This document shows positions 1 to 64,000 of a stretch of 64,000 nt of DNA, one piece after another. This DNA comes from Rhodothermus profundi (GTDB lineage: Bacteria > Bacteroidota > Rhodothermia > Rhodothermales > Rhodothermaceae): contig NZ_FRAU01000004.1 of the NCBI RefSeq assembly GCF_900142415.1, forward strand, positions 62,001 to 126,000, given 5' to 3'. The notes beneath the pieces are model-generated. The model searched no databases and was not told where the DNA came from. It saw nothing but the letters and a program-made list of their open reading frames with translations. Every line of letters starts with the position of its first letter. Positions within the stretch are counted from its first letter, which is position 1. A program made the translations under genes and the position numbers.

Positions 1-758
1 GGGATCGCAACAATGTCGAGCCGGCTCACCATGATTTCGCGAACAGTCGTCTCCCCGAACTCCAGGATTGCTGCCAGCAGCTCCCGCTCGTCTTCGCCCA
101 GCACACTACCATCGCGCACCACCTCCAGGGCTTTCAGCTCTTCTGCGGAAAGCGGACGCTCCGACACCCGCAACCGTCGCTGCAAGAAAGCCGTCAGCCG
201 GACCAGTACTTCGGTCACCGGATACAACACGCGTTGCAGCACCCACACAGGCACAGCTATCCACCGCGCGAAGGATTCGGCAAACCGGCCGGCCAGCAAA
301 CGCGGCGTAATCTCACCTACCACCAGGAGCACAAGGGCCACCACCAGCAACTCCACCAGCAGCGCCAGTCCGGGAGACCATTGCGCTTTCCACGCCAGAT
401 GCGCTGCCAAAAGCACTGCCATCAGCGCTGCCCCTATGTTGGCGAGCGTGTTGAGCAGTTGGAGCGTAATCACCAGATGGCGCGGACGAGCCAGTAGCTC
501 CTGCAGACGACGCGCAGTCGGATCTGCCGCTTCACCGGTCGGAAGCTGGCCCATTCGTAACGACATCAGGGCGGCCTCCGAACCTGACAGCAACGCAGAA
601 ACCAGCAGCAACAGCACAAAGAGCACACCCGCCGTGATAAGCGCTGCCGGCTCCGCGTCCAGCACAAAAGGTAACGCTAACCCGTAAAAAACAACGCGAG
701 ATGGCGGTGCGTCAGCTTCCAAGGCCGTAGGGGCATCGGGCCCCGGTTGGTTCAACAC
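1..758 (-). CDS. CNNM/DUF21-domain membrane protein (CorC/hemolysin-related family), 3' end outside window
   Basis: The minus strand is open from a GTG at 758 (or TTG at 755) to the window edge, with an in-frame stop just upstream, so the gene is truncated only by the window. The protein has a proline-rich start, a hydrophobic segment ending in the CNNM hallmark LLSGSEAALMSLR, and two or three further membrane stretches containing VGEITPRLLAGRF, which matches the E-x-x-P signature of the DUF21/CNNM domain. It ends in ERELLAAILEFGETTVREIMVSR, the linker leading into the CBS pair. Family members are implicated in magnesium or cobalt efflux, and a Bacteroidota relative (GldE) is linked to gliding. 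I cannot tell which role applies. The long open frame on the opposite strand is a shadow. Confidence 0.85.
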   Translation of the reverse strand, partial: MLNQPGPDAPTALEADAPPSRVVFYGLALPFVLDAEPAALITAGVLFVLLLLVSALLSGSEAALMSLRMGQLPTGEAADPTARRLQELLARPRHLVITLQLLNTLANIGAALMAVLLAAHLAWKAQWSPGLALLVELLVVALVLLVVGEITPRLLAGRFAESFARWIAVPVWVLQRVLYPVTEVLVRLTAFLQRRLRVSERPLSAEELKALEVVRDGSVLGEDERELLAAILEFGETTVREIMVSRLDIVAI

Positions 759-870
759 ACAATTTCTTTACAATTTACCACAAAAAACCCCGATTGCAAG
801 GGATTGACGACGGTCCGGCCTCCGGGTTCCTCTTCCCTGCTACCCCTCTGGCAACAAGCACCATGCCGCC

Positions 871-2238
871 TTATCCCAGGTAGCCCCGGAAGACATTCAT
901 CAGAATAATAAAGATGACCACCGGACAGATGTAACGCACAAAGAACTGCCACAGCCGCACCAGGCCAGGAGATACCCGACTTCCCAGCCGCAACTCTTCT
1001 GCTGCCCGCTCAACTCCCCAGACCCAGCCCACAAAAATGCTGATCAGCAGCGCTCCCAGGGCCAGGGCCAGATTTCCCCAGATCGCATCCATGATGCTCA
1101 GGAAATCGTGCTGCCCTAGCAGTCCGTCGGGACCGAACAGCCAGTCCATGTTGCTCAGTCCGGCTACCGTCCCCTGCGAAAGCGCTGAAGGCAACCCGAT
1201 CACAAATGTCAGGGCGCCTACGGTCCATACGGACTTCTTTCGACTCCAGCGTCGCTCATCGACAAAATAGGCCACGACCACCTCCAGCAGCGACACCGTA
1301 GAGGTTAACGCGGCAATGGACAGTAGCAGGAAAAACAAGGCGCCAATCAGATTGCCCAGCGGCAATGCCTGAAAAATTTCTGGCAGCACAATAAAGACCA
1401 GCGCCGGACCGCTGGCCGGGTCGTGGCCGGCAGCAAAAACCGCAGGAAAAATCATAAAGCCCGCCATCAATGCGATAAGCGTATCGAAAAGGGCCACGTA
1501 AGAACCGGCCACGACCACATTCTCACGACGCGACAGGTAGGAGCCGTACGTAATCATGGCGCCCATTCCAAGGCTGAGCGAAAAGAAGGCCTGTCCCAGT
1601 GCGGCCACAATGACCTCGCCCGTTACCTTGGAGAAATCTGGTTTCAGATAAAAAGCCAGTCCCTTTTCAGCGCCTGGCAGCGTTACTGCCCGTACAATGA
1701 GCACCACCATCAACAGAATCAGTAACGGCATGAGCACCTTTGACCAGCGCTCAATGCCTTCTTCCACACCGCCAAATACCACCAGCATGGTCAGCCCCAG
1801 AAAAAGTGCAAAAAGTGGCATCACAATCCAGGGGCTGGCAATGAAGTGCCCGAAGTCTAAGTGGGCAAACAGCAAATTCTTGAAGATGTAGCCAAACGTC
1901 CACCCCGCAATCACTGCATAGTAACTCAAAATGAACACGCCGGTTATCACGCAGAGCCCTCCAACCCACACCCAGGGCGAACCTGGCCGAAGCGCACGTA
2001 TTGCACCAACAGGATTTTTCTGCGTGTGCCGCCCCAGCACCAGCTCTGCAAACAGATAGGGCACGCAGATTAGCGCCACACAGATGAGGTAGATCACCAC
2101 AAATGCCGCCCCTCCACTCTGCCCGGTAATGTAGGGAAAACGCCAGATGTTGCCAAGTCCAACAGCCGAACCGGCCGCTGCCAGAATAAACCCGATCCGA
2201 GAGCCCCACTGGCCCCGATCTGTACCCGGTGTCGCCAT
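871..2238 (-). CDS. Sodium-dependent transporter, neurotransmitter:sodium symporter (NSS/LeuT) family
   Basis: This 455-residue protein is almost entirely hydrophobic. It starts with the NSS transmembrane helix 1, whose unwound motif GSAVGLGNIWRFPY lies at residues 23-36 and binds substrate and sodium in LeuT. About eleven or twelve membrane helices follow, as is usual for bacterial members of about 450 residues. The family couples uptake of amino acids or related amines to sodium. The substrate cannot be read from the sequence. The start is an ATG with no clear Shine-Dalgarno. The next gene upstream on the same strand encodes a cyclic-nucleotide/CBS/DUF294 protein. DUF294 proteins often sit next to sodium-solute symporters of other families, so a regulatory link is plausible but inferred. 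Confidence 0.93.
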   Translation of the reverse strand: MATPGTDRGQWGSRIGFILAAAGSAVGLGNIWRFPYITGQSGGAAFVVIYLICVALICVPYLFAELVLGRHTQKNPVGAIRALRPGSPWVWVGGLCVITGVFILSYYAVIAGWTFGYIFKNLLFAHLDFGHFIASPWIVMPLFALFLGLTMLVVFGGVEEGIERWSKVLMPLLILLMVVLIVRAVTLPGAEKGLAFYLKPDFSKVTGEVIVAALGQAFFSLSLGMGAMITYGSYLSRRENVVVAGSYVALFDTLIALMAGFMIFPAVFAAGHDPASGPALVFIVLPEIFQALPLGNLIGALFFLLLSIAALTSTVSLLEVVVAYFVDERRWSRKKSVWTVGALTFVIGLPSALSQGTVAGLSNMDWLFGPDGLLGQHDFLSIMDAIWGNLALALGALLISIFVGWVWGVERAAEELRLGSRVSPGLVRLWQFFVRYICPVVIFIILMNVFRGYLG

Positions 2239-2324
2239 ACGTGTCGAGCCGCGTTATGTCCTCTGCTGAGCAATCAAACCACGACGGCGCCAATAACCGG
2301 TTTTGCGGACAAAAAATCAAGCGC

Positions 2325-4256
2325 TCACAGGCGCATCATATGTGCCCCGTAGCGCATAGCCAGTGCTTCCTGCGCTTCCTGAATCATAGCGAACACAATT
2401 TTGAGCACCTTGCGCTGCACGGCGTTGAGTTGCTCCGGTGCGATATGATTGTCGGGCATCTGTCCTTCCTCAATCTGGCGGATCTGATGATCCAGACGCA
2501 GTTCTGTCAAGAAACGATAGGCTTCCTGCAGGTTCTGGCAGGTCTGCCGCACTTCAGGTATTCGGTCGGCAGCCGCCTGCAGCCGATCAAGCGTCCCGGT
2601 TGTGCGCAGGAAGCCGGCCTCTAAAGCCAGAATGCGAGCCAGATCGGTGATCGGCATCAGCCCGCGCAGTTTGATGTCAAAACCCGGACGTTGCTCGCCG
2701 GAACGGTCCAGCACGAACCTTCGGAAAAAGGAAAGGGGAGGGCGATTCCGTAGCGCATTGCGCATCATGAACGCCAGAAACCCTCGCTCCACCTGCAGGG
2801 CTTGCTGGAGATCCTCTTTAAGCTGCTCGACCAGTTCACCGGCCCCATAGAGGGCGCGCAAATCGAAAAAGATGGAAGCGTGCAACAGCGCTTTCTCGTC
2901 CGGCTCAAAGATCCAGCGCCGAAACGTACGCTTCCATCCGCTCAGTGCCTGTCGCCAGCGAGGGTTGGCCGCCATCATATCGGCCGGACATCGCGGGAAT
3001 CCTACCTGCTCCAACGCGCTATTGGCGCGCTGCGCCAGTTCTCCCAACCATTGCTCTGCCCGGCGGGCTCGCCTTTCCTCGCAGGGATCGGCATACATGA
3101 GGGCATTATCCTGATCGGTCTTGAAGCTCATCTCCCGACGCCCCTCGCTGCCCAGCGCCATCCAGACCCACGGAAGGTCCGGAATCTGATCAGGCTGCTC
3201 TTCCCGAAGTTTGGCCTCTACAAGCTCCAGCGCACGGATCACCACCCGGTCATTCAGCTCCGTGCTGATGCGCAGCAGACCAATGGCTGGCATGCCCTGC
3301 TGCCGCAGTTGACGCAGCAATACGAACGCTTCCCTGCGCAACGCAGCCAGCGCCTCCAATGTATCGGCCTGTTCGATGCGTTTAATCGTGGCCACGGGAT
3401 CATGCCCGCGCGCATGGGCAATATCCTGGCCGGAAACGACCCCAACCACCGGGCTGGCTGCCGTGCCATCTTCGGTAAGTACAAGATGGTGCAGCCCATG
3501 ACGCGCCATCAGTACCAGCCCTTCCAGGAGCGGCGCATCGGCGGCTATCGTGATCGGCGGTGCACTCATTAAAGCCTGCACTGGCATGTCGGGCAGCCGT
3601 CCTTCCGCCACCACCTTATCGCGCAGGTCGCTATTGGTCAGAATGCCTACGGGGCATCGATTGTTGTCCATTACGAGAATGGACCCCACCCGCTCATCCC
3701 GCATGATCTGGGCGCCAATCTGCACCGGCGTTTCAGGAGCACACCCGACCGGCGGTCGGCGCACCAGCATCCGGAGCGGTGTGTTGAGCAAAAGCTGCGC
3801 GCCTACTGCATCGACATGCGCTCGGTGCAGGCGCGACATGAACGCCGCCAGGTCGCTCTCAAAAAAAGCGGCAAACGCCTGATTGGATCGATACACCCGG
3901 AAAAAGGCAGACTCTGGAATCAGCACGCACTGCGTGGGTTCAATAGCCCGCGCCTCATAGGGAAACGGCCCTTCCCGGAGTAATGCGTAATGGCCGAATA
4001 CGTCCCCTTCTTCGCAACGATCGATTAGTTGGCCCCTTTCGTCTGTTAGTTGCACCGCACCGGCTACCACCAGGTACAAATAGCGAGGATGGGCCGGCAC
4101 GACCCCCTGCGCCAGAATTTCCATGCCCGGCTCGTAGAAAGCCAACAACGCCTCTTCAAAGAGCTGTCGTCGCTCCGCCCCGGAGAGCACATTAAACGGG
4201 GGCGTTTCGTCCAGCAGCGTCTCCAGATGCTCCAGACTAACTGTTTCGCCGGCCAT
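2325..4256 (-). CDS. cNMP-binding, CBS-pair and DUF294 nucleotidyltransferase-like signalling protein
   Basis: I choose the ATG at 4256 (643 residues) because it follows an AAGG ribosome site and lies 8 bases past the stop of the preceding pab gene; an upstream ATG at 4316 would overlap that gene. Domains in order: cyclic-nucleotide-binding fold (about 15-140, with EEGDVFGHYALL), two CBS motifs (about 160-290, with VGILTNSDLRD and VGVVSGQDI), a GlnD-like nucleotidyltransferase core (about 310-450, with LGSEGRREMSFKTDQDNAL at 368-386) and a helical DUF294 C-terminal domain. The family is thought to sense nucleotides and modify or bind a partner protein; targets are mostly unknown. It is cytosolic. 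The adjacent NSS symporter is the natural candidate partner, by inference only. Confidence 0.9.
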   Translation of the reverse strand: MAGETVSLEHLETLLDETPPFNVLSGAERRQLFEEALLAFYEPGMEILAQGVVPAHPRYLYLVVAGAVQLTDERGQLIDRCEEGDVFGHYALLREGPFPYEARAIEPTQCVLIPESAFFRVYRSNQAFAAFFESDLAAFMSRLHRAHVDAVGAQLLLNTPLRMLVRRPPVGCAPETPVQIGAQIMRDERVGSILVMDNNRCPVGILTNSDLRDKVVAEGRLPDMPVQALMSAPPITIAADAPLLEGLVLMARHGLHHLVLTEDGTAASPVVGVVSGQDIAHARGHDPVATIKRIEQADTLEALAALRREAFVLLRQLRQQGMPAIGLLRISTELNDRVVIRALELVEAKLREEQPDQIPDLPWVWMALGSEGRREMSFKTDQDNALMYADPCEERRARRAEQWLGELAQRANSALEQVGFPRCPADMMAANPRWRQALSGWKRTFRRWIFEPDEKALLHASIFFDLRALYGAGELVEQLKEDLQQALQVERGFLAFMMRNALRNRPPLSFFRRFVLDRSGEQRPGFDIKLRGLMPITDLARILALEAGFLRTTGTLDRLQAAADRIPEVRQTCQNLQEAYRFLTELRLDHQIRQIEEGQMPDNHIAPEQLNAVQRKVLKIVFAMIQEAQEALAMRYGAHMMRL

Positions 4257-4264
4257 GGAACCTT

Positions 4265-6076
4265 CTACATGAGGGAAAGCACCGGTTCGGGCACCTCCAG
4301 AGTGGCTGCCTGCCACCCGCGCACGGCATTACACACGTAGAGCGCCTCGGCGCGGCGCAGGTCAGCCAGCGTCAACACCCGCTCTGCTACATCCTTGCGG
4401 GTGCGCAGCACGTACTGCCGGTAAACGCCAGGCAGCAGACCACACGAAACCGGCGGCGTGTAGAGCCGTCCCCCTATCTGCACAAACAGGTTGGTACGCG
4501 AGCCTTCACAGACTTCACCGCGCGTGTTCAAAAACAGCACCTCATCGTAGCCCGCTGCGCGCGCCTGCAGATACGCTGCTTCGTAATGAGCCCGACGGGT
4601 TGTCTTATGATAGCGCAGCGGATCGGAAGGATCCAACCGCTCATGTGCTATGCAGAGTCGCCAGGGACGATCCGGCGCTGGCTCCAGCTCGGCGCTGGTC
4701 AACGTTATCCGTCCCGTTACGTCCAGCGTCAAACGCAAACGCCATATCTTTTCGGAAGGCAGGGCCTGCTGCACCTGGGCCAGTTGTGCCCGCAACTGCG
4801 CTTCATCCAGGGCAAAGCCAAAGTGCGCAGCAGACCGCCGCAGTCGCTCCAGATGCATTTCCAGCAGCGGAATGCGTCCCTGCTCGCAGCGCATGGTTTC
4901 AATGAGCGCAAACGGCTCAGCCGCTGCTCGCAGAAACTGCCCTTTCAACCAGCATTCTTCGTACTCTGCCTCTGGATCTGAATCCCATACAATGCCACTG
5001 CCCACGCCCATGCGTCCTTCTTCCCCCGTTAGCTCCAGCGTGCGAATGGCCACGTTAAAGACAGCCTCGCCGCCCGGTGCCGCATAACCGATGGCCCCAC
5101 AATAGACGCCACGCGGTGCGGGCTCCAGGCGCGTAATGTGTTGCATCGCACGCGGCTTGGGCGCTCCCGTCACCGACCCTGACGGAAACAAGGCGCGGAA
5201 CAGGTCGGCGTACGAAACCGTCGGCCGCAACTGGCCTTCCACCGTCGAGGTCATCTGCCAGACGGTCGGATAAGCCTCCACGCGAAACAGGTCGGACACT
5301 ACCACCGACCCAGGCTCGCAGCAGACCGACAGGTCGTTGCGCAATAGATCAACGATCATCAAGTTTTCGGCCCGATTCTTTTCGTCGGTGCGCAATGCTT
5401 CAGCCAACCGTGCATCTTCTTCCGGAAGTGCGGATCGCCGCGCCGTCCCCTTCATAGGCCGCGTGTAGATCCGCAATCCTTCCCGCCGAAAAAATAGCTC
5501 AGGTGAGAGGCTCAGTACCAGGCGTTCGCCCGTGTTGATAAACGCAGCATACGCTACCGGCTGCTGCCGCCGCAACGCCAGATAAAAGGCCAGCGGATCG
5601 CCTTCCAGGCGAAAACGCAGCGGCATTGTAAAATTGATCTGGTAGACCTCGCCTTCGCGGATTAATCTCCGAATATGCTGCACCCGTTCGCGATATGCTT
5701 CCCGCGAAAGCGCCAGGTGCAGATCTTGCAGTGCATAGGATCCTACCTCTCCTGCTACCACCGCCGTGCTGGCCGGCGGAAGCACATGTGGCATTTCATA
5801 GACGCCAAACCAGGCAAGCGGTCCTGCCTCGTCTGGTACCTGCAGCGGCACCGGCGCGAGGGCATACCCTGCCTCGTAGCTTATGTAGCCAGCCACATAG
5901 TAGCCAGCCGCTACCGCTCCATCCAGCGCACGCAACAGCGGCAAAACCTGCTCCGGCGTATCTGCCTGCAATACCCGGACTGGCCGCACAAATAACAAGC
6001 TCCGCCGGTTTTCGTCGTCGGGCAGCGCCGTGTCCAGCCATACCGTACCTGGCAACGACAGGGGATGCATATGCAT
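4265..6076 (-). CDS. pabB-pabC: Fused aminodeoxychorismate synthase component I / 4-amino-4-deoxychorismate lyase
   Basis: The N-terminal ~380 residues are a chorismate-utilising PabB domain. The motif RPMKGTARR near residue 207 carries the lysine that separates PabB from TrpE, and FPSGSVTGAPKPRAM is the chorismate-binding signature. The C-terminal ~210 residues are a class IV aminotransferase fold (PabC) with the PLP lysine in YHKTTRR and the EGSRTNLF signature. The fusion makes 4-aminobenzoate from chorismate for folate synthesis. It still needs a PabA glutaminase, which is not in this window. The start is uncertain: ATG at 6076 or 6070 is preferred from family alignment by memory, while the frame stays open to 6187 with weakly conserved residues. 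Confidence 0.92.
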   Translation of the reverse strand: MHMHPLSLPGTVWLDTALPDDENRRSLLFVRPVRVLQADTPEQVLPLLRALDGAVAAGYYVAGYISYEAGYALAPVPLQVPDEAGPLAWFGVYEMPHVLPPASTAVVAGEVGSYALQDLHLALSREAYRERVQHIRRLIREGEVYQINFTMPLRFRLEGDPLAFYLALRRQQPVAYAAFINTGERLVLSLSPELFFRREGLRIYTRPMKGTARRSALPEEDARLAEALRTDEKNRAENLMIVDLLRNDLSVCCEPGSVVVSDLFRVEAYPTVWQMTSTVEGQLRPTVSYADLFRALFPSGSVTGAPKPRAMQHITRLEPAPRGVYCGAIGYAAPGGEAVFNVAIRTLELTGEEGRMGVGSGIVWDSDPEAEYEECWLKGQFLRAAAEPFALIETMRCEQGRIPLLEMHLERLRRSAAHFGFALDEAQLRAQLAQVQQALPSEKIWRLRLTLDVTGRITLTSAELEPAPDRPWRLCIAHERLDPSDPLRYHKTTRRAHYEAAYLQARAAGYDEVLFLNTRGEVCEGSRTNLFVQIGGRLYTPPVSCGLLPGVYRQYVLRTRKDVAERVLTLADLRRAEALYVCNAVRGWQAATLEVPEPVLSLM

Positions 6077-6256
6077 ATTTTTTGCTTTGATGAATTTGTA
6101 CGCAGCACCTTCTGTTTTGCCCCCGCTTAGCTTTCTTTCGCTGGAAGAAAAGCCGTAGCGTTTCTCGGCGCCCATCAACCCGACCATTCGGGACTGGCTG
6201 CGCCGCTCCTCTGCCCCCCCGAAAAATGCCTTTCTGAACGTGCCCGCAGCAAGCCT

Positions 6257-7735
6257 CTACAACGCCGAAGGTTGCGTTCGGCAATGCGCCTGGAAGCGCT
6301 CATAGATAAGCTGTAACAGCTCGGTGGCTGTAGCCTCGGGCAAATCACGAAGTTGTGGACCGCCTATAGCTGGCGCTCCAGCCATATCAATCTGTAAACT
6401 GGCCAATCCCCACCGACGCTGAAACAACGAGCGCGTCAGCGAAAAGACCTGCATTTTCTGGTAGGGCAGACACCAGATGCGGTGTCGGAAAACGCCCTGC
6501 CGCACGAACAAGTATGCGCCCTGCAGGGCATATCCATGGCGGCGATACTGCAACCAGGCCATCAGTGGAGCCCCCACGGGCAATCCGATCAGCAGCCAGC
6601 GCACTTCCGGCCAGATCCACCCTATCCCCAGCAGCAGCCCGGTCCCGACCAACAGATAGCGCACCGCGACGCGCTGGATCATGCGGGGCGAGACCCGATG
6701 CCACGCCGAGGGCAAATGCAGCGGCCACACATGCGCCGCGATTTGCTGAATGGTGTCCGCGCGTCCAAAAGGCACCAGCGTCTGCATTTTTTGGGCTTCA
6801 CGGTCCAGCCCCATCAACTGAGCTTCCAGCACGTACCACCCGAAGCGCTGCATAAGCGGATTGGTTCGGATGACCAGCGCCTGAATCCGACGCTTGGGCA
6901 CGACGCTCTCCGCTACCGTAAACAGGCCACTGCGTCGGTAAAACCGCTCACCTTCTTTCCATAGTTGAAAGCCATAAAAGCGAACCACGTGCACCACGAT
7001 TCCCGCTCCCCATCCTAAAAGGGCTGCCAGCAGCAGGGTAGCGGCAGCGGCCAGTAGCGGCGTTTGCTCAAACGCTTCTTGCACCCAGTGAAGCTGCCCG
7101 CGTACGATCCAGTCGATCAGCTCTTCAGGCGTCAACTTCAGGTACTCCATGACGGAAAACATACCGGCCAGATATACCAGCGAAAAACGAAAGGCGCCGG
7201 AGTGAAGTAGCTGGCCGAGCGTCATGGAAAAAAGCAGCGCGCGCGTTGGCTCCAGTTCCTGTTCAGCTATCGCTCCCCTTCGGAAAGCATGCACCTGCTC
7301 CTTGAGGCGTTGCGCTTCCGGCAGGCTGACAAAGGCAATCTCTCCCTCGGTTTCCGTGCTACCGGCCGTTTCAATGCGCACCCGGGCCAGTCCCAGCATG
7401 CGGGCAAGCAGCGTGCGTTCGATTTGTACATTTTGAATTCGATCAATCGGAATGCTTCGCCGGCGGTGCGTCAGCACTCCACTTTCAATAATCAGCTCGC
7501 GCGGCGTAAGGGCATACCGAAAGCGAAGATAGTGCGCTAGAATCAGAGGAAGGGCCAGCAGACCATACAGCATCATCATAAAAAGCGTCCAGCGGTCCAC
7601 CGTCTGCCCCTGAAGCGCTGGAAACAGCAATACAAGGAAGGCCGGCAGGCTCATTAACAAGCGCACCAGGAGCGTCAGCGGGTGAAGCCGGCGAAACTGC
7701 GGCGTTTCGATGGATGCCTCAGACGGGCGCTCCAT
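6257..7735 (-). CDS. Triple bacterial-PH (bPH2, YdbT-type) membrane protein
   Basis: This 492-residue protein has paired membrane helices near residues 25-65, about 190-245 and about 360-395, alternating with three bPH2 domains. Each bPH2 domain shows the family pattern of a WRY- or RYAL-like strand followed by a G-hydrophobic turn and an RIQN/RIQA/KMQV segment. Relatives are B. subtilis YdbT and E. coli DUF304 proteins. YdbS/YdbT-type pairs are reported to affect resistance to membrane-active compounds in some Firmicutes; the biochemical role is not established. The ATG overlaps the stop of the upstream partner (TAATG), and a GGAGGAG site lies just before it, so the two are translated together and very likely form a complex. 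Confidence 0.9.
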   Translation of the reverse strand: MERPSEASIETPQFRRLHPLTLLVRLLMSLPAFLVLLFPALQGQTVDRWTLFMMMLYGLLALPLILAHYLRFRYALTPRELIIESGVLTHRRRSIPIDRIQNVQIERTLLARMLGLARVRIETAGSTETEGEIAFVSLPEAQRLKEQVHAFRRGAIAEQELEPTRALLFSMTLGQLLHSGAFRFSLVYLAGMFSVMEYLKLTPEELIDWIVRGQLHWVQEAFEQTPLLAAAATLLLAALLGWGAGIVVHVVRFYGFQLWKEGERFYRRSGLFTVAESVVPKRRIQALVIRTNPLMQRFGWYVLEAQLMGLDREAQKMQTLVPFGRADTIQQIAAHVWPLHLPSAWHRVSPRMIQRVAVRYLLVGTGLLLGIGWIWPEVRWLLIGLPVGAPLMAWLQYRRHGYALQGAYLFVRQGVFRHRIWCLPYQKMQVFSLTRSLFQRRWGLASLQIDMAGAPAIGGPQLRDLPEATATELLQLIYERFQAHCRTQPSAL

Positions 7736-8202
7736 TAGAGAGTCTCCTCCAGCAAATATCGCTTGATCTCATCCCGCAACGCCTCAGCCTGCTCCAGGCG
7801 CAGGCCGGGCAACACAACGGCACCATGCCGCGTGCCTGCCGTATGCAACACGACGCGCGCCAGCCCAAATTCTCGTTCGATCAGATCCTGGGCAATGTCT
7901 AGATGTTGCACGCGTCGCAGCGGCACAATTGTCCGCACCCGCACCAGCACCCCGCGTTCCAGCACAAGCTCCTCTGGCTTCAACGCATATCGCCAGTACC
8001 GGTAGCGCAGCGCTGGCAGCCACCAGCTCAGCCCGCCCCCAACCAGAAGAACCAGGAGTACCCAGAAGCCCGGGGGAGTTCCTCGCTCTGGCTCGAACAG
8101 ATGCGTTAGCTCATAAAAAAGCGCAAGCAGCAGCCCGGCCAGGGTCCAGAGCATCCATTTAATACGCCAGACGGTACAAACGGCTGGATCCAGCGATTTC
8201 AT
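7735..8202 (-). CDS. Single bacterial-PH (bPH2, YdbS-type) membrane protein
   Basis: The protein has about 155 residues, two N-terminal membrane helices (about 18-38 and 47-65) and one bPH2 domain containing RYWRYALKPEELVLERGVL and the RRVQHLDI turn. This is the usual partner of the three-domain YdbT-type protein that follows with a one-base stop/start overlap. I prefer the ATG at 8202; the frame extends to a GTG at 8226 but neither start has a good ribosome site. The role is presumed to be at the cytoplasmic membrane as a hetero-oligomer with the downstream protein. Nothing in the neighbourhood shows its physiological trigger. Confidence 0.88.
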   Translation of the reverse strand: MKSLDPAVCTVWRIKWMLWTLAGLLLALFYELTHLFEPERGTPPGFWVLLVLLVGGGLSWWLPALRYRYWRYALKPEELVLERGVLVRVRTIVPLRRVQHLDIAQDLIEREFGLARVVLHTAGTRHGAVVLPGLRLEQAEALRDEIKRYLLEETL

Positions 8203-8269
8203 TGGTTTGGAGCCGGGCTGTTGCACAGGGATGTGCGGTGGTATTCTTCAGAAAAGGAGGAGGTTTCCT

Positions 8270-8713
8270 TTAGGAGTCCGGTACCACATGCCGCACTCGA
8301 TAGATGCCGTCTGGCACGTAGCGATCCACAGAAATCCAGTAAGCGCGTTCTGTTGCCAGAATAAGGTGCAGGGAAAGCGGTCGCTCTCCGGGACGCCAGC
8401 GCACCAGGCGCAAGCGATCGCCTATCGCAAATCCTTCTTTGTCCGGTGTCATGGGATCATCCGCCCAGAGCGTCAGCACCGCATTATGTCCTTCCCAGCG
8501 GACTTTTCCAGCGCAGCGCCCCTCCGGCGTGTAGGCGAGCAAAAAGTCGCCCGGCCGAATATCAAGTCCCTGAAACGCTTCGGCCGGAAGTAACAGGGTA
8601 GCATTCTGGCCTGTGCGCGAGGCGCAGGAGACTGGCTGCGCCCGTCCCATGCCCGCCCCCAGCACGCCCAGAGTACTCACCAGGGCCCATACATACCCCA
8701 GACTGCACCGCAT
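8270..8713 (-). CDS. Secreted or periplasmic hypothetical protein
   Basis: I do not recognise this 147-residue protein. It begins with a typical Sec signal peptide (MRCSLGYVWALVSTLGVLGAG, predicted cleavage after GRAQ near residue 26). The mature part is a compact, mixed alpha/beta-looking domain with a few cysteines (CAS near the mature N-terminus and RCAGKV in the middle), which could form a disulphide outside the cytoplasm. The sequence AFQGLDIRPGDFLLAYTPEGRCAGKV suggests a small beta-barrel like those in carbohydrate- or ligand-binding modules, but this is only an impression. It lies 7 bases downstream of the PAS gene and about 70 bases upstream of the PH-domain pair, so the four genes may be one transcript. 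Confidence 0.65.
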   Translation of the reverse strand: MRCSLGYVWALVSTLGVLGAGMGRAQPVSCASRTGQNATLLLPAEAFQGLDIRPGDFLLAYTPEGRCAGKVRWEGHNAVLTLWADDPMTPDKEGFAIGDRLRLVRWRPGERPLSLHLILATERAYWISVDRYVPDGIYRVRHVVPDS

Positions 8714-8720
8714 GGCTACT

Positions 8721-9056
8721 TTAACCGGCTACATTCATCTGGTTTAACGACAAACGGATAAATCCGCCGGGTTGTCGCTTGGCGGTCATCTGGATCCAAC
8801 GCCACGTACCGGACCCACTACGCACGCGCACCCGCCATCCTTCCGGCTTTTCCTGGCCGCGTTGCATGCTTCGCACACGCTGCACGACCTGTTGGCGGTC
8901 GTTGGGATGAATTAACTCCCACCAGGGATGCCCGAGTAGCCGATGGCGTCCAGCGCGCAGCCACCCCATATGGCCAGGACTTACCGAGCGAATAACGCCC
9001 TCACGGTCCACCACGAGTGAGACCGGCTCCGAGCACAGGGCAGAGAGTGGTCGCAT
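8721..9056 (-). CDS. Stand-alone PAS-domain protein
   Basis: The 111-residue protein is essentially one PAS/PAC unit. It has the PAS core pattern VVDREGVIRSVSPG, the helix ending in LLGHPWWELIHPNDR, and a PAC-like C-terminal sheet with VRSGSGTWRWIQM. There is no output domain, no membrane helix and no obvious cofactor cysteine, so it should be a soluble ligand or partner-binding module. PAS domains usually sense small molecules or mediate dimerisation; which one is meant here is not visible. The gene starts at an ATG without a Shine-Dalgarno and is followed after 7 bases by the secreted hypothetical protein. Confidence 0.8.
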   Translation of the reverse strand: MRPLSALCSEPVSLVVDREGVIRSVSPGHMGWLRAGRHRLLGHPWWELIHPNDRQQVVQRVRSMQRGQEKPEGWRVRVRSGSGTWRWIQMTAKRQPGGFIRLSLNQMNVAG

Positions 9057-9285
9057 AAAATTACGCTGGTTGATTTGAAGACTGCGGTGTCTTTAATTTA
9101 TGCTGCGGTTTTGATGTTGTAGTACTTCCAAAGCACGCGAAGTAGTGTAGCGAAGAGCCCTTTCCGCCAGCCAACTTTTGGCGCAATCTGTTAGCAAAAA
9201 AAGGCGCAATCCTCGACCCGAGCTTAACTCGGCGCGGTTTCGGTCGATTCCCCCCGTAGGCCGACCACTGTCCGGATGTATTGCC

Positions 9286-9489
9286 ATGAAAGAGGTGCCT
9301 GATCGTCCGATGTCATTTACGTTTGATCCCGAAGCCGTTGCCGAGCTGCCGCCGGTACTTCAGCGCTACATCCTGGCGTTGTATCATCGGGTATGGGCGG
9401 CTTATCGTAAGGTGGGCTGTCCTTTTGGCGAAACAGACGCAGCGATGCTGCTCTGGTTTGAATTTCGCCTGCATACCACCATTAACTGA
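9286..9489 (+). CDS. Small hypothetical protein (67 residues)
   Basis: A short frame starting at ATG 9286 encodes an acidic-then-aromatic small protein with the core FDPEAVAELPPVLQRYILAL followed by a helix-like segment ending in WFEFRLHTTIN. I do not recognise it. An alternative ATG at 9310 has an AGAGGTG ribosome site about 12 bases upstream and would give a 59-residue protein. The composition looks coding (balanced residues, regular helix pattern) rather than like a shadow frame. It precedes the DUF4342 gene on the same strand by 100 bases. The function is unknown and expression needs proof. Confidence 0.45.
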   Translation: MKEVPDRPMSFTFDPEAVAELPPVLQRYILALYHRVWAAYRKVGCPFGETDAAMLLWFEFRLHTTIN

Positions 9490-9589
9490 GACGTTGCAAA
9501 TCTTTTCCGGTTGTCCTGCAACCGAAGGTGCGTCCTTGCCGTAAGGATCGACGAACGCCGTTTCACTTCGTCGATCTCAGGGAGGAGCC

Positions 9590-9910
9590 ATGACGGATCC
9601 CAGGCACCACTTTGAAACCTTCAAAGTTCGGGGCGGCCAACTGCTGGATCGCATTCGGGAAATTATTGAAGAAGGAAACGCTCGGCGGGTAATTCTGAAG
9701 AAAGATAATCGCGTCTTACTCGAGTTTCCGCTTTCTGTTGGCGTAGGCGGCGCTGCAGCGGCGGTGCTGTTTGCCCCAACGCTGGCTGCTGTTGGCGCGA
9801 TTGCCGCCCTGGTGAGTGACGTAGACGTGATCATTGAGCGTCGCCCCGCGCCTCCGCAAGAGCTTCCGCCAGCCGAGCAACAGCCCCCGAACGGCGACGC
9901 AAACGCCTGA
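9590..9910 (+). CDS. DUF4342-domain protein
   Basis: The 106-residue protein begins after a strong ribosome site (GGGAGGAG). It has an N-terminal helical and strand region with ILKKDNRVLLEFPLSVG, a short hydrophobic glycine/alanine-rich stretch (about residues 50-75) that could insert in or lie on a membrane, and a proline-rich charged tail. This is the DUF4342 pattern (small proteins with the sequence ..RVxLxxPLxxG..), sometimes paired with UBA-like helices in Firmicutes. The biochemical function of the family is not known. The gene is closed by a strong hairpin at 9917-9954. Confidence 0.75.
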   Translation: MTDPRHHFETFKVRGGQLLDRIREIIEEGNARRVILKKDNRVLLEFPLSVGVGGAAAAVLFAPTLAAVGAIAALVSDVDVIIERRPAPPQELPPAEQQPPNGDANA

Positions 9911-9916
9911 ACCACA

Positions 9917-9954
9917 AAGGGGCGTCCCGGTAGTCATGCACCGGGACGCCCCTT
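9917..9954. terminator. Strong hairpin between convergent genes
   Basis: A perfect 15-bp inverted repeat (AAGGGGCGTCCCGGT with its reverse complement) with an 8-base loop lies 7 bases after the DUF4342 stop and 23 bases before the end of the convergent porin gene. The stem carries A-tract and T-tract ends on both strands (AAGG at one end, CCTT at the other), although true long U-tracts are missing. It most likely ends transcription from both sides. Confidence 0.75.
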
Positions 9955-9976
9955 GCACTTCCCCCCGCAGCACAAC

Positions 9977-10666
9977 TCAGAGACTGAACCCAAACACCAG
10001 GTACGAGCGCTCCACGCGCGGATTAGGATTCAGAATGTAGTGCACAAACACAGGCAGGCTGAACGCTTCGGTAATCTGGATGGTGCGCGAAGCAGCAAGT
10101 CCTAGATTAACCAGCGTTACATCGCCCGTGTTGTAGAGCGCACTCTGCCCCGCTACTACCCCCACAGTCAACCGCATTTCCACGTCGCCTACCGTAAACG
10201 GATACTGTCCCTCCAGGTAAATCGTATTGTCTGGGTCGTTGTAGGCAAAAATGCTGGCGTGCAGGGTAAAAGGAGCTGTCTCGGGACCTCTGATCTGGAT
10301 AAATGGCTCCAGATAATGCGCGCCCTGACCATCATCGTCAAAGTCGAAAAACTTCGCCCCATTCGGCGCTGGGAAGTAATAATCGGTTACCCCCACCGAC
10401 AGGGCCCCCAGATCAAGACTGAGATACAGGTCGTGCTCGTTGGCCCCGGCTCCAGAGGCTGTAAGCGCATAGGAGGCCCACGTGCCTACGGTCAACGCGC
10501 CCACGGAGAGGCTCAAACCGGGCTGCACGCTCATGGATTCGCCAAAGTCCATTCCACGCCAGACATACCGGCTTACCACATCGGCTCCCAGATGAATCTC
10601 CTGAGCCTGGACCACAGAGACGAGCAAAAGGGTTTTAAACAGCAAGCAGAAATGTACCCTCCGCAT
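9977..10666 (-). CDS. TorF-like outer-membrane porin
   Basis: I choose the ATG at 10666 because it gives a clean signal peptide (MRRVHFCLLFKTLLLVSVVQAQ); the frame extends 23 residues upstream with no signal-like sequence. The mature protein shows the TorF family start, VSRYVWRGMDFGESMSVQPG, followed by alternating amphipathic strands and an aromatic C-terminal residue pattern (SYLVFGFSL) as expected for outer-membrane barrels. It should form a beta-barrel of about 10 to 12 strands. The substrate is unknown. It is divergent from threonine ammonia-lyase across an AT-rich promoter region and converges on the DUF4342 gene at a shared hairpin. Confidence 0.85.
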   Translation of the reverse strand: MRRVHFCLLFKTLLLVSVVQAQEIHLGADVVSRYVWRGMDFGESMSVQPGLSLSVGALTVGTWASYALTASGAGANEHDLYLSLDLGALSVGVTDYYFPAPNGAKFFDFDDDGQGAHYLEPFIQIRGPETAPFTLHASIFAYNDPDNTIYLEGQYPFTVGDVEMRLTVGVVAGQSALYNTGDVTLVNLGLAASRTIQITEAFSLPVFVHYILNPNPRVERSYLVFGFSL

Positions 10667-10743
10667 AACACGACAAGTTTTATTAGTTGTTACACCTACC
10701 TTATACAACTTATTAAGGTAAACAAATACTATCAATATACTTT

Positions 10744-10771
10744 TTTATGAAAAAGCGCTTTCTATTATAAA
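10744..10771 (+). promoter_or_regulatory. Candidate promoter for a leaderless threonine ammonia-lyase mRNA
   Basis: A TATAAA box at 10766-10771 is preceded by TTTATG with a 16-base spacer. The coding ATG is at 10777, so transcription from this box would begin at or very near the ATG. No Shine-Dalgarno precedes the ATG, which fits a leaderless transcript. The region is clearly AT-rich compared with its neighbours. The -35 match is weak. Confidence 0.4.
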
Positions 10772-10776
10772 TATTT

Positions 10777-11775
10777 ATGATTATCTCTCTTCCCACCTAC
10801 ACTGACGTCCAAGCCGCCGCCCGACGGCTGGAGGGCATCGCGCATCGCACGCCGGTGATGCGCAGCCGCACGCTGAACCGCCTGACGCAGGCCAGCTTGT
10901 TCTTCAAGTGTGAGAATTTTCAGCGAACAGGCTCCTTTAAATTCCGCGGAGCCTATAATGCAATGGCAACTCTGTCTGAAGCCGAACGCCGCCGGGGCGT
11001 GCTCACCTACTCCTCGGGCAATCATGCCCAGGCGTTAGCCCTGGCCGGACGCCTGCTGGGCGTACCGGTTACGGTGGTCATGCCGCAGAACGCGCCGGAG
11101 GTCAAACGCAGAGCTACCGCCAGCTATGGCGCCGAGCTGGTGTTTTACGATCCCGAGCAAACCACGCGCGAGGCGCTCGGCCAGCAACTGGCGGCTGAGC
11201 GAGGCCTGGCGATCATTCCTCCCTACGATCATCCGCACATCATAGCAGGCCAGGGCACAGCCGCTCGTGAACTACTGGAGGAGGTAGGACCGCTGGACGT
11301 GCTGCTGGTGCCCTGCGGGGGCGGTGGGTTGCTTTCCGGTTCAGCCCTCAGCGCTCGCGCACTGGCGCCCCGGTGCCGTGTCGTGGGGGTTGAGCCGGCG
11401 CAGGCCGACGATGCTACGCGTTCGTTCCGAACCGGCCGGCTGCACCGCGTGCACAATCCAGACACCATCGCCGACGGTGCCCGCACGCCTTCGCTGGGCC
11501 ACCTCACGTTTCCGCTCGTGCGGCAGTATGTGGACGACATGGTAACCGTTTCGGAAAAGGCCATTCTGCAGGCCATGTACGTACTCTGGGAGCGGCTCAA
11601 GCTGGTGATCGAGCCAACCGGCGCCCTGCCCCTGGCCGCCCTCCTCGAAAATCGCGTCGCTGTTGCCGGACAGCGGGTCGGGCTCATTCTCAGCGGAGGA
11701 AACGTAGATTTACGTCGCGCGGCCGAGCTCTTTGCGCGTCTCGACCAACTCCCAGCGTTACCACCAAGCGTATGA
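10777..11775 (+). CDS. Threonine ammonia-lyase (biodegradative-type, no ACT domain) or serine racemase-like
   Basis: A fold-type II PLP enzyme of 332 residues. The PLP lysine is K55 in TGSFKFRGA, the SSGNHAQA substrate loop follows at about 80, and the phosphate-binding loop CGGGGLLSG is near 180. It converts L-threonine (or L-serine) to 2-oxobutyrate (or pyruvate) and ammonia in the cytosol. The length and the missing C-terminal regulatory ACT domain mark the short catabolic or serine racemase/threo-hydroxyaspartate group; the exact substrate cannot be settled from motifs alone. The ATG has no ribosome site and may head a leaderless mRNA. The next gene starts in its stop codon (ATGA). Confidence 0.9.
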   Translation: MIISLPTYTDVQAAARRLEGIAHRTPVMRSRTLNRLTQASLFFKCENFQRTGSFKFRGAYNAMATLSEAERRRGVLTYSSGNHAQALALAGRLLGVPVTVVMPQNAPEVKRRATASYGAELVFYDPEQTTREALGQQLAAERGLAIIPPYDHPHIIAGQGTAARELLEEVGPLDVLLVPCGGGGLLSGSALSARALAPRCRVVGVEPAQADDATRSFRTGRLHRVHNPDTIADGARTPSLGHLTFPLVRQYVDDMVTVSEKAILQAMYVLWERLKLVIEPTGALPLAALLENRVAVAGQRVGLILSGGNVDLRRAAELFARLDQLPALPPSV

Positions 11776-12569
11776 TGGAAATTGACCGCCAGATGCTGGA
11801 TGCGCTGGTTAGCCGCTATGAACAACCGGATTTTATTGCCACCGATCCGATTGCCATTCCCCACGCCTTCGATGACCCGCGCGATCAGGAAGTAATCGGT
11901 TTGTATGCGGCGCTGCTGGCCTGGGGACGCCGCTCGCTCATTCTGCGCAAACTGGAGGAGCTGTGCGCGCGCATGGACTATCGCCCCTACCACTTTGTGC
12001 GCTTCTTTGCGCCGGAACGCGACGCAGACCGGCTGCGCACTTTTCGGCACCGGACCTTCCAACCGGAAGATGCTTTCTGGCTTACCCGCAACCTCCAGGT
12101 TCTGCTAACCCGGTATGAGACAATCGAACGCTTCGTGGCTGCCCATCTCTCCTCTGATGCCCCGGACATTGGTCCCGCTATCGAAGCCCTGAGCCGGGCG
12201 CTCTGCCTCCTACCGGAAACGCCTCAGCGCCTGCGCAAACATCTACCCCGCCCCTCTGCGGGTAGCGCCTGTAAACGACTGGCGCTTTACTTTCGCTGGA
12301 TGGTACGTTCAGGCCCTGTCGATCTGGGACTGTGGCAAACGGTACGGCCCGCCCAACTGGTAATACCGCTGGACGTGCACGTGGGACGGCAGGCACGGGC
12401 CTGGGGGTTGCTGCGCCGCAACGCCAACGACTGGAAGGCTGTTCAAGAACTCACCGCGATCTGCCGACAGCTTTGCCCAGAGGATCCGGTGCGTTACGAC
12501 TTTGCGCTTTTTGGCGCAGCGCTGCTTAACAGTAACGAGGGTACCAGCGTTTCACCGACCGCACGGTAG
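11772..12569 (+). CDS. TIGR02757/DUF2400-family protein
   Basis: This 265-residue protein fits the TIGR02757 family: an N-terminal DFIATDPIAIPHAF segment, GLYAALLAWGRRSLI, a middle helical region, and the C-terminal block [17 protein letters not shown]. Members are widespread in Bacteroidota and have unknown function; the conserved DPVRYDF end and a histidine/aspartate set (PLDVHVGRQAR) resemble helix-hairpin DNA glycosylase-like enzymes, which is only a suggestion. It overlaps the stop of threonine ammonia-lyase by four bases, so it is co-translated. Its 3' end overlaps the 3' end of the convergent flavin reductase gene by 76 bases. Confidence 0.85.
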   Translation: MMEIDRQMLDALVSRYEQPDFIATDPIAIPHAFDDPRDQEVIGLYAALLAWGRRSLILRKLEELCARMDYRPYHFVRFFAPERDADRLRTFRHRTFQPEDAFWLTRNLQVLLTRYETIERFVAAHLSSDAPDIGPAIEALSRALCLLPETPQRLRKHLPRPSAGSACKRLALYFRWMVRSGPVDLGLWQTVRPAQLVIPLDVHVGRQARAWGLLRRNANDWKAVQELTAICRQLCPEDPVRYDFALFGAALLNSNEGTSVSPTAR

Positions 12570-13072
12570 GTCCGATTGTAGTAAAGCAAAGGTGGCCCCT
12601 CCTCCCGCACCTCAATTTCCATCACCTCGCCCACAAAGATCGTGTGATCACCTGCCTCGAGCCTGCGATACGGTCGGCAGTGCAACACGGCCAGCACGCC
12701 TTCCAGCACAGGAGTGCCTTCGGCGTGCAGCTGATAAGCCAATCCCTCAAACTGCTCCTGCCCGCTCAAGCCGGGCTCAGCAAAGCGCTGGCTCAATGCC
12801 ACTTGCTCGGCTCCCAGGATATGCACGGCAAAATAGCGAGCCTGCAGCAGCAGCGGATGCATGCGAGCCCGTCGAGCTACATTGAAAGAAATAAGCGGCG
12901 GCTCCAACGAGACGCTCGTAAAGGAGCCAATGGTGATGCCCCGCATTTCACCATCGGCAGCTGCTGTCACCACCGTAACCGGCGACGGCACCCGCCGCAT
13001 TACCTGTCGCAGCACTTCTCCCAGGGCATGTGTGGTCATGCTATCCGGCAACGGCTCCTTAACGGAAAGCAT
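12494..13072 (-). CDS. Flavin reductase family protein
   Basis: The 192-residue protein is a flavin-reductase-like FMN-binding split barrel: [19 protein letters not shown], the FMN site [19 protein letters not shown], and the conserved end [15 protein letters not shown]. The family reduces FMN or FAD with NAD(P)H, often for a two-component monooxygenase or for electron supply in stress. It is cytosolic. The gene follows dnaJ with a 14-base overlap if ATG 13072 is used, or begins 20 bases after dnaJ if the ATG at 13039 is used. It thus belongs to the heat-shock transcript. Its 3' end runs 76 bases into the opposite-strand TIGR02757 gene. Confidence 0.85.
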
Positions 13073-14216
13073 CCTTGAAGCGACTGAAGAAAGACCGGCG
13101 ACCCTCTTCCAGGCGTGGTTGGAACGAAGGGGAGGTGCGGAGGCGTTCCAGGATTTGCCGTTCTTCGTCCGTCAATTCTGTGGGCGTCCATACGTGGACC
13201 CGGATGAATTGATCGCCCCGTCCAGGCCCGTTCAGCTCGGGTAGTCCCCGTCCTCGCATGCGCAGTATTTTTCCAGACTGAATACCTGGATCAATCTGGA
13301 GCCGAGCGCGCCCACGTAGCGTAGGCACTTCGACTTCCGTGCCCAGCGCTGCCTCCGGAAAAGAGATGATCAAATCGTAGTAAATATCCAACCCCTCGCG
13401 CACGAAGTGTTCGTGCGGCAGCTCTTCGATTTCGACAATCAGGTCGCCAGGTGGTCCCCCCTTAACGCCTGCATGTCCGGCTCCCCGAATAGTCAGGTAA
13501 TGGCCTTCAAGTGCTCCGGGCGGAATCGTTATGCGAATGATCTCCTCGGCCATGTGGCGTCCGCTTCCGCCACAATCCGGGCAACGGTTACGCAAAATTC
13601 GACCGGTACCTCCGCAGTGCGGACACGTCTGGATGTTGATAAACTGTCCAAAAATGGAGCGCGAAACCTGCCGCAGCTCGCCCGCTCCTCGGCAGGTAGG
13701 ACAGGTGGTGTACCCTGCCGTGCCTCCTTCTGCACCGGTGCCCTTGCAACTCTTGCAGGGCACATATTTGCGAACGGTAACCTCTTTTTCGACGCCCTCC
13801 GCAATCTCCTCCAGGGTCAACTGGACTTTGACATGGATGTCGCCGCCGGCGCGACCGTGCGCTTCCCGACGCGCGCGCCGGCGTCCGCCCCCAAATACCT
13901 CTTCGAAGACGGAGCCCGAGGCCCCGAAAATGTCATGAAAGGCACTGAAGATATCATTTAAGTCCTCAAAAGGCCCTCCTTCGGGCATGCCATTGCCGCG
14001 CACGCCCGCATGCCCGTAGCGGTCATAGCGCCGCCGTTTTTCAGGGTCCGAAAGGACTTCGTACGCTTCAGCGATTTCCTTGAAACGGGCCTCTGCTTCC
14101 TTATCGTTGGGATTGCGGTCGGGGTGGTACTGCAGGGCGAGCTTACGATACGCGCGCTTGATCTCCTCCTGCGTGGCGTTCCGGTCCACCCCGAGCACTT
14201 CGTAATAGTCGCGCAT
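13059..14216 (-). CDS. dnaJ: Chaperone DnaJ (Hsp40, type I)
   Basis: The 385-residue protein has an N-terminal J domain with the HPD motif (HPDRN), a glycine/phenylalanine-rich linker, a zinc domain with four CxxCxGxG repeats ([32 protein letters not shown]) and the C-terminal substrate-binding domain. It delivers unfolded clients to DnaK and stimulates its ATPase. DnaK itself is not in the window. I choose ATG 14216; the frame's upstream TTG at 14222 is less likely. It begins 11 bases after grpE ends, in the order hrcA-grpE-dnaJ, and its end overlaps the flavin reductase start. Confidence 0.98.
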
Positions 14217-14227
14217 AGACAACGGCC

Positions 14228-14851
14228 TCAGGCCTGGCTATCTCCGTTTGGCGGGGCAGCTACCACAACCCGGCTGTGCCGGAGGATGCGCTCACCCATA
14301 CGGTACCCTTTCTGCATTTCCTGCAGCACCGTACCGGGCGTCACCCCTTCCGGCGCCGGTTGCTGCATCATGGCTTCGTGCACGGTTGGATCAAAGGGCT
14401 GCCCAACGGCCTCAATGGGTTGCACGCCCAGCCGGGCCAGTTCATCCAGAAACTTCTGATGCACCAGTTCAACGCCTTCACGCAATTTATGATAGGCAGC
14501 ACCTGGATCTTGCTCTTCCGCCTGACGCGCAGCTTCCAGGGAGCGTTCCAGATCATCCAGCACTTCCAGGAGGGGACGGATTGCCAGCGCCTTACCCATT
14601 TCCAGCAGTTGCCGCTTTTCCTGCTCAACGCGCCGGCGATAGTTTTGCAATTCGGCCGCTGTGCGCAGGAACTTATCCTGCACCTGCGCCAACTCTGCCT
14701 CCAGTTGTTCAATGCGAGCCACCAGGTCATTCTCCTCCAGCGACATCTCCGAAGCGGCAGTTTCCGCTTCGGGCGTCGCCGGTGCATTTTCCGTTTCGTT
14801 TACCTGTTCCGCATCGGCTGCGGGTTTCATTTCCTCCGACATGTGCGTCAT
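14228..14851 (-). CDS. grpE: Nucleotide exchange factor GrpE
   Basis: The 207-residue protein has an acidic, disordered N-terminus, a long coiled-coil (about 40-95, with [19 protein letters not shown]) and the C-terminal beta domain with [14 protein letters not shown], the GrpE signature. It releases ADP from DnaK. The length is typical. It begins 19 bases after hrcA ends, near an AGGGAAG ribosome site, and is followed by dnaJ. A second ATG three codons in (MSEEMK) could also be the start. Confidence 0.97.
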
Positions 14852-14870
14852 GGCTTCCCTGCGTTCCCCT

Positions 14871-15992
14871 TCAGTTTACCGTTTCATCGATAGGACGGCT
14901 CAGCAGCAAGGCCATCTCTTGCACCAGCGCCAGCACGCGCCGGTAATCCATACGGGTAGGCCCGATCACGCCGATGGTTCCCACGGCATCTCCCAGCCGA
15001 TAACGGGCCGTAACAATCGAAAATCTTTCCACTTTTTCGTCGCAATTCTCGCGCCCAATCGAAACCTGGGCGCGGCCTACTTCAACGTCTTCAGGCCCTT
15101 CCGTTCCCTCCAATAGCCGCACCAGCTCCTCCTCATCTTCCAGGAGAAGAAACAGATTGCGCAATTCTTCCGGTTGCTGAAATTCGGGCTGGCCCATGAT
15201 ATACTGGGTGCCTCCAAAGCGCACGCGCCCTTCATTAGGCTCACTGAACAGCGTGGGCGCTTCATCCAGCACCAGTTGGACCAGGCCTGTACGGTCTTCT
15301 AGATCCCTCAGACGCCAGTGACAGCTCTGCCGGATTGCCGCCAGAGTCAATCCGGCCAGGCGCTCATTGAGCAACGCGACCACCAGCTCAAGATCTCGCC
15401 GGCTCAATCCCGAGGCCAGTTCCACAAGAATGGTGCGCACCAGACCGCCCCGCACGCTGAGCACGAACATAGCCCGCGTCGACGAAAGCGGCACCACTTC
15501 GAGTCGCTCAAGCACACCGGTCGAGAGCCGGGGCGTTAGCACTACGCCTAACAGGCGAGAAAGCTGTCCAAGCAACCGCGTACTTTCCCGCCACAGCTCT
15601 TCTGGATCGTTGCCGATCTCCCGCACCCTTTGCTGGAGCAACCGGCGCTCGTCCGGTGCCAGTTCGGGCACGTCCATCAATGCATCCACAAAGGTCCGGT
15701 AGCCCAGGTCCGTAGGTACCCGACCAGCCGACGTATAGGGATGGTCCAGGTAGCCCATCTCTTCCAGGTCACTCATCGTATTGCGAATGGAAGCCGGGCT
15801 CAGGCCGATCGAATACCGCCGGGCCAGAAAGTGCGAACCGACCGGACCTGCGGTGTCAATAAAGCTCTCAACTACCAACCGCAAAATTTGCCGCTCCCGC
15901 TCGTTCAGCGGCGCTGCCGGATCATCCTTCCGGGCCACCCGATAGGGTGGTTTCCGTCGCCGCACCTGTCCAGACCGCACCGGTACACGCAT
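14871..15992 (-). CDS. hrcA: Heat-inducible transcription repressor HrcA
   Basis: From ATG 15992 the protein has 373 residues. It carries the N-terminal winged-helix DNA-binding domain (LNERERQILRLVVESFIDT, GPVGSHFLARR, LSPASIRNTMSDLEEMGYL) and the long C-terminal dimerisation domain ending in IGVIGPTRMDYRRVLALV, the family signature. The frame stays open for a further 62 residues upstream, but those residues are not HrcA-like. HrcA normally represses heat-shock operons by binding the CIRCE element. I saw no CIRCE sequence between this gene and sppA; a different palindrome sits at 16045-16068. It is the first gene of hrcA-grpE-dnaJ-flavin reductase. Confidence 0.95.
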   Translation of the reverse strand: MRVPVRSGQVRRRKPPYRVARKDDPAAPLNERERQILRLVVESFIDTAGPVGSHFLARRYSIGLSPASIRNTMSDLEEMGYLDHPYTSAGRVPTDLGYRTFVDALMDVPELAPDERRLLQQRVREIGNDPEELWRESTRLLGQLSRLLGVVLTPRLSTGVLERLEVVPLSSTRAMFVLSVRGGLVRTILVELASGLSRRDLELVVALLNERLAGLTLAAIRQSCHWRLRDLEDRTGLVQLVLDEAPTLFSEPNEGRVRFGGTQYIMGQPEFQQPEELRNLFLLLEDEEELVRLLEGTEGPEDVEVGRAQVSIGRENCDEKVERFSIVTARYRLGDAVGTIGVIGPTRMDYRRVLALVQEMALLLSRPIDETVN

Positions 15993-16044
15993 ACGATGTT
16001 CCACGGAAGTTGATCGCTGATTCGACGTAAATGGCCGTATTTCC

Positions 16045-16068
16045 AACCGCCTTTTAGCAAAGGCGGTT
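16045..16068. promoter_or_regulatory. Inverted repeat between divergent hrcA and sppA
   Basis: AACCGCCTTT and its exact reverse complement AAAGGCGGTT are separated by TAGC. The palindrome sits about 55 bases upstream of hrcA's ATG and about 120 bases upstream of sppA's. Neither side has a run of T, so it is not a usual terminator. It may be an operator or a leader hairpin. Confidence 0.45.
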
Positions 16069-16186
16069 TCCCACGTCTTCTTTCTGCGTGCTCTTCCAAC
16101 TATTCCGTAACTTCTCGATCTTGTCTGTCGTAAGGATAGCCATCGTATCTTCAGGTTGCACTGCAACCAACAGTCCAAAATCTGCC

Positions 16187-18001
16187 ATGCGTTTTCTTTC
16201 CACGCTGCTGGCCAGCATACTCGGTACCCTAATTGCCATTGGATTGCTCTTTCTGTTCACGTTCCTGTTTCTGGCAGGGCTTGCTTCGCTTGTAGAGCAA
16301 CCGCCGACGGTCCGGTCAGGCTCGGTACTGGTAATCAGGTTAAGCGGGTCGATCCCGGAAGTGGTCTCGCACGACCCCCTCAACCGTCTGCTTCTGGAAG
16401 AACCTCCCTACGGACTCCGTGACCTGACCCACGCGCTGAAAAAAGCGGCTGCCGATCAACGCATCGAAGCGGTCTGGCTTCGACTCCAGAGCCCACAGCT
16501 CTCCTGGGCCACGCTGGAAGAGATTCGCGCTGCCCTGGTCGATTTCAAGTCCAGCGGCAAGCTGCTGATTGCCTCGTGCGAAGACTTTGGCATGGACGAG
16601 GCAACCTACTTCCTTGCCAGCGCCGCCGACAGCGTGTTCGCCGGACCTGAATCATTTTTCGAATTCAATGGCTTTTATCTTACCGCCACTTTCTATAAGC
16701 GTTTGCTTGACTGGCTGGACGTCGAAGCGCAGGTTGTGCGCGCTGGCGCGTTCAAAAGCGCTGGCGAGCCGTTCGTTCGAGAGCATCTCTCTGAAGAAAA
16801 CCGGCTGCAGTTGCAGGCCTTACTCAACACCTACAACCGTCGCTTTCTGGAAACCGTGGCCCAGGCCCGGGGGCTTTCCATAGAGGCGCTGGACCGCCTG
16901 GCGACGGAGCAGGTGTTGCTTACTGCCGAGGAAGCGGTGCAGGCCGGGTTGCTCGACGGGCTGCGCGACGCCGGACAGATCCAGCAGATGTTGAAAGCGC
17001 ACCTGGGCTATGAACCAGACGAAACGCTGCGCCGCATCTCTTTGCGCCAGTACGTGCGCGTGCCCGATCGCGCGGCCGGATTACCTGTCGGTAACGAGGG
17101 CGAGATCGCCGTTATCTATGCGGTAGGCACCATCATTCCGGGCAAAAGCCAGCAGCAACCGGTTCCGCTTCCCCTGTTTGGCAATCAGCTTCTGGGGAGT
17201 GAAACGCTGATCGCAGCGCTGGAGGAGGCGCGCCAGAGCGATCGCGTAAAAGCTGTCGTGCTCCGCATCAACTCGCCCGGAGGCTCGGCGGCGGCTTCGG
17301 AGGCCATGTGGCAGGCAATCCGGCGCACTGCCGACGAAAAACCAGTTATTGTCTCTATGGGCGATGTGGCGGCTTCCGGTGGGTACTGGATCAGCACAGC
17401 CGCCGATACCATTGTTGCCGATCCGCTAACCATCACCGGCTCCATCGGCGTGATCGGCATCTTCTTCAATGCCGGTGGTCTCCTGGAAAACAAACTCGGC
17501 ATTACGTTCGACCTGCTACGCACCAGTCCCTACGCCGATATGTTTTCAGGTCTGGTGCCCCCGGAACCTTATGAAGTGGAACGCCTGCAACAGACCATTA
17601 TGGCTACCTACCGCGCCTTCCTTGATCGGGTAGCCCAGGCGCGCGGACTACCAGTCGATTCGGTCGATGCGGTGGGAGGCGGGCGCGTCTGGATTGGTGA
17701 GACCGCTCATCGTATCGGGCTGGTAGACGTGCTGGGTGGACTGGACCGGGCTATTGCCATTGCGGCAGAAAAGGCCGGGTTAGCACCAGGTACGTATCGC
17801 ATCCGCGTGCTGCCGCGCCCCAAAACCTTTGCGGAGCAATTGGCCGAACAGTTGGAAGCCAGGGTTCGGCAGGCCTGGCTACACCTGACTGGATCCCCAA
17901 CGACCCGCTGGCTGGCAGCGCACCGGCCTACCCTCGAAATGCTTCGGCAACTCCATGGCACCCCGCTGGCCCGCATGTGGCCTGATGTGTCCATCCGTTA
18001 A
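16187..18001 (+). CDS. sppA: Signal peptide peptidase SppA (67K type)
   Basis: The protein has about 604 residues from ATG 16187. It starts with a membrane anchor (about 5-32). It has two tandem SppA domains. The N-terminal domain holds the catalytic lysine K190 in RAGAFKSAGEPFVREHLS, and the C-terminal domain holds the nucleophile serine in VAASGGYWISTAAD. The two make the Ser-Lys dyad as in E. coli SppA. It degrades cleaved signal peptides in the membrane and periplasm. Upstream in-frame codons to 16088 are not conserved. It is divergent from the heat-shock operon and ends at a bidirectional terminator. Confidence 0.95.
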   Translation: MRFLSTLLASILGTLIAIGLLFLFTFLFLAGLASLVEQPPTVRSGSVLVIRLSGSIPEVVSHDPLNRLLLEEPPYGLRDLTHALKKAAADQRIEAVWLRLQSPQLSWATLEEIRAALVDFKSSGKLLIASCEDFGMDEATYFLASAADSVFAGPESFFEFNGFYLTATFYKRLLDWLDVEAQVVRAGAFKSAGEPFVREHLSEENRLQLQALLNTYNRRFLETVAQARGLSIEALDRLATEQVLLTAEEAVQAGLLDGLRDAGQIQQMLKAHLGYEPDETLRRISLRQYVRVPDRAAGLPVGNEGEIAVIYAVGTIIPGKSQQQPVPLPLFGNQLLGSETLIAALEEARQSDRVKAVVLRINSPGGSAAASEAMWQAIRRTADEKPVIVSMGDVAASGGYWISTAADTIVADPLTITGSIGVIGIFFNAGGLLENKLGITFDLLRTSPYADMFSGLVPPEPYEVERLQQTIMATYRAFLDRVAQARGLPVDSVDAVGGGRVWIGETAHRIGLVDVLGGLDRAIAIAAEKAGLAPGTYRIRVLPRPKTFAEQLAEQLEARVRQAWLHLTGSPTTRWLAAHRPTLEMLRQLHGTPLARMWPDVSIR

Positions 18002-18002
18002 A

Positions 18003-18036
18003 AAATAAGGGCCGGAGGTTCCTCCGGCCCTTATTT
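18003..18036. terminator. Bidirectional rho-independent terminator
   Basis: A perfect 16-bp inverted repeat (AAATAAGGGCCGGAGG with its reverse complement, joined by a two-base TT spacer) lies right after the sppA stop codon and 18 bases before the end of the convergent glutamate dehydrogenase gene. Flanking A and T tracts are present on both strands, as needed for termination in both directions. Confidence 0.85.
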
Positions 18037-18053
18037 GCACGCGCCCATCCCGA

Positions 18054-19508
18054 TTACGGAAAGATGCCCAGTTCCAGGTATGACCGGGCTACCTTGTCAA
18101 TGGCGTCGATAAAGGCAGCCGTGCGCAGGTCTACGCTATGCTTACGACGAATCGCCAGAATCTCCTGGTAGGCATTAATCATGGTTTCTTCCAGACCGGA
18201 ATTGACCAGATCCTCCTCATCGGCGCCATGCGCCACTTCCTGCACAAGCTCCACAGGGACCCTTTTGCCGGTCAGATCCTCAATAACTTCCAGAATACGG
18301 CTGAACGTGCGCTCCTCAAAGCGTTTGCTCAGGCGCCCAAACCGTACGTGGTACAGATTGCGCAGCCATTCGAAATAGGAGACCGTTACGCCCCCTGCGT
18401 TCAGGTAAATATCCGGAATGATCAGGACGCCTTTCTTTAGCAGAATCTCCTCCGCTTCAATCGTAACCGGCCCGTTGGCTGCTTCCGCTATGATTTTAGC
18501 CTGAATGCGCGGGGCATTCTCTACAGTAATCTGATTTTCCAGGGCAGCCGGAACCAGAATATCGCAGGGAAGCTCCAGGGCATCCTGTGAGCGCTCAAGG
18601 TTCTTTGCCCCGGGAAAATTCAGGATCGAGCCGGTGCGCCGCCGATGCTCCATCACCGCCTCCAGATCAAGGCCGTCCGGATTGTAGATAGCCCCTTCGA
18701 TTTCAGCCAGGCCCACCAGGACAGCCCCCCCTTCGGCAAGAAACTTGGCCGCATGGTAGCCGACATTTCCCAGTCCCTGCACAACCACACGCTTTCCGGA
18801 AAGCCCGGGCTGTAACCCCAGCGCTTCCATATCCTCTACCACACTACAGGCCTCCCGCACGCCAAAAAACACTCCTCGTCCTGTAGCTTCTTTACGGCCG
18901 CGCACGCCCCCCTGTCCCACCGGCTTACCGGTCACGCAGGCCAGCGCTTCCAGCGGATTCGAAGAGAAGGAATTGTAGGTATCCAGCATCCAGGCCATCT
19001 CGCGAGGACCCGTCCCGTAATCCGGCGCCGGGACATCTATCCCGGGACCAATGAAATTCTTGCGCAGCAGCTCGAACGTATACCGACGCGTGATGCGCTC
19101 CAGCTCGGTTTCACTGTACTTCCGCCGATCAATCTTAACCCCTCCCTTGGCCCCTCCAAACGGCACGTCTACAATGGCGCATTTGTACGTCATCAGAGCG
19201 GCCAGCGCCATCACCTCATCTTCCGTAACATTTTCTGCGTACCGGATGCCGCCCTTGGTAGGCAGTTTATGATGGCTGTGCTCGGCCCGATAAGCACGAA
19301 TGACTTCGATGGACCCATCGTCCCGCTTGATGGGAAATTCCATCCGGTAAACGCTGTTGCAGGCTTTAATCTGATCCAGCAAGCCTTTGGGATGATCGGT
19401 ATACGCGGCTGCCCGGTCGAACACGCGATTGACCTGCTCCCAGAAAGAATACGTCTGGGCTTCTGCCGTTGCGTCTGTCAGTTGCATGGCGGTTCTCATG
19501 CGTTTCAT
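18054..19508 (-). CDS. Glutamate dehydrogenase (Glu/Leu/Phe/Val dehydrogenase family)
   Basis: The 484-residue protein has the dehydrogenase signatures: [18 protein letters not shown], the catalytic lysine segment [36 protein letters not shown], and the Rossmann motif [17 protein letters not shown]. The family interconverts glutamate with 2-oxoglutarate and ammonia. The length and the PFGGAKGGV motif fit the hexameric bacterial/archaeal GdhA group; coenzyme preference is not readable. ATG 19508 is followed by internal ATGs (19499 and 19487), so the exact start is uncertain. It is monocistronic between two convergent/intergenic regions. Rhodothermus-type enzymes of this family are known to be very heat stable, which would suit a thermophile. 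Confidence 0.93.
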
Positions 19509-19640
19509 AAAGGGTTTCAGAATATAAAATGTGCTACCTCGGTTTAGAAAGCGCTTCCGAATAAAAATTCCACTGATTCACCAGAACCCCGGGCGGGGAC
19601 TGGCTGTGGGTTTCCTCCGGCAGAGCCAGAGCGCTGCCCC

Positions 19641-20198
19641 TTAGTATCGATACCCTTGCACCTCTTCCGGCGCTGGTTGAACGCCCAGGCCCAGTGCAAT
19701 GCGATTGACAAAGTTGAAGTATGCCACGATCAAGGTCAGGTCTAATAGATCTCGATCGGTCCATCCCAGAGCTCGCAGTCGCTGCAGATCGGCTTCTTCC
19801 ACCCGATCAGGCGCGCGTGTTAGCTTGACCGCATGATCCAGCAGGGCACGGGTGCGTTCCGGCAATTCCAGCTTTCGATAATCCTCAACAGCCTGAGCGA
19901 CACGCGCTGCATCCTTCCAGTAGGCCTTCAGCGCTTCGGCATGGTGCTGCACGCAATACGTGCATTGGTTGGCAGCCGATACCACAACAGCAATCAGTTC
20001 GCGCTCGGCCCTGGAAAGCCCTGAGCGGGCAAACATTACCTGCAGATACAGTTCAAGATGCGCCCGTAAGGCCCCCGGGTGAAGGCTATGCACGGCCAGA
20101 ATATTTGAAATTTTACCCCGGCGCTGCCGGATTTCTTCGTAGTGTGCCTTCAGCTCGCCGGTAGCCGTTTCTTCAGGAATGATTTCAATCCAGGCCAT
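19641..20198 (-). CDS. AhpD-like carboxymuconolactone decarboxylase-family protein (peroxidase-related)
   Basis: The 185-residue protein has the AhpD-like helical fold and the redox motif QCTYCVQHH (C79, C82, H86), preceded by the glutamate-rich helix SRAERELIAVVVSAAN. That arrangement is the catalytic CxxC-His of alkylhydroperoxidase-like proteins. A role as a thiol-dependent peroxidase or a disulphide reductase is expected. Translation starts after an excellent TAGGAGGT site. The next gene downstream on the same strand is the 2-oxoglutarate enzyme, about 195 bases away on the far side of an empty gap, so I do not see a common transcript as certain. Its natural reductant is unknown. Confidence 0.87.
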   Translation of the reverse strand: MAWIEIIPEETATGELKAHYEEIRQRRGKISNILAVHSLHPGALRAHLELYLQVMFARSGLSRAERELIAVVVSAANQCTYCVQHHAEALKAYWKDAARVAQAVEDYRKLELPERTRALLDHAVKLTRAPDRVEEADLQRLRALGWTDRDLLDLTLIVAYFNFVNRIALGLGVQPAPEEVQGYRY

Positions 20199-20392
20199 TG
20201 ACCTCCTATTCGACCGGCTGCATAGGATGATGCCTCTCCTGTGACGCCAGCTAGAGGTAGTCAGCAGTCCCTTCCTCTTCAGAAGCCGACCCGGCCTCTT
20301 CAGCGAACCTGGCGATCCTGGAGGCCGCGTCGCTGGAAGCGACGTTAGCTCTATTTACAACACGCCAACGCTTTCTGGCCACTGGCCGATTG

Positions 20393-23300
20393 TTAAAGCG
20401 TCAGCGCCTGCTGGATGATCATTTCCTGTTCTACCTGGTGTACCTTGGCGCTTCCCGTGGCGGGACTGGCGCTGGCAGGACGGCCGACGTAGCGTACGCG
20501 CCGGCGACAGTCGCCGTGCAGAGCTTCCAGCATGGCATCCAGCCGCGGTTGCATGTAGAACCAGGCGCCCATGTTAGCAGGTTCTTCCTGCACCCAGACC
20601 ACATCCGTCACATTACGGTACCGCTCCAGTTCAGCCTGAATGGCAGCCCGGGGAAACGGGTAAAACTGCTCGACGCGCACCAGTCCGATCTGCCGGCGGC
20701 GGGTTTCATCCTTGAGTAGCACCGTCAGCAGATCGTAATAGATCTTACCACTGCAGAAGATGAGCCGGCGCGTCTCGGCCGGATCGGTTTCGGCCGGATA
20801 GACCTCGTAGAAGCGGCCGCTCCAGAGTTCTTCAGGAGTTGAAAGGGCTAGCGGATGCCGCAGCAGACTCTTTGGAGTCATAAGAATGAGCGGCTTTTTA
20901 ACCGGCAGGCGCGCCTGTCGCCGCAGCACATGGAAGTAATTGGCCGGTGTGGTCAGGTTACCCACAATCATGTTTTGCTGCGCACAGAGCTGCAGGAAGC
21001 GTTCCAGGCGCGCCGATGAATGTTCGGGCCCCTGTCCTTCGTAGCCGTGCGGTAGCAGACAGACCAGGCCAGCCTGCTGCCCCCATTTTTCTTCGGCCGC
21101 TGAAATAAACTGGTCGAAGACGATCTGCGCCCCGTTTGCAAAGTCGCCGAACTGCGCCTCCCAGAGCACCAGCGTCTCAGGTGAAGCCACCGAGTAGCCA
21201 TACTCAAAGCCGCATACGGCATATTCGGATAGCAGGCTGTCGTAGATCAGCAGCTCGGCCTGTCCGTCGCGGATATGGTTAAGCGGAATGTATTCTTCGC
21301 CCGTTTCCTGGTCATACAGCACGGCGTGTCGCTGACTGAACGTGCCGCGCCGGGAGTCCTGGCCACTCAAACGCACTGGCGTGCCTTCCAGGAGCAACGT
21401 TCCAAAGGCCAGTGCTTCTGCAAAGGCCCAGTCAATTTTCTTTTCTTTGAAGAAGAGGCTTTCGCGCCGCTTGAACTGCCGTTCCAGTTTGGGGTGCACA
21501 TGAAAGTCCTGGGGCAAATTAACCAGCGCCTGCACCACAGCTTCCAGATCTTCCTGCCGCGCCGCGGTCTCTACAGCTGGAAGCGGGGTATCGTCCTCAG
21601 CTTTTTTGTGGAGCTGCTCGACGACTTCGCGTGGATCGCGTTCTTTCAGATGTTTGGTGCGCGCAAAAGCTTCTTGCAGCCGCGCCTGATAGTCGTCGAG
21701 CATTTGCTCTGCTTCTTCAGGCTTCATGTCGCCCCGGCGCAGCAGCATTTCGGTGTAGAGCTTTCGCACTGAGCGCTTTTGCGCGATTTTTTTGTAGAGC
21801 AGCGGCTGCGTATAGGTCGGTTCATCGGCCTCGTTGTGGCCGTGAACGCGGTAGCAGACCAGGTCGATCACCACGTCTTTGTTGAATACCTGCCGGTAGT
21901 CGAGCGCCAGCCGCGCCACGCGCACGCAGGCCTCTGGGTCGTCGCCGTTGACGTGGAAGATCGGCGCCTGAATCATACGGGCGATGTCGGTTGCATAGGT
22001 AGAGCTGCGCGCATCGGCCGGAGCGGTCGTAAAACCGATCTGGTTATTGACCACGATATGGATGGTCCCCCCTGTCTTGTAGCCTCGGAGCTGGCTCAAA
22101 TTGAGCGTTTCCGCCACAACGCCCTGTCCGGCGAAAGCAGCGTCGCCATGAATGAGAATCGGGATGACGGCATCATAGTAATCGCCTCCCGGCGCATCGG
22201 CCCGTTGCCACCGAAGCTGATCCTGCTTGGCCCGCACCATGCCTTCCACCACCGGATCGACCGCTTCCAGATGGCTCGGATTAGAGGCCAGCGTAATCTT
22301 GACCTCATTGCCGCTGGGTGATCGGTGCACCCCTTTGGCGCCCAGGTGATACTTTACGTCGCCCGATCCCTGCGTCGTGTTCGGATCGATATTCCCTTCA
22401 AACTCAGAAAAGATCACCTCATAGGGTTTTCCGAGGATGTTGGCCAGGACGTTGAGCCGGCCGCGATGGGCCATGCCGATCACCACTTCTTCGACTTCCT
22501 GATCGGCAGCGTCCGAGAGAATTGCATCCAGAATAGGAATCAGCGACTCAGCTCCTTCCAGTGAAAAGCGTTTGTGGCCGATGTACTTGGTGTGCAGGAA
22601 GCGTTCGAAGGCTTCAGCCGCGTTGAGCTTTTGCAGGATGCGCCGGCGCATTTCGGGCGAGATGGGCTCGGCAGCGCGCACGGGTTCAATGCGCTCCTGG
22701 AGCCAGCGGCGTTCGGTCGGATCGGAGATATGCATGTATTCGATGCCGACCTTGCGCGTGTACGTCTGGCGCAGAATATCGAGAATTTCGCGCAGGGGGG
22801 CGATGTCTTTGCCGCCCAGCCCACCGGTGACGAATTCTCGATCCAGATCCCAGATCGTCAGTCCGTAGGTGGCCGGATCCAGCTCAGGGTGATATTTCCA
22901 TTCGTAGCCAAGCGGATTGATATCAGCCTGCAGGTGGCCGCGCACCCGGTAGGCCCGGATGAGCTGCAGTACGGCCGCCTGCTTCTGAATCATGGTCAGC
23001 TCTTCGCCGTTTTCCAGCCCGCCCAGCAGGGGTGTCGTATCTTTGGTCAACCGGTAGGGCTGGTAGGGAACGCCCAGATCCGCAAAGACGCGCTCATAAA
23101 ACGCATGCTGCCCCTGCAGCAATGCATCGATATAGGCCAGAAATGCTCCACTTTCGGCCCCTTGAATGACGCGATGGTCATACGTTGAGGTGATGGTCAT
23201 GACCTGGGAAAGCCCCAGACGGCTGAGCATTTCGGAGGGCAGCGCTGCGTACTCCGGCGGATAGCCAATCGCCCCGACGCCCACGATCACGCCCTGGCCG

Positions 23301-24055
23301 GCCATCAGGCGCGGCACGCTCATCACGGTTCCAATCATGCCTGGATTCGTGATCGTAGCCGTCGTGCCCTGAAAGTCCGACACGTCGAGCCGCCCTTCCC
23401 GCGCCCGGGCTACAATATCATTGTAGGCTCCCAGGAACTGGGCAAAGTTCATACGATCGGCGTGCTTGATATTGGGCACCAGGAGCATGCGCTTGCCACG
23501 TCGCTCCAGGTCGATGGCTATGCCCAGGTTGATAGTCTTGGGCTGCACATGGATCGGCGTGCCATCTTCCCGGCGAAACGTAGCGTTCATGTTTGGAAAT
23601 GCCTTGAGCGCCTGCACTACCGCCCAGGCAATGAGATGGGTAAAGGAAACTTTTTCGCCTCCGATATGCCGCTGATAATCATTGATGAGCGCCCGGTTTT
23701 CAGCCAGCAGCCGCACTGACACCGTCCGCACCGACGTAGCCGTCGGCACCTTCAGGCTGGCCTCCATGTTTTCCACAATCCGGGCGGCTGGTCCGCGCAA
23801 CGGATGCTCCTCCACCTCTTCTGGCGGCAACTCCACCGCGGCTTCTTCCGGCGCAGCGCCATCCCCTCCGGGTTGCCCTACTGTTTCCGAAACGTCGCGG
23901 GGACCAGGGCCGGTCTCCCGTGCGGCAACAAACGATTCACTTGGTTTGTAATCGGCAAAAAATTCCCGCCAGCTCTCACTAACACTTTCTGGATTTTCCA
24001 GGTATTGGCGGTAGAGTTCTTCGACGTATCCGGTGTTAAAGCCCAGCGTGCTCAC
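20393..24055 (-). CDS. kgd: Multifunctional 2-oxoglutarate metabolism enzyme Kgd (E2 domain fused to E1)
   Basis: The 1220-residue protein starts at GTG 24055 with an AGGA site. Domains in order: a short E1-type N-terminal segment, an acidic linker (about 40-85), an E2 succinyltransferase catalytic domain (about 88-325) with the catalytic TYDHRVIQG (H294), then E1o (about 340-1220) with the thiamine-diphosphate regions GMAHRGRLNVLANILGK and VVNNQIGFTT, and RVHGHNEADEPTYTQP. It converts 2-oxoglutarate to succinyl-CoA (or succinic semialdehyde) in the TCA cycle. No lipoyl domain is present, so a separate lipoylated E2 and E3 elsewhere must supply those functions. This architecture was described in Actinobacteria and is also seen in some Bacteroidota/Rhodothermota relatives. 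Confidence 0.95.
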   Translation of the reverse strand: MSTLGFNTGYVEELYRQYLENPESVSESWREFFADYKPSESFVAARETGPGPRDVSETVGQPGGDGAAPEEAAVELPPEEVEEHPLRGPAARIVENMEASLKVPTATSVRTVSVRLLAENRALINDYQRHIGGEKVSFTHLIAWAVVQALKAFPNMNATFRREDGTPIHVQPKTINLGIAIDLERRGKRMLLVPNIKHADRMNFAQFLGAYNDIVARAREGRLDVSDFQGTTATITNPGMIGTVMSVPRLMAGQGVIVGVGAIGYPPEYAALPSEMLSRLGLSQVMTITSTYDHRVIQGAESGAFLAYIDALLQGQHAFYERVFADLGVPYQPYRLTKDTTPLLGGLENGEELTMIQKQAAVLQLIRAYRVRGHLQADINPLGYEWKYHPELDPATYGLTIWDLDREFVTGGLGGKDIAPLREILDILRQTYTRKVGIEYMHISDPTERRWLQERIEPVRAAEPISPEMRRRILQKLNAAEAFERFLHTKYIGHKRFSLEGAESLIPILDAILSDAADQEVEEVVIGMAHRGRLNVLANILGKPYEVIFSEFEGNIDPNTTQGSGDVKYHLGAKGVHRSPSGNEVKITLASNPSHLEAVDPVVEGMVRAKQDQLRWQRADAPGGDYYDAVIPILIHGDAAFAGQGVVAETLNLSQLRGYKTGGTIHIVVNNQIGFTTAPADARSSTYATDIARMIQAPIFHVNGDDPEACVRVARLALDYRQVFNKDVVIDLVCYRVHGHNEADEPTYTQPLLYKKIAQKRSVRKLYTEMLLRRGDMKPEEAEQMLDDYQARLQEAFARTKHLKERDPREVVEQLHKKAEDDTPLPAVETAARQEDLEAVVQALVNLPQDFHVHPKLERQFKRRESLFFKEKKIDWAFAEALAFGTLLLEGTPVRLSGQDSRRGTFSQRHAVLYDQETGEEYIPLNHIRDGQAELLIYDSLLSEYAVCGFEYGYSVASPETLVLWEAQFGDFANGAQIVFDQFISAAEEKWGQQAGLVCLLPHGYEGQGPEHSSARLERFLQLCAQQNMIVGNLTTPANYFHVLRRQARLPVKKPLILMTPKSLLRHPLALSTPEELWSGRFYEVYPAETDPAETRRLIFCSGKIYYDLLTVLLKDETRRRQIGLVRVEQFYPFPRAAIQAELERYRNVTDVVWVQEEPANMGAWFYMQPRLDAMLEALHGDCRRRVRYVGRPASASPATGSAKVHQVEQEMIIQQALTL

Positions 24056-24139
24056 GGTCCTATCGAATGGATTGCTTTCTGAATCCGGCCACAGCCGGAG
24101 GTCGAACGATGCGTGGGCAAGAAGGATTCCAAAAAAGGC

Positions 24140-25462
24140 TTAGCGGATTCGGAAAGTGCCTTCCCAGACGGGTTCTAAGAGTTCATAGTCGCCGCGGCCG
24201 GTACGGTCAACAAAGATGAAGCGGCGGCCGAGCCGATGGTAGTACCAGATCTCAAACGGCTGCGCTCCCTGGCGGCGCTCAATAAAGTCCGGCTCGCCAA
24301 ACAGCACCACGATGTGCCCCCGGTCTGTCTGCCAGCCTGGCCGGCGGCCGCTGAATTTTCGGTTAGCCAGCGCGACGCGGTAGTAGAAGGCTTCCATCTG
24401 CTCGTTGCGTGGGGTACCGGGCGTAGGATCCCGTTTTTTCCAGAAGGCCAGGAATCGCCGCCACCGCTCTTCTGGAGTCTTTCCGGCCCGGATGTATTCG
24501 ATATCCTTTCGTTTGGCGATGTAGCGAAGCTGCTCAATGGCTTCATCCAGGTCTTGCACATGGGCCAGCAAGTCGCTCCAGACGGCCGTGAAGTGTTTCT
24601 CCACAGCGGCCAATTCGTTTCCTTCTGTGTCCAGCACGCGAACGCGTAGCAGGTATGGTCCGGCCTCCAGCTCTTCTGCCAGCGAAATGGTATGCACCTG
24701 GGCTGTTCGGCCAGCTGTCAGGCTCTTCCAGAAAGCGCGTCGATAGATTACCCGGTATGTTTCGCCGCGCCCAATGCCCAACAGCCGTCCTACCAGGGGC
24801 CAACCGCCCCGCTTTTCAGGGCGGACGAGCTCGTATACTAATTGCACCTGTTGAGGCCATCGCGCGGCCAGCTCGTAGAACAGTTGTAAGGTGGAGCGGC
24901 TGGTGGGCACTGTCGTTCCCACCTGGGGCTTCATAGTTTGCCGGGCCGAATCATACCGCTCCAGGAGCATCAGATCGCCCAGTGCGACAGGTCCATCCAG
25001 GCTACGCACCCGCGCTTCCAGCGTCCGGCTGATCAAGCGTCGCGTCGCTTGATCTTCGAGCTGCACCGTAAACTCGTACCGCCCGGGCGCCAAGTTAAAT
25101 GTGTAGCGAGAAAGATCTTCTGCAACAGCGCTATGCGTTGCCTCAAAATCGGCCACCCTTACCTGCCGCTGCCAGCTTGCGCGCCGAATAAACCGTCGCT
25201 GATCTGCCCCTTCTAACCGATAGACTTCCACCAATAAACTGTAGGTTGCCTCAAATCCCTGGCTGACTTGCAAGAATTGCAACATTCGGAAAGGCACTGC
25301 TACGTACAGGTCTATCCGCGTCTGTCCTGGTGGAGCAGCAGCCGGCACATTAATTACCTGGAGATGAAAGGGCACCTCGGGTTGGGCATAAACCGGACCT
25401 ACCAGCAAAATAGCTCCAATCAATAATTTCCATCGAATCCACTGCAGCGCCCTACAAACCAT
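24140..25462 (-). CDS. GWxTD-domain exported protein
   Basis: The 440-residue protein has a signal peptide (LLIGAILLVGPVYAQ) followed by a beta-rich region of about 330 residues and the C-terminal GWxTD block with GWQTDRGHIVVLFGEPDFIERR, the hallmark of the family. GWxTD proteins are common in Bacteroidota and related phyla, often exported and of unknown function; they are usually near regulator or protease genes. Nothing here shows a ligand or catalytic set. The start is an ATG with no obvious ribosome site. The Kgd gene begins 84 bases downstream on the same strand, so cotranscription is possible but not shown. Confidence 0.88.
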   Translation of the reverse strand: MVCRALQWIRWKLLIGAILLVGPVYAQPEVPFHLQVINVPAAAPPGQTRIDLYVAVPFRMLQFLQVSQGFEATYSLLVEVYRLEGADQRRFIRRASWQRQVRVADFEATHSAVAEDLSRYTFNLAPGRYEFTVQLEDQATRRLISRTLEARVRSLDGPVALGDLMLLERYDSARQTMKPQVGTTVPTSRSTLQLFYELAARWPQQVQLVYELVRPEKRGGWPLVGRLLGIGRGETYRVIYRRAFWKSLTAGRTAQVHTISLAEELEAGPYLLRVRVLDTEGNELAAVEKHFTAVWSDLLAHVQDLDEAIEQLRYIAKRKDIEYIRAGKTPEERWRRFLAFWKKRDPTPGTPRNEQMEAFYYRVALANRKFSGRRPGWQTDRGHIVVLFGEPDFIERRQGAQPFEIWYYHRLGRRFIFVDRTGRGDYELLEPVWEGTFRIR

Positions 25463-25648
25463 TCCCGAGGAAGATACTTCTTACAACGCGTTAGCCTGTG
25501 GTGTAGTAAACGATGCAATAATGTCTTCTATTGTTTCAATTATCGTCACCTAAGCGCTTTCCTCTAAAGAAAGTTGTCTCAACGGGCAGGAAGGGAGGGT
25601 CAACCGCAAAAAAGCGCCCCTGAACGGAAAAATAACGCAGTATTTTCT

Positions 25649-26611
25649 TTAAACCAGAGCCTCCCCAAACAGGGCTCTGACAAAAGCCCGCCGGTCAAAA
25701 ATTTGCAGGTCATCAATTTTTTCGCCTACGCCGATGTATTTGACAGGAATCTGGAACTCATTGGAAATGCCGATTACTATTCCGCCTTTCGCCGTGCCGT
25801 CGAGCTTCGTCAGTACCAGTCCCGTAACTTCGACGCTTTTTGTAAACTCTTCCGCCTGACGAATTGCATTCTGCCCGGTAGAGGCATCCAGCACAAGCAG
25901 CACTTCATGGGGAGCTCCTGCTACCTGCCGCCCCATGACCCGCCGAATCTTGGCCAGTTCTTCCATGAGCCCTCCCTTGGTATGCAAGCGACCCGCCGTA
26001 TCGATGATCACCACTTCAATGCCCCGGCTTTTAGCCGCCGCCAGCGTGTCAAAAGCCACAGCAGCAGGATCGGCGCCCGGATGTTGTTTAATGAGTGGCA
26101 CACCTGCCCGTTCGGCCCAGATTTCAAGCTGCTCAATGGCCGCCGCTCGAAACGTGTCGGCGGCTCCCAGCAGCACACTTTTACCGGCTTCTCGGTAGCG
26201 ATAGGCCAGCTTGCCAATGGTGGTTGTCTTTCCCACGCCATTAACGCCTACCACCATAATTACATAGGGCTTATGAGGAAGAGGGGCATCAAAACTGGCA
26301 GGCCGCTCCGGCGCATGATCCAACAGGAGCTGCGCGATTTCGTCGCGGATAATCGCATTGAGTTCCCTTGTCGAAACATACTTGTCACGGGCCACCCGCT
26401 CCTCAACGCGCCGGATGATTTCCAGTGTGGTCTTTACCCCCACATCACTGGTAATCAGCAACTCCTCAAGCTGATCCAGCACCTCATCGTCTACCCGATC
26501 CTTGCCACGGATCAGACGGTCGAGTTTGCTCAGCAGGCTCGTGCGTGTTTTTTCGAGCCCTTCTTCCAGACGCTCTTGATCTTTTTTCCGAAAGCGATCC
26601 CAGAATCCCAT
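25649..26611 (-). CDS. ftsY: Signal recognition particle receptor FtsY
   Basis: The protein has 320 residues: an N helical domain (about 1-90) and the G domain of the SRP GTPases with [15 protein letters not shown] (P-loop), [27 protein letters not shown] and [10 protein letters not shown]. It targets ribosome-nascent-chain complexes bound by SRP to SecYEG. There is no acidic A domain, as in many short bacterial FtsY proteins. The gene starts at ATG 26611 and follows the CDP-alcohol phosphatidyltransferase gene by 22 bases. I did not see the SRP protein (ffh) in the window. Confidence 0.97.
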
Positions 26612-26633
26612 TGCTTACGACTTCGTTTTCCTG

Positions 26634-27254
26634 TCAGGTTGAAGACGTAACCGTCTGTCCGGAAAAGAGCGGAGGTTCAGGCTGCACGCGCCAGGCCCGC
26701 ACAAAGCGTATTACGTAACGCAGAAACGAATAGCTTAGCAGCACGACGGAGACCCAGAGCAACCCTTGGAGGACTGGAGGGTCGGCCTCTAACAGCGCCG
26801 CCAGAATCGTCAGGGCCAGCACGGTCACTGCCACCTTCCCCGACCATAAACTCATGTACACGCGGCGCGTGCGATGGGCCAGCAGTGCCCCTCCCAGCAC
26901 GATCAGGGCATCGCGCAACACCACAAACACAAAGAACCAGAGCGGAAGATCTCCCCGCACTACCAGCGCCATGGATACCAGCCCGGCTGTCACCTTGTCG
27001 GCCAACGGATCAAGCACCTTGCCCCAGTCTGAAACTGTATGCGACCATCGGGCTACCCGCCCATCGAACCAATCCGTTACGATGGCCAGCAGGGCCAGCG
27101 CCAGCACCCACCGCAACGGTCCGTGCGTGAGCACCAAGTAGGCCAGCGGAAAGGCCAGCACCAGCCGCAGCAGGCTCAATCCATTAGGAATGGTCCAGAA
27201 TCGCCCCAGCGGCAACAACCGCCCATCCGGCCGTGTGGTGTCCTGCTCCGGCAT
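26634..27254 (-). CDS. CDP-alcohol phosphatidyltransferase family protein
   Basis: The 206-residue protein has four to six membrane helices and the CDP-alcohol transferase signature DWFDGRVARWSHTVSDWG followed by LDPLADK. The aspartates bind the metal and CDP-diacylglycerol. Members make phosphatidylglycerophosphate, phosphatidylserine, phosphatidylinositol or cardiolipin; the length and the N-terminal PLGRFWTIPNGLSLLRL segment fit PgsA-like enzymes, but the acceptor alcohol is not readable. It lies 22 bases upstream of ftsY on the same strand, consistent with a small operon for membrane functions. The start is ATG 27254 without a strong ribosome site. Confidence 0.85.
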   Translation of the reverse strand: MPEQDTTRPDGRLLPLGRFWTIPNGLSLLRLVLAFPLAYLVLTHGPLRWVLALALLAIVTDWFDGRVARWSHTVSDWGKVLDPLADKVTAGLVSMALVVRGDLPLWFFVFVVLRDALIVLGGALLAHRTRRVYMSLWSGKVAVTVLALTILAALLEADPPVLQGLLWVSVVLLSYSFLRYVIRFVRAWRVQPEPPLFSGQTVTSST

Positions 27255-27312
27255 TAAGCTTTTCCGACGTCTGTCAGGAGGATAGCGCCGGGAGCATACG
27301 CCTGAAGACGGC

Positions 27313-27984
27313 TTAGGTTTGAAGCGCCTGCTCTAAGTCAACCAGCGACTGTCCGACCGCCGCCGCAGAGAAGCCTAGCGTTTCGTCAGGCCTTCCGTAA
27401 CGATTGACCCAGAAGGTCCAGTATCCGTAAGCGGCAGCGCCTGCAACATCCCATCCATTGGCCGAAACAAACCCTATCTCTCCTCGCGGCAACTGTAAGG
27501 CCGCTTCTGCCAGGGCGTATACGCGGGGATGCGGCTTAAAAACCTGCACCTGCTCGGCACTTAACACAGCGGCAAAGTAACTTTCCAGGTTGCTCCGCTG
27601 AAGCAACGTTTGCAATTGAGCCGCCGTGCCGTTGGAAAGCACCACGAGCGCATAGCGCCGAGCCAGTTTTTGAAGCACGCTGGGCACTTCCGGAAACGAA
27701 CGCAGCGTCTGGTACGCCTGCAGCAGGTGGTTGTGAACCGTTGGCGTCAGCACCAATCCGAACGAGGCAGCGGCGTAGCGCAACGCTTCGTCGGTTACCT
27801 GTTCGAAGCTGACGTACTGTCCCATCAAGCTTCGCAGCCAAGTGTATTCTAGCTGCTTCTGTCGCCAGCGCCGGCTGAGCGCTACGCCTACGTCTGGAAA
27901 AAACGAGGCGCAGAGCTCATCTATCGCGTGCACATCGAAAAGCGTCCCGAATGCATCGAATGCCAGTGCTTTAAGCTGCACCAT
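27313..27984 (-). CDS. Haloacid dehalogenase type II (HAD hydrolase)
   Basis: The 223-residue protein contains the HAD motifs of the (S)-2-haloacid dehalogenase branch: AFDAFGTLFD with nucleophile D10, SNGTA, KPHPRVYALAEAAL and SANGWDVAGAAAYGYWTFW, where the SANGWD sequence is typical of that subfamily. It hydrolyses carbon-halogen or C-P bonds in the cytosol. Many members annotated this way act on other small phosphorylated substrates, so the substrate is not certain. An AGGAAC site lies before ATG 27984. The gene ends 78 bases past the end of the GlmU-like gene and is followed by the CDP-alcohol transferase gene on the same strand. Confidence 0.85.
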   Translation of the reverse strand: MVQLKALAFDAFGTLFDVHAIDELCASFFPDVGVALSRRWRQKQLEYTWLRSLMGQYVSFEQVTDEALRYAAASFGLVLTPTVHNHLLQAYQTLRSFPEVPSVLQKLARRYALVVLSNGTAAQLQTLLQRSNLESYFAAVLSAEQVQVFKPHPRVYALAEAALQLPRGEIGFVSANGWDVAGAAAYGYWTFWVNRYGRPDETLGFSAAAVGQSLVDLEQALQT

Positions 27985-28062
27985 GTTCCTGTGGTCCCCG
28001 GTTTGCTGCCGTCTGCGGCCAGGCTGCCGGCAACCTGAAGCGGTTCGATGCCAGCAGGCAGG

Positions 28063-29325
28063 TTACTCGGACGACGTCGCGTGCACCTGCTCAAACAGCG
28101 CCGTAAGCACCGCCCGTTCGGCTTCGTCTAGCGTATGCTGGCGGCGCGCCATAACTGCTTCCGCTACCCGCAATGCTTTCTCCAATCGGAAGGGCACGTA
28201 GCCTTCCGCAGGCGATCCCCAGGAGAATGAAGGCACGTAGCGCGCATGGAAACCCGGCCCATACAGGTTACAGCTTACCCCTACCACGGTGCCTGTATTA
28301 AAGGTTGTGCCGATGCTGGTCTTCGTATGGTCCCCCATGAAGAGCCCCAGAAACTGGCGGCCGGTGGCTTCAAAGGTGCCCAGCGTTTCGTTGTACAGCG
28401 TTACCGGCCCATAATCATTGCGCAGGTTTGAACAGGTTGTGCCGGCTCCCAGGTTGCACCAGCGTCCGATGTACGCGTGGCCTAGAAAACCATCATGCGC
28501 CTTGTTGGAGTAGCTATGCACGATCGTGGTATGCACCTCCCCACCCAGTTTGACCCCGGGGCCTACCACGCAGTTGCGCAGTTGTGCTCCCACGCGCACT
28601 TCCGCCCGCTCGCCCACCGCCACAGGTCCTACCAGCACCGCTCCCTCCGAAACCACGGCTCCGGGTCCGACATAAATCGGTCCGTCGGTAGCATTCAGAA
28701 TAGCGCCGGCCCGAACGGTCGCGCCAGGAGCCAACCGAATCTGTTCGCGGCCTACCAGCACGGCGCCTGGCTGCACCAGCGCCTGGCTGTCGGCAGCCGT
28801 TGGCCGATCCCAGGTGGCTCCATCGGTCGCAAAAGCCTGCTCCATCCAGTCGATCAGGTGCCAGAGTCGCCCCACCAGACGTACGCCCTCTACCCGCTCC
28901 TCGGGCAGATCGGCAAAGAAGTCTCCTGAAAGGAGCGTTGCAGGAAGCGGCCGGGAAAGCCCCTTCGGAAACCAGGCAGCAACCACCGTTTCTCCCTGCA
29001 CAAATCGGCGGGCAGACTCCCCATCCGTAGCTGCTCGCCGAATGCGCGCCAGCACTTCGCCGGGATCACCAAGCGCTCGACCGTTCCACAGCAACACGCC
29101 TCCTGCAACCTGCGCTGGATTTACCGGGAGCTGGTAGAGCCGCGCAGCCATGGGCGCTACCATAGCGCGGGCATGCAAGCAGACAGCCGGCGGCTGCAAC
29201 GCCCCTAGCACACGCTCCAGCAGGGTAGGGAGTCCTAAGCGCAAATCGTAAACGGGTCGCGTGTGCACCAGCGGCGCCAGATGAGCCGCTTCCTGATCTT
29301 CAAAAACGCAGAGCGTCCAGGACAT
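28063..29325 (-). CDS. GlmU-family putative sugar nucleotidyltransferase with left-handed beta-helix
   Basis: The ATG at 29325 is preceded by a GGAGGAAG site, and gives about 420 residues; the frame further upstream (29391) is not conserved. The N-terminal half is a short GT-A-like domain (FEDQEAAHLAPLVHTRPVYDLRLG). The C-terminal half holds hexapeptide repeats (APGATVRAGA, VGPGAVVSEGAVLVG, VGPGVKLGGEV) of a left-handed beta-helix. This is the TIGR03991-type GlmU family, common in Bacteroidota, thought to transfer sugar nucleotides to build UDP-GlcNAc-like products. Neither acetyltransferase nor uridyltransferase activity is proven, and the uridyltransferase P-loop is weak. Confidence 0.8.
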   Translation of the reverse strand: MSWTLCVFEDQEAAHLAPLVHTRPVYDLRLGLPTLLERVLGALQPPAVCLHARAMVAPMAARLYQLPVNPAQVAGGVLLWNGRALGDPGEVLARIRRAATDGESARRFVQGETVVAAWFPKGLSRPLPATLLSGDFFADLPEERVEGVRLVGRLWHLIDWMEQAFATDGATWDRPTAADSQALVQPGAVLVGREQIRLAPGATVRAGAILNATDGPIYVGPGAVVSEGAVLVGPVAVGERAEVRVGAQLRNCVVGPGVKLGGEVHTTIVHSYSNKAHDGFLGHAYIGRWCNLGAGTTCSNLRNDYGPVTLYNETLGTFEATGRQFLGLFMGDHTKTSIGTTFNTGTVVGVSCNLYGPGFHARYVPSFSWGSPAEGYVPFRLEKALRVAEAVMARRQHTLDEAERAVLTALFEQVHATSSE

Positions 29326-29449
29326 GGTTCGGACTTCCTCCGACTGGTTTGGGGATCGGCTGCTTCCAAGACAAGATACAAAACCCGGCAACGCGCAGCG
29401 GGCCGGAGACGCCGCAACGCCTGCGCTGCCAGAGACCTTTGTTGCCGTT

Positions 29450-30724
29450 TCAGTATCTCAATAGCTGGCGCAGATTAAGCACAACGCTTACCTCCAGTCC
29501 CCCTCCTACCAGATCAGTTCCTCCCATCAGTACAACAGGATCAGCGCGCCATACCAGTCCTGCAACGACTACCGGAAAGGCTCTGCGGTTGCCTCGGTGC
29601 TCCTGCCAGCGCATCCCTACAGCCAGCGCGGGTTGCACGCGCGGTGCCAGCCATCCGGCAAAACCCAGCAAGCGCACTGCCAGTTCTTCGGGTCTGGTGC
29701 GCGAACGGTCCAATACCGCTTTATTCATGCTTACCTGCCACAACATCCCCCAGCCCGTACGCAGCACGCCACCGGTTACTCCAATAGGCGTGCGCTTCAG
29801 ATTTCCTGCATAGCCCAACCCGCCCCCAGCTACCGCTACCATTGCTACCACAGCTACCCCGACCAGCGCGGCTGGCAGCAGCGTTTCGTGTTCTTCTTCC
29901 TCTTCTTCCGCGTCATCGGCTTTCCCTCGAAACCATCCTCGCCCGCTACTCCGGCCGCCTCCTTCCCGCCTCACCCGCGAACGCTCAGCCGAACGTCCAG
30001 TCTGCCGGGGCCGGCCTTCGACAGTCGCTCGTTTGCTTGCCCCCTGTCTCATGACCATCTCTGAATCCAAGATCACCTCAATGAAAGGGGGCTCCGGATA
30101 GACCCGCACCATCGACTGTGCCTGTACCCCTCCCGCCTCCTGGCCCGTAAAGGCTATCCACTCAAGCATGAGGCTATCTGGTGCCATGCCCGCCGCCAGC
30201 CAGGCCGCAAGCGAATCGGAAGGCACCCATCCAAAAACTTCTTGCGCCGGAAAAGAATAGGTGTCCGATGCAAATACCTCCGGCCACGGACCCAGCGCCA
30301 GACTATCGAAACGCAGTGGCCATGCTGCCACGGGACGTCCCTGAACTGCAAAACGAATCCGCACATGCATGGCCTGCAGCTGCACCTCGCCAGGCATCTG
30401 ATCCCAGAGCACGCGGCGCCCTCGATAAAGCCCCCAGGTGGCCGGATACCAGGCCAGTGTAAAGGTAGCATGCACCGTATCGCCCACCACCTCATAGCGG
30501 TAGCCCAGCACCAGCGAATCCAGAAACGGCAGCACCTCAACGCGCAACCAGGGCCCCCCTTCTTCTCCCATTACCTGCCTCAGCTCCTCTTCCGAAGCCG
30601 GCCAGTGCAAGATCTGTAGTGTGCCTTGCTGCACCTGCGCCTGGACCGGCCCTGTTGCCATCAATAGAACCAGACCCAGTGGCCGCATGCGTCGCCAGAG
30701 CAGCACAGAGATGATCGGACTCAT
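29450..30724 (-). CDS. Hypothetical exported/membrane protein with Arg-rich and poly-Glu linker
   Basis: I do not recognise this 424-residue protein. It begins with a signal-like segment (MRPLGLVLLMATGPVQAQ from an internal Met; the frame ATG is at 30724), then an all-beta extracytoplasmic region of about 210 residues. A very basic stretch (about 240-270, rich in R, S and G) is followed directly by a run of acidic residues (DDAEEEEEEHE), a single predicted membrane helix (AALVGVAVVAMVAVAGG) and a C-terminal beta-rich tail rich in short hydrophobic strands (GGLEVSVVLNLRQLLRY). The basic/acidic pair could fold back. It is immediately upstream of the GlmU-like gene, by about 125 bases. Confidence 0.6.
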   Translation of the reverse strand: MSPIISVLLWRRMRPLGLVLLMATGPVQAQVQQGTLQILHWPASEEELRQVMGEEGGPWLRVEVLPFLDSLVLGYRYEVVGDTVHATFTLAWYPATWGLYRGRRVLWDQMPGEVQLQAMHVRIRFAVQGRPVAAWPLRFDSLALGPWPEVFASDTYSFPAQEVFGWVPSDSLAAWLAAGMAPDSLMLEWIAFTGQEAGGVQAQSMVRVYPEPPFIEVILDSEMVMRQGASKRATVEGRPRQTGRSAERSRVRREGGGRSSGRGWFRGKADDAEEEEEEHETLLPAALVGVAVVAMVAVAGGGLGYAGNLKRTPIGVTGGVLRTGWGMLWQVSMNKAVLDRSRTRPEELAVRLLGFAGWLAPRVQPALAVGMRWQEHRGNRRAFPVVVAGLVWRADPVVLMGGTDLVGGGLEVSVVLNLRQLLRY

Positions 30725-30787
30725 AGACAGTTAGCATGCTTTGCGTTGCACCAATCATGCATCTGGGAGCGCTATGCATTTTATGTT

Positions 30788-31972
30788 TTATGGGGCAACA
30801 ACGGTGCCGGATGTTCGCCGATCCAGTGAAGCCAGCAAGTTGCCCAGTTGCTCCAGCGAAGCCAGGTTGTGCACTGGTAGAAAATGATCAACATATGGGA
30901 GCGCTGCACGCATTCCCTGCGTGAGCGGTTGGTAGTGCTCGTAGCGCAGCAGTGGATTCAGCCAGATAAGCCGATAGCAACTGCGCGATAGCCGCGCCAT
31001 TTCACGGGTTAGCAACGCAGGATCCCCGCGGTCCAGGCCGTCACTGATGATCAGCACGACGCCGCTGGCGGGCAGTACGCGTCGAAGCCATCGATAGTTA
31101 AACGTCCGCAAGGCTTCTCCAATGCGCGTGCCGCCCGACCAGTCCTGCACGGCCCGCCCCACTTCCGCCAGGGCAACATCGACATCCCGCAGGCGAAGCT
31201 GGCGCGTGATGCGCGTCAGACGCGTGCCAAACACAAAGCTCTCCACGCGGCGCAGACCACCCGTGATCGCATGCAAAAAATGCAACAAGAGCCGACTATA
31301 CCGCTCCATGGAGCCGCTGATATCACAGAGCACCACCAGGGGACGTGGTTTGTAGCGAGGCAGACGCATGGCCAGATGCAACACCTCGCCCTGGCGACGC
31401 AGCGCCAGGCGGAGCGTTCGGCGCCAATCGGGACGCCCCTGCCGTCCGCCTGGCTGCCAGCGGCGCGTGCGGCGCGGCGGCAATGGCCAGCGCAGCGTGC
31501 GTAAAAACGCCCGCACCGCCGCTTCTTCCTCAAGGGTCATCTGGGCGAAGTCCTTGTGGCGCAGCACCTCGTCGGCGCTGTAGGTCAGCATCCACCTTAC
31601 GTCTTGCTCCTCAGCGTCTGCCTCCCTGGAATGGACGCGTCTGGGTTGCAGTGCTTCCAGGGCCCGCGCCATCCCGGGCGGCCATGCTGACGACGCAGGC
31701 GCTTTGGGTAGCAATGCGGCCAGCTCCTCAGGCAGTACGGAATGTTCCCGCCAGAATAGCTGAAAGACCTGGTCGAACAGCACCGCCTCGCTCTGATGCC
31801 GTACGAATACGCTGAAAAGGGCCTGCCGCACATCCTCCCGCCGCCTTATGCCAACCAGCTCGACAGCACGCAGCGCATCCAGCACCTGATCGGTACCAAT
31901 GACCAGACCGGCTCGACGTAGCGCCTGCGCAAAGGCTACAATGCGCGCTGGAATATTTCCCGGAGCATCCAT
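30788..31972 (-). CDS. coxE: CoxE-like VWA-domain protein (molybdenum hydroxylase maturation)
   Basis: The 394-residue protein has an N-terminal helical domain and a C-terminal von Willebrand factor A domain. The MIDAS sequence DISGS (D217, S219, S221) is followed by SGGTRIGEAL and ISDGLDRGD, which complete the metal site pattern. CoxE works with the MoxR ATPase CoxD to install the sulphur (and copper, in true CO dehydrogenase) at the molybdenum cofactor. It starts 3 bases after coxD ends and is therefore translationally linked. The structural genes coxS/L/M lie about 4 kb away on the same strand, separated by HxlR, DoxX, an HAF-repeat and a VOC gene. Confidence 0.88.
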   Translation of the reverse strand: MDAPGNIPARIVAFAQALRRAGLVIGTDQVLDALRAVELVGIRRREDVRQALFSVFVRHQSEAVLFDQVFQLFWREHSVLPEELAALLPKAPASSAWPPGMARALEALQPRRVHSREADAEEQDVRWMLTYSADEVLRHKDFAQMTLEEEAAVRAFLRTLRWPLPPRRTRRWQPGGRQGRPDWRRTLRLALRRQGEVLHLAMRLPRYKPRPLVVLCDISGSMERYSRLLLHFLHAITGGLRRVESFVFGTRLTRITRQLRLRDVDVALAEVGRAVQDWSGGTRIGEALRTFNYRWLRRVLPASGVVLIISDGLDRGDPALLTREMARLSRSCYRLIWLNPLLRYEHYQPLTQGMRAALPYVDHFLPVHNLASLEQLGNLLASLDRRTSGTVVAP

Positions 31973-31975
31973 GCC

Positions 31976-32884
31976 TCAGCTTCCCTGAGCACGCGCTGCT
32001 TCCAGCAACCGCGCCTGCACTTCCGGCCGCTGCACCAGTTCTACGTCATCTCGATATTTGAGCAACGCGCCCAGCGTTTCCGCGACTGCGGCTTCGTCCA
32101 ATTCCGAGCGATTCAGCGCCACAAGCGCTTCTGCCCAGTCAAGCGTTTCGGCCACACCTGGCGGCTTATACAGATCTTCCTGACGCAACGCCTGCACAAA
32201 GGCTACCACCTGGCGAGCCAATTGCTCAACCAGCCCGGGCACGCGGCGCTGCACAATCGCCAGCTCTTTCTCAAAGGAAGGATACGCAACCCAGTAGTAA
32301 AGGCACCGACGTTTGAGGGCATCATGGATCTCCCGCGTACGGTTCGACGTGATCACCACAATCGGCGGCACTTCTGCCCGGATGGTGCCCAGCTCAGGGA
32401 TAGAAATCTGAAAATCCGACAGCAGCTCTAGCAGAAAGGCCTCAAACTCTTCATCACTACGGTCCAGTTCGTCAATCAGGAGCACCGGTGCCTGTCCATC
32501 ACGGCTTTGCTGCACCGCCTGCAACAACGGCCGCGCAATCAGAAAGTCTGCACTAAAAATTTCAGCCACCAGCCTGTCGCGATCAACCCGTCCGCTTGCC
32601 TCAGCCAGCCGAATCTGCAACATCTGCCGCGCATAGTTCCACTCATAAACGGCCGTATGCACATCAAGCCCCTCGTAACACTGCAGTCGAATAAGAGGGA
32701 CCTGGAGCATCCGGGCCAGCACCTTGGCTACTTCCGTCTTGCCAACTCCCGGCTCTCCCTCCAGAAAAAGAGGCCGTCGCATCCGCAACGCCAGATAAAT
32801 GGTCGTGGCCAGGCTCCGCTCGGCTACGTAGTCGTGCGCGGCCAGTGCCTGCTGCACTGCTTCAATAGACTGTGGAAACGCCAT
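31976..32884 (-). CDS. coxD: MoxR-family AAA ATPase (CoxD-like)
   Basis: The 302-residue ATPase has Walker A FLEGEPGVGKTEVAKVLA, the family segment RLQCYEGLDVHTAVYEWNY, Walker B LLIDELDRSDEEFEAFLLEL, the sensor VITSNRTREIHDALKRRC and the lid helix PSFEKELAIV. MoxR ATPases of the CoxD type remodel or load molybdenum hydroxylases together with a VWA partner (CoxE), here the next gene. It is cytosolic. The start ATG 32884 follows a weak AGATAT site. No gene upstream on the same strand overlaps; HxlR ends 69 bases away. Confidence 0.9.
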   Translation of the reverse strand: MAFPQSIEAVQQALAAHDYVAERSLATTIYLALRMRRPLFLEGEPGVGKTEVAKVLARMLQVPLIRLQCYEGLDVHTAVYEWNYARQMLQIRLAEASGRVDRDRLVAEIFSADFLIARPLLQAVQQSRDGQAPVLLIDELDRSDEEFEAFLLELLSDFQISIPELGTIRAEVPPIVVITSNRTREIHDALKRRCLYYWVAYPSFEKELAIVQRRVPGLVEQLARQVVAFVQALRQEDLYKPPGVAETLDWAEALVALNRSELDEAAVAETLGALLKYRDDVELVQRPEVQARLLEAARAQGS

Positions 32885-32953
32885 GGCCGATATCTCGCTT
32901 TCTACGTTACTTAACGAAGAGGTGGCACGCAGGTGCTGCGTGAACGTTTCCCG

Positions 32954-33274
32954 CTAGCTGCGCTCCCGAAGATAGCGCCGCCCCCACGCTTCAATGGCCT
33001 GCACCACGGTTTCCAGCGCCCGCCCGGCTTCAGTCAAACTGTAGCGCGTACGAGGTGGCATGTGGGATGCAATCTCTTTTTCAATCACCCCCAGCTTCGT
33101 CAACCGATCCAGCCGCTGCGCCAGCGTGGCCGAATTGCATCCCCCAATGGCTCGCGCCAGCTCATTAAACCCCCGTGGAGCTTCTAACAACGCCCGAATA
33201 ATGTGCAACGTCCACTTCTCCTGCAACAACTCAATCGCTGCATAAACCGGGCAAAATGACTCCTCTCTGTTCAT
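32954..33274 (-). CDS. HxlR-family transcription regulator
   Basis: The 106-residue protein is a winged-helix HxlR regulator: CPVYAAIELLQEKWTLHII, the recognition helix region ATLAQRLDRLTKLGVIEKEI, and RYSLTEAGRALETVVQAIE. A cysteine lies at position 8 (FCPVY), the same place as redox-sensing cysteines in YodB/HypR-type HxlR proteins, so thiol or quinone sensing is plausible. The ATG has a strong GAAGGAGCGAGG site. It is divergent from a DoxX-family gene across a 110-base gap that carries a palindrome and tandem GTGTAAC-like repeats, pointing to autoregulation and control of doxX. Confidence 0.9.
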   Translation of the reverse strand: MNREESFCPVYAAIELLQEKWTLHIIRALLEAPRGFNELARAIGGCNSATLAQRLDRLTKLGVIEKEIASHMPPRTRYSLTEAGRALETVVQAIEAWGRRYLRERS

Positions 33275-33344
33275 CCTCGCTCCTTCGTTAACACTTCGTT
33301 ACACTTTACAAGCTAAAGCACTTGATTTTCCCAAGCAACAACTA

Positions 33345-33364
33345 TTATTTGTTTAAACAAGTAA
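33345..33364. promoter_or_regulatory. Palindromic operator candidate between HxlR and doxX
   Basis: A 20-bp palindrome with 9 of 10 pairs matched centres on TTGTTTAAACAA (33349-33360), 21 bases upstream of the doxX ATG. It overlaps the place expected for the doxX -10 region (TATTAT at 33343-33348). Position and symmetry fit an HxlR-type repressor operator. Confidence 0.6.
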
Positions 33365-33384
33365 AACCAACCTAGCGATGCCCT

Positions 33385-33750
33385 ATGGAGATCGTATTCT
33401 GGCTGGGCCGCATTCTGTTCGGAGGATTCTTTGCTATAAATGGCCTCAATCACCTGCTTAAAGTGAACCAACTGGCACCGTATGCGGCTTCCAAGAAGGT
33501 ACCGGCCCCCCGGGTAGCAGTTATCGCCACTGGTTTGCTATTGCTTGCCGGGGGACTGGCCGTACTCACTGGCCTGTATGTACGCATCGGTCTCTGGCTG
33601 CTGGTCCTTTTCCTGGTGTTGGTAACTCCCTGGATGCACAACTTCTGGACGGTGCAGGATCCTATGCAGCGCATGGGGGAGCAAGTGAACTTCCTCAAGA
33701 ACATAGGTCTTCTGGGAGCAGTCCTGCTCCTGCTCTACTTCTGGAGTTAA
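33385..33750 (+). CDS. DoxX-family membrane protein
   Basis: This 121-residue protein has four predicted membrane helices and the DoxX signature LGRILFGGFFAINGLNHLLK at the start, with AVIATGLLLLAGGLAVLTGL later and a C-terminal PMQRMGEQVNFLKNIGLLGAVL. DoxX-type proteins are linked to oxidative-stress defence and thiol metabolism, often under HxlR or YodB-like repressors that sense quinones. The divergent HxlR gene and the palindrome between them match that arrangement. The ATG at 33385 has no strong ribosome site. The following 395 bases hold no clear gene. Confidence 0.88.
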   Translation: MEIVFWLGRILFGGFFAINGLNHLLKVNQLAPYAASKKVPAPRVAVIATGLLLLAGGLAVLTGLYVRIGLWLLVLFLVLVTPWMHNFWTVQDPMQRMGEQVNFLKNIGLLGAVLLLLYFWS

Positions 33751-34145
33751 AGGCTTTCCATCCAATGCTTTTGCGGGAATCAACCCTAGGGGCGGAGGAC
33801 GAAGGTTCAGTTGTCGGCCTGCGATGCGTCAGGTGAGCCCGTCGGCAGGGCACGCGCCAAGGATGAGAGCAAACAAGGAGGGTTGGCTGAGCAGCTTTTT
33901 GCACGCCTGTTCCGCTCCGAAGGGACTTACGTGAGCGGCTAAACTTCGATGATCGACCTGAGCGAGACGTGTGGCATGCGAGCTGTGAGCTACTGGCTGG
34001 AGCGGACGGCTTCCGGTCGGTCTGGCTCTGCCCGGGCTCCGCGCTGATCTGGCAGCAGGGCGTGTTTCTAACCCCGGCAACAGCACCGGAGTAGCGCTGT
34101 AGCCACCGAGCCTGCCGCTTCAAATGCAAAAGCCGGCAGACTGGT
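33751..34145. other. Gene-free stretch between doxX and the HAF-repeat gene
   Basis: I see no convincing coding region, tRNA, terminator hairpin or repeat in this 395-base gap. The reading frames here lack start-to-stop continuity with natural composition. A decayed gene fragment is possible, since the composition is similar to that of flanking coding DNA, but I cannot name a family. Confidence 0.5.
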
Positions 34146-35207
34146 CTAGTTCATTGCCATAAGCAAACCGGCAGCGTCCAGCAAAAAGACTTCAACGCGG
34201 TCGTGTGCAGCGTTGTATCCCGTTCCGGCCATATAGCGCCCGTTATACGAGACAACAGGCGCCCCCCAGAACATCGATCCGCGCGACAACAATCCGTTAT
34301 AGACCTTGCGCAACACGCGCATTTTGCCGGTCTGCCAGTGGAACGTACGCCAGACGCCCTCTTTGTCCTGGGCAACCCCGACAATCACCGATCCATCTTC
34401 GGAGACCCAGACGGCTTTGCTGTCCCAGCCTCCCAGGGTGCCGAGGTCTTCCATGCCTGTCTCGGCCGTCCACCGAAACGCGCGGCGGCGACCGCGGGCA
34501 TCCTCGGCCATCCCCACTACCACACGTCCATCAGCCGACACCGCCAGCGCCTGGCTCCAGTCGCCTCCCAAGGTGCCGAGGTCTTCCATGCCTGTCTCGG
34601 CCGTCCACCGAAACGCGCGGCGGCGACCGCGGGCATCCTCGGCCATCCCCACTACCACACGTCCATCAGCCGACACCGCCAGCGCTTCACTTTCCGACCC
34701 ACCCAGCGTCCCCAGGTCTGTCATCCCCTGGTTGACCGTCCACCGAAACGCACGGAATCGTCCGTAGGCATCTTCAGCCGTACCGACAACAACCTGACCG
34801 TTGGCGGCTACGGCCAGGGCTTCGCTCTCCAGCCCTCCCAGGGTGCCGAGGTCTTCCATGCCTGTTTCGGCTGTCCACCGAAACGCACGCGTGTGGCCAT
34901 AGCCATTTTCCGCCATGCCCACTACCACGCGTCCATCGGCCGACACCGCCAGCGCCTGGCTTCGAAGTCCTCCCAGCGTCCCCAGCTCCTGCTGTCCTTC
35001 CCACACGGTCCAGCGAAACGCGCGACTCCGACCTTGCTCGTCCCGAACCACACCAACCACCACGCCTCCATTGGCCGAAACTCCCGTCAACCGATGTACG
35101 GTAAGCTCCTGCAGATCTACCCACGTGAACGACTGGGCCTGGCCCCTCATTCCTATCCCCCATGCAAAGCACAGAGTAGCCAGCCAGATCAAGGTCGGAC
35201 GTCTCAT
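34146..35207 (-). CDS. HAF-repeat extracellular protein
   Basis: The ATG at 35207 gives 353 residues and follows a TGGAAG site; the frame goes on to 35360 with non-conserved residues. A signal peptide (MRRPTLIWLATLCFAWG, cleavage near QAQS) precedes six repeats of about 45 residues with the pattern DLGTLGG...ALAVSADGRVVVG...RAFRWT, the HAF motif. The repeats likely form a beta-propeller. Such proteins are exported; the ligand is unknown. Two consecutive units are identical over about 114 bases of DNA. The gene is divergent from the VOC gene, and the HAF family function has not been established. Confidence 0.85.
   Translation of the reverse strand: MRRPTLIWLATLCFAWGIGMRGQAQSFTWVDLQELTVHRLTGVSANGGVVVGVVRDEQGRSRAFRWTVWEGQQELGTLGGLRSQALAVSADGRVVVGMAENGYGHTRAFRWTAETGMEDLGTLGGLESEALAVAANGQVVVGTAEDAYGRFRAFRWTVNQGMTDLGTLGGSESEALAVSADGRVVVGMAEDARGRRRAFRWTAETGMEDLGTLGGDWSQALAVSADGRVVVGMAEDARGRRRAFRWTAETGMEDLGTLGGWDSKAVWVSEDGSVIVGVAQDKEGVWRTFHWQTGKMRVLRKVYNGLLSRGSMFWGAPVVSYNGRYMAGTGYNAAHDRVEVFLLDAAGLLMAMN
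34437..34685. repeat. Tandem 135-bp repeat units inside the HAF gene, two copies identical over about 114 bp
   Basis: The DNA from 34437 to about 34550 is repeated exactly at 34572 to about 34685, a 135-base period equal to 45 codons. The neighbouring units at 34711 and beyond show the same period but have diverged. The exact copy points to recent duplication or gene conversion. Confidence 0.9.
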
Positions 35208-35350
35208 AACAATCTTCCATTTACGGTTCACGACACCACCGCCTCCGAGCCACCCGCAAACCGAGGTGTCTCGGAGAAAAGTATCGGCAGGTATGCAAGG
35301 CGGGTTTAGTGGATTGTCCTGGAGGTTAGGAACATACGAGAAGAGCCAGT

Positions 35351-36139
35351 ATGTCTGCAACGTTTCCGCTACGCATCCGCGCGCTGAGGTTGCGCGTGCG
35401 CGCGCTGCATGTGCAGCATGCCTTCTATCACAACGTGCTGGGGCTGTCGGTGCTTGAGGCCACCTCCGACCGACTGGTGCTGGGCCCGGAAAGCGCTGCC
35501 TTCACCTTAGAGCTGGTGGCTGATCCATCGGCTCCCCTGCGTCCCTGGCCTTCAATCGGGCTGTATCACTTTGCCCTGTTGTTACCGGATCGGTCGCACC
35601 TGGCTGCAACGGCCCGTCGGTTGCTGGAGCACAATGTCTTTTTCGAAGGCGCGGCTGATCACGCTGTTTCTGAAGCTCTGTACTTTCGGGATCCAGAAGG
35701 AAATGGACTGGAGTTGTGTGCGGATCGTCCCCCCGATACCTGGCCACGTCAGGGGGCGCTCATGGTAACCAGACCGTTAGACCTGGCAGCACTCTTGCGG
35801 ACCAGCCGACCTGCTCCGCTTCCGCCTGAGGTGCGCCTGGGCCACCTGCATTTGCATGTGCCCGACCTGGACGAAGCCGAGCAGTTTTTTGCGGGTCAGC
35901 TCCGCATGACCGTCACCCAGCGCACCTATCCGGGGGCCCGCTTTTTTGCCTACGATGGCTATCATCATCATATTGGCACCAATATCTGGGCCCGAGGGCG
36001 CCGCGCACCAGTCCATGCTACCGGCCTGCTGGCCTACACGTTGGCGGTTCCTGCGGGCGTAGCCCACACGCTACCCTCAGTGCTGCAGGATCCGGCCGGC
36101 ATCCGTGTGCACCTTCGACCAGAGCGCGTTGCAATGTAG
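35351..36139 (+). CDS. VOC-family protein with two glyoxalase-like modules
   Basis: The 262-residue protein contains two VOC half-domains: RALRLRVRALHVQHAFYHNVLGL with DRLVLGPESAAFTLEL and EALYFRDPEGNGLELCAD in the first, and LGHLHLHVPDLDEAEQFF with GYHHHIGTNIW and DPAGIRVHL in the second. The metal-ligand pattern (H in HHHIGTN, E near the end) is that of the catechol-dioxygenase/glyoxalase superfamily, CatE-like. It may be a ring-cleavage or glyoxalase-type enzyme; no substrate is evident. The gene converges on coxM with an 8-base gap. A weak AAGAG precedes the ATG. Confidence 0.85.
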   Translation: MSATFPLRIRALRLRVRALHVQHAFYHNVLGLSVLEATSDRLVLGPESAAFTLELVADPSAPLRPWPSIGLYHFALLLPDRSHLAATARRLLEHNVFFEGAADHAVSEALYFRDPEGNGLELCADRPPDTWPRQGALMVTRPLDLAALLRTSRPAPLPPEVRLGHLHLHVPDLDEAEQFFAGQLRMTVTQRTYPGARFFAYDGYHHHIGTNIWARGRRAPVHATGLLAYTLAVPAGVAHTLPSVLQDPAGIRVHLRPERVAM

Positions 36140-36147
36140 CAGCAGCT

Positions 36148-37017
36148 TCAGCGCTGGGCGCGTTCGAAGGCCTGTTGAAGTGCGCGGCGCGTAAGCACGT
36201 GGCACAGGTGCGCTCGGTATTCGGCCGTTGCGGCCAGATCGCTCAGCAGATCGTCGGCATCGACCAGGTCTTCAAGCGCGGCCACCAGGGTCCGATCATC
36301 AATGGGTTTCCCCACAAGCCGCTCTTCTGCACTGGTCGCGCGGAAGGGCGCCGCGGCCGCCCCGGTAATGCCGATACGTACTTCGGCGCATGTGTCATCG
36401 GGTGCCAGTTTAACGAAGGCGGCCACGCCCACCACGGCGTAGCGGGAGGCAGGGTTCGGGAACTTGAGGTAGGCGGCCCCGCTGCGCGGTGGCATCACGG
36501 GCACGCGCACCCGCGTGAGCATTTCACCGGCCTGAAGCGCGGTGGTGAACAGTCCCTGGAAAAATGCGCGCGCGGGAATCGTGCGGCTACCGTCTGGCCC
36601 GGCTGCTTCAATCTCCGCATCCAGCGCCAGCATGACCGCAGGATAGTCGGCTGCTGGGTCGGCATGTGCCAGGCTGCCCCCAATGGTTCCTTTGTTTCGC
36701 ACCTGCGGATCGCCAATCAGGGCAGCCGCTTCCGGCAACACAGGACACTTCTGCTGCAACAGGGGAGAAAACTCAATCATCCGGTGGGTAACAAGTGCCC
36801 CTAGCTCAATGCGGCCGTCTAGTTCGCGTATTTCTGTGAGTTCCCGGATGCCGCCAATGTCAATAAGCATCTCCGGCGTGCTCAGCCGGAGTTTCATGAG
36901 CGGTATCAGACTGTGCCCGCCTGCCAGCAGCTTTGCTTCGTCGCCATGTTCCCGAAGCAGGGCGAGCGCTTCGTCAATGGAATGCGCCTTCTTGTATTCG
37001 AACGTCTGCGGAATCAT
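36148..37017 (-). CDS. coxM: FAD-binding medium subunit of a xanthine/CO dehydrogenase-family enzyme
   Basis: The 289-residue protein carries the FAD-site signatures of this family: AKLLAGGHSLIPLMKLR near the start and TIGGSLAHADPAADYPAVM later, followed by the CO dehydrogenase FAD C-terminal domain. It passes electrons from the [2Fe-2S] subunit to FAD and an acceptor. It is the last gene of the order coxS-coxL-coxM on this strand, ending 8 bases before the opposite-strand VOC gene. Length fits the family. The start ATG 37017 is 24 bases from the end of coxL. Confidence 0.92.
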   Translation of the reverse strand: MIPQTFEYKKAHSIDEALALLREHGDEAKLLAGGHSLIPLMKLRLSTPEMLIDIGGIRELTEIRELDGRIELGALVTHRMIEFSPLLQQKCPVLPEAAALIGDPQVRNKGTIGGSLAHADPAADYPAVMLALDAEIEAAGPDGSRTIPARAFFQGLFTTALQAGEMLTRVRVPVMPPRSGAAYLKFPNPASRYAVVGVAAFVKLAPDDTCAEVRIGITGAAAAPFRATSAEERLVGKPIDDRTLVAALEDLVDADDLLSDLAATAEYRAHLCHVLTRRALQQAFERAQR

Positions 37018-37041
37018 GGCCGTCTTGCTCGGTTAGATGGT

Positions 37042-39414
37042 TCAGGAAGCGTGTCCGTCGGTGGGCAGCCCCTTCATAGCCCGCCAGACGCGTTCAGGGG
37101 TCAGGGGCATGGGGATATCCCGCACGCCCAGGTGATAGAGCGCATCAATCACGGCGTTGACCACGCAGGCCGTGGCAGCAATCGTCCCCGCCTCTCCGGC
37201 TCCCTTAGCTCCCAGGGGATTGTGCGGACAGGGCGTCTCCTGATGCCCGATCTCAAACGAGGGCAGATCGTCAGCGCGCGGCAGTGCGTAATCTAACAGC
37301 GATCCTGTTAGCAACTGCCCGTTTTCGCGATCATAAGCCGCTCCTTCGAGCAATGCCTGCCCCACCCCCTGGGCGACGCCTCCGTGAATCTGTCCTTCCA
37401 CAATCATCGGATTGATAATGCGCCCCACATCATCGACCGCCAGGTAGCGCAGCAGCTTCACCTTGCCTGTCTCGGGATCGACTTCGACAACCGACAGGTG
37501 CGCGCCAAAGGGGAAGGTAAAGTTAGCCGGATCATAAAAGGCATTCTCCTCCAGGCCAGGCTCCAGGTCCTCTGGATAATCGTGGGGCACGTATGCTGTC
37601 AACGCAACGTCACCAAATCCAATAGCCCGGTCGGTGCCTTTCACAATGAACTGGCCGTTGCGGAACTCCAGATCTTCTTCTGCTACCTCAAGCTTATGCG
37701 CGGCGATTTTTCGCGCTTTGGCCTTGATTTTTTCAAGCGCCCGGTAGATAGCACTACCGCCTGTGGCCAGGCTGCGCGAGCCATAGGTACCCATCCCAAA
37801 AGGAATTTCCGCTGTGTCCCCGTGGATAACTTCCACGTCTTCCAGCGGAATGCCCAACTCATGCGCCACAATCTGCGCAAAGGTGGTCTCGTGGCCCTGG
37901 CCATGCGAGTGCGTACCGGTAAAAACCTGCACCTTACCGGTCGGCAATACTCGGATGGCAGCACTTTCATACAGACCGGCTCGTACACCTATGGCTCCTG
38001 CAACCTTGGAGGGAGCCAGCCCACATGCTTCGATGTAACAGGAAAGCCCGATGCCAAGGAGCCGCCCTTGCTCCCTCGCTCGCTTCTGCTCTTCACGAAG
38101 TTGTTCATAGTCCGCCATTTCCAGCACCTTGTTGAGGGCTCCCTCGTAGTTGCCGCTGTCGTACTGGAGCACAACGGGCGTCTGATAGGGGAATTCGTCT
38201 GGCTGAATAAAATTCCGGCGCCGGAGTTCAGCCGGATCTATTCCCATTTCATGGGCGGCCAGGTCCACCAGGCGCTCGACCACGTAGGTCGCTTCAGGAC
38301 GCCCGGCGCCTCGGTAGGCATCTACGGGCGTTGTATTGGTGAAAACGCCCTTTACTTCGACGTGAATGTGTGGCGTTTTGTACTGACCGGCCAGCAACGT
38401 GCCGTACAGCCAGGTGGGTACGCCCGGCGCAAACGTGGAAAGGTAAGCGCCCAGGTTTGCAATGGTTCGCACGCGGAGCCCCACAATGCGACCGTCGCGG
38501 TCAAAGCCCATTTCGGCTGTTGTGATGTGATCGCGGCCATGGGCATCGCTCACAAAGCTTTCGCTCCGCACTGCCGTCCACTTCACGGGCCGTCCCAGCT
38601 TGCGGCTGCTCCAGGCACAGATAACCTCTTCCGGATAATGGAAGATCTTCGACCCAAAGCCTCCGCCCACGTCCGGCGAGATCACGCGCACTTTATGCTC
38701 AGGCAGGTTGAGCACAAAGGCGCACAGCAAAAGCCGAATCAGATGGGGGTTCTGGGAGGACGTGTAGAGCGTCAGTTCATCCCGTCCCGGGTCGTAGTGT
38801 CCAATAGCGGCACGGGGTTCTATGGCATTCGGGATAAGCCGTTGGTTGACAAATTCGAGTCTGGTGACGTGATGCGCGGTAGCCAGGGCCCGGTCGGTTG
38901 CCTCGCGGTCGCCCAGCTCCCAGACGTAGCACAGGTTGCCCGGCGCCTCGTCATGCACCAGGGGAGCGCCTTCTTTAAGGGCTTCGGCAGCATCCACAAC
39001 CGCCGGGAGTTCCTCGTAGTCCACCTCCACCAGTTCGGCAGCATCGCGGGCAGCGGCTTTCGTTTCGGCGATAACCACGGCCACCCCATCGCCCACATAG
39101 CGCACCTTGTCAACGGCCAGGGCATAATGGGGGGGCTCCTTCATGTCGGCGCCAATCTGCCAGCCTGTCGGCAGTGAACCCACGCCGTCGTCCAGCATGT
39201 CTTTGCCCGTGAAGACGGCGACAACCCCCGGATGCTGGCGCGCCTTTTCCGTATGGATGGCCCGAATGCGGGCATGCGCATGGGGACTGCGTACAATCCA
39301 GGCATAAAGCATGCCCGGCAACACTATATCATCGGTGTAACGTCCCCGTCCTGTCACAAAGCGCCGGTCTTCAACCCGGCGAACAGGGGCTCCAATGTAG
39401 GTTCTGGCTTCCAT
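37042..39414 (-). CDS. coxL: Molybdopterin large subunit, form II CO dehydrogenase-like (aldehyde-oxidase type)
   Basis: The 790-residue protein has an aldehyde oxidase a/b hammerhead domain (about 15-140) and molybdopterin-binding domains (about 150-770). The active-site loop AYRGAGR at 366-372 is the form II signature, not the AYxCSFR of true form I aerobic CO dehydrogenase. The catalytic glutamate is in [10 protein letters not shown] near residue 745. It oxidises a carbonyl or heterocyclic substrate by hydroxylation with water; CO is unlikely by this signature. It starts 42 bases after coxS ends. The maturation genes coxD/coxE are about 4 kb away on the same strand. Confidence 0.93.
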
Positions 39415-39456
39415 GGCTTCAGACAGGTTTTTTGCCTGTTCCGTGATGCGCTCCGA

Positions 39457-39972
39457 TCAAGAAGCGCCCGTAGGTGCGGGCTCTCCTCGCGGCACCACCT
39501 CCTCGCCCCGCATGCGAGCAGCCGCGTGCTGAATCGCCCGCACGATGTTGTGATAGCCTGTGCACCGACAGAAATTCCCCTCTAATGCCCGCCGAATTTC
39601 TTCTTCCGACGGATCCGGATTGCGCTTCAGCAGGTCGGCGGCGGCCATGATAACCCCCGGAGTGCAGAAGCCGCACTGCAGCCCATGCTCCTGCCAGAAC
39701 CCTTCCTGGAGGGGATGCAACTGGCCGTCCTGAGCCAACCCTTCAATGGTTGTAATCTCGCAACCGTCAGCCTGCACCGCGAACATGGTGCACGACTTAA
39801 CGGCCTCGCCATTCACATGCACCGTGCAGGCACCGCACTGGCTCGTATCGCAGCCCACATGCGTGCCCGTGAGCCCCAACACATCGCGAATGAGCTCAAC
39901 CAGTAACAGGCGGGGCTCGACCTCCACCCGGTGCGTCTGTCCGTTGACCGTAACCTGAATCGTGTGCCGCAT
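39457..39972 (-). CDS. coxS: [2Fe-2S] small subunit of the xanthine/CO dehydrogenase-family enzyme
   Basis: The ATG at 39972 follows an AGGGGG site and gives 171 residues; the frame further upstream is not conserved. It holds the plant-type ferredoxin cluster [16 protein letters not shown] and the second, C-terminal helical cluster [10 protein letters not shown]...[10 protein letters not shown]. It transfers electrons from the molybdenum site to the FAD subunit. It is first in the order coxS-coxL-coxM. The upstream region holds a good -35/-10 promoter at 40050-40078. Confidence 0.95.
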
Positions 39973-40049
39973 AATGCCCCCTTGGTTTAAAGAGAAGCGC
40001 TTTGTCCAGATTATTTCCTTCATCTCTTCATCGCCTCTTCACCACAGCT

Positions 40050-40078
40050 TAATTAAAAATTTCTCGGCTCCTGGTCAA
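40050..40078 (-). promoter_or_regulatory. Candidate promoter of the coxSLM operon
   Basis: On the minus strand TTGACC (40073-40078) and TAATTA (40050-40055) are separated by exactly 17 bases. The predicted start of transcription is near 40043, giving an untranslated leader of about 70 bases before the coxS ATG at 39972. Confidence 0.6.
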
Positions 40079-40102
40079 GAGATCGGCTCTGCTTTTTGGG
40101 GC

Positions 40103-40118
40103 GTTACAGGTTTGTAAC
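40103..40118. promoter_or_regulatory. GTTACA-N4-TGTAAC palindrome upstream of the cox promoter
   Basis: A perfect 6-bp inverted repeat with a 4-base spacer is centred about 68 bases upstream of the predicted cox start site, a common position for a class I activator. It resembles a CRP/FNR-type half-site pair (TGTAAC rather than TGTGA), so an activator of that fold is possible, by inference only. Confidence 0.4.
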
Positions 40119-40346
40119 AACCTCTGCTGCAACGGCAGGCGCCGGCCGCAGCATAGGAGAGTGCGAGCTCTCAGGGCAGTGCGACCTTATTTTCTATCGC
40201 CCGGATTGGTCAATCAGGTGGGGATACTGCAGGGCCAGTGATTCTGGCAACCAGCCCTGCTCTCTGGAATCCTTTCGGAACCGTACCCGATTCCCCTCGG
40301 TGGAAATCCTTCGATTATCGCCAACCGGGTAGAATCAACCAGGTGC

Positions 40347-41936
40347 ATGCAGGCTCATCTACACCGCGATGCTTTTCTGGAACGCCTGCGGCAAGAGGAG
40401 ATCTGGGATGTAATCGTGATTGGTGGCGGGGCTACCGGACTGGGCATTGCCCTGGATGCAGCCGCCCGAGGTTTTCGCACGGTGCTCTTCGAGCAGCATG
40501 ACTTTGGCAAGGGGACTTCAAGCCGGAGCACTAAGCTCATTCATGGAGGCGTGCGCTACCTGCGAGAAGGAGACATCAGCCTGGTGCGCGAAGCGCTTCG
40601 CGAACGCGGCCTGCTGCGACACAACGCGCCCCACCTCGTCTGGCCCCGCCTGTTTGTGGTGCCATGCTATCGATGGTGGGAACGGCCTTTCTATGGGCTG
40701 GGCCTCTGGATCTATGACCGCCTGGCTGGCCCTGCCCGGATGGGTCCCATGTGTTGGCTTGATGCTACTGAGACGCGCGCTCTCCTGCCCACGCTTCAGA
40801 CTGATCACCTGCGAGGCGGTCTGGCCTACACCGACGGCCAGTTTGACGACGCGCGGTTCCTGGTACATCTGGCCTGGACGGCCGCAGAGCATGGCGCGGT
40901 GGTGTTGAATTACATGCCTGTCGAGGCATTGCTCCGCACGCGAACGCGCCTGGAGGGCGTCATTGCACGTGACCTGGAATCGGGTGAACAATTCGAAGTG
41001 CGGGGCCGCGTGGTGGTTAACGCCACCGGTGTTTTTGCAGATGCGGTGCGCCGCATGGACAACCCTGAAGCAGCTCCGTTAATCATACCAAGCCAGGGCG
41101 TGCACCTTGTACTGCCCCGGCGCTTTTTGCCAGGCGAAGCAGCATTGCTCGTTCCGCGCACCGACGACGGCCGCGTGCTATTTGTCATTCCCTGGCACGG
41201 CCATGTGCTTCTGGGGACCACCGACGCGCCCGTACCTACCCCTGCCCTTGAGCCGCTTCCTACCTCAGAGGAAATCGCCTACCTGCTGGCTCATGCCGCT
41301 CGGTACCTGCAGCCTGCACCCACAAATGCCGACATCCGCGCTGTCTTTGCCGGGCTTCGACCGCTGGTGCAACGCAGCCCGCTTAAAGAAGACACCGCCC
41401 ACCTGTCTCGCGAACATGTGATTGTCGTCTCTCGTCGGGGACTGGTCACCATCACAGGAGGCAAGTGGACCACCTACCGCCTCATGGCCGCGGAGACGGT
41501 CGATCGGGCGCTCCAGGTTGCCGGTCTTCCCCATCGCCCTTCGCCTACGGCCACGCTACGCCTGCACGGCAGTACCTGGCAGATCGACCTATCAGATCCC
41601 TGGCATGTCTATGGAAGCGATGCGGGCCGGATCCGCCAGCTTATGAAAACCGATCCCGAACTGGCCACCCCGCTGCATCCTCGCCTTCCGTACCGCATGG
41701 TCGAAGTGGTCTGGGCGGTCCGCTACGAAATGGCACGCACCCTTGAAGACGTGCTGGCGCGGCGCACGCGCGCGCTGTTTCTCGATGCAGAGGCTGCATG
41801 CCAGGCCGCCCCGGCTGTAGCGCAACGCATTGCTGCCGAGCTAGGCCGCGATGCGACCTGGGTGCAGGAGCAATGCCGGCACTTCATGGCACTGACCCAC
41901 CGCTATAGCTCGGTGCTTCCGGAACCTGCAAATTGA
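40347..41936 (+). CDS. glpD: Glycerol-3-phosphate dehydrogenase (FAD-dependent)
   Basis: The 529-residue protein starts with the FAD-binding motif WDVIVIGGGATGLGIALDAA, followed by KGTSSRSTKLIHGGVRYL and PSQGVHLVLPRRFLPGEAAL, and ends in the DAO_C domain (about 390-525). The pattern is that of the aerobic GlpD, which oxidises sn-glycerol-3-phosphate to dihydroxyacetone phosphate and passes electrons to quinone at the cytoplasmic membrane. It is the only glp gene in the window. It is divergent from the cox operon over a 374-base region. The start ATG 40347 is unambiguous in position, though without a strong ribosome site. Confidence 0.95.
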   Translation: MQAHLHRDAFLERLRQEEIWDVIVIGGGATGLGIALDAAARGFRTVLFEQHDFGKGTSSRSTKLIHGGVRYLREGDISLVREALRERGLLRHNAPHLVWPRLFVVPCYRWWERPFYGLGLWIYDRLAGPARMGPMCWLDATETRALLPTLQTDHLRGGLAYTDGQFDDARFLVHLAWTAAEHGAVVLNYMPVEALLRTRTRLEGVIARDLESGEQFEVRGRVVVNATGVFADAVRRMDNPEAAPLIIPSQGVHLVLPRRFLPGEAALLVPRTDDGRVLFVIPWHGHVLLGTTDAPVPTPALEPLPTSEEIAYLLAHAARYLQPAPTNADIRAVFAGLRPLVQRSPLKEDTAHLSREHVIVVSRRGLVTITGGKWTTYRLMAAETVDRALQVAGLPHRPSPTATLRLHGSTWQIDLSDPWHVYGSDAGRIRQLMKTDPELATPLHPRLPYRMVEVVWAVRYEMARTLEDVLARRTRALFLDAEAACQAAPAVAQRIAAELGRDATWVQEQCRHFMALTHRYSSVLPEPAN

Positions 41937-42021
41937 GACCGCTCCCAGCCGTTGTGCCGGTTGCACGAGCCTCGAGCTCCCCTTATTCTCTGGGGGATTC
42001 AAAAGCTACTTACCGCAGACT

Positions 42022-43857
42022 ATGCTGCGTTTCCTGTTTTTGCTCGTTGGCGTCCTCTTCGACACCACGTTCACGCCACGCATTCTGACCAATCATATAG
42101 GCTATGAAGCCCGAGGTCCGAAGCAAGCGCTCCTTCAGGGATCCGCTACCCTGCAGCCGACCGGCTGCTTCCTCTATAAAGCAGACACCCGAAACATGAT
42201 CTTGCGCATCTTCCCGGAACCCCTCGGACGCGTCAAAGACTGGCCAGCCTGGCACTTCTGGCGCCTGGATTTTTCCTCCGTGACCGAAGCGGGTTTCTAC
42301 TGGCTGCGCTGCGAGACAAATCAGGGCCCGGTGACTTCTTTTCCTTTTGAACTGCAGAACAATCTGCTGGTGCGCCGAACGCTTTCGGACGTGCTGTTCT
42401 ATTTCAAGAGCCAGCGAAGTTCAGGACGCTACGACCGTGCCGACCGCTGCCGCCCCTTCGAGGGAGGCTTCCGCACAGGATGCGTGGACGTGCGCGGCGG
42501 CTGGTACGATGCTACCGGCGACTATGGCAAACACCTGTCGCATTTATCCTTTTCTACGTATTTCAATCCCCAGCAAACGCCCCTGGTCGTCTGGGTACTG
42601 CTGGAAGCGTACCGATTGCTTTCCGAGCGAGACGACCCCGACGTTCACCAGTATCGGATTCGAGCGCTCGACGAAGCCCTCTACGGAGCCGACTTTCTTG
42701 TGCGCATGCGCGACCCCTACGGCTCGTTTTTTCGGTCGGTGGCTGCCCCCGGTCCGGCAAAGCGCCCGGAAGACCGTGTAATCGCAGCCACGCGGGCTGC
42801 TTATGCCCTGGCCGATCCAGCCACGCGGACCAAGCAGGAGCAAGTGCTGGCCGTTAACGACTCCATCGCATTGTACGACGTCAGCTACCGGGCAGGCGGA
42901 GGACTGGCCATTGCGGCCCTGGCCCGAGCCAGCACGCTGCCCGTGCATGGCGATTTCGATCAGACCACCTACCTGCGGACTGCTGAGGCCGCTTTTGCCT
43001 TTCTGGAACGGTACAACCGTCAGCTTACCAACGATGGCCGCGAAAACATCCTGGACGACTACAGCGCCTTAATGGCAGCCACCGAACTGTATCGCGCAAC
43101 CGGCAAGACGGCCTACCGTGAAGCCGCCTATCGGCGGGCCCGTCGCCTGATGGCGCGTCTTGCCACGTGGGGTCCCTATCGAGATTACTGGCGGGCCGAC
43201 GATACCGACCGGCCGTTCTTCCATCCCTCCGATGCGGGACTGCCCGTGGTCAGTCTCCTGAACTACCTGTCCATAGCCGATTCGGCGCGTCGCGCGGCGG
43301 TGCTGGACGTCGTGCGGCGAGCCCTGCGCTTTGAACTGACGATCACGCGCGAGGTCCCCAATCCTTTCGGGTATGCCCGGCAGCTTGTTCAGGATACCAC
43401 TGGCCGTCGCTACAGCGCCTTCTTCTTTCCCCACAACACCGAAGCAGCTCCCTGGTGGCAAGGCGAAAATGCCCGGCTGGCTTCCCTTGCAGCGGCTGCT
43501 CGCATGGCCGCTCCTTTCTTTGCCACCGACACGACCTTCTATCGGGAGTTGCACCAGTTTGCCTGGGACCAGCTCCACTGGATCCTCGGCCGCAATCCGT
43601 ACGACGTGTGCATGCTGAAAGGAGTAGGACGTAACAACCCGGAGTATCTGTTCTTCAATAGCTATGCGTACACGAACGCTCCGGGCGGCATCAGTAACGG
43701 CATCACTGGCGGGCTGAAAGGACCAGGCGGCATTGCCTACAACCTGGGCTATGCCGTCACCGGACAGGACACCGACTGGCGCTGGACCGAACAATGGTTG
43801 CCCCACGCAGCCTGGTACCTGTATGCCATCGCCCTGCCTCATTCCGTTTCTCCCTGA
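42022..43857 (+). CDS. Glycoside hydrolase family 9 enzyme with N-terminal Ig-like domain
   Basis: The 611-residue protein begins with a short hydrophobic segment that may be a signal peptide (MLRFLFLLVGVLF), then a CelD_N Ig-like domain (about 15-110), then a GH9 catalytic domain (about 115-605). The catalytic-aspartate region is GGWYDATGDYGKHLSH (D163, D167), and a C-terminal catalytic glutamate is likely in WRWTEQWLPH near residue 593. The unusual DATGDYGKHLSH...NPQQTP form is like that of GH9 exo-beta-D-glucosaminidases rather than of ordinary endoglucanases, so a chitosan or chito-oligosaccharide substrate is a reasonable inference. Cellulose-type substrates are not excluded. Next to glpD by 86 bases. 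Confidence 0.9.
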   Translation: MLRFLFLLVGVLFDTTFTPRILTNHIGYEARGPKQALLQGSATLQPTGCFLYKADTRNMILRIFPEPLGRVKDWPAWHFWRLDFSSVTEAGFYWLRCETNQGPVTSFPFELQNNLLVRRTLSDVLFYFKSQRSSGRYDRADRCRPFEGGFRTGCVDVRGGWYDATGDYGKHLSHLSFSTYFNPQQTPLVVWVLLEAYRLLSERDDPDVHQYRIRALDEALYGADFLVRMRDPYGSFFRSVAAPGPAKRPEDRVIAATRAAYALADPATRTKQEQVLAVNDSIALYDVSYRAGGGLAIAALARASTLPVHGDFDQTTYLRTAEAAFAFLERYNRQLTNDGRENILDDYSALMAATELYRATGKTAYREAAYRRARRLMARLATWGPYRDYWRADDTDRPFFHPSDAGLPVVSLLNYLSIADSARRAAVLDVVRRALRFELTITREVPNPFGYARQLVQDTTGRRYSAFFFPHNTEAAPWWQGENARLASLAAAARMAAPFFATDTTFYRELHQFAWDQLHWILGRNPYDVCMLKGVGRNNPEYLFFNSYAYTNAPGGISNGITGGLKGPGGIAYNLGYAVTGQDTDWRWTEQWLPHAAWYLYAIALPHSVSP

Positions 43858-43954
43858 GCTGGCTGCATACCCCCCTCACGCCATTGCAAATGACAGGCAA
43901 GCGCACTTTCTTTACTGCCGTCCTCTATCTCATGGAGCAGTCTGATATCCAGCG

Positions 43955-44389
43955 ATGGATCCGGAAGCCCATTTCCGAAAACTGGAGCGTATGTACCAGC
44001 AGGCGCCGATTAACGCCTACTTTCAGCCGCAACTGCACGTGTCGGAACGACAGGCTACGTTGACAATCCCGATCCGTCCAGAATTCTTCCATGCGGCCAG
44101 TGCCGTGCACGGCGCGGTCTACTTTAAGGCGCTGGATGACGTAACCTTCTTTGCCGCGCAGTCTGTCGAAACCCGCTTCTTTATCGTAACCGTAAGCTTT
44201 ACCCTTTACTTTTTGCGCCCGGTTACGTCAGGTGTTCTGAAAGCCAGAGGCCGACTGGTGCATCATGCGCCTCGTCTGCTCGTCGCCGAAGGAGAACTCT
44301 ACGACGAGCGCAACCGGCTGATCGGACGCGGCAGTGGCACGTTCATGCCCAGCAAGATCTTGCTGAGCTCGGAGATTGGCTACCAGTAG
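43955..44389 (+). CDS. Hotdog-fold thioesterase (PaaI family)
   Basis: The 144-residue protein has the hotdog pattern of PaaI-type thioesterases: FHAASAVHGAVYFKALDDVTFFAA followed by FFIVTVSFTLYFLRPV. The HGAVYFKALDD block corresponds to the helix that carries the catalytic acidic residue. It hydrolyses acyl-CoA thioesters; the acyl group is unknown. An alternative start at ATG 43991 follows a GGAG site at 3 bases and would give a 132-residue protein. It converges tail-to-tail on the P-type ATPase gene with a 4-base gap. Confidence 0.85.
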   Translation: MDPEAHFRKLERMYQQAPINAYFQPQLHVSERQATLTIPIRPEFFHAASAVHGAVYFKALDDVTFFAAQSVETRFFIVTVSFTLYFLRPVTSGVLKARGRLVHHAPRLLVAEGELYDERNRLIGRGSGTFMPSKILLSSEIGYQ

Positions 44390-44393
44390 TATG

Positions 44394-46727
44394 CTACGAT
44401 TCCCGAAAGCCTAATAATCGCAAGCCATTCAGCGAAACCAGAACCGTGGACCCTTCATGCCCCACCACTGCCAGAGGCAGCGACATCCCCTGCAGCAGAA
44501 TCGCACCGATCATCAGCCCCATCACGCCAAACGCAATCGCGAAGTTTACCAGCAACGTGCGGCGTGTTGCGCGGCTGAGCGCCAATGCATAGGGTAGTTG
44601 GTGCAGGTCGTCGCGCATGAGCACCACGTCGGCGGTCTCCAGTGCCACGTCTGTGCCGGCACCTCCCATGGCGATCCCCACCGTGGCCGCTGCCAGTGCC
44701 GGCGCATCGTTCACCCCGTCTCCCACCATCGCGGCCGCTTCGTAGCGATCGACCAGGGCTTTCACCTGGGCAACTTTCTGAGCAGGCAGTAATTCGGCAG
44801 CCACGACATCGACACCTGCCTCCCGGCCAATAGCCTCGGCCACGTAGCGGTTGTCGCCTGTCAGCAACATGATTCGGGCAATCCCCAGCTTTCGGAGCCG
44901 CTGCATCACTGCGGCGGCGCCGGGTCGCAATCGATCCGCAAAGGCCAGCCAGCCCAGCACCTCCTTGCGGCCGGCACGCTCCCACGCTACCAGTACGGCC
45001 GTCTTGCCCTGACGGGCCAGCGCCTCAACGGCTTCCTTTCCTTCGGTAAACCCTTCGGCCTCCTGCCACGCTGCCTCGAAGTAGCGCAGATTACCCACGT
45101 GCACCGTGGCCTCGCCTACCTTAGCCCGCACGCCCTTGCCCACTACTGCCTGAAAACCTTCGACCGCCGGCACCTGCACGCCCCGCGCACGAGCCGCCTC
45201 AACAGTAGCCCGCGCCAGATGATGCTCTGAGCGCTGCTGCACCGCAGCAGCCAGCCGCAGCAGTTCCGCTTCGGAGAGTCCTGCCTCTGCACGCACCCCG
45301 ATCTGCACCAGGCGGGTCCGACCTTCGGTAAGCGTACCGGTCTTGTCAAACGCAACGGCCCGCACGCGCGCCAGCGCCTCGACATAGACGCCCCCCTTGA
45401 ACAGCACGCCCCGCCGCGCCCCGGCCGCAATGGCCGACAGCACAGCAGCCGGCGTCGAAATTACGACGGCACAGGGCGAGGCGGCTACCATAAGCGTCAT
45501 GGCCCGGTAAAAAGCCTCTCCAAAAGGTTCTCCCCAGAAAACGACCGGCACCACAATCGCCAGCGCTGTCAGCCCCAGCACTCCCAGCGCATAGGGTTGC
45601 TCCAGACGATCAATCAACCGCTGGGTTACGGCCTTTTCGCTCTGCGCCTGTTCAACCAGCTCAATCATGCGAGCCAGCGTCGAAGCCGAGGCTGGTCGGG
45701 TCACGCGCACCTCCAGGCTTCCCGTCGTGTTGATCGTGCCGGCAAACACCTCCTGCCCGGGCCCCTTATCCACCGGCATCGACTCACCCGTGATGGACGA
45801 TTCGTCTAGCGCACTTTCGCCCCGAACAATCACGCCATCAAGCGGCACGCGGTCTCCCGGACGCAGCACGAACACCTCTCCAACCTGCACCGCTTCCACG
45901 GGCAGCTCCACTTCTCGCCCCTCCCGGATCACCCGTGCCCGGTCAGGTCGAAGCTCCATAAGGGCCTGAATAGCTCGCCGCGAGCGTCCGATGGCATAAT
46001 GCTGCAGCAGATTGGACAGCGAAAACAGAAACAGCAGCATGGCCCCCTCAGCCGGCGCCCCGACGACCAGCGCACCTAACGCCGCCAGCACCATCAGTAG
46101 GTCGATATCGACCGTGCGATGCCGCAGCGCTTCAATGCCATTACGCAGCCCGTCCCACCCCCCGAAGACATAGGCAATCCCATAGGCCAGAGCGCTCACA
46201 AGCGACGGCGCTCCCAGCCGTCCGGCCAGCCACCCCACAACCAGTCCACCCAGCGTCAGGGCCACGAAGAGCGCCTCTCGGCGCGTTCCCTGAAGCCAGA
46301 GACGCCAGGATTGCGCTGGCTCAGACGGCAACGTTCGCACGCCGAAGCGCTCGACCACGCGGGCCAGCTCCTCCGGCGAGGTCTGCGCCGCATCGTAGGC
46401 AACATGCAGCACACCGCCCCGAAACGACACGTGCGCCTGCCGCACACCCGGCAGCGTCTGCAACCGTCGCTCCAGCGCCAGCGCACAGGTCTCGCAACTG
46501 CGGCCGCCCTGCTCCTGCACATGCAGGGTGCAATGGGCCGGCCGCTCTTCCAGAGCAGCCGCCAGCTCCCGGGCCAGCCGCTCGGCCTCCGCTGCCGAAA
46601 GCCGCTGGCGATCATAGGTAAGCGTCAGGCGTCCCGAGGCCGGATCTACCTCCACCTGCACCAGTCCATCCGCCCCGGCAGCCGATTGTTCGACCAGTTC
46701 CGCACAGGCTTTTATTTGAGATTCCAT
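44394..46727 (-). CDS. P1B-4-type metal-transporting P-type ATPase with N-terminal CxxC domain
   Basis: The 777-residue protein has an N-terminal part with two HMA-like units, the second with SCETC (C78, C81), then the P-type ATPase core: SITGESMPVDKGPGQEVF, DKTGTLTEGR, GDGVNDAPAL. The sixth membrane helix carries SPCAVVISTP and the last HEGSTVLVSLNGL. SPC with HEGST/GGT is the signature of group P1B-4 (cobalt, iron or zinc export), not the CPC of copper or zinc/cadmium pumps. An N-terminal CxxC domain is unusual in that group, so metal specificity cannot be settled here. A palindrome lies 22 bases upstream of the ATG. Confidence 0.93.
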   Translation of the reverse strand: MESQIKACAELVEQSAAGADGLVQVEVDPASGRLTLTYDRQRLSAAEAERLARELAAALEERPAHCTLHVQEQGGRSCETCALALERRLQTLPGVRQAHVSFRGGVLHVAYDAAQTSPEELARVVERFGVRTLPSEPAQSWRLWLQGTRREALFVALTLGGLVVGWLAGRLGAPSLVSALAYGIAYVFGGWDGLRNGIEALRHRTVDIDLLMVLAALGALVVGAPAEGAMLLFLFSLSNLLQHYAIGRSRRAIQALMELRPDRARVIREGREVELPVEAVQVGEVFVLRPGDRVPLDGVIVRGESALDESSITGESMPVDKGPGQEVFAGTINTTGSLEVRVTRPASASTLARMIELVEQAQSEKAVTQRLIDRLEQPYALGVLGLTALAIVVPVVFWGEPFGEAFYRAMTLMVAASPCAVVISTPAAVLSAIAAGARRGVLFKGGVYVEALARVRAVAFDKTGTLTEGRTRLVQIGVRAEAGLSEAELLRLAAAVQQRSEHHLARATVEAARARGVQVPAVEGFQAVVGKGVRAKVGEATVHVGNLRYFEAAWQEAEGFTEGKEAVEALARQGKTAVLVAWERAGRKEVLGWLAFADRLRPGAAAVMQRLRKLGIARIMLLTGDNRYVAEAIGREAGVDVVAAELLPAQKVAQVKALVDRYEAAAMVGDGVNDAPALAAATVGIAMGGAGTDVALETADVVLMRDDLHQLPYALALSRATRRTLLVNFAIAFGVMGLMIGAILLQGMSLPLAVVGHEGSTVLVSLNGLRLLGFRES

Positions 46728-46748
46728 GCAAACATACAGGTTGGCTCT

Positions 46749-46765
46749 GGTGTAACGGTTTCACC
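46749..46765. promoter_or_regulatory. Palindrome upstream of the metal ATPase
   Basis: GGTGTAAC-G-GTTTCACC matches its reverse complement at 7 of 8 positions on each arm and ends 21 bases before the ATPase ATG (46727). Position suggests a metal-responsive repressor or MerR-type operator. GTGTAAC also occurs at 46837 (as GTTACAC), and in the intergenic regions at 10689, 33298. Confidence 0.45.
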
Positions 46766-46848
46766 AACGCCCCAACGCGCCTCAGGATGCTGAAATTGCA
46801 AAATTTAGAAGTGGTCCGAGTTCAGGTTATCGCACGGTTACACTTGAC

Positions 46849-46883
46849 TTGTGTGTGTTACCTTTTTGTGTGTGTTACCTTTT
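46849..46883. repeat. 17-bp tandem direct repeat before the small-protein/ABC operon
   Basis: The unit TTGTGTGTGTTACCTTTT begins at 46849 and again at 46866, giving two adjacent copies with a 17-base period that share one base. It lies about 40 bases before the ATG of the small hydrophobic protein (46922). Two copies at one-and-a-half-turn-plus spacing suggest a binding site for a regulator or a promoter element. Confidence 0.8.
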
Positions 46884-46921
46884 AACGCCAACTCATCACC
46901 CATCCAAGCTACTGGTTCGCT

Positions 46922-47200
46922 ATGATCCACTGGATACGCAGGCTTCTCCGCATCACGCTGGGCTACGTCATGCTGCATCCCGTTGCCGGTTCGCTCGTGG
47001 CCCGGGCTCAGCACGAACCGGAACGTGGTTTTCTGGATGCGTTGCAGTGTGGCCTTGCCATTGCAGGTACAATCGTGTTCTTTATCGGGCTTTTTGCCGT
47101 GCCCCCTGCAGGAGCAGTAGGATGGACGCTATATTTAAGCAATGCCATTCTTGGCCCAACCGCAGTGGGCACAGGGCTCGTAACGGAATGTTTGCAGTAA
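46922..47200 (+). CDS. Small two-cysteine hydrophobic protein with predicted signal peptide
   Basis: I do not recognise this 92-residue protein. It has a Sec-like N-terminus: basic RRLLR, hydrophobic core (ITLGYVMLHPVAGSLV) and a plausible signal peptidase site ARA|Q at residue 29/30. The mature part is two hydrophobic helices, about 43-61 and about 68-88, joined by a proline/glycine turn. Two cysteines, C43 and C90, bracket the hairpin; a disulphide could close it into a ring. The topology recalls VirB2-like subunits or hydrophobic bacteriocins, but no family match is claimed. It overlaps the next gene (permease) by 13 bases, so it is co-translated with the transporter. Confidence 0.6.
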   Translation: MIHWIRRLLRITLGYVMLHPVAGSLVARAQHEPERGFLDALQCGLAIAGTIVFFIGLFAVPPAGAVGWTLYLSNAILGPTAVGTGLVTECLQ

Positions 47201-47946
47201 GTCCATTTCGCCCCTGGCTTCGGCTTAACTACCGCCTGATCGGCCGGGGGTGGTCGTTGCTGGAATTCTGGGCATTGGTCGCCCTGAGTGGGATCGGCAT
47301 TTTTACGCTGGGCTTTATTCTACCCCTGTTTCAGAGCATGTATCCCCGGAACGCCGGCAATGCGGCCACCTATACCGTTACCCTTCTGCTGTATAGCTAC
47401 CTGGTATTATGCTACCTGGTTTTTCGACTTGTCCGACGGACCGACTGGCACCGGGGGGTGCTTGTTCGCTTCTCCCACATGCCGAGGTATGCGCTGGCAT
47501 TTTTTGTGCTAGAGCCCGGCCTGCTGATGCTCGCTGGTTTTTACTTGCTGGGGCTAGCTGTCGGGTTCGCCGCCTTCTTCCCGGTGGGGCAGGCCCTGGC
47601 GGCCATCGGGCTGACGCTGCTTGTCCTGGTCGGTCTGTTTGCGCTGCTGTTTGCTGCGTGGTGTCGCTGGGGCGGTCGGCTTCAGGGGCGTCACGAATTG
47701 CTCCAGCTCGTACTGATAGGCGGGTGGCTTCTTATTCTGCCGAATATAGCGGCCAACTGGCTCCCGGCTGTTCGGGCGTTCGTCGCCTGGTTGCTTTCGC
47801 TGTCGCGCTACGTGCCGCTGGCAGGGTCTTATGGGGAAGCCATGGCGGCCATGCTGAGCGGTGCGCCCGTGCTGACGCCGATATTATGGCTGCTGGGGCA
47901 TACGGCCGCGGCGCTGCTGATTGCCGGGTGGGCCAGCCGGGGATGA
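47188..47946 (+). CDS. ABC-2-like membrane permease subunit (hypothetical)
   Basis: The 252-residue protein starts at ATG 47188, inside the 3' end of the small-protein gene. It has about six hydrophobic helices with long interhelical loops poor in charge (LEFWALVALSGIGIFTLGFIL, LVLCYLVFRLV, AFFVLEPGLLMLAGFYLLGLA, and so on), and no known substrate motif. It should be a membrane permease of the ABC-2/ABC-3 export type, with the next gene (47950) as the second permease and 48588 as the ATPase. Codon use resembles the neighbours. No sequence homologue is named here; function is inferred from order and shape. Confidence 0.6.
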   Translation: MFAVSPFRPWLRLNYRLIGRGWSLLEFWALVALSGIGIFTLGFILPLFQSMYPRNAGNAATYTVTLLLYSYLVLCYLVFRLVRRTDWHRGVLVRFSHMPRYALAFFVLEPGLLMLAGFYLLGLAVGFAAFFPVGQALAAIGLTLLVLVGLFALLFAAWCRWGGRLQGRHELLQLVLIGGWLLILPNIAANWLPAVRAFVAWLLSLSRYVPLAGSYGEAMAAMLSGAPVLTPILWLLGHTAAALLIAGWASRG

Positions 47947-47949
47947 GCC

Positions 47950-48591
47950 ATGCGTTCGGTGCACTGCCTGCTGTTGCGCCTGCACGGTCGCTCTCGATCC
48001 AGGGGGGCCGCCTTCCTGGTCGTGGGACTGATGGCGCTGCTGCTCTGGAAGCTGGGGCAGTATGCCCCGGAAGCGCACGATACGCTCCGGCTCTTGTATG
48101 CTATCGGTAGCAGCATGGCATTGATTGCGCCGTTTTTCGAATGGTTCGTCAACGACCACGAATGGTGCTGCTACCGCCTCTGGGGCGTTGATCTGGCCGA
48201 ATTGCTCCGCCGTAAACGTCAGGTATTGCTGCATCAGCAGGGGTTGGTGGCGCTGGCCATGCTGGCATGCTGGATCGCCCTGCATCCGGCCACCTGGCGC
48301 CAGGATCTGCTGCCGCTGACGGCTCTGAGCCTCACCGCCCTGAGCGGCGGCTCTGTCGCCGGACTGGCCGTTTATCCGGCCGTGCGCCGCTGGTGGCCCG
48401 AAGCCCCTGTTGTAGCCGGGTTTATCGGGGGCGGGACACAATTGCTCACGCTGGGTATCGTCCTGCTGGGTTACCTGCTGCCGCTTCTGGTGCCCCTGCT
48501 ACTTTTTGTTCTGTGGCGCTTCAGCCGCCCGCTGTTTTCCCGGACAGCGCGCCAGTTGGACTCCCTGGAACTGTCGGTAAGACGCGCATGA
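47950..48591 (+). CDS. Second ABC-type membrane permease subunit (hypothetical)
   Basis: The 213-residue protein has about five or six hydrophobic helices (for example GAAFLVVGLMALLLWKLGQY and LLPLTALSLTALSGGSVAGL), with charged cytosolic tails at both ends (SRSRSR at residue 14, ARQLDSLELSVRR at the C-terminus). It begins 3 bases after the first permease ends and ends in a four-base ATGA overlap with the ATPase gene. It is presumably the partner permease that pairs with the first, giving a split heteromeric ABC-2 transporter. I do not recognise any specific subfamily. Confidence 0.6.
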   Translation: MRSVHCLLLRLHGRSRSRGAAFLVVGLMALLLWKLGQYAPEAHDTLRLLYAIGSSMALIAPFFEWFVNDHEWCCYRLWGVDLAELLRRKRQVLLHQQGLVALAMLACWIALHPATWRQDLLPLTALSLTALSGGSVAGLAVYPAVRRWWPEAPVVAGFIGGGTQLLTLGIVLLGYLLPLLVPLLLFVLWRFSRPLFSRTARQLDSLELSVRRA

Positions 48592-49334
48592 ACGCAACAG
48601 CGCTGGACGTTTACCGTTGCTCCAAGCGCTTTCGCAGTCGAAAAGGCACCGCGCAGGCCCTGCAGGACGTGACCTTTCAGGTGCCTGAAGGTGCGCGCTG
48701 CGGCCTGCTCGGCCCCAACGGAGCCGGGAAAAGCACGCTGATTCGCATCCTGGCCAACCTGCTCAGGCCCGACGCTGGCCAGATTACGGTGCTGGGGCAC
48801 CCCCTACGCTGGGGTCGTCATGCCTACAAACGCCAGGTGGGCTTCATGCTGGAAGACCTGGCGCTGATGGAACGCCTTACGGGCCGCGAGCAGCTCGAAC
48901 TGGCGGCGCAGCTTTACGGTCTTCCCCCTGACCAGGCCGCTGCCCGGATCGAATCGCTGACCCGTCCCTTTGAAGTAGCCACAGCGCTCGATCGCTGGAT
49001 CGAAACCTATTCAAACGGCATGCGACGCCAATTGGCTTTCCTGCTGGCGCTGCTGCACCGGCCACGCCTGATCGTGCTGGACGAACCCTTCGAAGCCATG
49101 GACGCACAGGCGATCGAGGCCGCCATCGACCTGCTACATGCGCATAATCGTGAGGGCGCCACGCTGCTGATCAGTTCCCACCGGCTGGACAAGCTTGAGC
49201 GCCTGTGCGACTACCTGGTGGTGCTGCACCGGGGACGCGTGCGTTTTGCTGGTCCGATTGCTGACTTTTGCAATCATCTACCCGAGGCCGATACTCTGGA
49301 AGCCGCCTATCTGGGCTGGCTCCGAGCCGGCTGA
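48588..49334 (+). CDS. ABC transporter ATP-binding protein
   Basis: The 248-residue ATPase carries Walker A GPNGAGKST (42-50), the signature YSNGMRRQL, Walker B LIVLDEP and the H-loop SSHR. It is of the CcmA/NatA-like export class. The ATG overlaps the stop of the second permease (ATGA), so it belongs to the small-protein operon: small hydrophobic protein, permease 1, permease 2, ATPase. It presumably powers export or membrane insertion of a hydrophobic substrate. The operon ends 69 bases before nadE. Confidence 0.95.
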   Translation: MNATALDVYRCSKRFRSRKGTAQALQDVTFQVPEGARCGLLGPNGAGKSTLIRILANLLRPDAGQITVLGHPLRWGRHAYKRQVGFMLEDLALMERLTGREQLELAAQLYGLPPDQAAARIESLTRPFEVATALDRWIETYSNGMRRQLAFLLALLHRPRLIVLDEPFEAMDAQAIEAAIDLLHAHNREGATLLISSHRLDKLERLCDYLVVLHRGRVRFAGPIADFCNHLPEADTLEAAYLGWLRAG

Positions 49335-49403
49335 AGGGAACGCACTGGTCCCCTGCGGCGTGTTCTGCGGCGTCGCATTCGCTGTCTAATGTGCCAGGTG
49401 CCT

Positions 49404-51119
49404 ATGAAAATCGCGCTGGTGCAGCTCAACCCGATCGTTGGCGACCTGCAGGGTAATCGCCGCAAGATTGTCGACTATGCACACCAGGCCTATCGTCAGG
49501 GGGCCGAACTGGTCATCTTTCCGGAAATGTGCGTGGCAGGCTATCCGCCCCAGGACCTGCTCGACATGCCGGCTTTCATCGAAGCGATTGCGCACACGGT
49601 TGAAACCATTGCATTAGAAGTTCCTCCGGACCTCGGCGTGATTCTGGGCGCTCCCATTCGCAACGAAAATCCGGTCGGCAAGCGGCTTTTCAACGCAGCC
49701 CTCTTACTGGAAGGCGGACGTGTCGTCGCCCGGGTCACAAAGCGCCTGCTGCCCACCTACGACGTGTTTGACGAATACCGCTACTTCGAGCCTGGCCCTC
49801 CCCAGCCGGTCGTACACTGGCGCGGCCTCCGGATAGGCCTGCATATCTGCGAGGACATGTGGAACAACGAGGACTGGGCCCCCTACCACCTCTACGACGA
49901 AAACCCCATCGACGAGCTGGCCACGCAGGGGCTCGATCTGTTTGTCAACATCAGCGCTTCTCCCTTCTCGCTGGGCAAACACGACGAACGGAGCCGAATT
50001 ATCGAAGGGATCTGCCGCGAGCACAGCGTCCCCTTCGTTTACGTCAACCAGGTAGGCGCTAATACCGAGCTGATCTTCGATGGCGACAGCCGGGTTCATG
50101 CCCCGGACGGCTCGATTCTGCTGTGCGCTCCCTCCTTTCAGGAAGCCCTGCTCCTCTGGGATACCGACGCATCCTATGCCCCGTATGTGCACCAGCGCAC
50201 TGACATTGAGGATCTGCATGATGCGCTGGTGCTGGGCATTCGAGACTATTTCTACAAAACGGGTGCATTTGAAAAGGTTGTGCTTGGGCTCTCCGGAGGC
50301 ATCGACTCGGCCGTCACCTGCGCGCTGGCTGTAGCGGCACTGGGGCCGGAGCGCGTCGTTGGCGTAGCCATGCCTTCGAAGTACTCTTCGCCGGAGTCGG
50401 TGGAAGATGCCCGCCAGCTAGCCGAAAACCTGGGCATTACGTTCCATGTGATTCCCATTATGCCAGCCGTTGAGGCCTTTCGTGAGATGCTGGCACCGGT
50501 CTTTGACGACCTGCCGGAAGATGTCACGGAAGAAAACATCCAGGCGCGTGCGCGGGGGGTCACGCTCATGGCGCTGTCGAACAAGTTTCGCTACCTGTTG
50601 CTTTCAACGGGCAACAAGAGCGAAATGGCCGTCGGGTACGTAACGCTCTACGGCGACACGAACGGAGGATTGGCCGTGCTGGCCGACGTCTACAAGACGC
50701 AGGTCTATCGCCTGGCCCGCTACATCAATGCCCGAGCCGGCCGTTACGTCATCCCCGAACGCATCCTGACCAAACCTCCCTCAGCCGAGCTGCGCCCCGG
50801 GCAAAAAGACACCGACACCTTACCCCCCTATGAAGTATTGGATGTAATCCTGCAACACTACATTGAACACCGGGAAGAAGTGGACGAAATTGTTGCGGCC
50901 ACGGGGTTCGATCGCGCCCTGGTGGCGGACATCCTGGGGCGCGTGGACCGCAACGAGTACAAACGCCGGCAGACGCCTCCGGGCCTGCGGGTAACGGGCA
51001 AGGCGTTTGGCATTGGACGTCGCCTGCCCATTGTCATGCGCTGGAACCGGACGGTGCTTGAAGAGGTGCGCCGGAACCACACCGCAGCCCTGCAAACCCA
51101 GTCAGAACGCTCTGCATGA
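49404..51119 (+). CDS. nadE: Glutamine-dependent NAD+ synthetase
   Basis: The ATG at 49404 has an AGGTG site 5 bases upstream and gives about 571 residues; an earlier ATG at 49389 is less likely. The N-terminal nitrilase-type amidase domain has the E-K-C triad (E41 in FPEMCVAGYPP, a lysine in ARVTKRLLPTY, the cysteine in HICEDMW). The C-terminal synthetase domain has the ATP motif LGLSGGIDSA. It converts deamido-NAD+ to NAD+ with glutamine. ruvA begins within the stop codon (ATGA), so the two are co-translated. The small-protein/ABC operon ends 69 bases upstream. Confidence 0.96.
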   Translation: MKIALVQLNPIVGDLQGNRRKIVDYAHQAYRQGAELVIFPEMCVAGYPPQDLLDMPAFIEAIAHTVETIALEVPPDLGVILGAPIRNENPVGKRLFNAALLLEGGRVVARVTKRLLPTYDVFDEYRYFEPGPPQPVVHWRGLRIGLHICEDMWNNEDWAPYHLYDENPIDELATQGLDLFVNISASPFSLGKHDERSRIIEGICREHSVPFVYVNQVGANTELIFDGDSRVHAPDGSILLCAPSFQEALLLWDTDASYAPYVHQRTDIEDLHDALVLGIRDYFYKTGAFEKVVLGLSGGIDSAVTCALAVAALGPERVVGVAMPSKYSSPESVEDARQLAENLGITFHVIPIMPAVEAFREMLAPVFDDLPEDVTEENIQARARGVTLMALSNKFRYLLLSTGNKSEMAVGYVTLYGDTNGGLAVLADVYKTQVYRLARYINARAGRYVIPERILTKPPSAELRPGQKDTDTLPPYEVLDVILQHYIEHREEVDEIVAATGFDRALVADILGRVDRNEYKRRQTPPGLRVTGKAFGIGRRLPIVMRWNRTVLEEVRRNHTAALQTQSERSA

Positions 51120-51718
51120 TCGCCTACGTCTCCGGAAAACTTGCGGCTAAAAAGCTGACCGAAGTGATTGTGGACGTGCACGGCCTGGGCTACCGGCTGC
51201 TGATCCCCACGTCCACTTATGAAGTGTTGCCCGAGGTCGGTGCGCCCGTCCATCTATTTACCCATTACTATGTGCGGGAAGACGCAGTGCTGCTGTTCGG
51301 ATTTGCAACGGAGGCCGAGCGCGCGCTGTTTGAGCTGCTCATCGGGGTAGCCGGTGTAGGGCCTCGTCTGGCGCTGGCTGCCCTCTCTACCCTCTCTCCG
51401 GGTCAGCTCCGGGACGCTGTAACGACCGGAAATGCACAGGCGCTGAAGCGCATACCTGGAGTAGGCCAGCGCCTGGCCGAACGATTAATTGTAGAGCTGC
51501 GGGATCGTCTGGCACTGCTGGATCTGGCCGAACTTGCGCCGGCAGGTGTGGACGACGTGCGCGCGCAGGCGCGAGCCGATGCTCTGGCAGCGCTGGAAGC
51601 GCTGGGCCTGCCCCGTGCGGCGGCCGAACGCAGTCTGCGCAAAGTGCTTCGGCAACATCCAGGACTTCAGTCGGCAGAAGAGCTCATCCGGCTGGCCCTC
51701 CGTGAGCATGGTAGCTAA
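51116..51718 (+). CDS. ruvA: Holliday junction branch-migration protein RuvA
   Basis: The 200-residue protein has the N-terminal OB-fold (MIAYVSGKLAAKKLTEVIVD), the helix-hairpin-helix domain with LIGVAGVGPRLALAAL and RIPGVGQRLAERLIVEL, and the C-terminal three-helix domain that contacts RuvB. It loads RuvB on Holliday junctions. RuvB and RuvC are not in the window. It overlaps the nadE stop by four bases and the end of the opposite-strand histidine kinase gene by four bases. Confidence 0.97.
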   Translation: MIAYVSGKLAAKKLTEVIVDVHGLGYRLLIPTSTYEVLPEVGAPVHLFTHYYVREDAVLLFGFATEAERALFELLIGVAGVGPRLALAALSTLSPGQLRDAVTTGNAQALKRIPGVGQRLAERLIVELRDRLALLDLAELAPAGVDDVRAQARADALAALEALGLPRAAAERSLRKVLRQHPGLQSAEELIRLALREHGS

Positions 51719-53178
51719 GCCTGCGCGCAGGACGTTCCGTTTGTCGCCACGCGGCTGTCTGCTGACTGTTCGCGGCGGCGAGGAATAATCACCGTGAAGA
51801 TGCTGCCAATCCCTGGTTGACTTTCTACATAAATCTGTCCATCCAGTAGCCGTACAATGCGCTGCACGATGGTCAGGCCAAGCCCACTGCCCTCATAATC
51901 GCGGGAAAGCCCACTGGATGCTTGCTTAAATTCCTCAAAGATGACCGACTGTAGCTCTTCCGGAATACCAATGCCCGTGTCAGCGACCTGCAACTGGATG
52001 GTTTCGGCGTCTCCCTCCAGGAGCACGGTCACGCCACCTTTTTCGGTAAATTTAATTGCATTATGCACCAGATTTTTGACCAATCGCTCCCAGAGCCCTT
52101 CATCGATGCAGGCGGTCAGGGCAGCTTCGCTGCTTTGCAGCGTGAGCTCCAGTTTTTTGCTGCGGGCTAGCGGCTCTAATTCGTTGATCACGGCCCGCGT
52201 GGCAGCTACCACATCCAGCTCTCGATGATGCACGCACACCGTACCGGCCTCCAGGCAAGACATGTAGAGCAGGGAATCCAGCGTATCGAGCAGCCGTTGC
52301 CCACTCTGTTTGATAACCTGTGCCATTTCGCGTTGCATCGGATCTTGCAGCTCTTCTTCCAGAATCTGCGCGTAGCCCAGAATACCGGCCAGCGGCGTGC
52401 GGATTTCATGGTTCATGTTGGCCAGGAACGTGCTTTTCAGACGTGCCATTTCTTCAGCGGCTTCTTTGGCAGCCACCAGCACGGCCTGGTGTTCCTGGAC
52501 GCGGGTCAGCATTTCATTGAACGTGGCAGCCAGCTCGCGCAGTTCAACGGGACCTTCGACCGGCACCCGAATCGAGTAGTCATGGGTTTCGGCGACTGAG
52601 CGCACTACCTGACGCAAACGTTCCAGCGGGCGCACAAGGCCCCGCTGCAGCAACGCTACCAGTATCATGCTGATGCCCAGGGCCAGCAAAATGACATTAC
52701 CGCCTACGGACGCATAGTGTATCATGCGCTCTCGCCAGCCCAGCAGACTTGCTCGCAGATAAACATAGCCCTGCGTTTGCCCCTCCCACCGCACGGTTTC
52801 TACGTGATGCAGAAAGGTGCGTCCCTTCTCGACAGCCGGCAGACGCTCCGGCAATTCGGTGGCTTCCACGCCATTGAGGTACCAGGCAAACGGCCTTCCA
52901 TCCGGGGTATACAGCGCTGCGATCTGCACCGATGGAATGCTGCGCACGCCTTCCAGCACCTCCGTGGCTGCCGGAGCATCCTGAAAAACCAGGGGGGCCA
53001 CGCTATGCTCAGCCAGTAATCGGCCCAGCACTTCCAGCTCGCGCGCCTTCTCGCGCCGAAACTGCGCCAGATCGTACAGGGCAAACAGTACGCCCGTCAG
53101 TAGCAGAATGACCGTGCTGGTCCACAGCACGATCAGAATCATCTGCGTTTTAAGCGAGCAGCGATCTACGAGCCTCAT
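51715..53178 (-). CDS. Sensor histidine kinase with CHASE8-like periplasmic domain
   Basis: The 487-residue kinase has an N-terminal membrane helix (about 13-36), a periplasmic domain (about 37-155, with ARELEVLGRLLAEHSVAPLVFQD, a CHASE8-type pattern), a second helix (about 158-178), HAMP (about 180-235), HisKA (about 243-310) with the phospho-acceptor H257 in NMNHEIRTPLAG, and HATPase (N-box NLVHNAIKFTEKGG, DTGIGIPEE, GSGLGLTIVQ). It is translated in overlap with YfiR, which comes just before it (ATGA). No response regulator is adjacent. CHASE8 is typical of YfiN diguanylate cyclases, where it is inhibited by YfiR; here the output is a kinase. Confidence 0.92.
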   Translation of the reverse strand: MRLVDRCSLKTQMILIVLWTSTVILLLTGVLFALYDLAQFRREKARELEVLGRLLAEHSVAPLVFQDAPAATEVLEGVRSIPSVQIAALYTPDGRPFAWYLNGVEATELPERLPAVEKGRTFLHHVETVRWEGQTQGYVYLRASLLGWRERMIHYASVGGNVILLALGISMILVALLQRGLVRPLERLRQVVRSVAETHDYSIRVPVEGPVELRELAATFNEMLTRVQEHQAVLVAAKEAAEEMARLKSTFLANMNHEIRTPLAGILGYAQILEEELQDPMQREMAQVIKQSGQRLLDTLDSLLYMSCLEAGTVCVHHRELDVVAATRAVINELEPLARSKKLELTLQSSEAALTACIDEGLWERLVKNLVHNAIKFTEKGGVTVLLEGDAETIQLQVADTGIGIPEELQSVIFEEFKQASSGLSRDYEGSGLGLTIVQRIVRLLDGQIYVESQPGIGSIFTVIIPRRREQSADSRVATNGTSCAQA

Positions 53179-53744
53179 CTTTTTTCCTCGTAGATTCGGG
53201 CCAGCCGGAGCAGACGCGCACTCAACTGAAGCCCTGCCCGGCGAGCCGCCGTGACATTAATTTCAAAATGCACGCGATTCCCCTCTTCCACCAGGCGTAC
53301 AATCCCCCCTTGTCTCAGAAAATCCTCGCCTTCGCCAATCGTCAGCACGGGCTGATGTCGCAACTGCGCCAGCGCTGCCTGCAGCATCTGGGTCGGCATC
53401 GCCCCTATGAACACGATATGGCAACCTTGGGCCGACGCACCAGCAGGTAAATGGCGAATCTCCAGCGGTCGGTTGTGCACAGTCTTCCCTTTGAGCTGTT
53501 CCAGCGCCTCTCCAAAAGGATTCTTTCCCAGGAGGCACAGTCGAAGGGGCGTTTCGGCACCTTCAAAAGCCTTATCAGGCCAGAGGCTGAACTGCGCAAA
53601 ATGGTATAGGAACGTCGCCTTAGTGCGGTAAATGCGCGTCCGCTCTACAGGTATCGTCTGAATCAACCCGCTTTCTGCACCCGTTGCATTTCCCGGCAGA
53701 AGCAGCAGAAAACACCAGAGCAATCTGTATTTCATGGTCTTCAT
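53175..53744 (-). CDS. Periplasmic YfiR-family protein (DUF4154)
   Basis: The 189-residue protein has a signal peptide (LLWCFLLLLPGNATGA) and the YfiR pattern: KATFLYHFAQFSLWP, LRLCLLGKNPFGEAL, GCHIVFIGAMP, VLTIGEGEDFLRQGGIVRL. C70 and C108 have nearly the spacing of the disulphide pair of Pseudomonas YfiR. In that system YfiR holds a CHASE8 membrane partner in the off state until envelope redox or peptidoglycan stress releases it. Here the partner encoded four bases on is a histidine kinase. The gene may be preceded on the same transcript by the TonB receptor block, 66 bases to 560 bases upstream. Confidence 0.9.
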   Translation of the reverse strand: MKTMKYRLLWCFLLLLPGNATGAESGLIQTIPVERTRIYRTKATFLYHFAQFSLWPDKAFEGAETPLRLCLLGKNPFGEALEQLKGKTVHNRPLEIRHLPAGASAQGCHIVFIGAMPTQMLQAALAQLRHQPVLTIGEGEDFLRQGGIVRLVEEGNRVHFEINVTAARRAGLQLSARLLRLARIYEEKR

Positions 53745-53809
53745 TGCCGTCCCTGCGTTCGTTATCCATGCGTTTCTGCCGCAGCGATTTCATGCACTTC
53801 CCCTGGCAG

Positions 53810-54181
53810 TCAATTAGCCGTCCCGCCCAGGTCCCTTTCTGAGCACAGGAATTGCACGTAGGCGTCCAGGTCAACTGCTATCTGGAAATCGTGCCCCGTC
53901 TCCCGAGAGGTTGGTGCTTCTGTCTCCCGGTTTACCTCCCACACGCAGGCGTCCCGGGGCAGCGTCCAGATCATCTCGAAACTTCCCCGGTGCGTTTTCC
54001 CGGCCTCCCCGGGATCCGGTCGGTCTTTCCTCCGATCCCCTGCATCAGGATCGGGCGCTCCCTCCCTGAACAATCGCCAGTGCCGTTGCACGGGATTGTC
54101 CGACCGGTCCCAGACTTCGACAGGTCCCGTTGCCGGTGCAGGCAGCGCGCTTGGTAGGCGCCTGCCATGCCTCATACGCAT
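53810..54181 (-). CDS. Hypothetical protein of unclear reality
   Basis: A 123-residue frame beginning at ATG 54181 lies between the TonB receptor and yfiR. It is Arg/Asp-rich and has one plausible folded region (GSFEMIWTLPRDACVWEVNRE) but no recognisable domain, signal peptide or membrane helix. The N-terminus is basic and proline-rich. The opposite strand carries an overlapping frame of similar size. It could be a small real gene, the broken remainder of a larger one, or chance. The flanking sequence has no clear ribosome site. Confidence 0.25.
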   Translation of the reverse strand: MRMRHGRRLPSALPAPATGPVEVWDRSDNPVQRHWRLFREGAPDPDAGDRRKDRPDPGEAGKTHRGSFEMIWTLPRDACVWEVNRETEAPTSRETGHDFQIAVDLDAYVQFLCSERDLGGTAN

Positions 54182-54302
54182 GTTCAGGTGAGGCTAGACG
54201 TTCCCAGAATGCGCTTTCTTTCTGGGTATCGACAGGAAGTGCGCCTGGTTAAATTTCTTACAAGTTCTGTATAATCTTTTGTATAGCGTAGAGGCTAGAT
54301 GT

Positions 54303-56939
54303 TCAGAAGTGCAGCACTAACTCGAAAGAGGCCTGCCGGCCCAGATCATACACATCAACGGGTGCAAAAGCAAAACGGCGCGGCAGCCGCTCGCCTACCA
54401 GTACCAGCACGGGCTCGCGGTACCAGGGGTTAGCCCGGTTAAACAGATTGAACACCCCCAGCCGCATTTCTGCTGTTGCGAAAGCCAGGCGATAGCGACT
54501 CGTCAGCGTCAGGTCCATGCGGTGGTAGGGTCCTAACCGTTCAGGCTGCGTCTGCTCCGTATAACGTTCCGTGTTGGGTGGTCCAGAAGCTGAAAACCAG
54601 GCGAGCGTGAGCGCTGCGGCCGACCAGAGGGGCACGTCCAGATAAGCCCGGAATTGATGCCGACGATCCCAGGGAGCTGGATACCACGCGCCGCCATTCA
54701 GGGCATCATGGGCCAGCTCAACGCGGGCCAGTGCATAGGCCAGCGTGGCCCGAAATGGGCCAAGCGGCTGGTCCAGCAACATTTCCAGCCCATAGGCTCG
54801 GCTTCGCGCGCCGGTAAGCCAGGGCGTGGTTGTTTCCGGATCGCGGGCAATCAGAAAGAAAGGGGCTACCACTTCATGTTGCCACACGTTCGCAAAACGC
54901 CGGACGTAGGCGTCAAGCTGGATCCGCGTATGTCCTGGCCGCAATTGTACCCCTACGCTCACGTTATCAACGACGGTCGGAGGCTGGTCGCGCCCTGTGA
55001 GCAACCACACCCCTGTGCTGTTCATATTCTCGAAGGCCAGGTGGTGCCGGAACTGATAGTTTCGGCTGAAGCCCACCCCTGCCGACCAGCGTCCGTCAGG
55101 ATGCACCGTAAGCTGCAGTCGCGGCGAAAGTCGGAAATAGGGTCCCGTTGAAAATGCATGGAGTCGCAGCCCTGCCAGTACGTTCAGCAGCGGGTCAGGC
55201 CGTCCTTCATACTGCAAGAAGGCGTCGGTCTGCACGGCCTGTTGCTTTTCCTGAAACGGACGCGCTCGGACGGCCGAATGCTCTTCGTACGTAAGGGTTA
55301 GCTGCTGCAGCGCATAGCCTAGCGTCCAGTAACCGGTGCCCTGAACGATTTGTAACGTTTGCTCCCAGCGCCATTCACGCAACGCATTCGCGTAGGCAAA
55401 AGGGGCCAATCGTCGAAACAGTTTTTGCAGCCCGCCGCCGGCAAAAGCATACAGAAAATCATCTTTGGCGTAGCGACTTGCATAGGCAGTGGTGGCCAGC
55501 AACGTCCGAAGATGAAAGCCCGCCGCCATCTGATAGGTCAGTTGAATGCTTGCTGTACGGTTGGTCCAGCGCTGCCAGGTGGTCACCGGTTGCCATTCAA
55601 AGCCGATAATCCTACCACGGGCGTTCCAGCGCGGCATCAGGCGCTGGGCCTGTTGACGTGCGTCGTCGCTGCCCAGATAGCCGCTTACGGTTAGGCGGAC
55701 ACGTCTGCTTTCCAGGCGCAGCTTGCCATGCACGTCATAAAACGTTGCTGTGGAAGGGCCCAGTTCTAACAGACGCGCCTCCAGGTCGGCCACATTGGGC
55801 GGCAGCGGTCCGGTTGGGCGGGCCACATCCAGGCCGAAGGCGACCAGCCGATCATTACCCGGCCAGGCAAGCACGTCCAGCAATGACCGGCGGCCTGCCA
55901 GCAACCAGCTTCCCGAGCGCCCCAGAGGGCCTTCCAGTAAGAGACGACCCGCCACGTTACTCAGACCGGCAACGCCCCCCAGCCGCTGATAAGCCCCGCT
56001 GCGGGTCACGAAGGCAAGGGTGCCGCCCGGTGGGGCAGCATAGGTAGCCGGTGCTACATCATAGAAAAAGCCCACCGCCTGCAATGCATCCGGGTTAAAG
56101 GCATCGAACAACCCAAACAAATGAGAGGGATGGTAGACGGGCACGCCATCGAGCAATACCTGAAATCCGTCCGTCTGGCTTCCTCGCACGGTCAACCCTT
56201 CCAGTCCAACAGCCAATCCAACGGCTGGCAGAGCCTGAAGCGCCCGCAGCACGCCCCGTTCTCCAAACGGCGCAAAGCGTTCAGGCTGCACCAGGCGCTG
56301 CCAGGTTGTATCGATTCCATCCAGCCACGCAGCGCTTCCGACAATCAGGACGGTGGGCAGTTTTTTGTCCTGGTGTTGCAGGAAAATCGTCAGGGACTCC
56401 TGTTTGTCGCGGACCGCTAGCCGCACGGTTTGTGGCCGGTACCCCACGTAGGAAGCAGTCAGAGCGAGCGTATCCTGCGCAGCCGCCCGTTGCAGCGTGA
56501 GAGAAAAATGCCCGTCTGCATCGGCCATGGTGCCTAAAAGCTGGTCGCCTGCCCACCAGGAAACCGTCGCGTACGGCAGCGGCATCCCTGTTGTTCTGTC
56601 ACGCACCTGGCCTTCTATTGAGACGCTTCGCGAAGGGGCTTCCCGTAGAATAAGTTGCCGTCGCACGGTGTCGGCTTCCAGCACCAGCCCCTGACGGCTC
56701 AGTTCGCGGGTAAGTGCCTTGAGCAGCTCGGAGGTAGAAGTTGCCAGCGTAACGGTGCGGCCGCTAACCAGCGCATCGCGATAGAGGACCTGATAGCCTG
56801 TGCGCCGGGCAACATCGTCCAGCACCTGGCGAAGCGGCGTGTCGTGATAGACCACCGACTGGGCCTGAACCGTTGCCGTCAGGCCCAGCAGGCCAAGTCC
56901 CACCCCCATCAGCCAACGCACGATCCTATCGCACCGCAT
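54303..56939 (-). CDS. TonB-dependent receptor with N-terminal STN signalling domain
   Basis: The ATG at 56939 follows a GAGG site and lies in the 3' end of fecR (14-base overlap). The protein of about 878 residues has a signal peptide, an STN (secretin/TonB N-terminal) domain at about 25-105, a carboxypeptidase-regulatory-like domain at about 108-190, the plug (about 215-330) and a long beta-barrel to the end (ASFELVLHF). The STN domain lets the occupied receptor signal to FecR and then to the ECF sigma factor, as in FecA/FecR/FecI. The ligand is unknown. No TonB box could be named. Confidence 0.92.
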   Translation of the reverse strand: MRCDRIVRWLMGVGLGLLGLTATVQAQSVVYHDTPLRQVLDDVARRTGYQVLYRDALVSGRTVTLATSTSELLKALTRELSRQGLVLEADTVRRQLILREAPSRSVSIEGQVRDRTTGMPLPYATVSWWAGDQLLGTMADADGHFSLTLQRAAAQDTLALTASYVGYRPQTVRLAVRDKQESLTIFLQHQDKKLPTVLIVGSAAWLDGIDTTWQRLVQPERFAPFGERGVLRALQALPAVGLAVGLEGLTVRGSQTDGFQVLLDGVPVYHPSHLFGLFDAFNPDALQAVGFFYDVAPATYAAPPGGTLAFVTRSGAYQRLGGVAGLSNVAGRLLLEGPLGRSGSWLLAGRRSLLDVLAWPGNDRLVAFGLDVARPTGPLPPNVADLEARLLELGPSTATFYDVHGKLRLESRRVRLTVSGYLGSDDARQQAQRLMPRWNARGRIIGFEWQPVTTWQRWTNRTASIQLTYQMAAGFHLRTLLATTAYASRYAKDDFLYAFAGGGLQKLFRRLAPFAYANALREWRWEQTLQIVQGTGYWTLGYALQQLTLTYEEHSAVRARPFQEKQQAVQTDAFLQYEGRPDPLLNVLAGLRLHAFSTGPYFRLSPRLQLTVHPDGRWSAGVGFSRNYQFRHHLAFENMNSTGVWLLTGRDQPPTVVDNVSVGVQLRPGHTRIQLDAYVRRFANVWQHEVVAPFFLIARDPETTTPWLTGARSRAYGLEMLLDQPLGPFRATLAYALARVELAHDALNGGAWYPAPWDRRHQFRAYLDVPLWSAAALTLAWFSASGPPNTERYTEQTQPERLGPYHRMDLTLTSRYRLAFATAEMRLGVFNLFNRANPWYREPVLVLVGERLPRRFAFAPVDVYDLGRQASFELVLHF

Positions 56940-57909
56940 GGGCCTCAAATCGGTAGTGCCCGGGAGCGATTCTGATAAAACGACCGCCTAAGGCCCGGCT
57001 CAGATCTTCCAGCGTCTGCTCCAGGCTATCCAGCAGAAGCGTACCACTGAGCGTCTGCGAGGCATAGGGTTCGGGCAGCGTAATCTGCACGCCAAAGTGA
57101 TGCGCCAGTTCGGCAGCCACCTGGCTGGCTGGCTCCTGCGTAAAAGCCAGCCGTCCCTGCATCCAATCCAGGTAGTCTTCGGCCGAGGCAGGCTCCGGGG
57201 ACGTCAGATGTCCGTCAGCGGTGAGGCGGCTACGCTGACCCGCTGTGAGCACCTGGCGCTGCCCTGCCGGTCCTTCTAACTGCACTCGTCCTTCCTCCAG
57301 AAATACTTCTACACCGCTCCAGGTGCGCACGTCGAATCGCGTGCCCAGCACGGTAACGCGCACCGGTCCAGCCTCTACTTGAAACTGTCGCGTGGGCCGA
57401 TGCACTACCTCGAAGAAAGCTTCTCCTTCTAGCCGATACCGTAAGACTTTGTCGGCGTGTGTCAATAGATAAAGGCGCGAATGGGGACGAAGAGTAATGT
57501 GCGATCCGTCCGGCGCCGTGTATACCTGACGGGTTGTAGTGGCCGAGGCCACCAGCACGGGAGCTGCTTCTCGAAGTAGATGCAGCCACCATCCCAGGCC
57601 AGCAGCCAGTAACACGATAGCCACAGCCAGCGCGCGACGCCAGCGCGGACGGCGCTTCAGAGCGGGGCGCTGCGGCATACGATCGGCTGCCTGCCGATGC
57701 ATCCGCATAGCAATCTGCTGCCAGATGCGCTCGCGCCGCGCTGGTTGATCGACTGGAGCCACTTCATCGGCCAGCGCCAGCAACGCCCGCCCCAGCGGAT
57801 CATTCCTCAGCTCCGGATCCGTATGTAGCGGTTGTCCCGCCTCCCGAAGCTGCCCGATCCGCCGGGCGAGCGTTTCGTCACGGTCGCTATGGGATGGTTG
57901 CTGCATCAT
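56926..57909 (-). CDS. FecR-family anti-sigma factor
   Basis: The 327-residue protein has a cytosolic helical part (about 1-90), one membrane helix (about 92-110, RRALAVAIVLLAAGLGWWLH), the periplasmic FecR domain with TRQVYTAPDGSHITLRPHS and EGEAFFEVVHRPTRQF, and a C-terminal STN-like domain (about 255-325). The two halves link receptor status to release of the sigma factor. It overlaps the TonB receptor by 14 bases, so the pair is co-translated. The order on this strand is sigma, lipoprotein, FecR, receptor. A GC-rich hairpin lies between the lipoprotein and this gene. Confidence 0.93.
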   Translation of the reverse strand: MMQQPSHSDRDETLARRIGQLREAGQPLHTDPELRNDPLGRALLALADEVAPVDQPARRERIWQQIAMRMHRQAADRMPQRPALKRRPRWRRALAVAIVLLAAGLGWWLHLLREAAPVLVASATTTRQVYTAPDGSHITLRPHSRLYLLTHADKVLRYRLEGEAFFEVVHRPTRQFQVEAGPVRVTVLGTRFDVRTWSGVEVFLEEGRVQLEGPAGQRQVLTAGQRSRLTADGHLTSPEPASAEDYLDWMQGRLAFTQEPASQVAAELAHHFGVQITLPEPYASQTLSGTLLLDSLEQTLEDLSRALGGRFIRIAPGHYRFEAHAVR

Positions 57910-57927
57910 ACCTCAAGAAACGTAAGG

Positions 57928-57952
57928 GCGGGGCGCCCGTGGGGCGCCCCGC
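57928..57952. promoter_or_regulatory. GC-rich hairpin between the lipoprotein and fecR genes
   Basis: An 11-bp stem (GCGGGGCGCCC against its reverse complement) with a 3-base loop fills most of the 55-base gap between the lipoprotein stop and the fecR start, on the transcribed strand. There is no U-run directly after it, so it is more likely an mRNA processing or attenuation element than a full terminator. It could make fecR less abundant than the genes before it. Confidence 0.45.
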
Positions 57953-57964
57953 TTACCCCGTGGC

Positions 57965-58891
57965 TTACGACTCTCGCTTAACCTCACCGGTGCTCAGGAA
58001 AATACGGTACGTCTGCGGCACGCCATAGAAGCGCACAAGCGCCGAACCATCCCCATTCATTTCAATGGTCCCTTCTACCTCATGCACCACCTCCTTGTCC
58101 CCTGTGCGCTTGACCATCCGTACTTCATAGGCCAGCGTACCGTAGGTCAGATGCTCCAGCGAATCGGTAGCTGAAGGCTTCAGAATGACAATCGGTCCAT
58201 CGGTAACCAACCGGGCCCGGAATTCCTGCTCCACCTCCTGCCCTTCTCGGTTCACAAAATGCCGGGCTCCCTCCATTTCCTGCTCTCCTTCAAAGGTAAT
58301 CGTATCGCTTTCTGCCTCCAGGCCTTCTACATGCCAGGTAGCCCGACGCTCGAACGAAGCGCTCCGTTCGTTGCCCGAAGGCGTCCGATGCGCCACAGAT
58401 CCTTTGCGATACCCTTCAAAATCAATGGAAGCAATCCGATTACGCTCTGCGCGGGGACGTGCAATAAACTGGCCATTTTTGTCCTTGAAAATGTACTTTA
58501 ACAGCGCCTCAATAGACTTGCGGAAATTGGGACGCGTAACCTCATGAACGAAATGAATGGTAAACGTCCCGGTTGTTGAGTCGTAATCTACTCGGAAGCC
58601 CCGGCGCATGCCCCGCCAGTAACGCGGGTTCTGCACCTCGTCGCCGTTTTTCGAGACGACGCTACCGGTCAGGTAATACATACCGCGCTGGTCAAATGTG
58701 GCCGTCGCATCGTAGAGATCGGTCATCATGCCGTCGCTCTGGTCGGCCAGTGACTGCGCCACCACTTCAGCTACTTCACGGGCGACCTCCTCGTTAAGCT
58801 CCTGTTCTTCCTGTGCATTTTGCAATGCATCACAGGCTGCCAGCGATGCCATCAGCAACAGCGCCAGTCCACTTTGATAAAGCCGCTTCAT
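57965..58891 (-). CDS. Lipoprotein of unknown function inside the sigma/FecR/receptor block
   Basis: The ATG at 58891 has an AGGAGGTG site and gives about 308 residues. It starts with a type II signal peptide (MKRLYQSGLALLLMASLAAC, lipobox LAAC with C20). The mature part begins with an acidic coiled segment (QNAQEEQELNEEVAREVAEVV), then a beta-rich domain with two GTxxYEV/GTIEMNGDGSALVRF segments that look like repeated lipocalin or substrate-binding strands. I do not recognise a family. It is placed between the ECF sigma gene and fecR, which is not the standard FecIRA arrangement. It is thus a candidate extra regulator, or an outer-membrane cargo of the system. Confidence 0.7.
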   Translation of the reverse strand: MKRLYQSGLALLLMASLAACDALQNAQEEQELNEEVAREVAEVVAQSLADQSDGMMTDLYDATATFDQRGMYYLTGSVVSKNGDEVQNPRYWRGMRRGFRVDYDSTTGTFTIHFVHEVTRPNFRKSIEALLKYIFKDKNGQFIARPRAERNRIASIDFEGYRKGSVAHRTPSGNERSASFERRATWHVEGLEAESDTITFEGEQEMEGARHFVNREGQEVEQEFRARLVTDGPIVILKPSATDSLEHLTYGTLAYEVRMVKRTGDKEVVHEVEGTIEMNGDGSALVRFYGVPQTYRIFLSTGEVKRES

Positions 58892-59010
58892 CGCACACCT
58901 CCTGTCGTTTGGTTGATTCGGATGGTACAACAGGCCAGCCGCTCGTTGGCTGGCTACTTCCTATACACGGCAAGCGGCTCCTTCCCCCATCCGAATCGCC
59001 CCAATTTCTG

Positions 59011-59601
59011 CTACCGAAAATCGGACAGCGCGGCCCGAAGCTGCCGGAGCGCCTGTGCCATCTGGTTCTCTACGGTTTTTGGACTGATCCCCAGCACTTC
59101 CGCCGCTTCGCGATAGGTCAGCTCCTGAAGAAAGCAGAGCTCGAAAACAGCCCGGCGACGCTCCGGAAGTCGTGCAATAGCTTCCTGCAATCGCGCCTGC
59201 AAAAACCCGGCATCGGTCTGGCGATCTGCTCCAGGAGCAGGATCTGAAAGCTCCGGAAGCTCAGCCTGCTGGCTCAGCCGGCGCGTGTCGCGAAAGTGAT
59301 TCAGCGCGCGGTTATGCCCGATGCGAAACAGAAACGCCCGCAGAGAGCGGTTCGGGTCAATCTGCGCTCGCCGCTCCCAGACAGCCAAAAAGGCCTGCTG
59401 CACCAGATCCTCCGCGACGGCCGACGGAACGCCCATTCGTTCCAGGTAGTGCAGCAAAAAGGCGTAGTATCGTTCAAAAAAAAGCCGAAAAGCCTGCTGA
59501 TCCCCTGCACGGATGCGGCGGGCCAGTTCGGCGTCGTCGAGCACCCCGACGGTTCCCTGCCGGGCCAGCAAAAGTAACAGACCGAGCGTTGCGTCTGTCA
59601 T
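59011..59601 (-). CDS. ECF-type RNA polymerase sigma factor (FecI-like)
   Basis: The 196-residue protein has sigma region 2 (DAELARRIRAGDQQAFRLFFERYY, AEDLVQQAFLAVWERR) and region 4 (RRRAVFELCFLQELTYREAAEVLGISPKTVENQMAQALRQLR), with no region 3. That is the ECF group 10 pattern common in Bacteroidota with FecR partners. The start is uncertain: ATG 59601 gives MTDATLG, and the core starts near residue 20. It is the first gene on this strand of the sigma-lipoprotein-FecR-receptor set. It recruits RNA polymerase once FecR releases it. Its promoter is not evident in the AT-rich stretch upstream. Confidence 0.94.
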   Translation of the reverse strand: MTDATLGLLLLLARQGTVGVLDDAELARRIRAGDQQAFRLFFERYYAFLLHYLERMGVPSAVAEDLVQQAFLAVWERRAQIDPNRSLRAFLFRIGHNRALNHFRDTRRLSQQAELPELSDPAPGADRQTDAGFLQARLQEAIARLPERRRAVFELCFLQELTYREAAEVLGISPKTVENQMAQALRQLRAALSDFR

Positions 59602-60287
59602 GGTCTTCGCCTGAACTCCCCCGCCGGTATCGGCAAAAACAGCGCCAACTGAACCGGACAGGCCTGATAGATTCCTGCCTCAACAAGGGATGAGCGGTCC
59701 CCTTCCTGCGAGAAGCCCCTGCCAGAGCCCTCTCCACATACGTAAGTTCGGATCGCTCCAACCCTGTCCGCCGGAAGGTGCGGAAGCTCCTGTTGTAAAT
59801 GTATACCCACGCAATAACATGCGACCATAACTTACTACCCTAAAGCTCCCCCTTCCGAAAACGCGCTTCTAATAAGTTATTATGCTCGATAGAATTTACG
59901 TTAGAACGTGTAAAGACTTGTCTTCTAATGTGTGGGCTTTATCAGCTTCTTGCACAATTATTTTGAAGTGGCTAACCACTCCCTCAACAATCTCTTTGAG
60001 TCTTTGAGAGAGGGTTCCCCAACACTTTCTTTCTGTATCGGGGGACCAGAACCTGGGAGGACGGGAAAACCTAACCTTACATATTCTGCCAACACCCTTA
60101 CGGGCGACCCCTCCCTTACACAGAAGGGGACGTAGAGTTAAATGCATCGCCCCGGCGACGCGCACAGCGCTGCGCCATAGATCAGGCACCTGTCTCGCAA
60201 CGCGACAAGCCGGAACCTTTCCCCGCGCTGCGCGAAAGACAGCCGCCTTGCAACAAGCAGGCATCTACCGCCAGACGCAGAAGCACT
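59602..60287. other. Intergenic region between the ECF sigma gene and typA
   Basis: This 686-base gap holds the transposase fragment at 59896-60075 and nothing else I can name. From 59602 to 59895 and from 60076 to 60287 I see no gene, riboswitch or terminator. The region is more AT-rich than its surroundings around 59830-59960. The sigma gene's promoter and the typA promoter must lie here. Confidence 0.6.
59896..60075 (-). pseudogene. Remnant of an IS200/IS605-type transposase (tnpA) N-terminal region
   Basis: The translated stretch contains FWSPDTERKCWGTLSQRLKE followed by IVEGVVSHFKIIVQEAD and ends in EDKSLHVLT. This is recognisably the start of a Y1 transposase (SPKYRxKVLxGxxxxRLKEI...HVH) with the usual histidine motif degraded to LHVLT. 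The rest of the gene, including the catalytic tyrosine, is absent, and the ends of an insertion sequence are not visible. It is a decayed fragment only. Confidence 0.5.
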
Positions 60288-62111
60288 ATGAGCTATCCTC
60301 TCCGCAATATTGCCATTGTAGCCCACGTCGACCACGGCAAGACGACCCTGGTCGATGCGATGCTCTGGCAGAGCGGCATCTTTCGGGCCAATCAGGACGT
60401 GCAGGAGCGGGTGCTCGACTCGCTCGACCTGGAGCGGGAAAAGGGCATCACGATCATGGCGAAAAACACGGCCATATGGTACCGAGATGTCAAAATCAAC
60501 ATCGTAGACACGCCGGGCCACGCCGACTTTGGCGGCGAAGTGGAGCGTACGCTGCGCATGGTGGACGGCATCATGCTCCTGGTTGACGCGGCCGAAGGTC
60601 CGCTACCCCAGACGCGCTTTGTGCTTTCAAAGGCCCTGGCCCTGAAGCTGCCCGCTATTGTTGTGATCAATAAAATCGACCGCAAGGATGCCCGTCCCCG
60701 TCAGGTACTCGACGAAATCTATGACCTGTTTATCGATCTGGATGCTACCGAAGACCAGCTCGACTTCCCGGTGCTCTATACCGTGGCCAAGGAAGGCCGC
60801 TGCACGCACGACCCCGATGCCCCCCTGACCGACCTGCGCCCCCTCTTCGAAGCTATTCTGGCCCACATTCCGCCGCCGCAGGGTGACCCGAACGCTCCCC
60901 TCCAGATGCTGGTCACACACGTGCAACCAGATCCCTATCGCGGCCCGCTCGCTATTGGCCGCATCGTGCAGGGCACGCTTCGCAACCGTCAGCAGGTGCT
61001 GTGCTGCCACCGAGACGGCCGCCGCACAGCCGCCTCAGTAACAGCTCTGTTTGAATTTGAAGGATTGCAGCGCGTCGAAACCGAACAGGCCGGTCCGGGC
61101 GCCATTGTGGCAGTAGCCGGCATGCAGGGCATTGGCCTGGGGGAGTCCATTACCGACGCCGACCATCCCCAGCCGCTACCGCCTCTCCATATCGACGAGC
61201 CGACGCTCTCCATGGAGTTCCGCGTCAACGACGGCCCCTTTGCCGGACGCGAAGGGCAGTACGTAACCTCACGTCACCTGCGCGAGCGCCTCTTCAAAGA
61301 AGCGGCCAATAACCTCGCCCTGCGCGTTGAAGCGACCGACTCTCCCGATGTGTTTCTTGTCTATGGTCGAGGCGAACTGCAGCTTGCCATTCTCATTGAG
61401 CAGTTGCGCCGGGAAGGCTACGAATTCACGGTGGGCCAGCCGCGTGTACTTACGCGTCAGATCGACGGCCAGCTTCACGAACCCTTTGAGCGCGTGCTCA
61501 TCGACGTGCCTGAGGCATATATGGGGGTCGTGGTCCAGAAGCTGGGCATGCGTCGCGGGGTGCTCACAAAAATGATCAACCATGGCACAGGACGCGTCCG
61601 CCTTGAGTTTGAGATGCCCGCTCGTGGACTGATCGGCTACCGCAGCGAATTTCTGACCGACACGAAGGGGACCGGTTTGCTGCATCATCTCTTTGACGGC
61701 TACCGACCATGGGCCGGTCCCATCACGCATCGGGCTACAGGCGCGCTGGTAGCCGACCGTCCCGGACGCGTAACAGCCTACGCCATGCTGCATCTGCAAG
61801 AACGCGGCGAGCTGTTTGTAGAGCCTGGTGACGAAGTGTACGCGGGCATGATCGTCGGGGAACACTGCCGGGAAGGCGATCTGGAAGTGAACATCACCCG
61901 GGAAAAGAGGCTCACCAACATGCGGGCTGCCACGGCCGAAGGATTTGAAAAGCTCGTTCCCCCTCGCAAACTCTCGCTCGAAGAGGCTATCGAATTTATT
62001 CGGGAGGACGAATTGATCGAAGTTACGCCCCGAGCGATTCGGCTGCGTAAACGTTATCTCGATCCTCACGAACGCAAGCGTCAGGCGCTCCGCCAACGAG
62101 AAACGTCCTGA
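60288..62111 (+). CDS. typA: Ribosome-associated GTPase TypA/BipA
   Basis: The 607-residue protein has the translational GTPase P-loop [15 protein letters not shown], the switch II segment [14 protein letters not shown], the NKID motif, and the C-terminal BipA domain ([34 protein letters not shown]). It helps 50S assembly and cold or stress adaptation. Length is typical of the family. The gene follows a 686-base gap containing the transposase remnant and ends 55 bases before the end of the convergent L-2-hydroxyglutarate oxidase gene. The ribosome site is weak. Confidence 0.97.
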
Positions 62112-62166
62112 CAGGCTCCCTCAAGCAAACGCTGCTGAAGGTAAATCGGAATCGCCGCAACGCGCA

Positions 62167-63366
62167 CTAGTCGAAGCGGGCCTGCACCTGCCGGGCCACC
62201 AGCACCCCAATGCTGAAGGCCGACGTAGCAGCCGGCGAAGGTGCATTGACCACATGTACCATGCGCGGCGACTCCAGCACCAGGAAATCGTCTACCAGCC
62301 GCCCCTCGCGATCAACCGCCTGCGCCCGCACGCCGGAGGGTGCCGGCAGAAAGTCTTCGGACGCCACTTCTGGGATAAGCCGTCGGGCCTGGCGCAGGTA
62401 ATACCGCTTGCTGAGCGATTGGAGGAGCTCTTGAAAGCCTTTGCGCCAGTGCCGACGGACCAGCCGACGACACCCCGGATAGGCCAGCATTTCGAGCAGT
62501 TCGGACAGGCTTACGTCCGTTAGCCGATACCCTTCGCGGGCAAAAGCCAGCACCGCACTGGGGCCGCAGACAACGCGGCCATCGATCAGGCGCGTAAAAT
62601 GCACGCCCAGAAACGGATAGGCAGGATCTGGGACTGGATAAATCAGATGGCGACACAGGTATCGCCGCTCGGGCCGCAGCTCATAGTATTCCCCGCGAAA
62701 GGGCACAATGCGCACGCCAGGCTCCAGGCCGTCCATCTGAGCGATTCGATCGGCGTAGAGGCCTGCACAGTTGACGGCCACGTCGGCCCGAAAGGTGCCA
62801 ACCGGCGTTTCGAGCACCACGCCCCGGCCGTCCGGCACGATGCGCTGCACAGGAGCCTGAAACACCACGCGATGACCGGCTGCTACCAGTTTTTCCTGCA
62901 ACCGTTCAGCTACTGCGCGATAGCTGACAATACCTGCTTCCGGCACGTGCAGGGCGGCCACGCCCTGCGCATGTGGTTCCAGTTCGCGGAGTCGTTCCGG
63001 GGGGATCAGCGTACATGCCACCCCGTTTTGCTGGCCGCGTTCGTAAAGTGCCTGCAGGCGCGAACGCTCTGCTTCCTCAACGGCCACGATCACTTTCCCA
63101 CACGGTTCATAGGGGATGGCTTCCGCCTCACAGAAACGTATCAGGGCTGCCCTGCCCTGTCGGCAACAGATGGCCTTCAGGGAACCAGGACGGTAATACA
63201 AGCCCGAATGAATCACTCCGGAATTGCGTCCCGTCTGATGGGCTGCCACCCGGTCCTCTTTTTCCAGTACGGTAATCTGCACTTCGGGCAGGCTTTCCAT
63301 GAGCCGATAGGCCGTGGCCAGCCCGACAATCCCTCCTCCAATGATGACAACCGTTGGTCCCTTCAT
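62167..63366 (-). CDS. lhgO: L-2-hydroxyglutarate oxidase (LhgO)
   Basis: The 399-residue FAD enzyme begins with the dinucleotide motif VVIIGGGIVGLATAYRL, followed by the LhgO-specific HQTGRNSGVIHSGLYY and KVIVAVEEAE, and ends in HVVNAPSPAATSAFSIG. It oxidises L-2-hydroxyglutarate to 2-oxoglutarate and feeds electrons to the respiratory chain. It is the last gene of a two-gene set; the ATG overlaps the upstream DinB-like gene's stop (ATGA). With Kgd and glutamate dehydrogenase, three enzymes handling 2-oxoglutarate lie in the window, though they are not one operon. Confidence 0.93.
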   Translation of the reverse strand: MKGPTVVIIGGGIVGLATAYRLMESLPEVQITVLEKEDRVAAHQTGRNSGVIHSGLYYRPGSLKAICCRQGRAALIRFCEAEAIPYEPCGKVIVAVEEAERSRLQALYERGQQNGVACTLIPPERLRELEPHAQGVAALHVPEAGIVSYRAVAERLQEKLVAAGHRVVFQAPVQRIVPDGRGVVLETPVGTFRADVAVNCAGLYADRIAQMDGLEPGVRIVPFRGEYYELRPERRYLCRHLIYPVPDPAYPFLGVHFTRLIDGRVVCGPSAVLAFAREGYRLTDVSLSELLEMLAYPGCRRLVRRHWRKGFQELLQSLSKRYYLRQARRLIPEVASEDFLPAPSGVRAQAVDREGRLVDDFLVLESPRMVHVVNAPSPAATSAFSIGVLVARQVQARFD

Positions 63367-63923
63367 GAACCCGGTAGTTGGGCTTCAGCGCCGCGCCCTT
63401 CTGCCTGCAGACGCACCAGCGACAGATGGGCCACGTGGTGGCGGCCATGCCAGGCGTAAAGTGCCAGGGCCTGATCCAGCGTTAGCAATCCGTGCTCTGG
63501 ATGGCGAAACGTCCGCTGGAAGTCTTCCGGTTGGAGGCTACGAAGCAACGCGACCCAGCGGGCATGCAACCCTTCCAGTAACGCTATAGAAGCTGAAACG
63601 GGCGCCAGACGCGCATCAGGGAGTTCAGCCCATCGCTGCTGATCATATGTTCTGATCTGGGGTTGCTCTTCGGTCAGGGCCAGTCGAAAACGCACGTAGC
63701 CGTTCACGTGACTGTCGGCCAGATGATGCACCACCTGCCGGGCTGTCCATCCCCCGGGCCGGTACGACTGGTCCAGTTGTTCCTCGGTGAGCTGCGCCAC
63801 CGCCTGACGCACCTGCACCGGCAACTCTGCCAGTTGCGCAATCAACCCCTCGCGTTGCTCTGTGGTCAGCGGCGCTTCTGGCCACCGAAACGGTCCAATC
63901 GGGTAGCGTAAAGGATCAGCCAT
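63363..63923 (-). CDS. DinB/YfiT-family putative metal-dependent hydrolase
   Basis: The 186-residue helical-bundle protein starts RYPIGPFRWPE, the YfiT signature, and contains the histidine motifs VVHHLADSHVNGYVRFR and YAWHGRHHVAHL that bind nickel or zinc in the DinB-like fold. The family includes the bacillithiol S-transferase BstA, and YfiT-type proteins may do thiol-transfer or hydrolase reactions; the cofactor here is unknown. It is immediately upstream of LhgO with a four-base ATGA overlap. The remaining 77 bases of the window hold nothing I can identify. Confidence 0.85.
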   Translation of the reverse strand: MADPLRYPIGPFRWPEAPLTTEQREGLIAQLAELPVQVRQAVAQLTEEQLDQSYRPGGWTARQVVHHLADSHVNGYVRFRLALTEEQPQIRTYDQQRWAELPDARLAPVSASIALLEGLHARWVALLRSLQPEDFQRTFRHPEHGLLTLDQALALYAWHGRHHVAHLSLVRLQAEGRGAEAQLPGS

Positions 63924-64000
63924 GACGGTCAGGGTCGCGTTTGCGTCATGCCTGGATCTCGCCAGACCTTTCCGGGTGAATCTACGAGAAGCTATAACTT

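Follow-up and report, generated by a model that had tools for sequence, protein, structure and literature searches.

Lactococcin 972-type operons encode a Sec-exported peptide together with an ABC transporter. Lactococcin 972 contains no cysteines and binds lipid II (PMC8538875). The peptides of gallocin A carry two cysteines near their ends and are modelled as helical hairpins; their disulfide is essential for killing, which involves permeabilised membranes (PMC10100652). LanFEG transporters combine one ATPase with two different permeases, and their role is mostly one of self-immunity (PMC4239024). Here we consider a four-gene operon in a 64,000-nt stretch of Rhodothermus profundi DNA (the window), which a preliminary description had presented as a possible new export system, in which a small two-cysteine protein is encoded next to its own exporter. 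We propose that the operon probably encodes a Sec-exported hairpin bacteriocin resembling gallocin A and a LanFEG-like self-protection transporter, and no new export system. The literature searched yielded no description of hairpin-bacteriocin systems in Rhodothermus.

Operon structure and the small protein

The four genes (Table 1) lie on the same strand and neighbours are tightly coupled. The small gene and permease A (ATG at 47188) overlap by 13 nt, a 3-nt gap separates the stop of permease A from the start of permease B, and permease B and the ATPase gene join in an ATGA overlap. The boundaries and spacings reported earlier are correct, except that the 13 nt between the first two genes are an overlap and not a gap; position 46849 is merely the mechanical TTG start of the permease A frame. 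The overlap of the small gene with permease A is 13 nt in G000, G003 and G004 and 10 nt in G001. A scan for promoters and terminators gave no signal above chance.

Table 1. Features of the operon, with positions in the window
Feature	Position	Strand	Remarks
Upstream element AAATTTAGAAGTGGTCCGAGTTCA	46801..46824	+	Conserved in Rhodothermus genomes
Small protein gene, 92 aa, ATG start	46922..47200	+	Putative bacteriocin-like precursor; orthologues, omega 0.24–0.28
Sec-type signal peptide, residues 1–29	46922..47008	+	Inferred cleavage ARA|Q; site conserved in orthologues
Predicted mature peptide, 63 aa, hydrophobic	47009..47197	+	C43 at 47048–47050, C90 at 47189–47191
Permease A, 252 aa	47188..47946	+	~6 TM; no known family
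Permease B, 213 aa	47950..48591	+	~5–6 TM; no known family
ABC ATPase, 248 aa	48588..49334	+	DrrA/LanF-like; Walker A, signature and Walker B intact

Judged by sequence comparison, the small frame is a genuine protein-coding gene. Its product is 81% identical to the orthologue in G003 and 55% identical to that in G004, both other species, and the gene is under purifying selection in two pairwise comparisons (omega 0.28 and 0.24), at a level matching that of the permeases in the same pairs (0.23–0.28; ATPase 0.10). The three intact orthologues (G000, G003 and G004) show no variation in A[RW]A|Q or in either cysteine, and the signal-like start with ARA|Q and the residues C43 and C90 of the preliminary description are confirmed. 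GC3 of the small gene is 0.57 compared to ~0.71 for its neighbours, as might be argued for a chance ORF; however its omega values, and a signal site and cysteines that are kept between divergent species, speak against a chance frame, and the protein matches no permease, nor any other family or structure, which speaks against a permease fragment. We regard both of these explanations as very improbable. Pfam gave no match to the small protein up to an E-value of 10, PF10439 included, NCBIfam gave none above cut-off and a PDB sequence search gave none, and no convincing relative was found beyond Rhodothermus.

The conserved cysteines occupy positions 14 and 61 of the 63 residues of the predicted mature peptide, near both ends. 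In 4/4 genomes the TGT codon for the second cysteine begins with the TG of the NTG start of permease A; since this codon is in register with the start of permease A, the overlap may in part dictate the conservation of C90, besides any role in a disulfide. The two hydrophobic helices described previously are clear only in part, the first being strongly hydrophobic (KD 2.23) and the second weak. AlphaFold placed helices at residues 35–59, 64–77 and 79–91 with low confidence (pLDDT 62), and this low confidence of the predicted structures counts against the bacteriocin reading. So does the net charge of the mature peptide (-3), as many bacteriocins are not acidic, although three comparison peptides are likewise slightly acidic.

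We propose that the precursor is taken up by the Sec pathway and that its signal would be removed at ARA|Q, giving a mature peptide whose fold is probably a hydrophobic hairpin of helices, closable by a C43–C90 disulfide, and that would kill by insertion into the membranes of related cells. The peptide would also pass the outer membrane, and the lack of an outer-membrane export gene among the operon genes counts against this scheme. Permeases A and B together with the ATPase would form a LanFEG-like ABC transporter which clears the peptide from the inner membrane of the producer.

The small protein has no double-glycine leader, its place being taken by the Sec-type signal, and the C39 peptidase domain (PF03412) was detected in 0/7 Rhodothermus genomes compared to 8/14 control genomes; that the genus lacks this peptidase is consistent with export by a Sec-type signal in place of a double-glycine leader.

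The earlier remark that the membrane genes could not be assigned to a family holds for both permeases, for which Pfam and NCBIfam gave no match above cut-off and a PDB sequence search gave none. The predicted structures were too weak for use and a Foldseek search with the permease A model returned solely non-significant matches, and among 394 genomes of the phylum and in a scan of GTDB contigs we found no convincing relative of permease A beyond Rhodothermus. The ATPase scores 130.8 bits against the LanF-type model TIGR03740, far below its cut-off of 309.75. In LanF-type ATPases the Q-loop glutamine is replaced by glutamate, and glutamate occupies this position in 5/6 of the ATPase orthologues (glycine in G003); as unrelated control ATPases also carry Glu or Asp here, the residue does not discriminate as a LanF marker. 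We rejected the idea that the 460-aa permeases encoded beside the nearest ATPases are represented here in split form by permeases A and B, as there is no similarity between them.

Bacteriocin-type clusters in other Bacteroidota

Inspection of the genes around the closest ATPases in the class led to locus L095, and searches with the L095 ATPase and with the peptides led to further clusters. In L095 the gene for a double-glycine leader peptide (MRTLSLEKMEQIEGG|DLIGC...SGPVGWG...YECL) comes first, then those for two permeases (243 and 217 aa) and an ATPase; genes for a thioredoxin-like protein and for an ABC exporter with a C39 peptidase lie further downstream. In L131, L149 and L150 a two-cysteine double-glycine peptide is likewise encoded directly 5' of permease, permease and ATPase, each time with a C39-type exporter and a thioredoxin-like protein. 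L150 also encodes a MauE/DoxX-type protein. Pfam confirmed C39 in L131, L095 and L128 and MauE in L150, the matching genes of the remaining clusters being assigned by similar sequence, size and place. On this gene content L095, L131, L149 and L150 are bacteriocin-type clusters, and the peptide, permease, permease, ATPase order that they share with the Rhodothermus operon counts for the bacteriocin reading. The bacteriocin layout suggested previously, alongside circular peptides and pilin-like subunits, thereby gains support from independent Bacteroidota clusters. L090 also has the order permease, permease, ATPase, behind a transposase gene, while L147 encodes a two-cysteine peptide with one permease only. 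A further L131 peptide scores 20.9 bits against Bacteriocin_IIc, below the cut-off of 27.1.

L131, L149, L150, L147, L148, L151 and L095 represent a cluster that recurs in Bacteroidota, comprising a C39-peptidase ABC exporter, a membrane protein of ~222 aa, MauE/DoxX, a thioredoxin-like protein and double-glycine two-cysteine peptides, often together with permease, permease and ATPase. Neither the peptides nor the permeases of this cluster reach the cut-off of any curated family.

The window peptide bears a modest resemblance to the peptides of these clusters. It scores 51 against the peptides of both L150 and L095 (shuffle p 0.0006 and 0.004); among 239 segments of the window with comparable hydrophobicity none reached this score (best score 42). 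However the other four of the six comparison peptides gave no significant score, nor was a comparison of profiles significant, and this counts against the bacteriocin reading. Also counting against it, no homology was detectable between the Rhodothermus permeases and those of the bacteriocin-type clusters, in alignments that are shallow, and the ATPases lie on a separate branch: in a tree with long branches and biased composition, the window clade is split from the bacteriocin-cluster ATPases by a supported branch (98/95) and groups with ATPases whose partners are single 460-aa permeases. The layout is therefore identical and the peptide is possibly related, while the transporter either has another origin or has diverged too far for its descent to be told. 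Our claim is that the operon works like the parallel clusters, and membership among them is not claimed.

These clusters also bear on the proposal that permeases and ATPase are a dedicated exporter of the small peptide, be it a signal, a pilin-like subunit or a bacteriocin. Their place in one operon with the peptide gene, and co-translation with it, would suit such a role; however a Sec-type signal already provides for export, and the parallel clusters have a C39 exporter besides their permease and ATPase genes. Protection is the better reading of the three genes than export, because the peptide would leave the cytoplasm without them and the parallel clusters have a separate exporter. For a pilin in particular, we note that no pilus genes were present among the neighbours read. 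Taken together with the loss pattern below, we consider the dedicated exporter improbable, and the terms new export system and own exporter are not retained.

Losses within Rhodothermus and genomic setting

The unit is confined to Rhodothermus and its four-gene order, which had been suggested as something to seek in relatives, is intact in 3/7 species; the small gene is thus present in several of the homologous loci. In G001 the small gene is frameshifted at or near a run of T, with the signal site, first cysteine, C-terminal half and second cysteine still readable either side of the frameshift, and the transporter reading frames are intact. In G005 a short unrelated stretch takes the place of the small gene, again with permeases A and B and the ATPase intact. 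Between G004, which has the peptide, and G005, which does not, omega for the transporter genes is 0.27, 0.28 and 0.18, values that also span the time before the peptide was lost; the transporter genes are therefore without clear decay. Retention of the transporter without an intact peptide gene in these two genomes argues against a dedicated exporter, and loss or frameshift of the peptide gene beside an intact transporter counts for the self-protection reading. That the toxin is lost first and the protection kept is expected of such pairs, although there are two events only.

The G006 contig breaks off within permease A. In G002 there remains the ATPase alone, from codon 69 onward, behind the conserved upstream element, and the unit was therefore deleted there; the element is joined in frame to the ATPase remnant (L086 6819–7529, - strand), a clear deletion scar.

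This 24-nt element, AAATTTAGAAGYGATCCGAATTCA, is a single copy in the genome and lies upstream of the operon, or of what is left of it, in six Rhodothermus genomes, the copies outside the window lying in L030, L031, L032, L033 and L086 (five other Rhodothermus genomes). It is possibly a regulator site or a leader.

On the other side of the element lies a P1B-type metal ATPase gene (44394–46727, - strand; SPC and HEGS motifs), which has a divergent orientation to the operon in five genomes. Several related loci have CzcCBA-like RND genes next to the operon; these are absent beside it in the window, where NAD synthetase, the downstream neighbour of the operon, and then RuvA are found in their place. 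In G003 and G004 a coiled-coil gene (MAIVTVP[RK]VLREKLGEEG...) with near-identical repeats in variable number (L003 1946–2485, + strand; L002 860–1234, - strand) lies between the metal ATPase and the operon; it is absent from the window. A role in metal transport was set aside as the main reading, as the metal genes are still present in G002 although the operon has been lost there, and the linkage therefore looks positional.

The same surroundings have to be weighed for the alternative that the small protein serves the ABC transporter as an accessory subunit in the membrane and that the transporter moves some other substrate (a lipid, drug or metal-related compound), the signal-like first helix of the small protein staying in place as a membrane anchor. 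Translational coupling through the overlapping start is conserved, the small gene evolves under the same omega as the permeases, and the metal ATPase and, in several genomes, CzcCBA-like genes are close by. However a subunit missing from G005 and frameshifted in G001 beside intact transporter frames is not always present, the conserved A[RW]A|Q suggests that the signal is cleaved, and bacteriocin-type clusters have a peptide with a cleavable leader at the equivalent position. We consider the accessory subunit unlikely, and retain a secreted bacteriocin with a protective transporter as the best explanation of the operon.

Significance and comparison with known systems

If this explanation is true, hairpin bacteriocins occur in Rhodothermus, a thermophilic genus, and a layout of two-cysteine peptide, permease, permease and ATPase that lacks a curated family name is repeated in Bacteroidota; a heat-stable disulfide hairpin peptide would moreover serve conveniently as a model. 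The advance is moderate, as a peptide with a protective ABC transporter is already a familiar theme, here in an unusual form. More tentatively, the operon might represent a hairpin bacteriocin from a Gram-negative thermophile, exported by Sec and closed by a disulfide, with ABC protection from two undescribed permease families, that evolved separately from the double-glycine versions of Bacteroidota.

Like gallocin A and related class IIb bacteriocins, the Rhodothermus peptide has a long hydrophobic mature part with few positive charges, two near-terminal cysteines and, at low model confidence, a predicted helical hairpin. It differs from gallocin A in having a Sec-type signal and no double-glycine leader, in being one peptide and not two, in its lack of a match to PF10439, in a presumed ABC transporter for self-protection where gallocin A has a small immunity peptide, and in its diderm thermophilic host. 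The transporter resembles LanFEG in combining one ATPase with two different small permeases beside a peptide gene; unlike LanFEG, its permeases match no family above cut-off in Pfam or NCBIfam, named immunity-permease families included, its ATPase falls far under the LanF-type cut-off and the peptide matches no lantibiotic precursor. A Sec-type peptide gene beside ABC transporter genes is shared with lactococcin 972-type operons, whereas the two cysteines set the Rhodothermus peptide apart from lactococcin 972. The clusters at L095, L131, L149 and L150 differ from the Rhodothermus operon in their C39 exporter and thioredoxin-like genes, in permeases without detectable homology and in ATPases on another branch; they share with it the order of the four genes and the Cys...Cys layout of the mature peptide, and two of their peptides partly share its core sequence.

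Follow-up and report, generated by a model that had tools for sequence, protein, structure and literature searches.

Annotations usually assign FecIRA-type systems to the uptake of iron or sugars. In E. coli, fecIR is not autoregulated, and a hairpin after fecA lowers the expression of fecBCDE (PMC9249621). Methanobactin loci (PMC3621798) carry a FecIRA-like set, MbnI/MbnR/MbnT, together with MbnH and MbnP, MbnH being a MauG-like di-haem enzyme. We analyzed a locus with a FecI-like sigma factor, a FecR regulator and a TonB receptor in a 64,000-nucleotide stretch of Rhodothermus profundi DNA (the window), where a first-pass annotation had placed an extra lipoprotein gene between the sigma factor and FecR. 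A full-text search of the literature, with subscription papers and preprints outside it, returned no description of a lipoprotein between sigma factor and FecR for this group.

Gene content of the locus

The order sigma factor, lipoprotein, FecR, TonB receptor was confirmed on the minus strand between positions 59601 and 54303, with the following features:

59011..59601, minus strand: ECF sigma factor gene, FecI-like (196 aa; Pfam and TIGR02985)
58964..58990, minus strand: predicted sigma promoter ATGGGGG-N15-GTGTA (-35-like TGGGGG, -10-like GTGTA)
58915..58997, minus strand: 11-bp inverted repeat, GATTCGGATGG (58987-58997) / CCATCCGAATC (58915-58925), flanking promoter and leader
57965..58891, minus strand: lipoprotein gene, class A (ATG start, 308 aa, LAAC lipobox at Cys20)
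57928..57952, minus strand: hairpin of 11 G-C pairs with a loop of 3, in the gap from the lipoprotein stop to the fecR start
56926..57909, minus strand: FecR-family sigma regulator gene (Pfam)
54303..56939, minus strand: TonB-dependent receptor gene with CarbopepD_reg domain and STN-like N-terminus (ATG start; Pfam)

The sigma factor matched PF04542 (57.2 bits) and PF08281 (68.4 bits), covering regions 2 and 4, as well as TIGR02985 (130 bits against a cut-off of 126.4), and FecR matched PF04773 (48.6 bits) and PF16344 (26.7 bits); all four Pfam matches lie above their cut-offs. The receptor barrel passed as PF00593 (53.5 bits), while its plug, at 19.0 bits, fell below the cut-off of 23.9. The receptor ATG at 56939 lies inside the 3' end of fecR, giving an overlap of 14 nt. 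The STN domain named in the first-pass annotation drew slight support, as PF07660 found no match in the N-terminus of the window's own receptor and, among five orthologue receptor N-termini scanned, matched one, from Rhodothermus (L032), at 21.0 bits, below the cut-off of 28.4. An iron or siderophore receptor was considered by name and rejected: nothing specific pointed to it, and the PDB matches were SusC homologues, in the carboxypeptidase-like domain only.

A YfiR gene (53744-53175, minus strand; PF13689, 165.8 bits) and, downstream of it, a kinase gene (53178-51715) do follow as annotated, after a gap of ~560 nt from the receptor. YfiR was unmatched in two of the seven Rhodothermus loci (L036 and L037, both of which retain the kinase), and among the loci examined with these queries the pair was seen in Rhodothermus only; the conserved unit does not include YfiR or the kinase. 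The lipoprotein is single-copy in the source genome. Rfam gave no match over positions 53000-60300, and no sigma-70 promoters were found at the locus.

The lipoprotein has the LAAC lipobox described earlier and, as also described, no family: nothing came near a Pfam cut-off with matches listed to E 1 (the SusD family is absent among them), NCBIfam gave no family, and PDB sequences gave no convincing match. The predicted model (mean pLDDT 85.5) has two short N-terminal helices (34-48 and 55-62), which correspond to the segment previously called acidic and coiled, followed by a long, curved antiparallel beta meander whose strands are charged over much of their length. Foldseek placed no solved fold below E 0.03. 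The top row listed by VIA-align was the EspP barrel (Z 13.8, rmsd 4.8, 216 aligned residues); its best rows are barrels, but the strands of the model appear too charged for a transmembrane barrel, which makes this candidate doubtful. A TTG at 58930 is an alternative open start for the gene.

The lipoprotein-first order is widespread

The lipoprotein was present in all seven genomes of the family (Rhodothermus), with FecR and the receptor downstream in every case. An order-level search matched 25 of 114 genomes at E up to 0.1, ~20 of them strongly, and a class-level search with a 22-row profile (alignment A1) matched 111 of 244 genomes at E up to 0.001. We read 40 places from the list of 111 genomes, about half top-ranked and about half deliberately low-ranked, and besides these 23 and 25 order loci picked by lipoprotein, receptor or sigma matches; the locus counts cover these sampled loci, not all genomes of the class. 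FecR lay downstream of the lipoprotein on the same strand in 53 of the 76 lipoprotein rows read in context, and the receptor followed in 52. These 53 operon rows represent 52 genomes and comprise 46 class-A/B, 6 LTxxQ-type and one other lipoprotein, and the sigma gene lies no more than 300 nt upstream in 38 of them. With lipoprotein and FecR following in this order on one strand in 53 of 76 rows, the gene order is not due to chance; it is a widespread variant rather than a local oddity.

Among the 23 rows without FecR downstream, five stop at a contig end, and in L040 a serine hydrolase and then a second lipoprotein copy come after the first. Five class-A genes are lone, four of them without the promoter-like motif described below (L045, L048, L152, L154) and one with it (L153), the latter having neither receptor nor FecR. 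All 12 distant relatives within the class (L158-L169, 83-137 bits) are lone and without the operon; outside the class, 22 genomes matched, and all 16 relatives read in context (45-95 bits) sit among unrelated genes without the operon. The lipoprotein is operon-bound among near relatives and lone among remote ones, which speaks against a universal operon rule. The association held up in Rhodothermus, and lone or unrelated settings, which the first-pass annotation would have counted against it, prevail among remote relatives only.

A promoter-like motif precedes the lipoprotein gene

Side-by-side comparison of the gaps between sigma and lipoprotein genes first brought out two words, T[ATG]GGGG and GTGTA, ~15 nt apart, and we used the fixed pattern T[ATG]GGGG-N15..17-GTGTA for all counts. 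The motif stands before the lipoprotein gene in 44 of the 51 operon rows with enough upstream sequence; no copy lies within -330 to +30 of the 42 sigma genes, 53 FecR genes and 52 receptor genes examined, and first-order Markov shuffles contained it in 5 of 10200 cases. The first loci supplied the pattern, so a fair test comes from those fetched after it had been noticed; there, the motif preceded the lipoprotein in 18 of 24 operon rows. In the window, 72 nt separate the end of the predicted promoter from the lipoprotein ATG. A 5' hairpin and the inverted repeat that flanks the promoter are retained in part of the Rhodothermus loci only, and because of this partial conservation we did not build on them.

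The motif stays with the lipoprotein when the sigma gene is elsewhere. In two genomes (G002 and G003), ~128 kb separate the lipoprotein from the sigma orthologue, which is 89 and 87% identical; the break falls directly after the sigma stop codon, and the motif remained with the lipoprotein. The sigma gene is 1.0-2.5 kb off in five further loci (L139, L140, L143, L145, L150), and none was found upstream, with at least 1 kb read, in L093, L098 and L141. The strict motif precedes the lipoprotein in nine of these ten sigma-displaced loci, L141 being the exception, and where there are two lipoprotein genes (L143 and L040) each has its own motif. Judged from these loci, the position of the motif is independent of the place of the sigma gene.

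Region 2.4 of a sigma factor reads the -10 element, and here it contains Arg104-Asp105. Two of the seven rows that miss the strict pattern read GTGTT (L038) and GGGTA (L141) as second word, while in four (L157, L170, L172, L173) the first word is unchanged and the second is CTGTA; L171, which has a partial site only, is counted with these as the CTGTA group, a sister system. Lipoproteins in this group often carry DUF5666 repeats, with that of L157 reaching 1189 aa and six stretches matched to DUF5666. The region-2.4 arginine is present in 40 of 40 sigmas associated with GTGTA versus none of five in the CTGTA group. Because the five CTGTA-group sigmas form a single group in the tree, the split between the two words and the arginine counts as one event. 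The arginine may read the first base of the GTGTA/CTGTA word, and we infer the link between sigma and motif from position and this one clade split.

In the source genome, the relaxed pattern GGGG-N15..18-GTGTA gave 37 sites versus 63 for the reversed control and was thus not enriched. Among the 30 sites read in context, the strict form occurs at three places (L188, L191/L192, L198), the two besides the lipoprotein site lying inside frames that stay open for 285 and 354 codons. Across eight genomes of the class, TTAGGGG-N15..17-GTGTA gave 29 sites versus 7 for the reversed control. Nine are at class-A lipoprotein genes and one is at the L143 lipoprotein, which has no Pfam match and which we take to be DUF4382-like; others are at MauG/MbnH-like di-haem genes (G149, G152, G154, G221), CotH (G149, G152), YHYH (G149), a serine hydrolase of beta-lactamase fold (G154) and a second TonB receptor (G152). 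Twenty of the 29 sites lie no more than 140 nt from a frame of at least 90 aa with a hydrophobic N-terminus, as do 95 of 780 random places. The MbnH-like genes of the four genomes scored 188-253 bits against the family cut-off of 362.85; a TIGR04039 search over four genomes recovered them, none above the cut-off. The hint at metals that they give is a lead only. The L229, L237 and L251 sites fall within a 502-codon frame and resemble coding coincidence. A looser pattern applied to 15 more genomes returned mostly noise and was dropped.

Hairpins recur after the lipoprotein gene

The hairpin in the window ends 18 nt before fecR and has a poor tail; it is a candidate attenuator-like or mRNA-stabilizing element. 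Hairpins recur in this gap across lineages though the sequences differ. Folding of the lipoprotein-fecR gap gave a mean z of -1.96, with 22 of 46 loci at or below -2, versus a mean z of -0.04 and none of 46 at the FecR-receptor joint. Stems of at least 12 pairs, allowing one interruption and G-T pairs, were found in 29 of 53 gaps versus 3.5% of 1590 shuffles, and by the same criterion in 5 of 53 stretches inside fecR and 4 of 47 after the receptor. Perfect Watson-Crick stems of at least 10 pairs were found in 17 of 53 gaps versus 0.24% of 2120 shuffles, with none in 53 inside fecR or 47 after the receptor. Among the 34 stems with 10 pairs or more, 19 have a T-rich tail; 12 of the 53 gaps have 8 or fewer pairs, and the short gaps of L170-L173 have no hairpin. 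By analogy with the hairpin after fecA, such a structure would favor the lipoprotein over FecR and the receptor.

Unrelated lipoproteins occupy the same slot

At loci without class A, a lipobox protein of another kind takes the slot. A divergent class B occupies it in the first copy of L040, L089, L092 and L103, an all-helical LTxxQ class C at eight loci (L085, L086, L088, L093, L097, L098, L101, L102), and yet another kind in L091. Profiles A1 and A2 align with each other at the signal peptide only, their mature parts not aligning. The class-C model is all helix and weak (pLDDT 69.7), and its fold search gave no match among the rows listed, the best Z of 7.2 being within the noise range. Of the five class-C proteins scanned with PF07813 (LTXXQ), that of L098 exceeded the cut-off (25.5 versus 24.3 bits), three fell below it and one had no match. 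In a receptor tree of 52 rows made by a quick method, class-C rows stand in separate places among class A, which requires at least four changes of lipoprotein kind. Thus, unrelated predicted lipoproteins share the slot while FecR and the receptor stay orthologous, and a conserved regulatory slot with a non-conserved product behind one promoter would be a rare case.

Role of the lipoprotein

We propose that the locus is a FecI/FecR/FecA-type signaling system whose sigma factor has as its target unit the lipoprotein, hairpin, FecR and receptor. The receptor would bind a ligand, its STN-like domain would signal to FecR, and FecR would free the sigma factor, which would start transcription at T[ATG]GGGG-N15-GTGTA between the sigma and lipoprotein genes. 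Most transcripts would terminate at the hairpin that follows the lipoprotein or be trimmed there, and read-through would give less FecR and receptor; with such termination or trimming and limited read-through, the lipoprotein would therefore be the first and main product, presumably an envelope effector produced on demand. On the sequence evidence, we consider it probable that all three parts hold jointly, namely recognition of the motif by the sigma factor, attenuation by the hairpin, and the lipoprotein as the main output. The first-pass annotation had offered the lipoprotein as either a third signaling element or a surface cargo; signaling fits less well and cargo better because the predicted promoter lies directly before the lipoprotein rather than before sigma, FecR or receptor, because displacement of sigma leaves the motif next to the lipoprotein, and because unrelated lipoproteins occupy the slot while FecR and the receptor are orthologous.

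Some features would agree with a signaling part, that is, a periplasmic or outer-membrane modulator of FecR or of the receptor signaling domain that gives negative feedback, as CpxP and RseB do to their systems. The position of the lipoprotein, between sigma and FecR, is fixed, the gene is, by inference, co-transcribed, and an LTxxQ-type lipoprotein, of which one in five scanned exceeds the LTXXQ cut-off, fills the slot at six loci, CpxP and Spy being of the LTXXQ kind. However, a FecR-specific partner should not be swapped for an unrelated protein next to an orthologous FecR and receptor, lone relatives occur without any FecR nearby, and the motif appears to serve other exported proteins as well, making this role unlikely.

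A surface partner that catches substrate for the receptor, as SusD, BtuG and HmuY do for theirs, strikes us as improbable. Service of surface lipoproteins to TonB receptors is common in this phylum, the receptor belongs to the same unit in 52 of the 53 operon rows, and the PDB matches of its carboxypeptidase-like domain are SusC homologues. The lipoprotein itself, however, has no SusD-like or other Pfam match and no Foldseek fold below E 0.03, can be exchanged for an all-helical protein, and occurs alone with the motif but with neither receptor nor FecR in L153; a hairpin between the two genes would, moreover, yield unequal amounts of the partners. That the lipoprotein is a passenger without a role, having landed once between sigma and FecR and been kept by descent, is very unlikely, for although the order could be a single inherited arrangement and distant relatives are lone, the slot stays lipobox-filled even when the kind differs and the motif tracks the lipoprotein both where sigma has moved and at the loci with two lipoprotein genes (L040, L143).

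If the lipoprotein is the output of the system, the siderophore-uptake annotation would be misleading in dozens of genomes. The motif would also provide a handle for predicting where transcription starts and which genes are targets in organisms that lack regulatory data, and the natural separations of sigma and target offer a clean test of trans action. More tentatively, the locus could belong to a class-wide signaling regulon in which a FecI-like sigma factor and a dedicated T[AT]GGGG-N15-GTGTA promoter have a swappable envelope lipoprotein as their one fixed product, an extension that we consider possible but doubtful. The exchangeable effectors would then be the beta class A, the helical LTxxQ and the DUF5666-extended kinds, to which some genera would add exported MauG/MbnH-like, CotH, YHYH and serine-hydrolase proteins, and the receptor would sense the state of the envelope or of metals rather than import a nutrient.

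Comparison with known systems

Class-C slot lipoproteins resemble the LTXXQ family (the Spy and CpxP kind) in being all-helical with LTxxQ repeats, but they are longer and lipidated, with one of five above the curated cut-off, and the lipoprotein in the window is of the beta kind. Like SusC/SusD pairs, the locus has a CarbopepD_reg receptor and a lipoprotein in one unit; unlike in those pairs, the lipoprotein is not SusD-like and precedes FecR rather than following the receptor. With methanobactin loci (PMC3621798), the class shares a FecIRA-like set near a MauG-like gene, an MbnH-like gene with the motif being present in four genomes, although these MbnH-like matches are below the family cut-off and the lipoprotein is unrelated. 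The E. coli FecI/FecR/FecA system (PMC9249621) likewise combines an ECF sigma factor, a FecR-family regulator and a TonB receptor, and it has the sigma promoter apart from the sigma gene and a hairpin that follows the first target gene. In E. coli, however, that first gene encodes the FecA receptor, FecR is co-transcribed with FecI, and the lipoprotein is absent, whereas here the lipoprotein comes first, FecR lies within the target unit, and the FecR and receptor genes overlap.

Repeats and motifs around the predicted lipoprotein promoter

The predicted sigma promoter just upstream of the lipoprotein gene, together with its leader, is flanked by an 11-bp inverted repeat, and among the loci compared, several Rhodothermus loci carry a perfect copy and others a decayed one.

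58915-58997, 11-bp inverted repeat flanking predicted promoter and leader, arms GATTCGGATGG / CCATCCGAATC

In three genomes (loci L229, L237 and L251), the predicted promoter motif recurs within a 502-codon frame about 210 nt upstream of another ECF-type sigma factor gene, which may be a coding coincidence or may reflect a real link.

Variation in the operon and its lipoprotein

No YfiR match was found between the receptor and the kinase in two genomes (L036 and L037), in contrast with the other Rhodothermus loci, although the kinase is still present in both. Upstream in two loci from which the sigma factor was lost lies a long exported protein with repeats (L033, 9479-12799; L034, about 9200-11000), the L034 copy being apparently broken.

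Two further loci encode lipoproteins of class A, the predicted beta-meander kind found in the window: a 1189-aa lipoprotein in which the class-A domain precedes many acidic DUF5666 repeats (L157, 3495-7061), and one whose signal peptide and lipobox are tandemly duplicated in-frame (L052, 6462-6700).

The strict motif, T[ATG]GGGG-N15..17-GTGTA, was also present at a lone class-A lipoprotein (L153, 6454-7437), with the sigma factor, FecR and receptor not seen nearby. Outside Rhodothermia, an LTxxQ-type gene (135 aa) is directly followed by a lone class-A relative (L215, the pair at 5581-6898), the same two kinds that replace each other in the operon slot between sigma factor and FecR.
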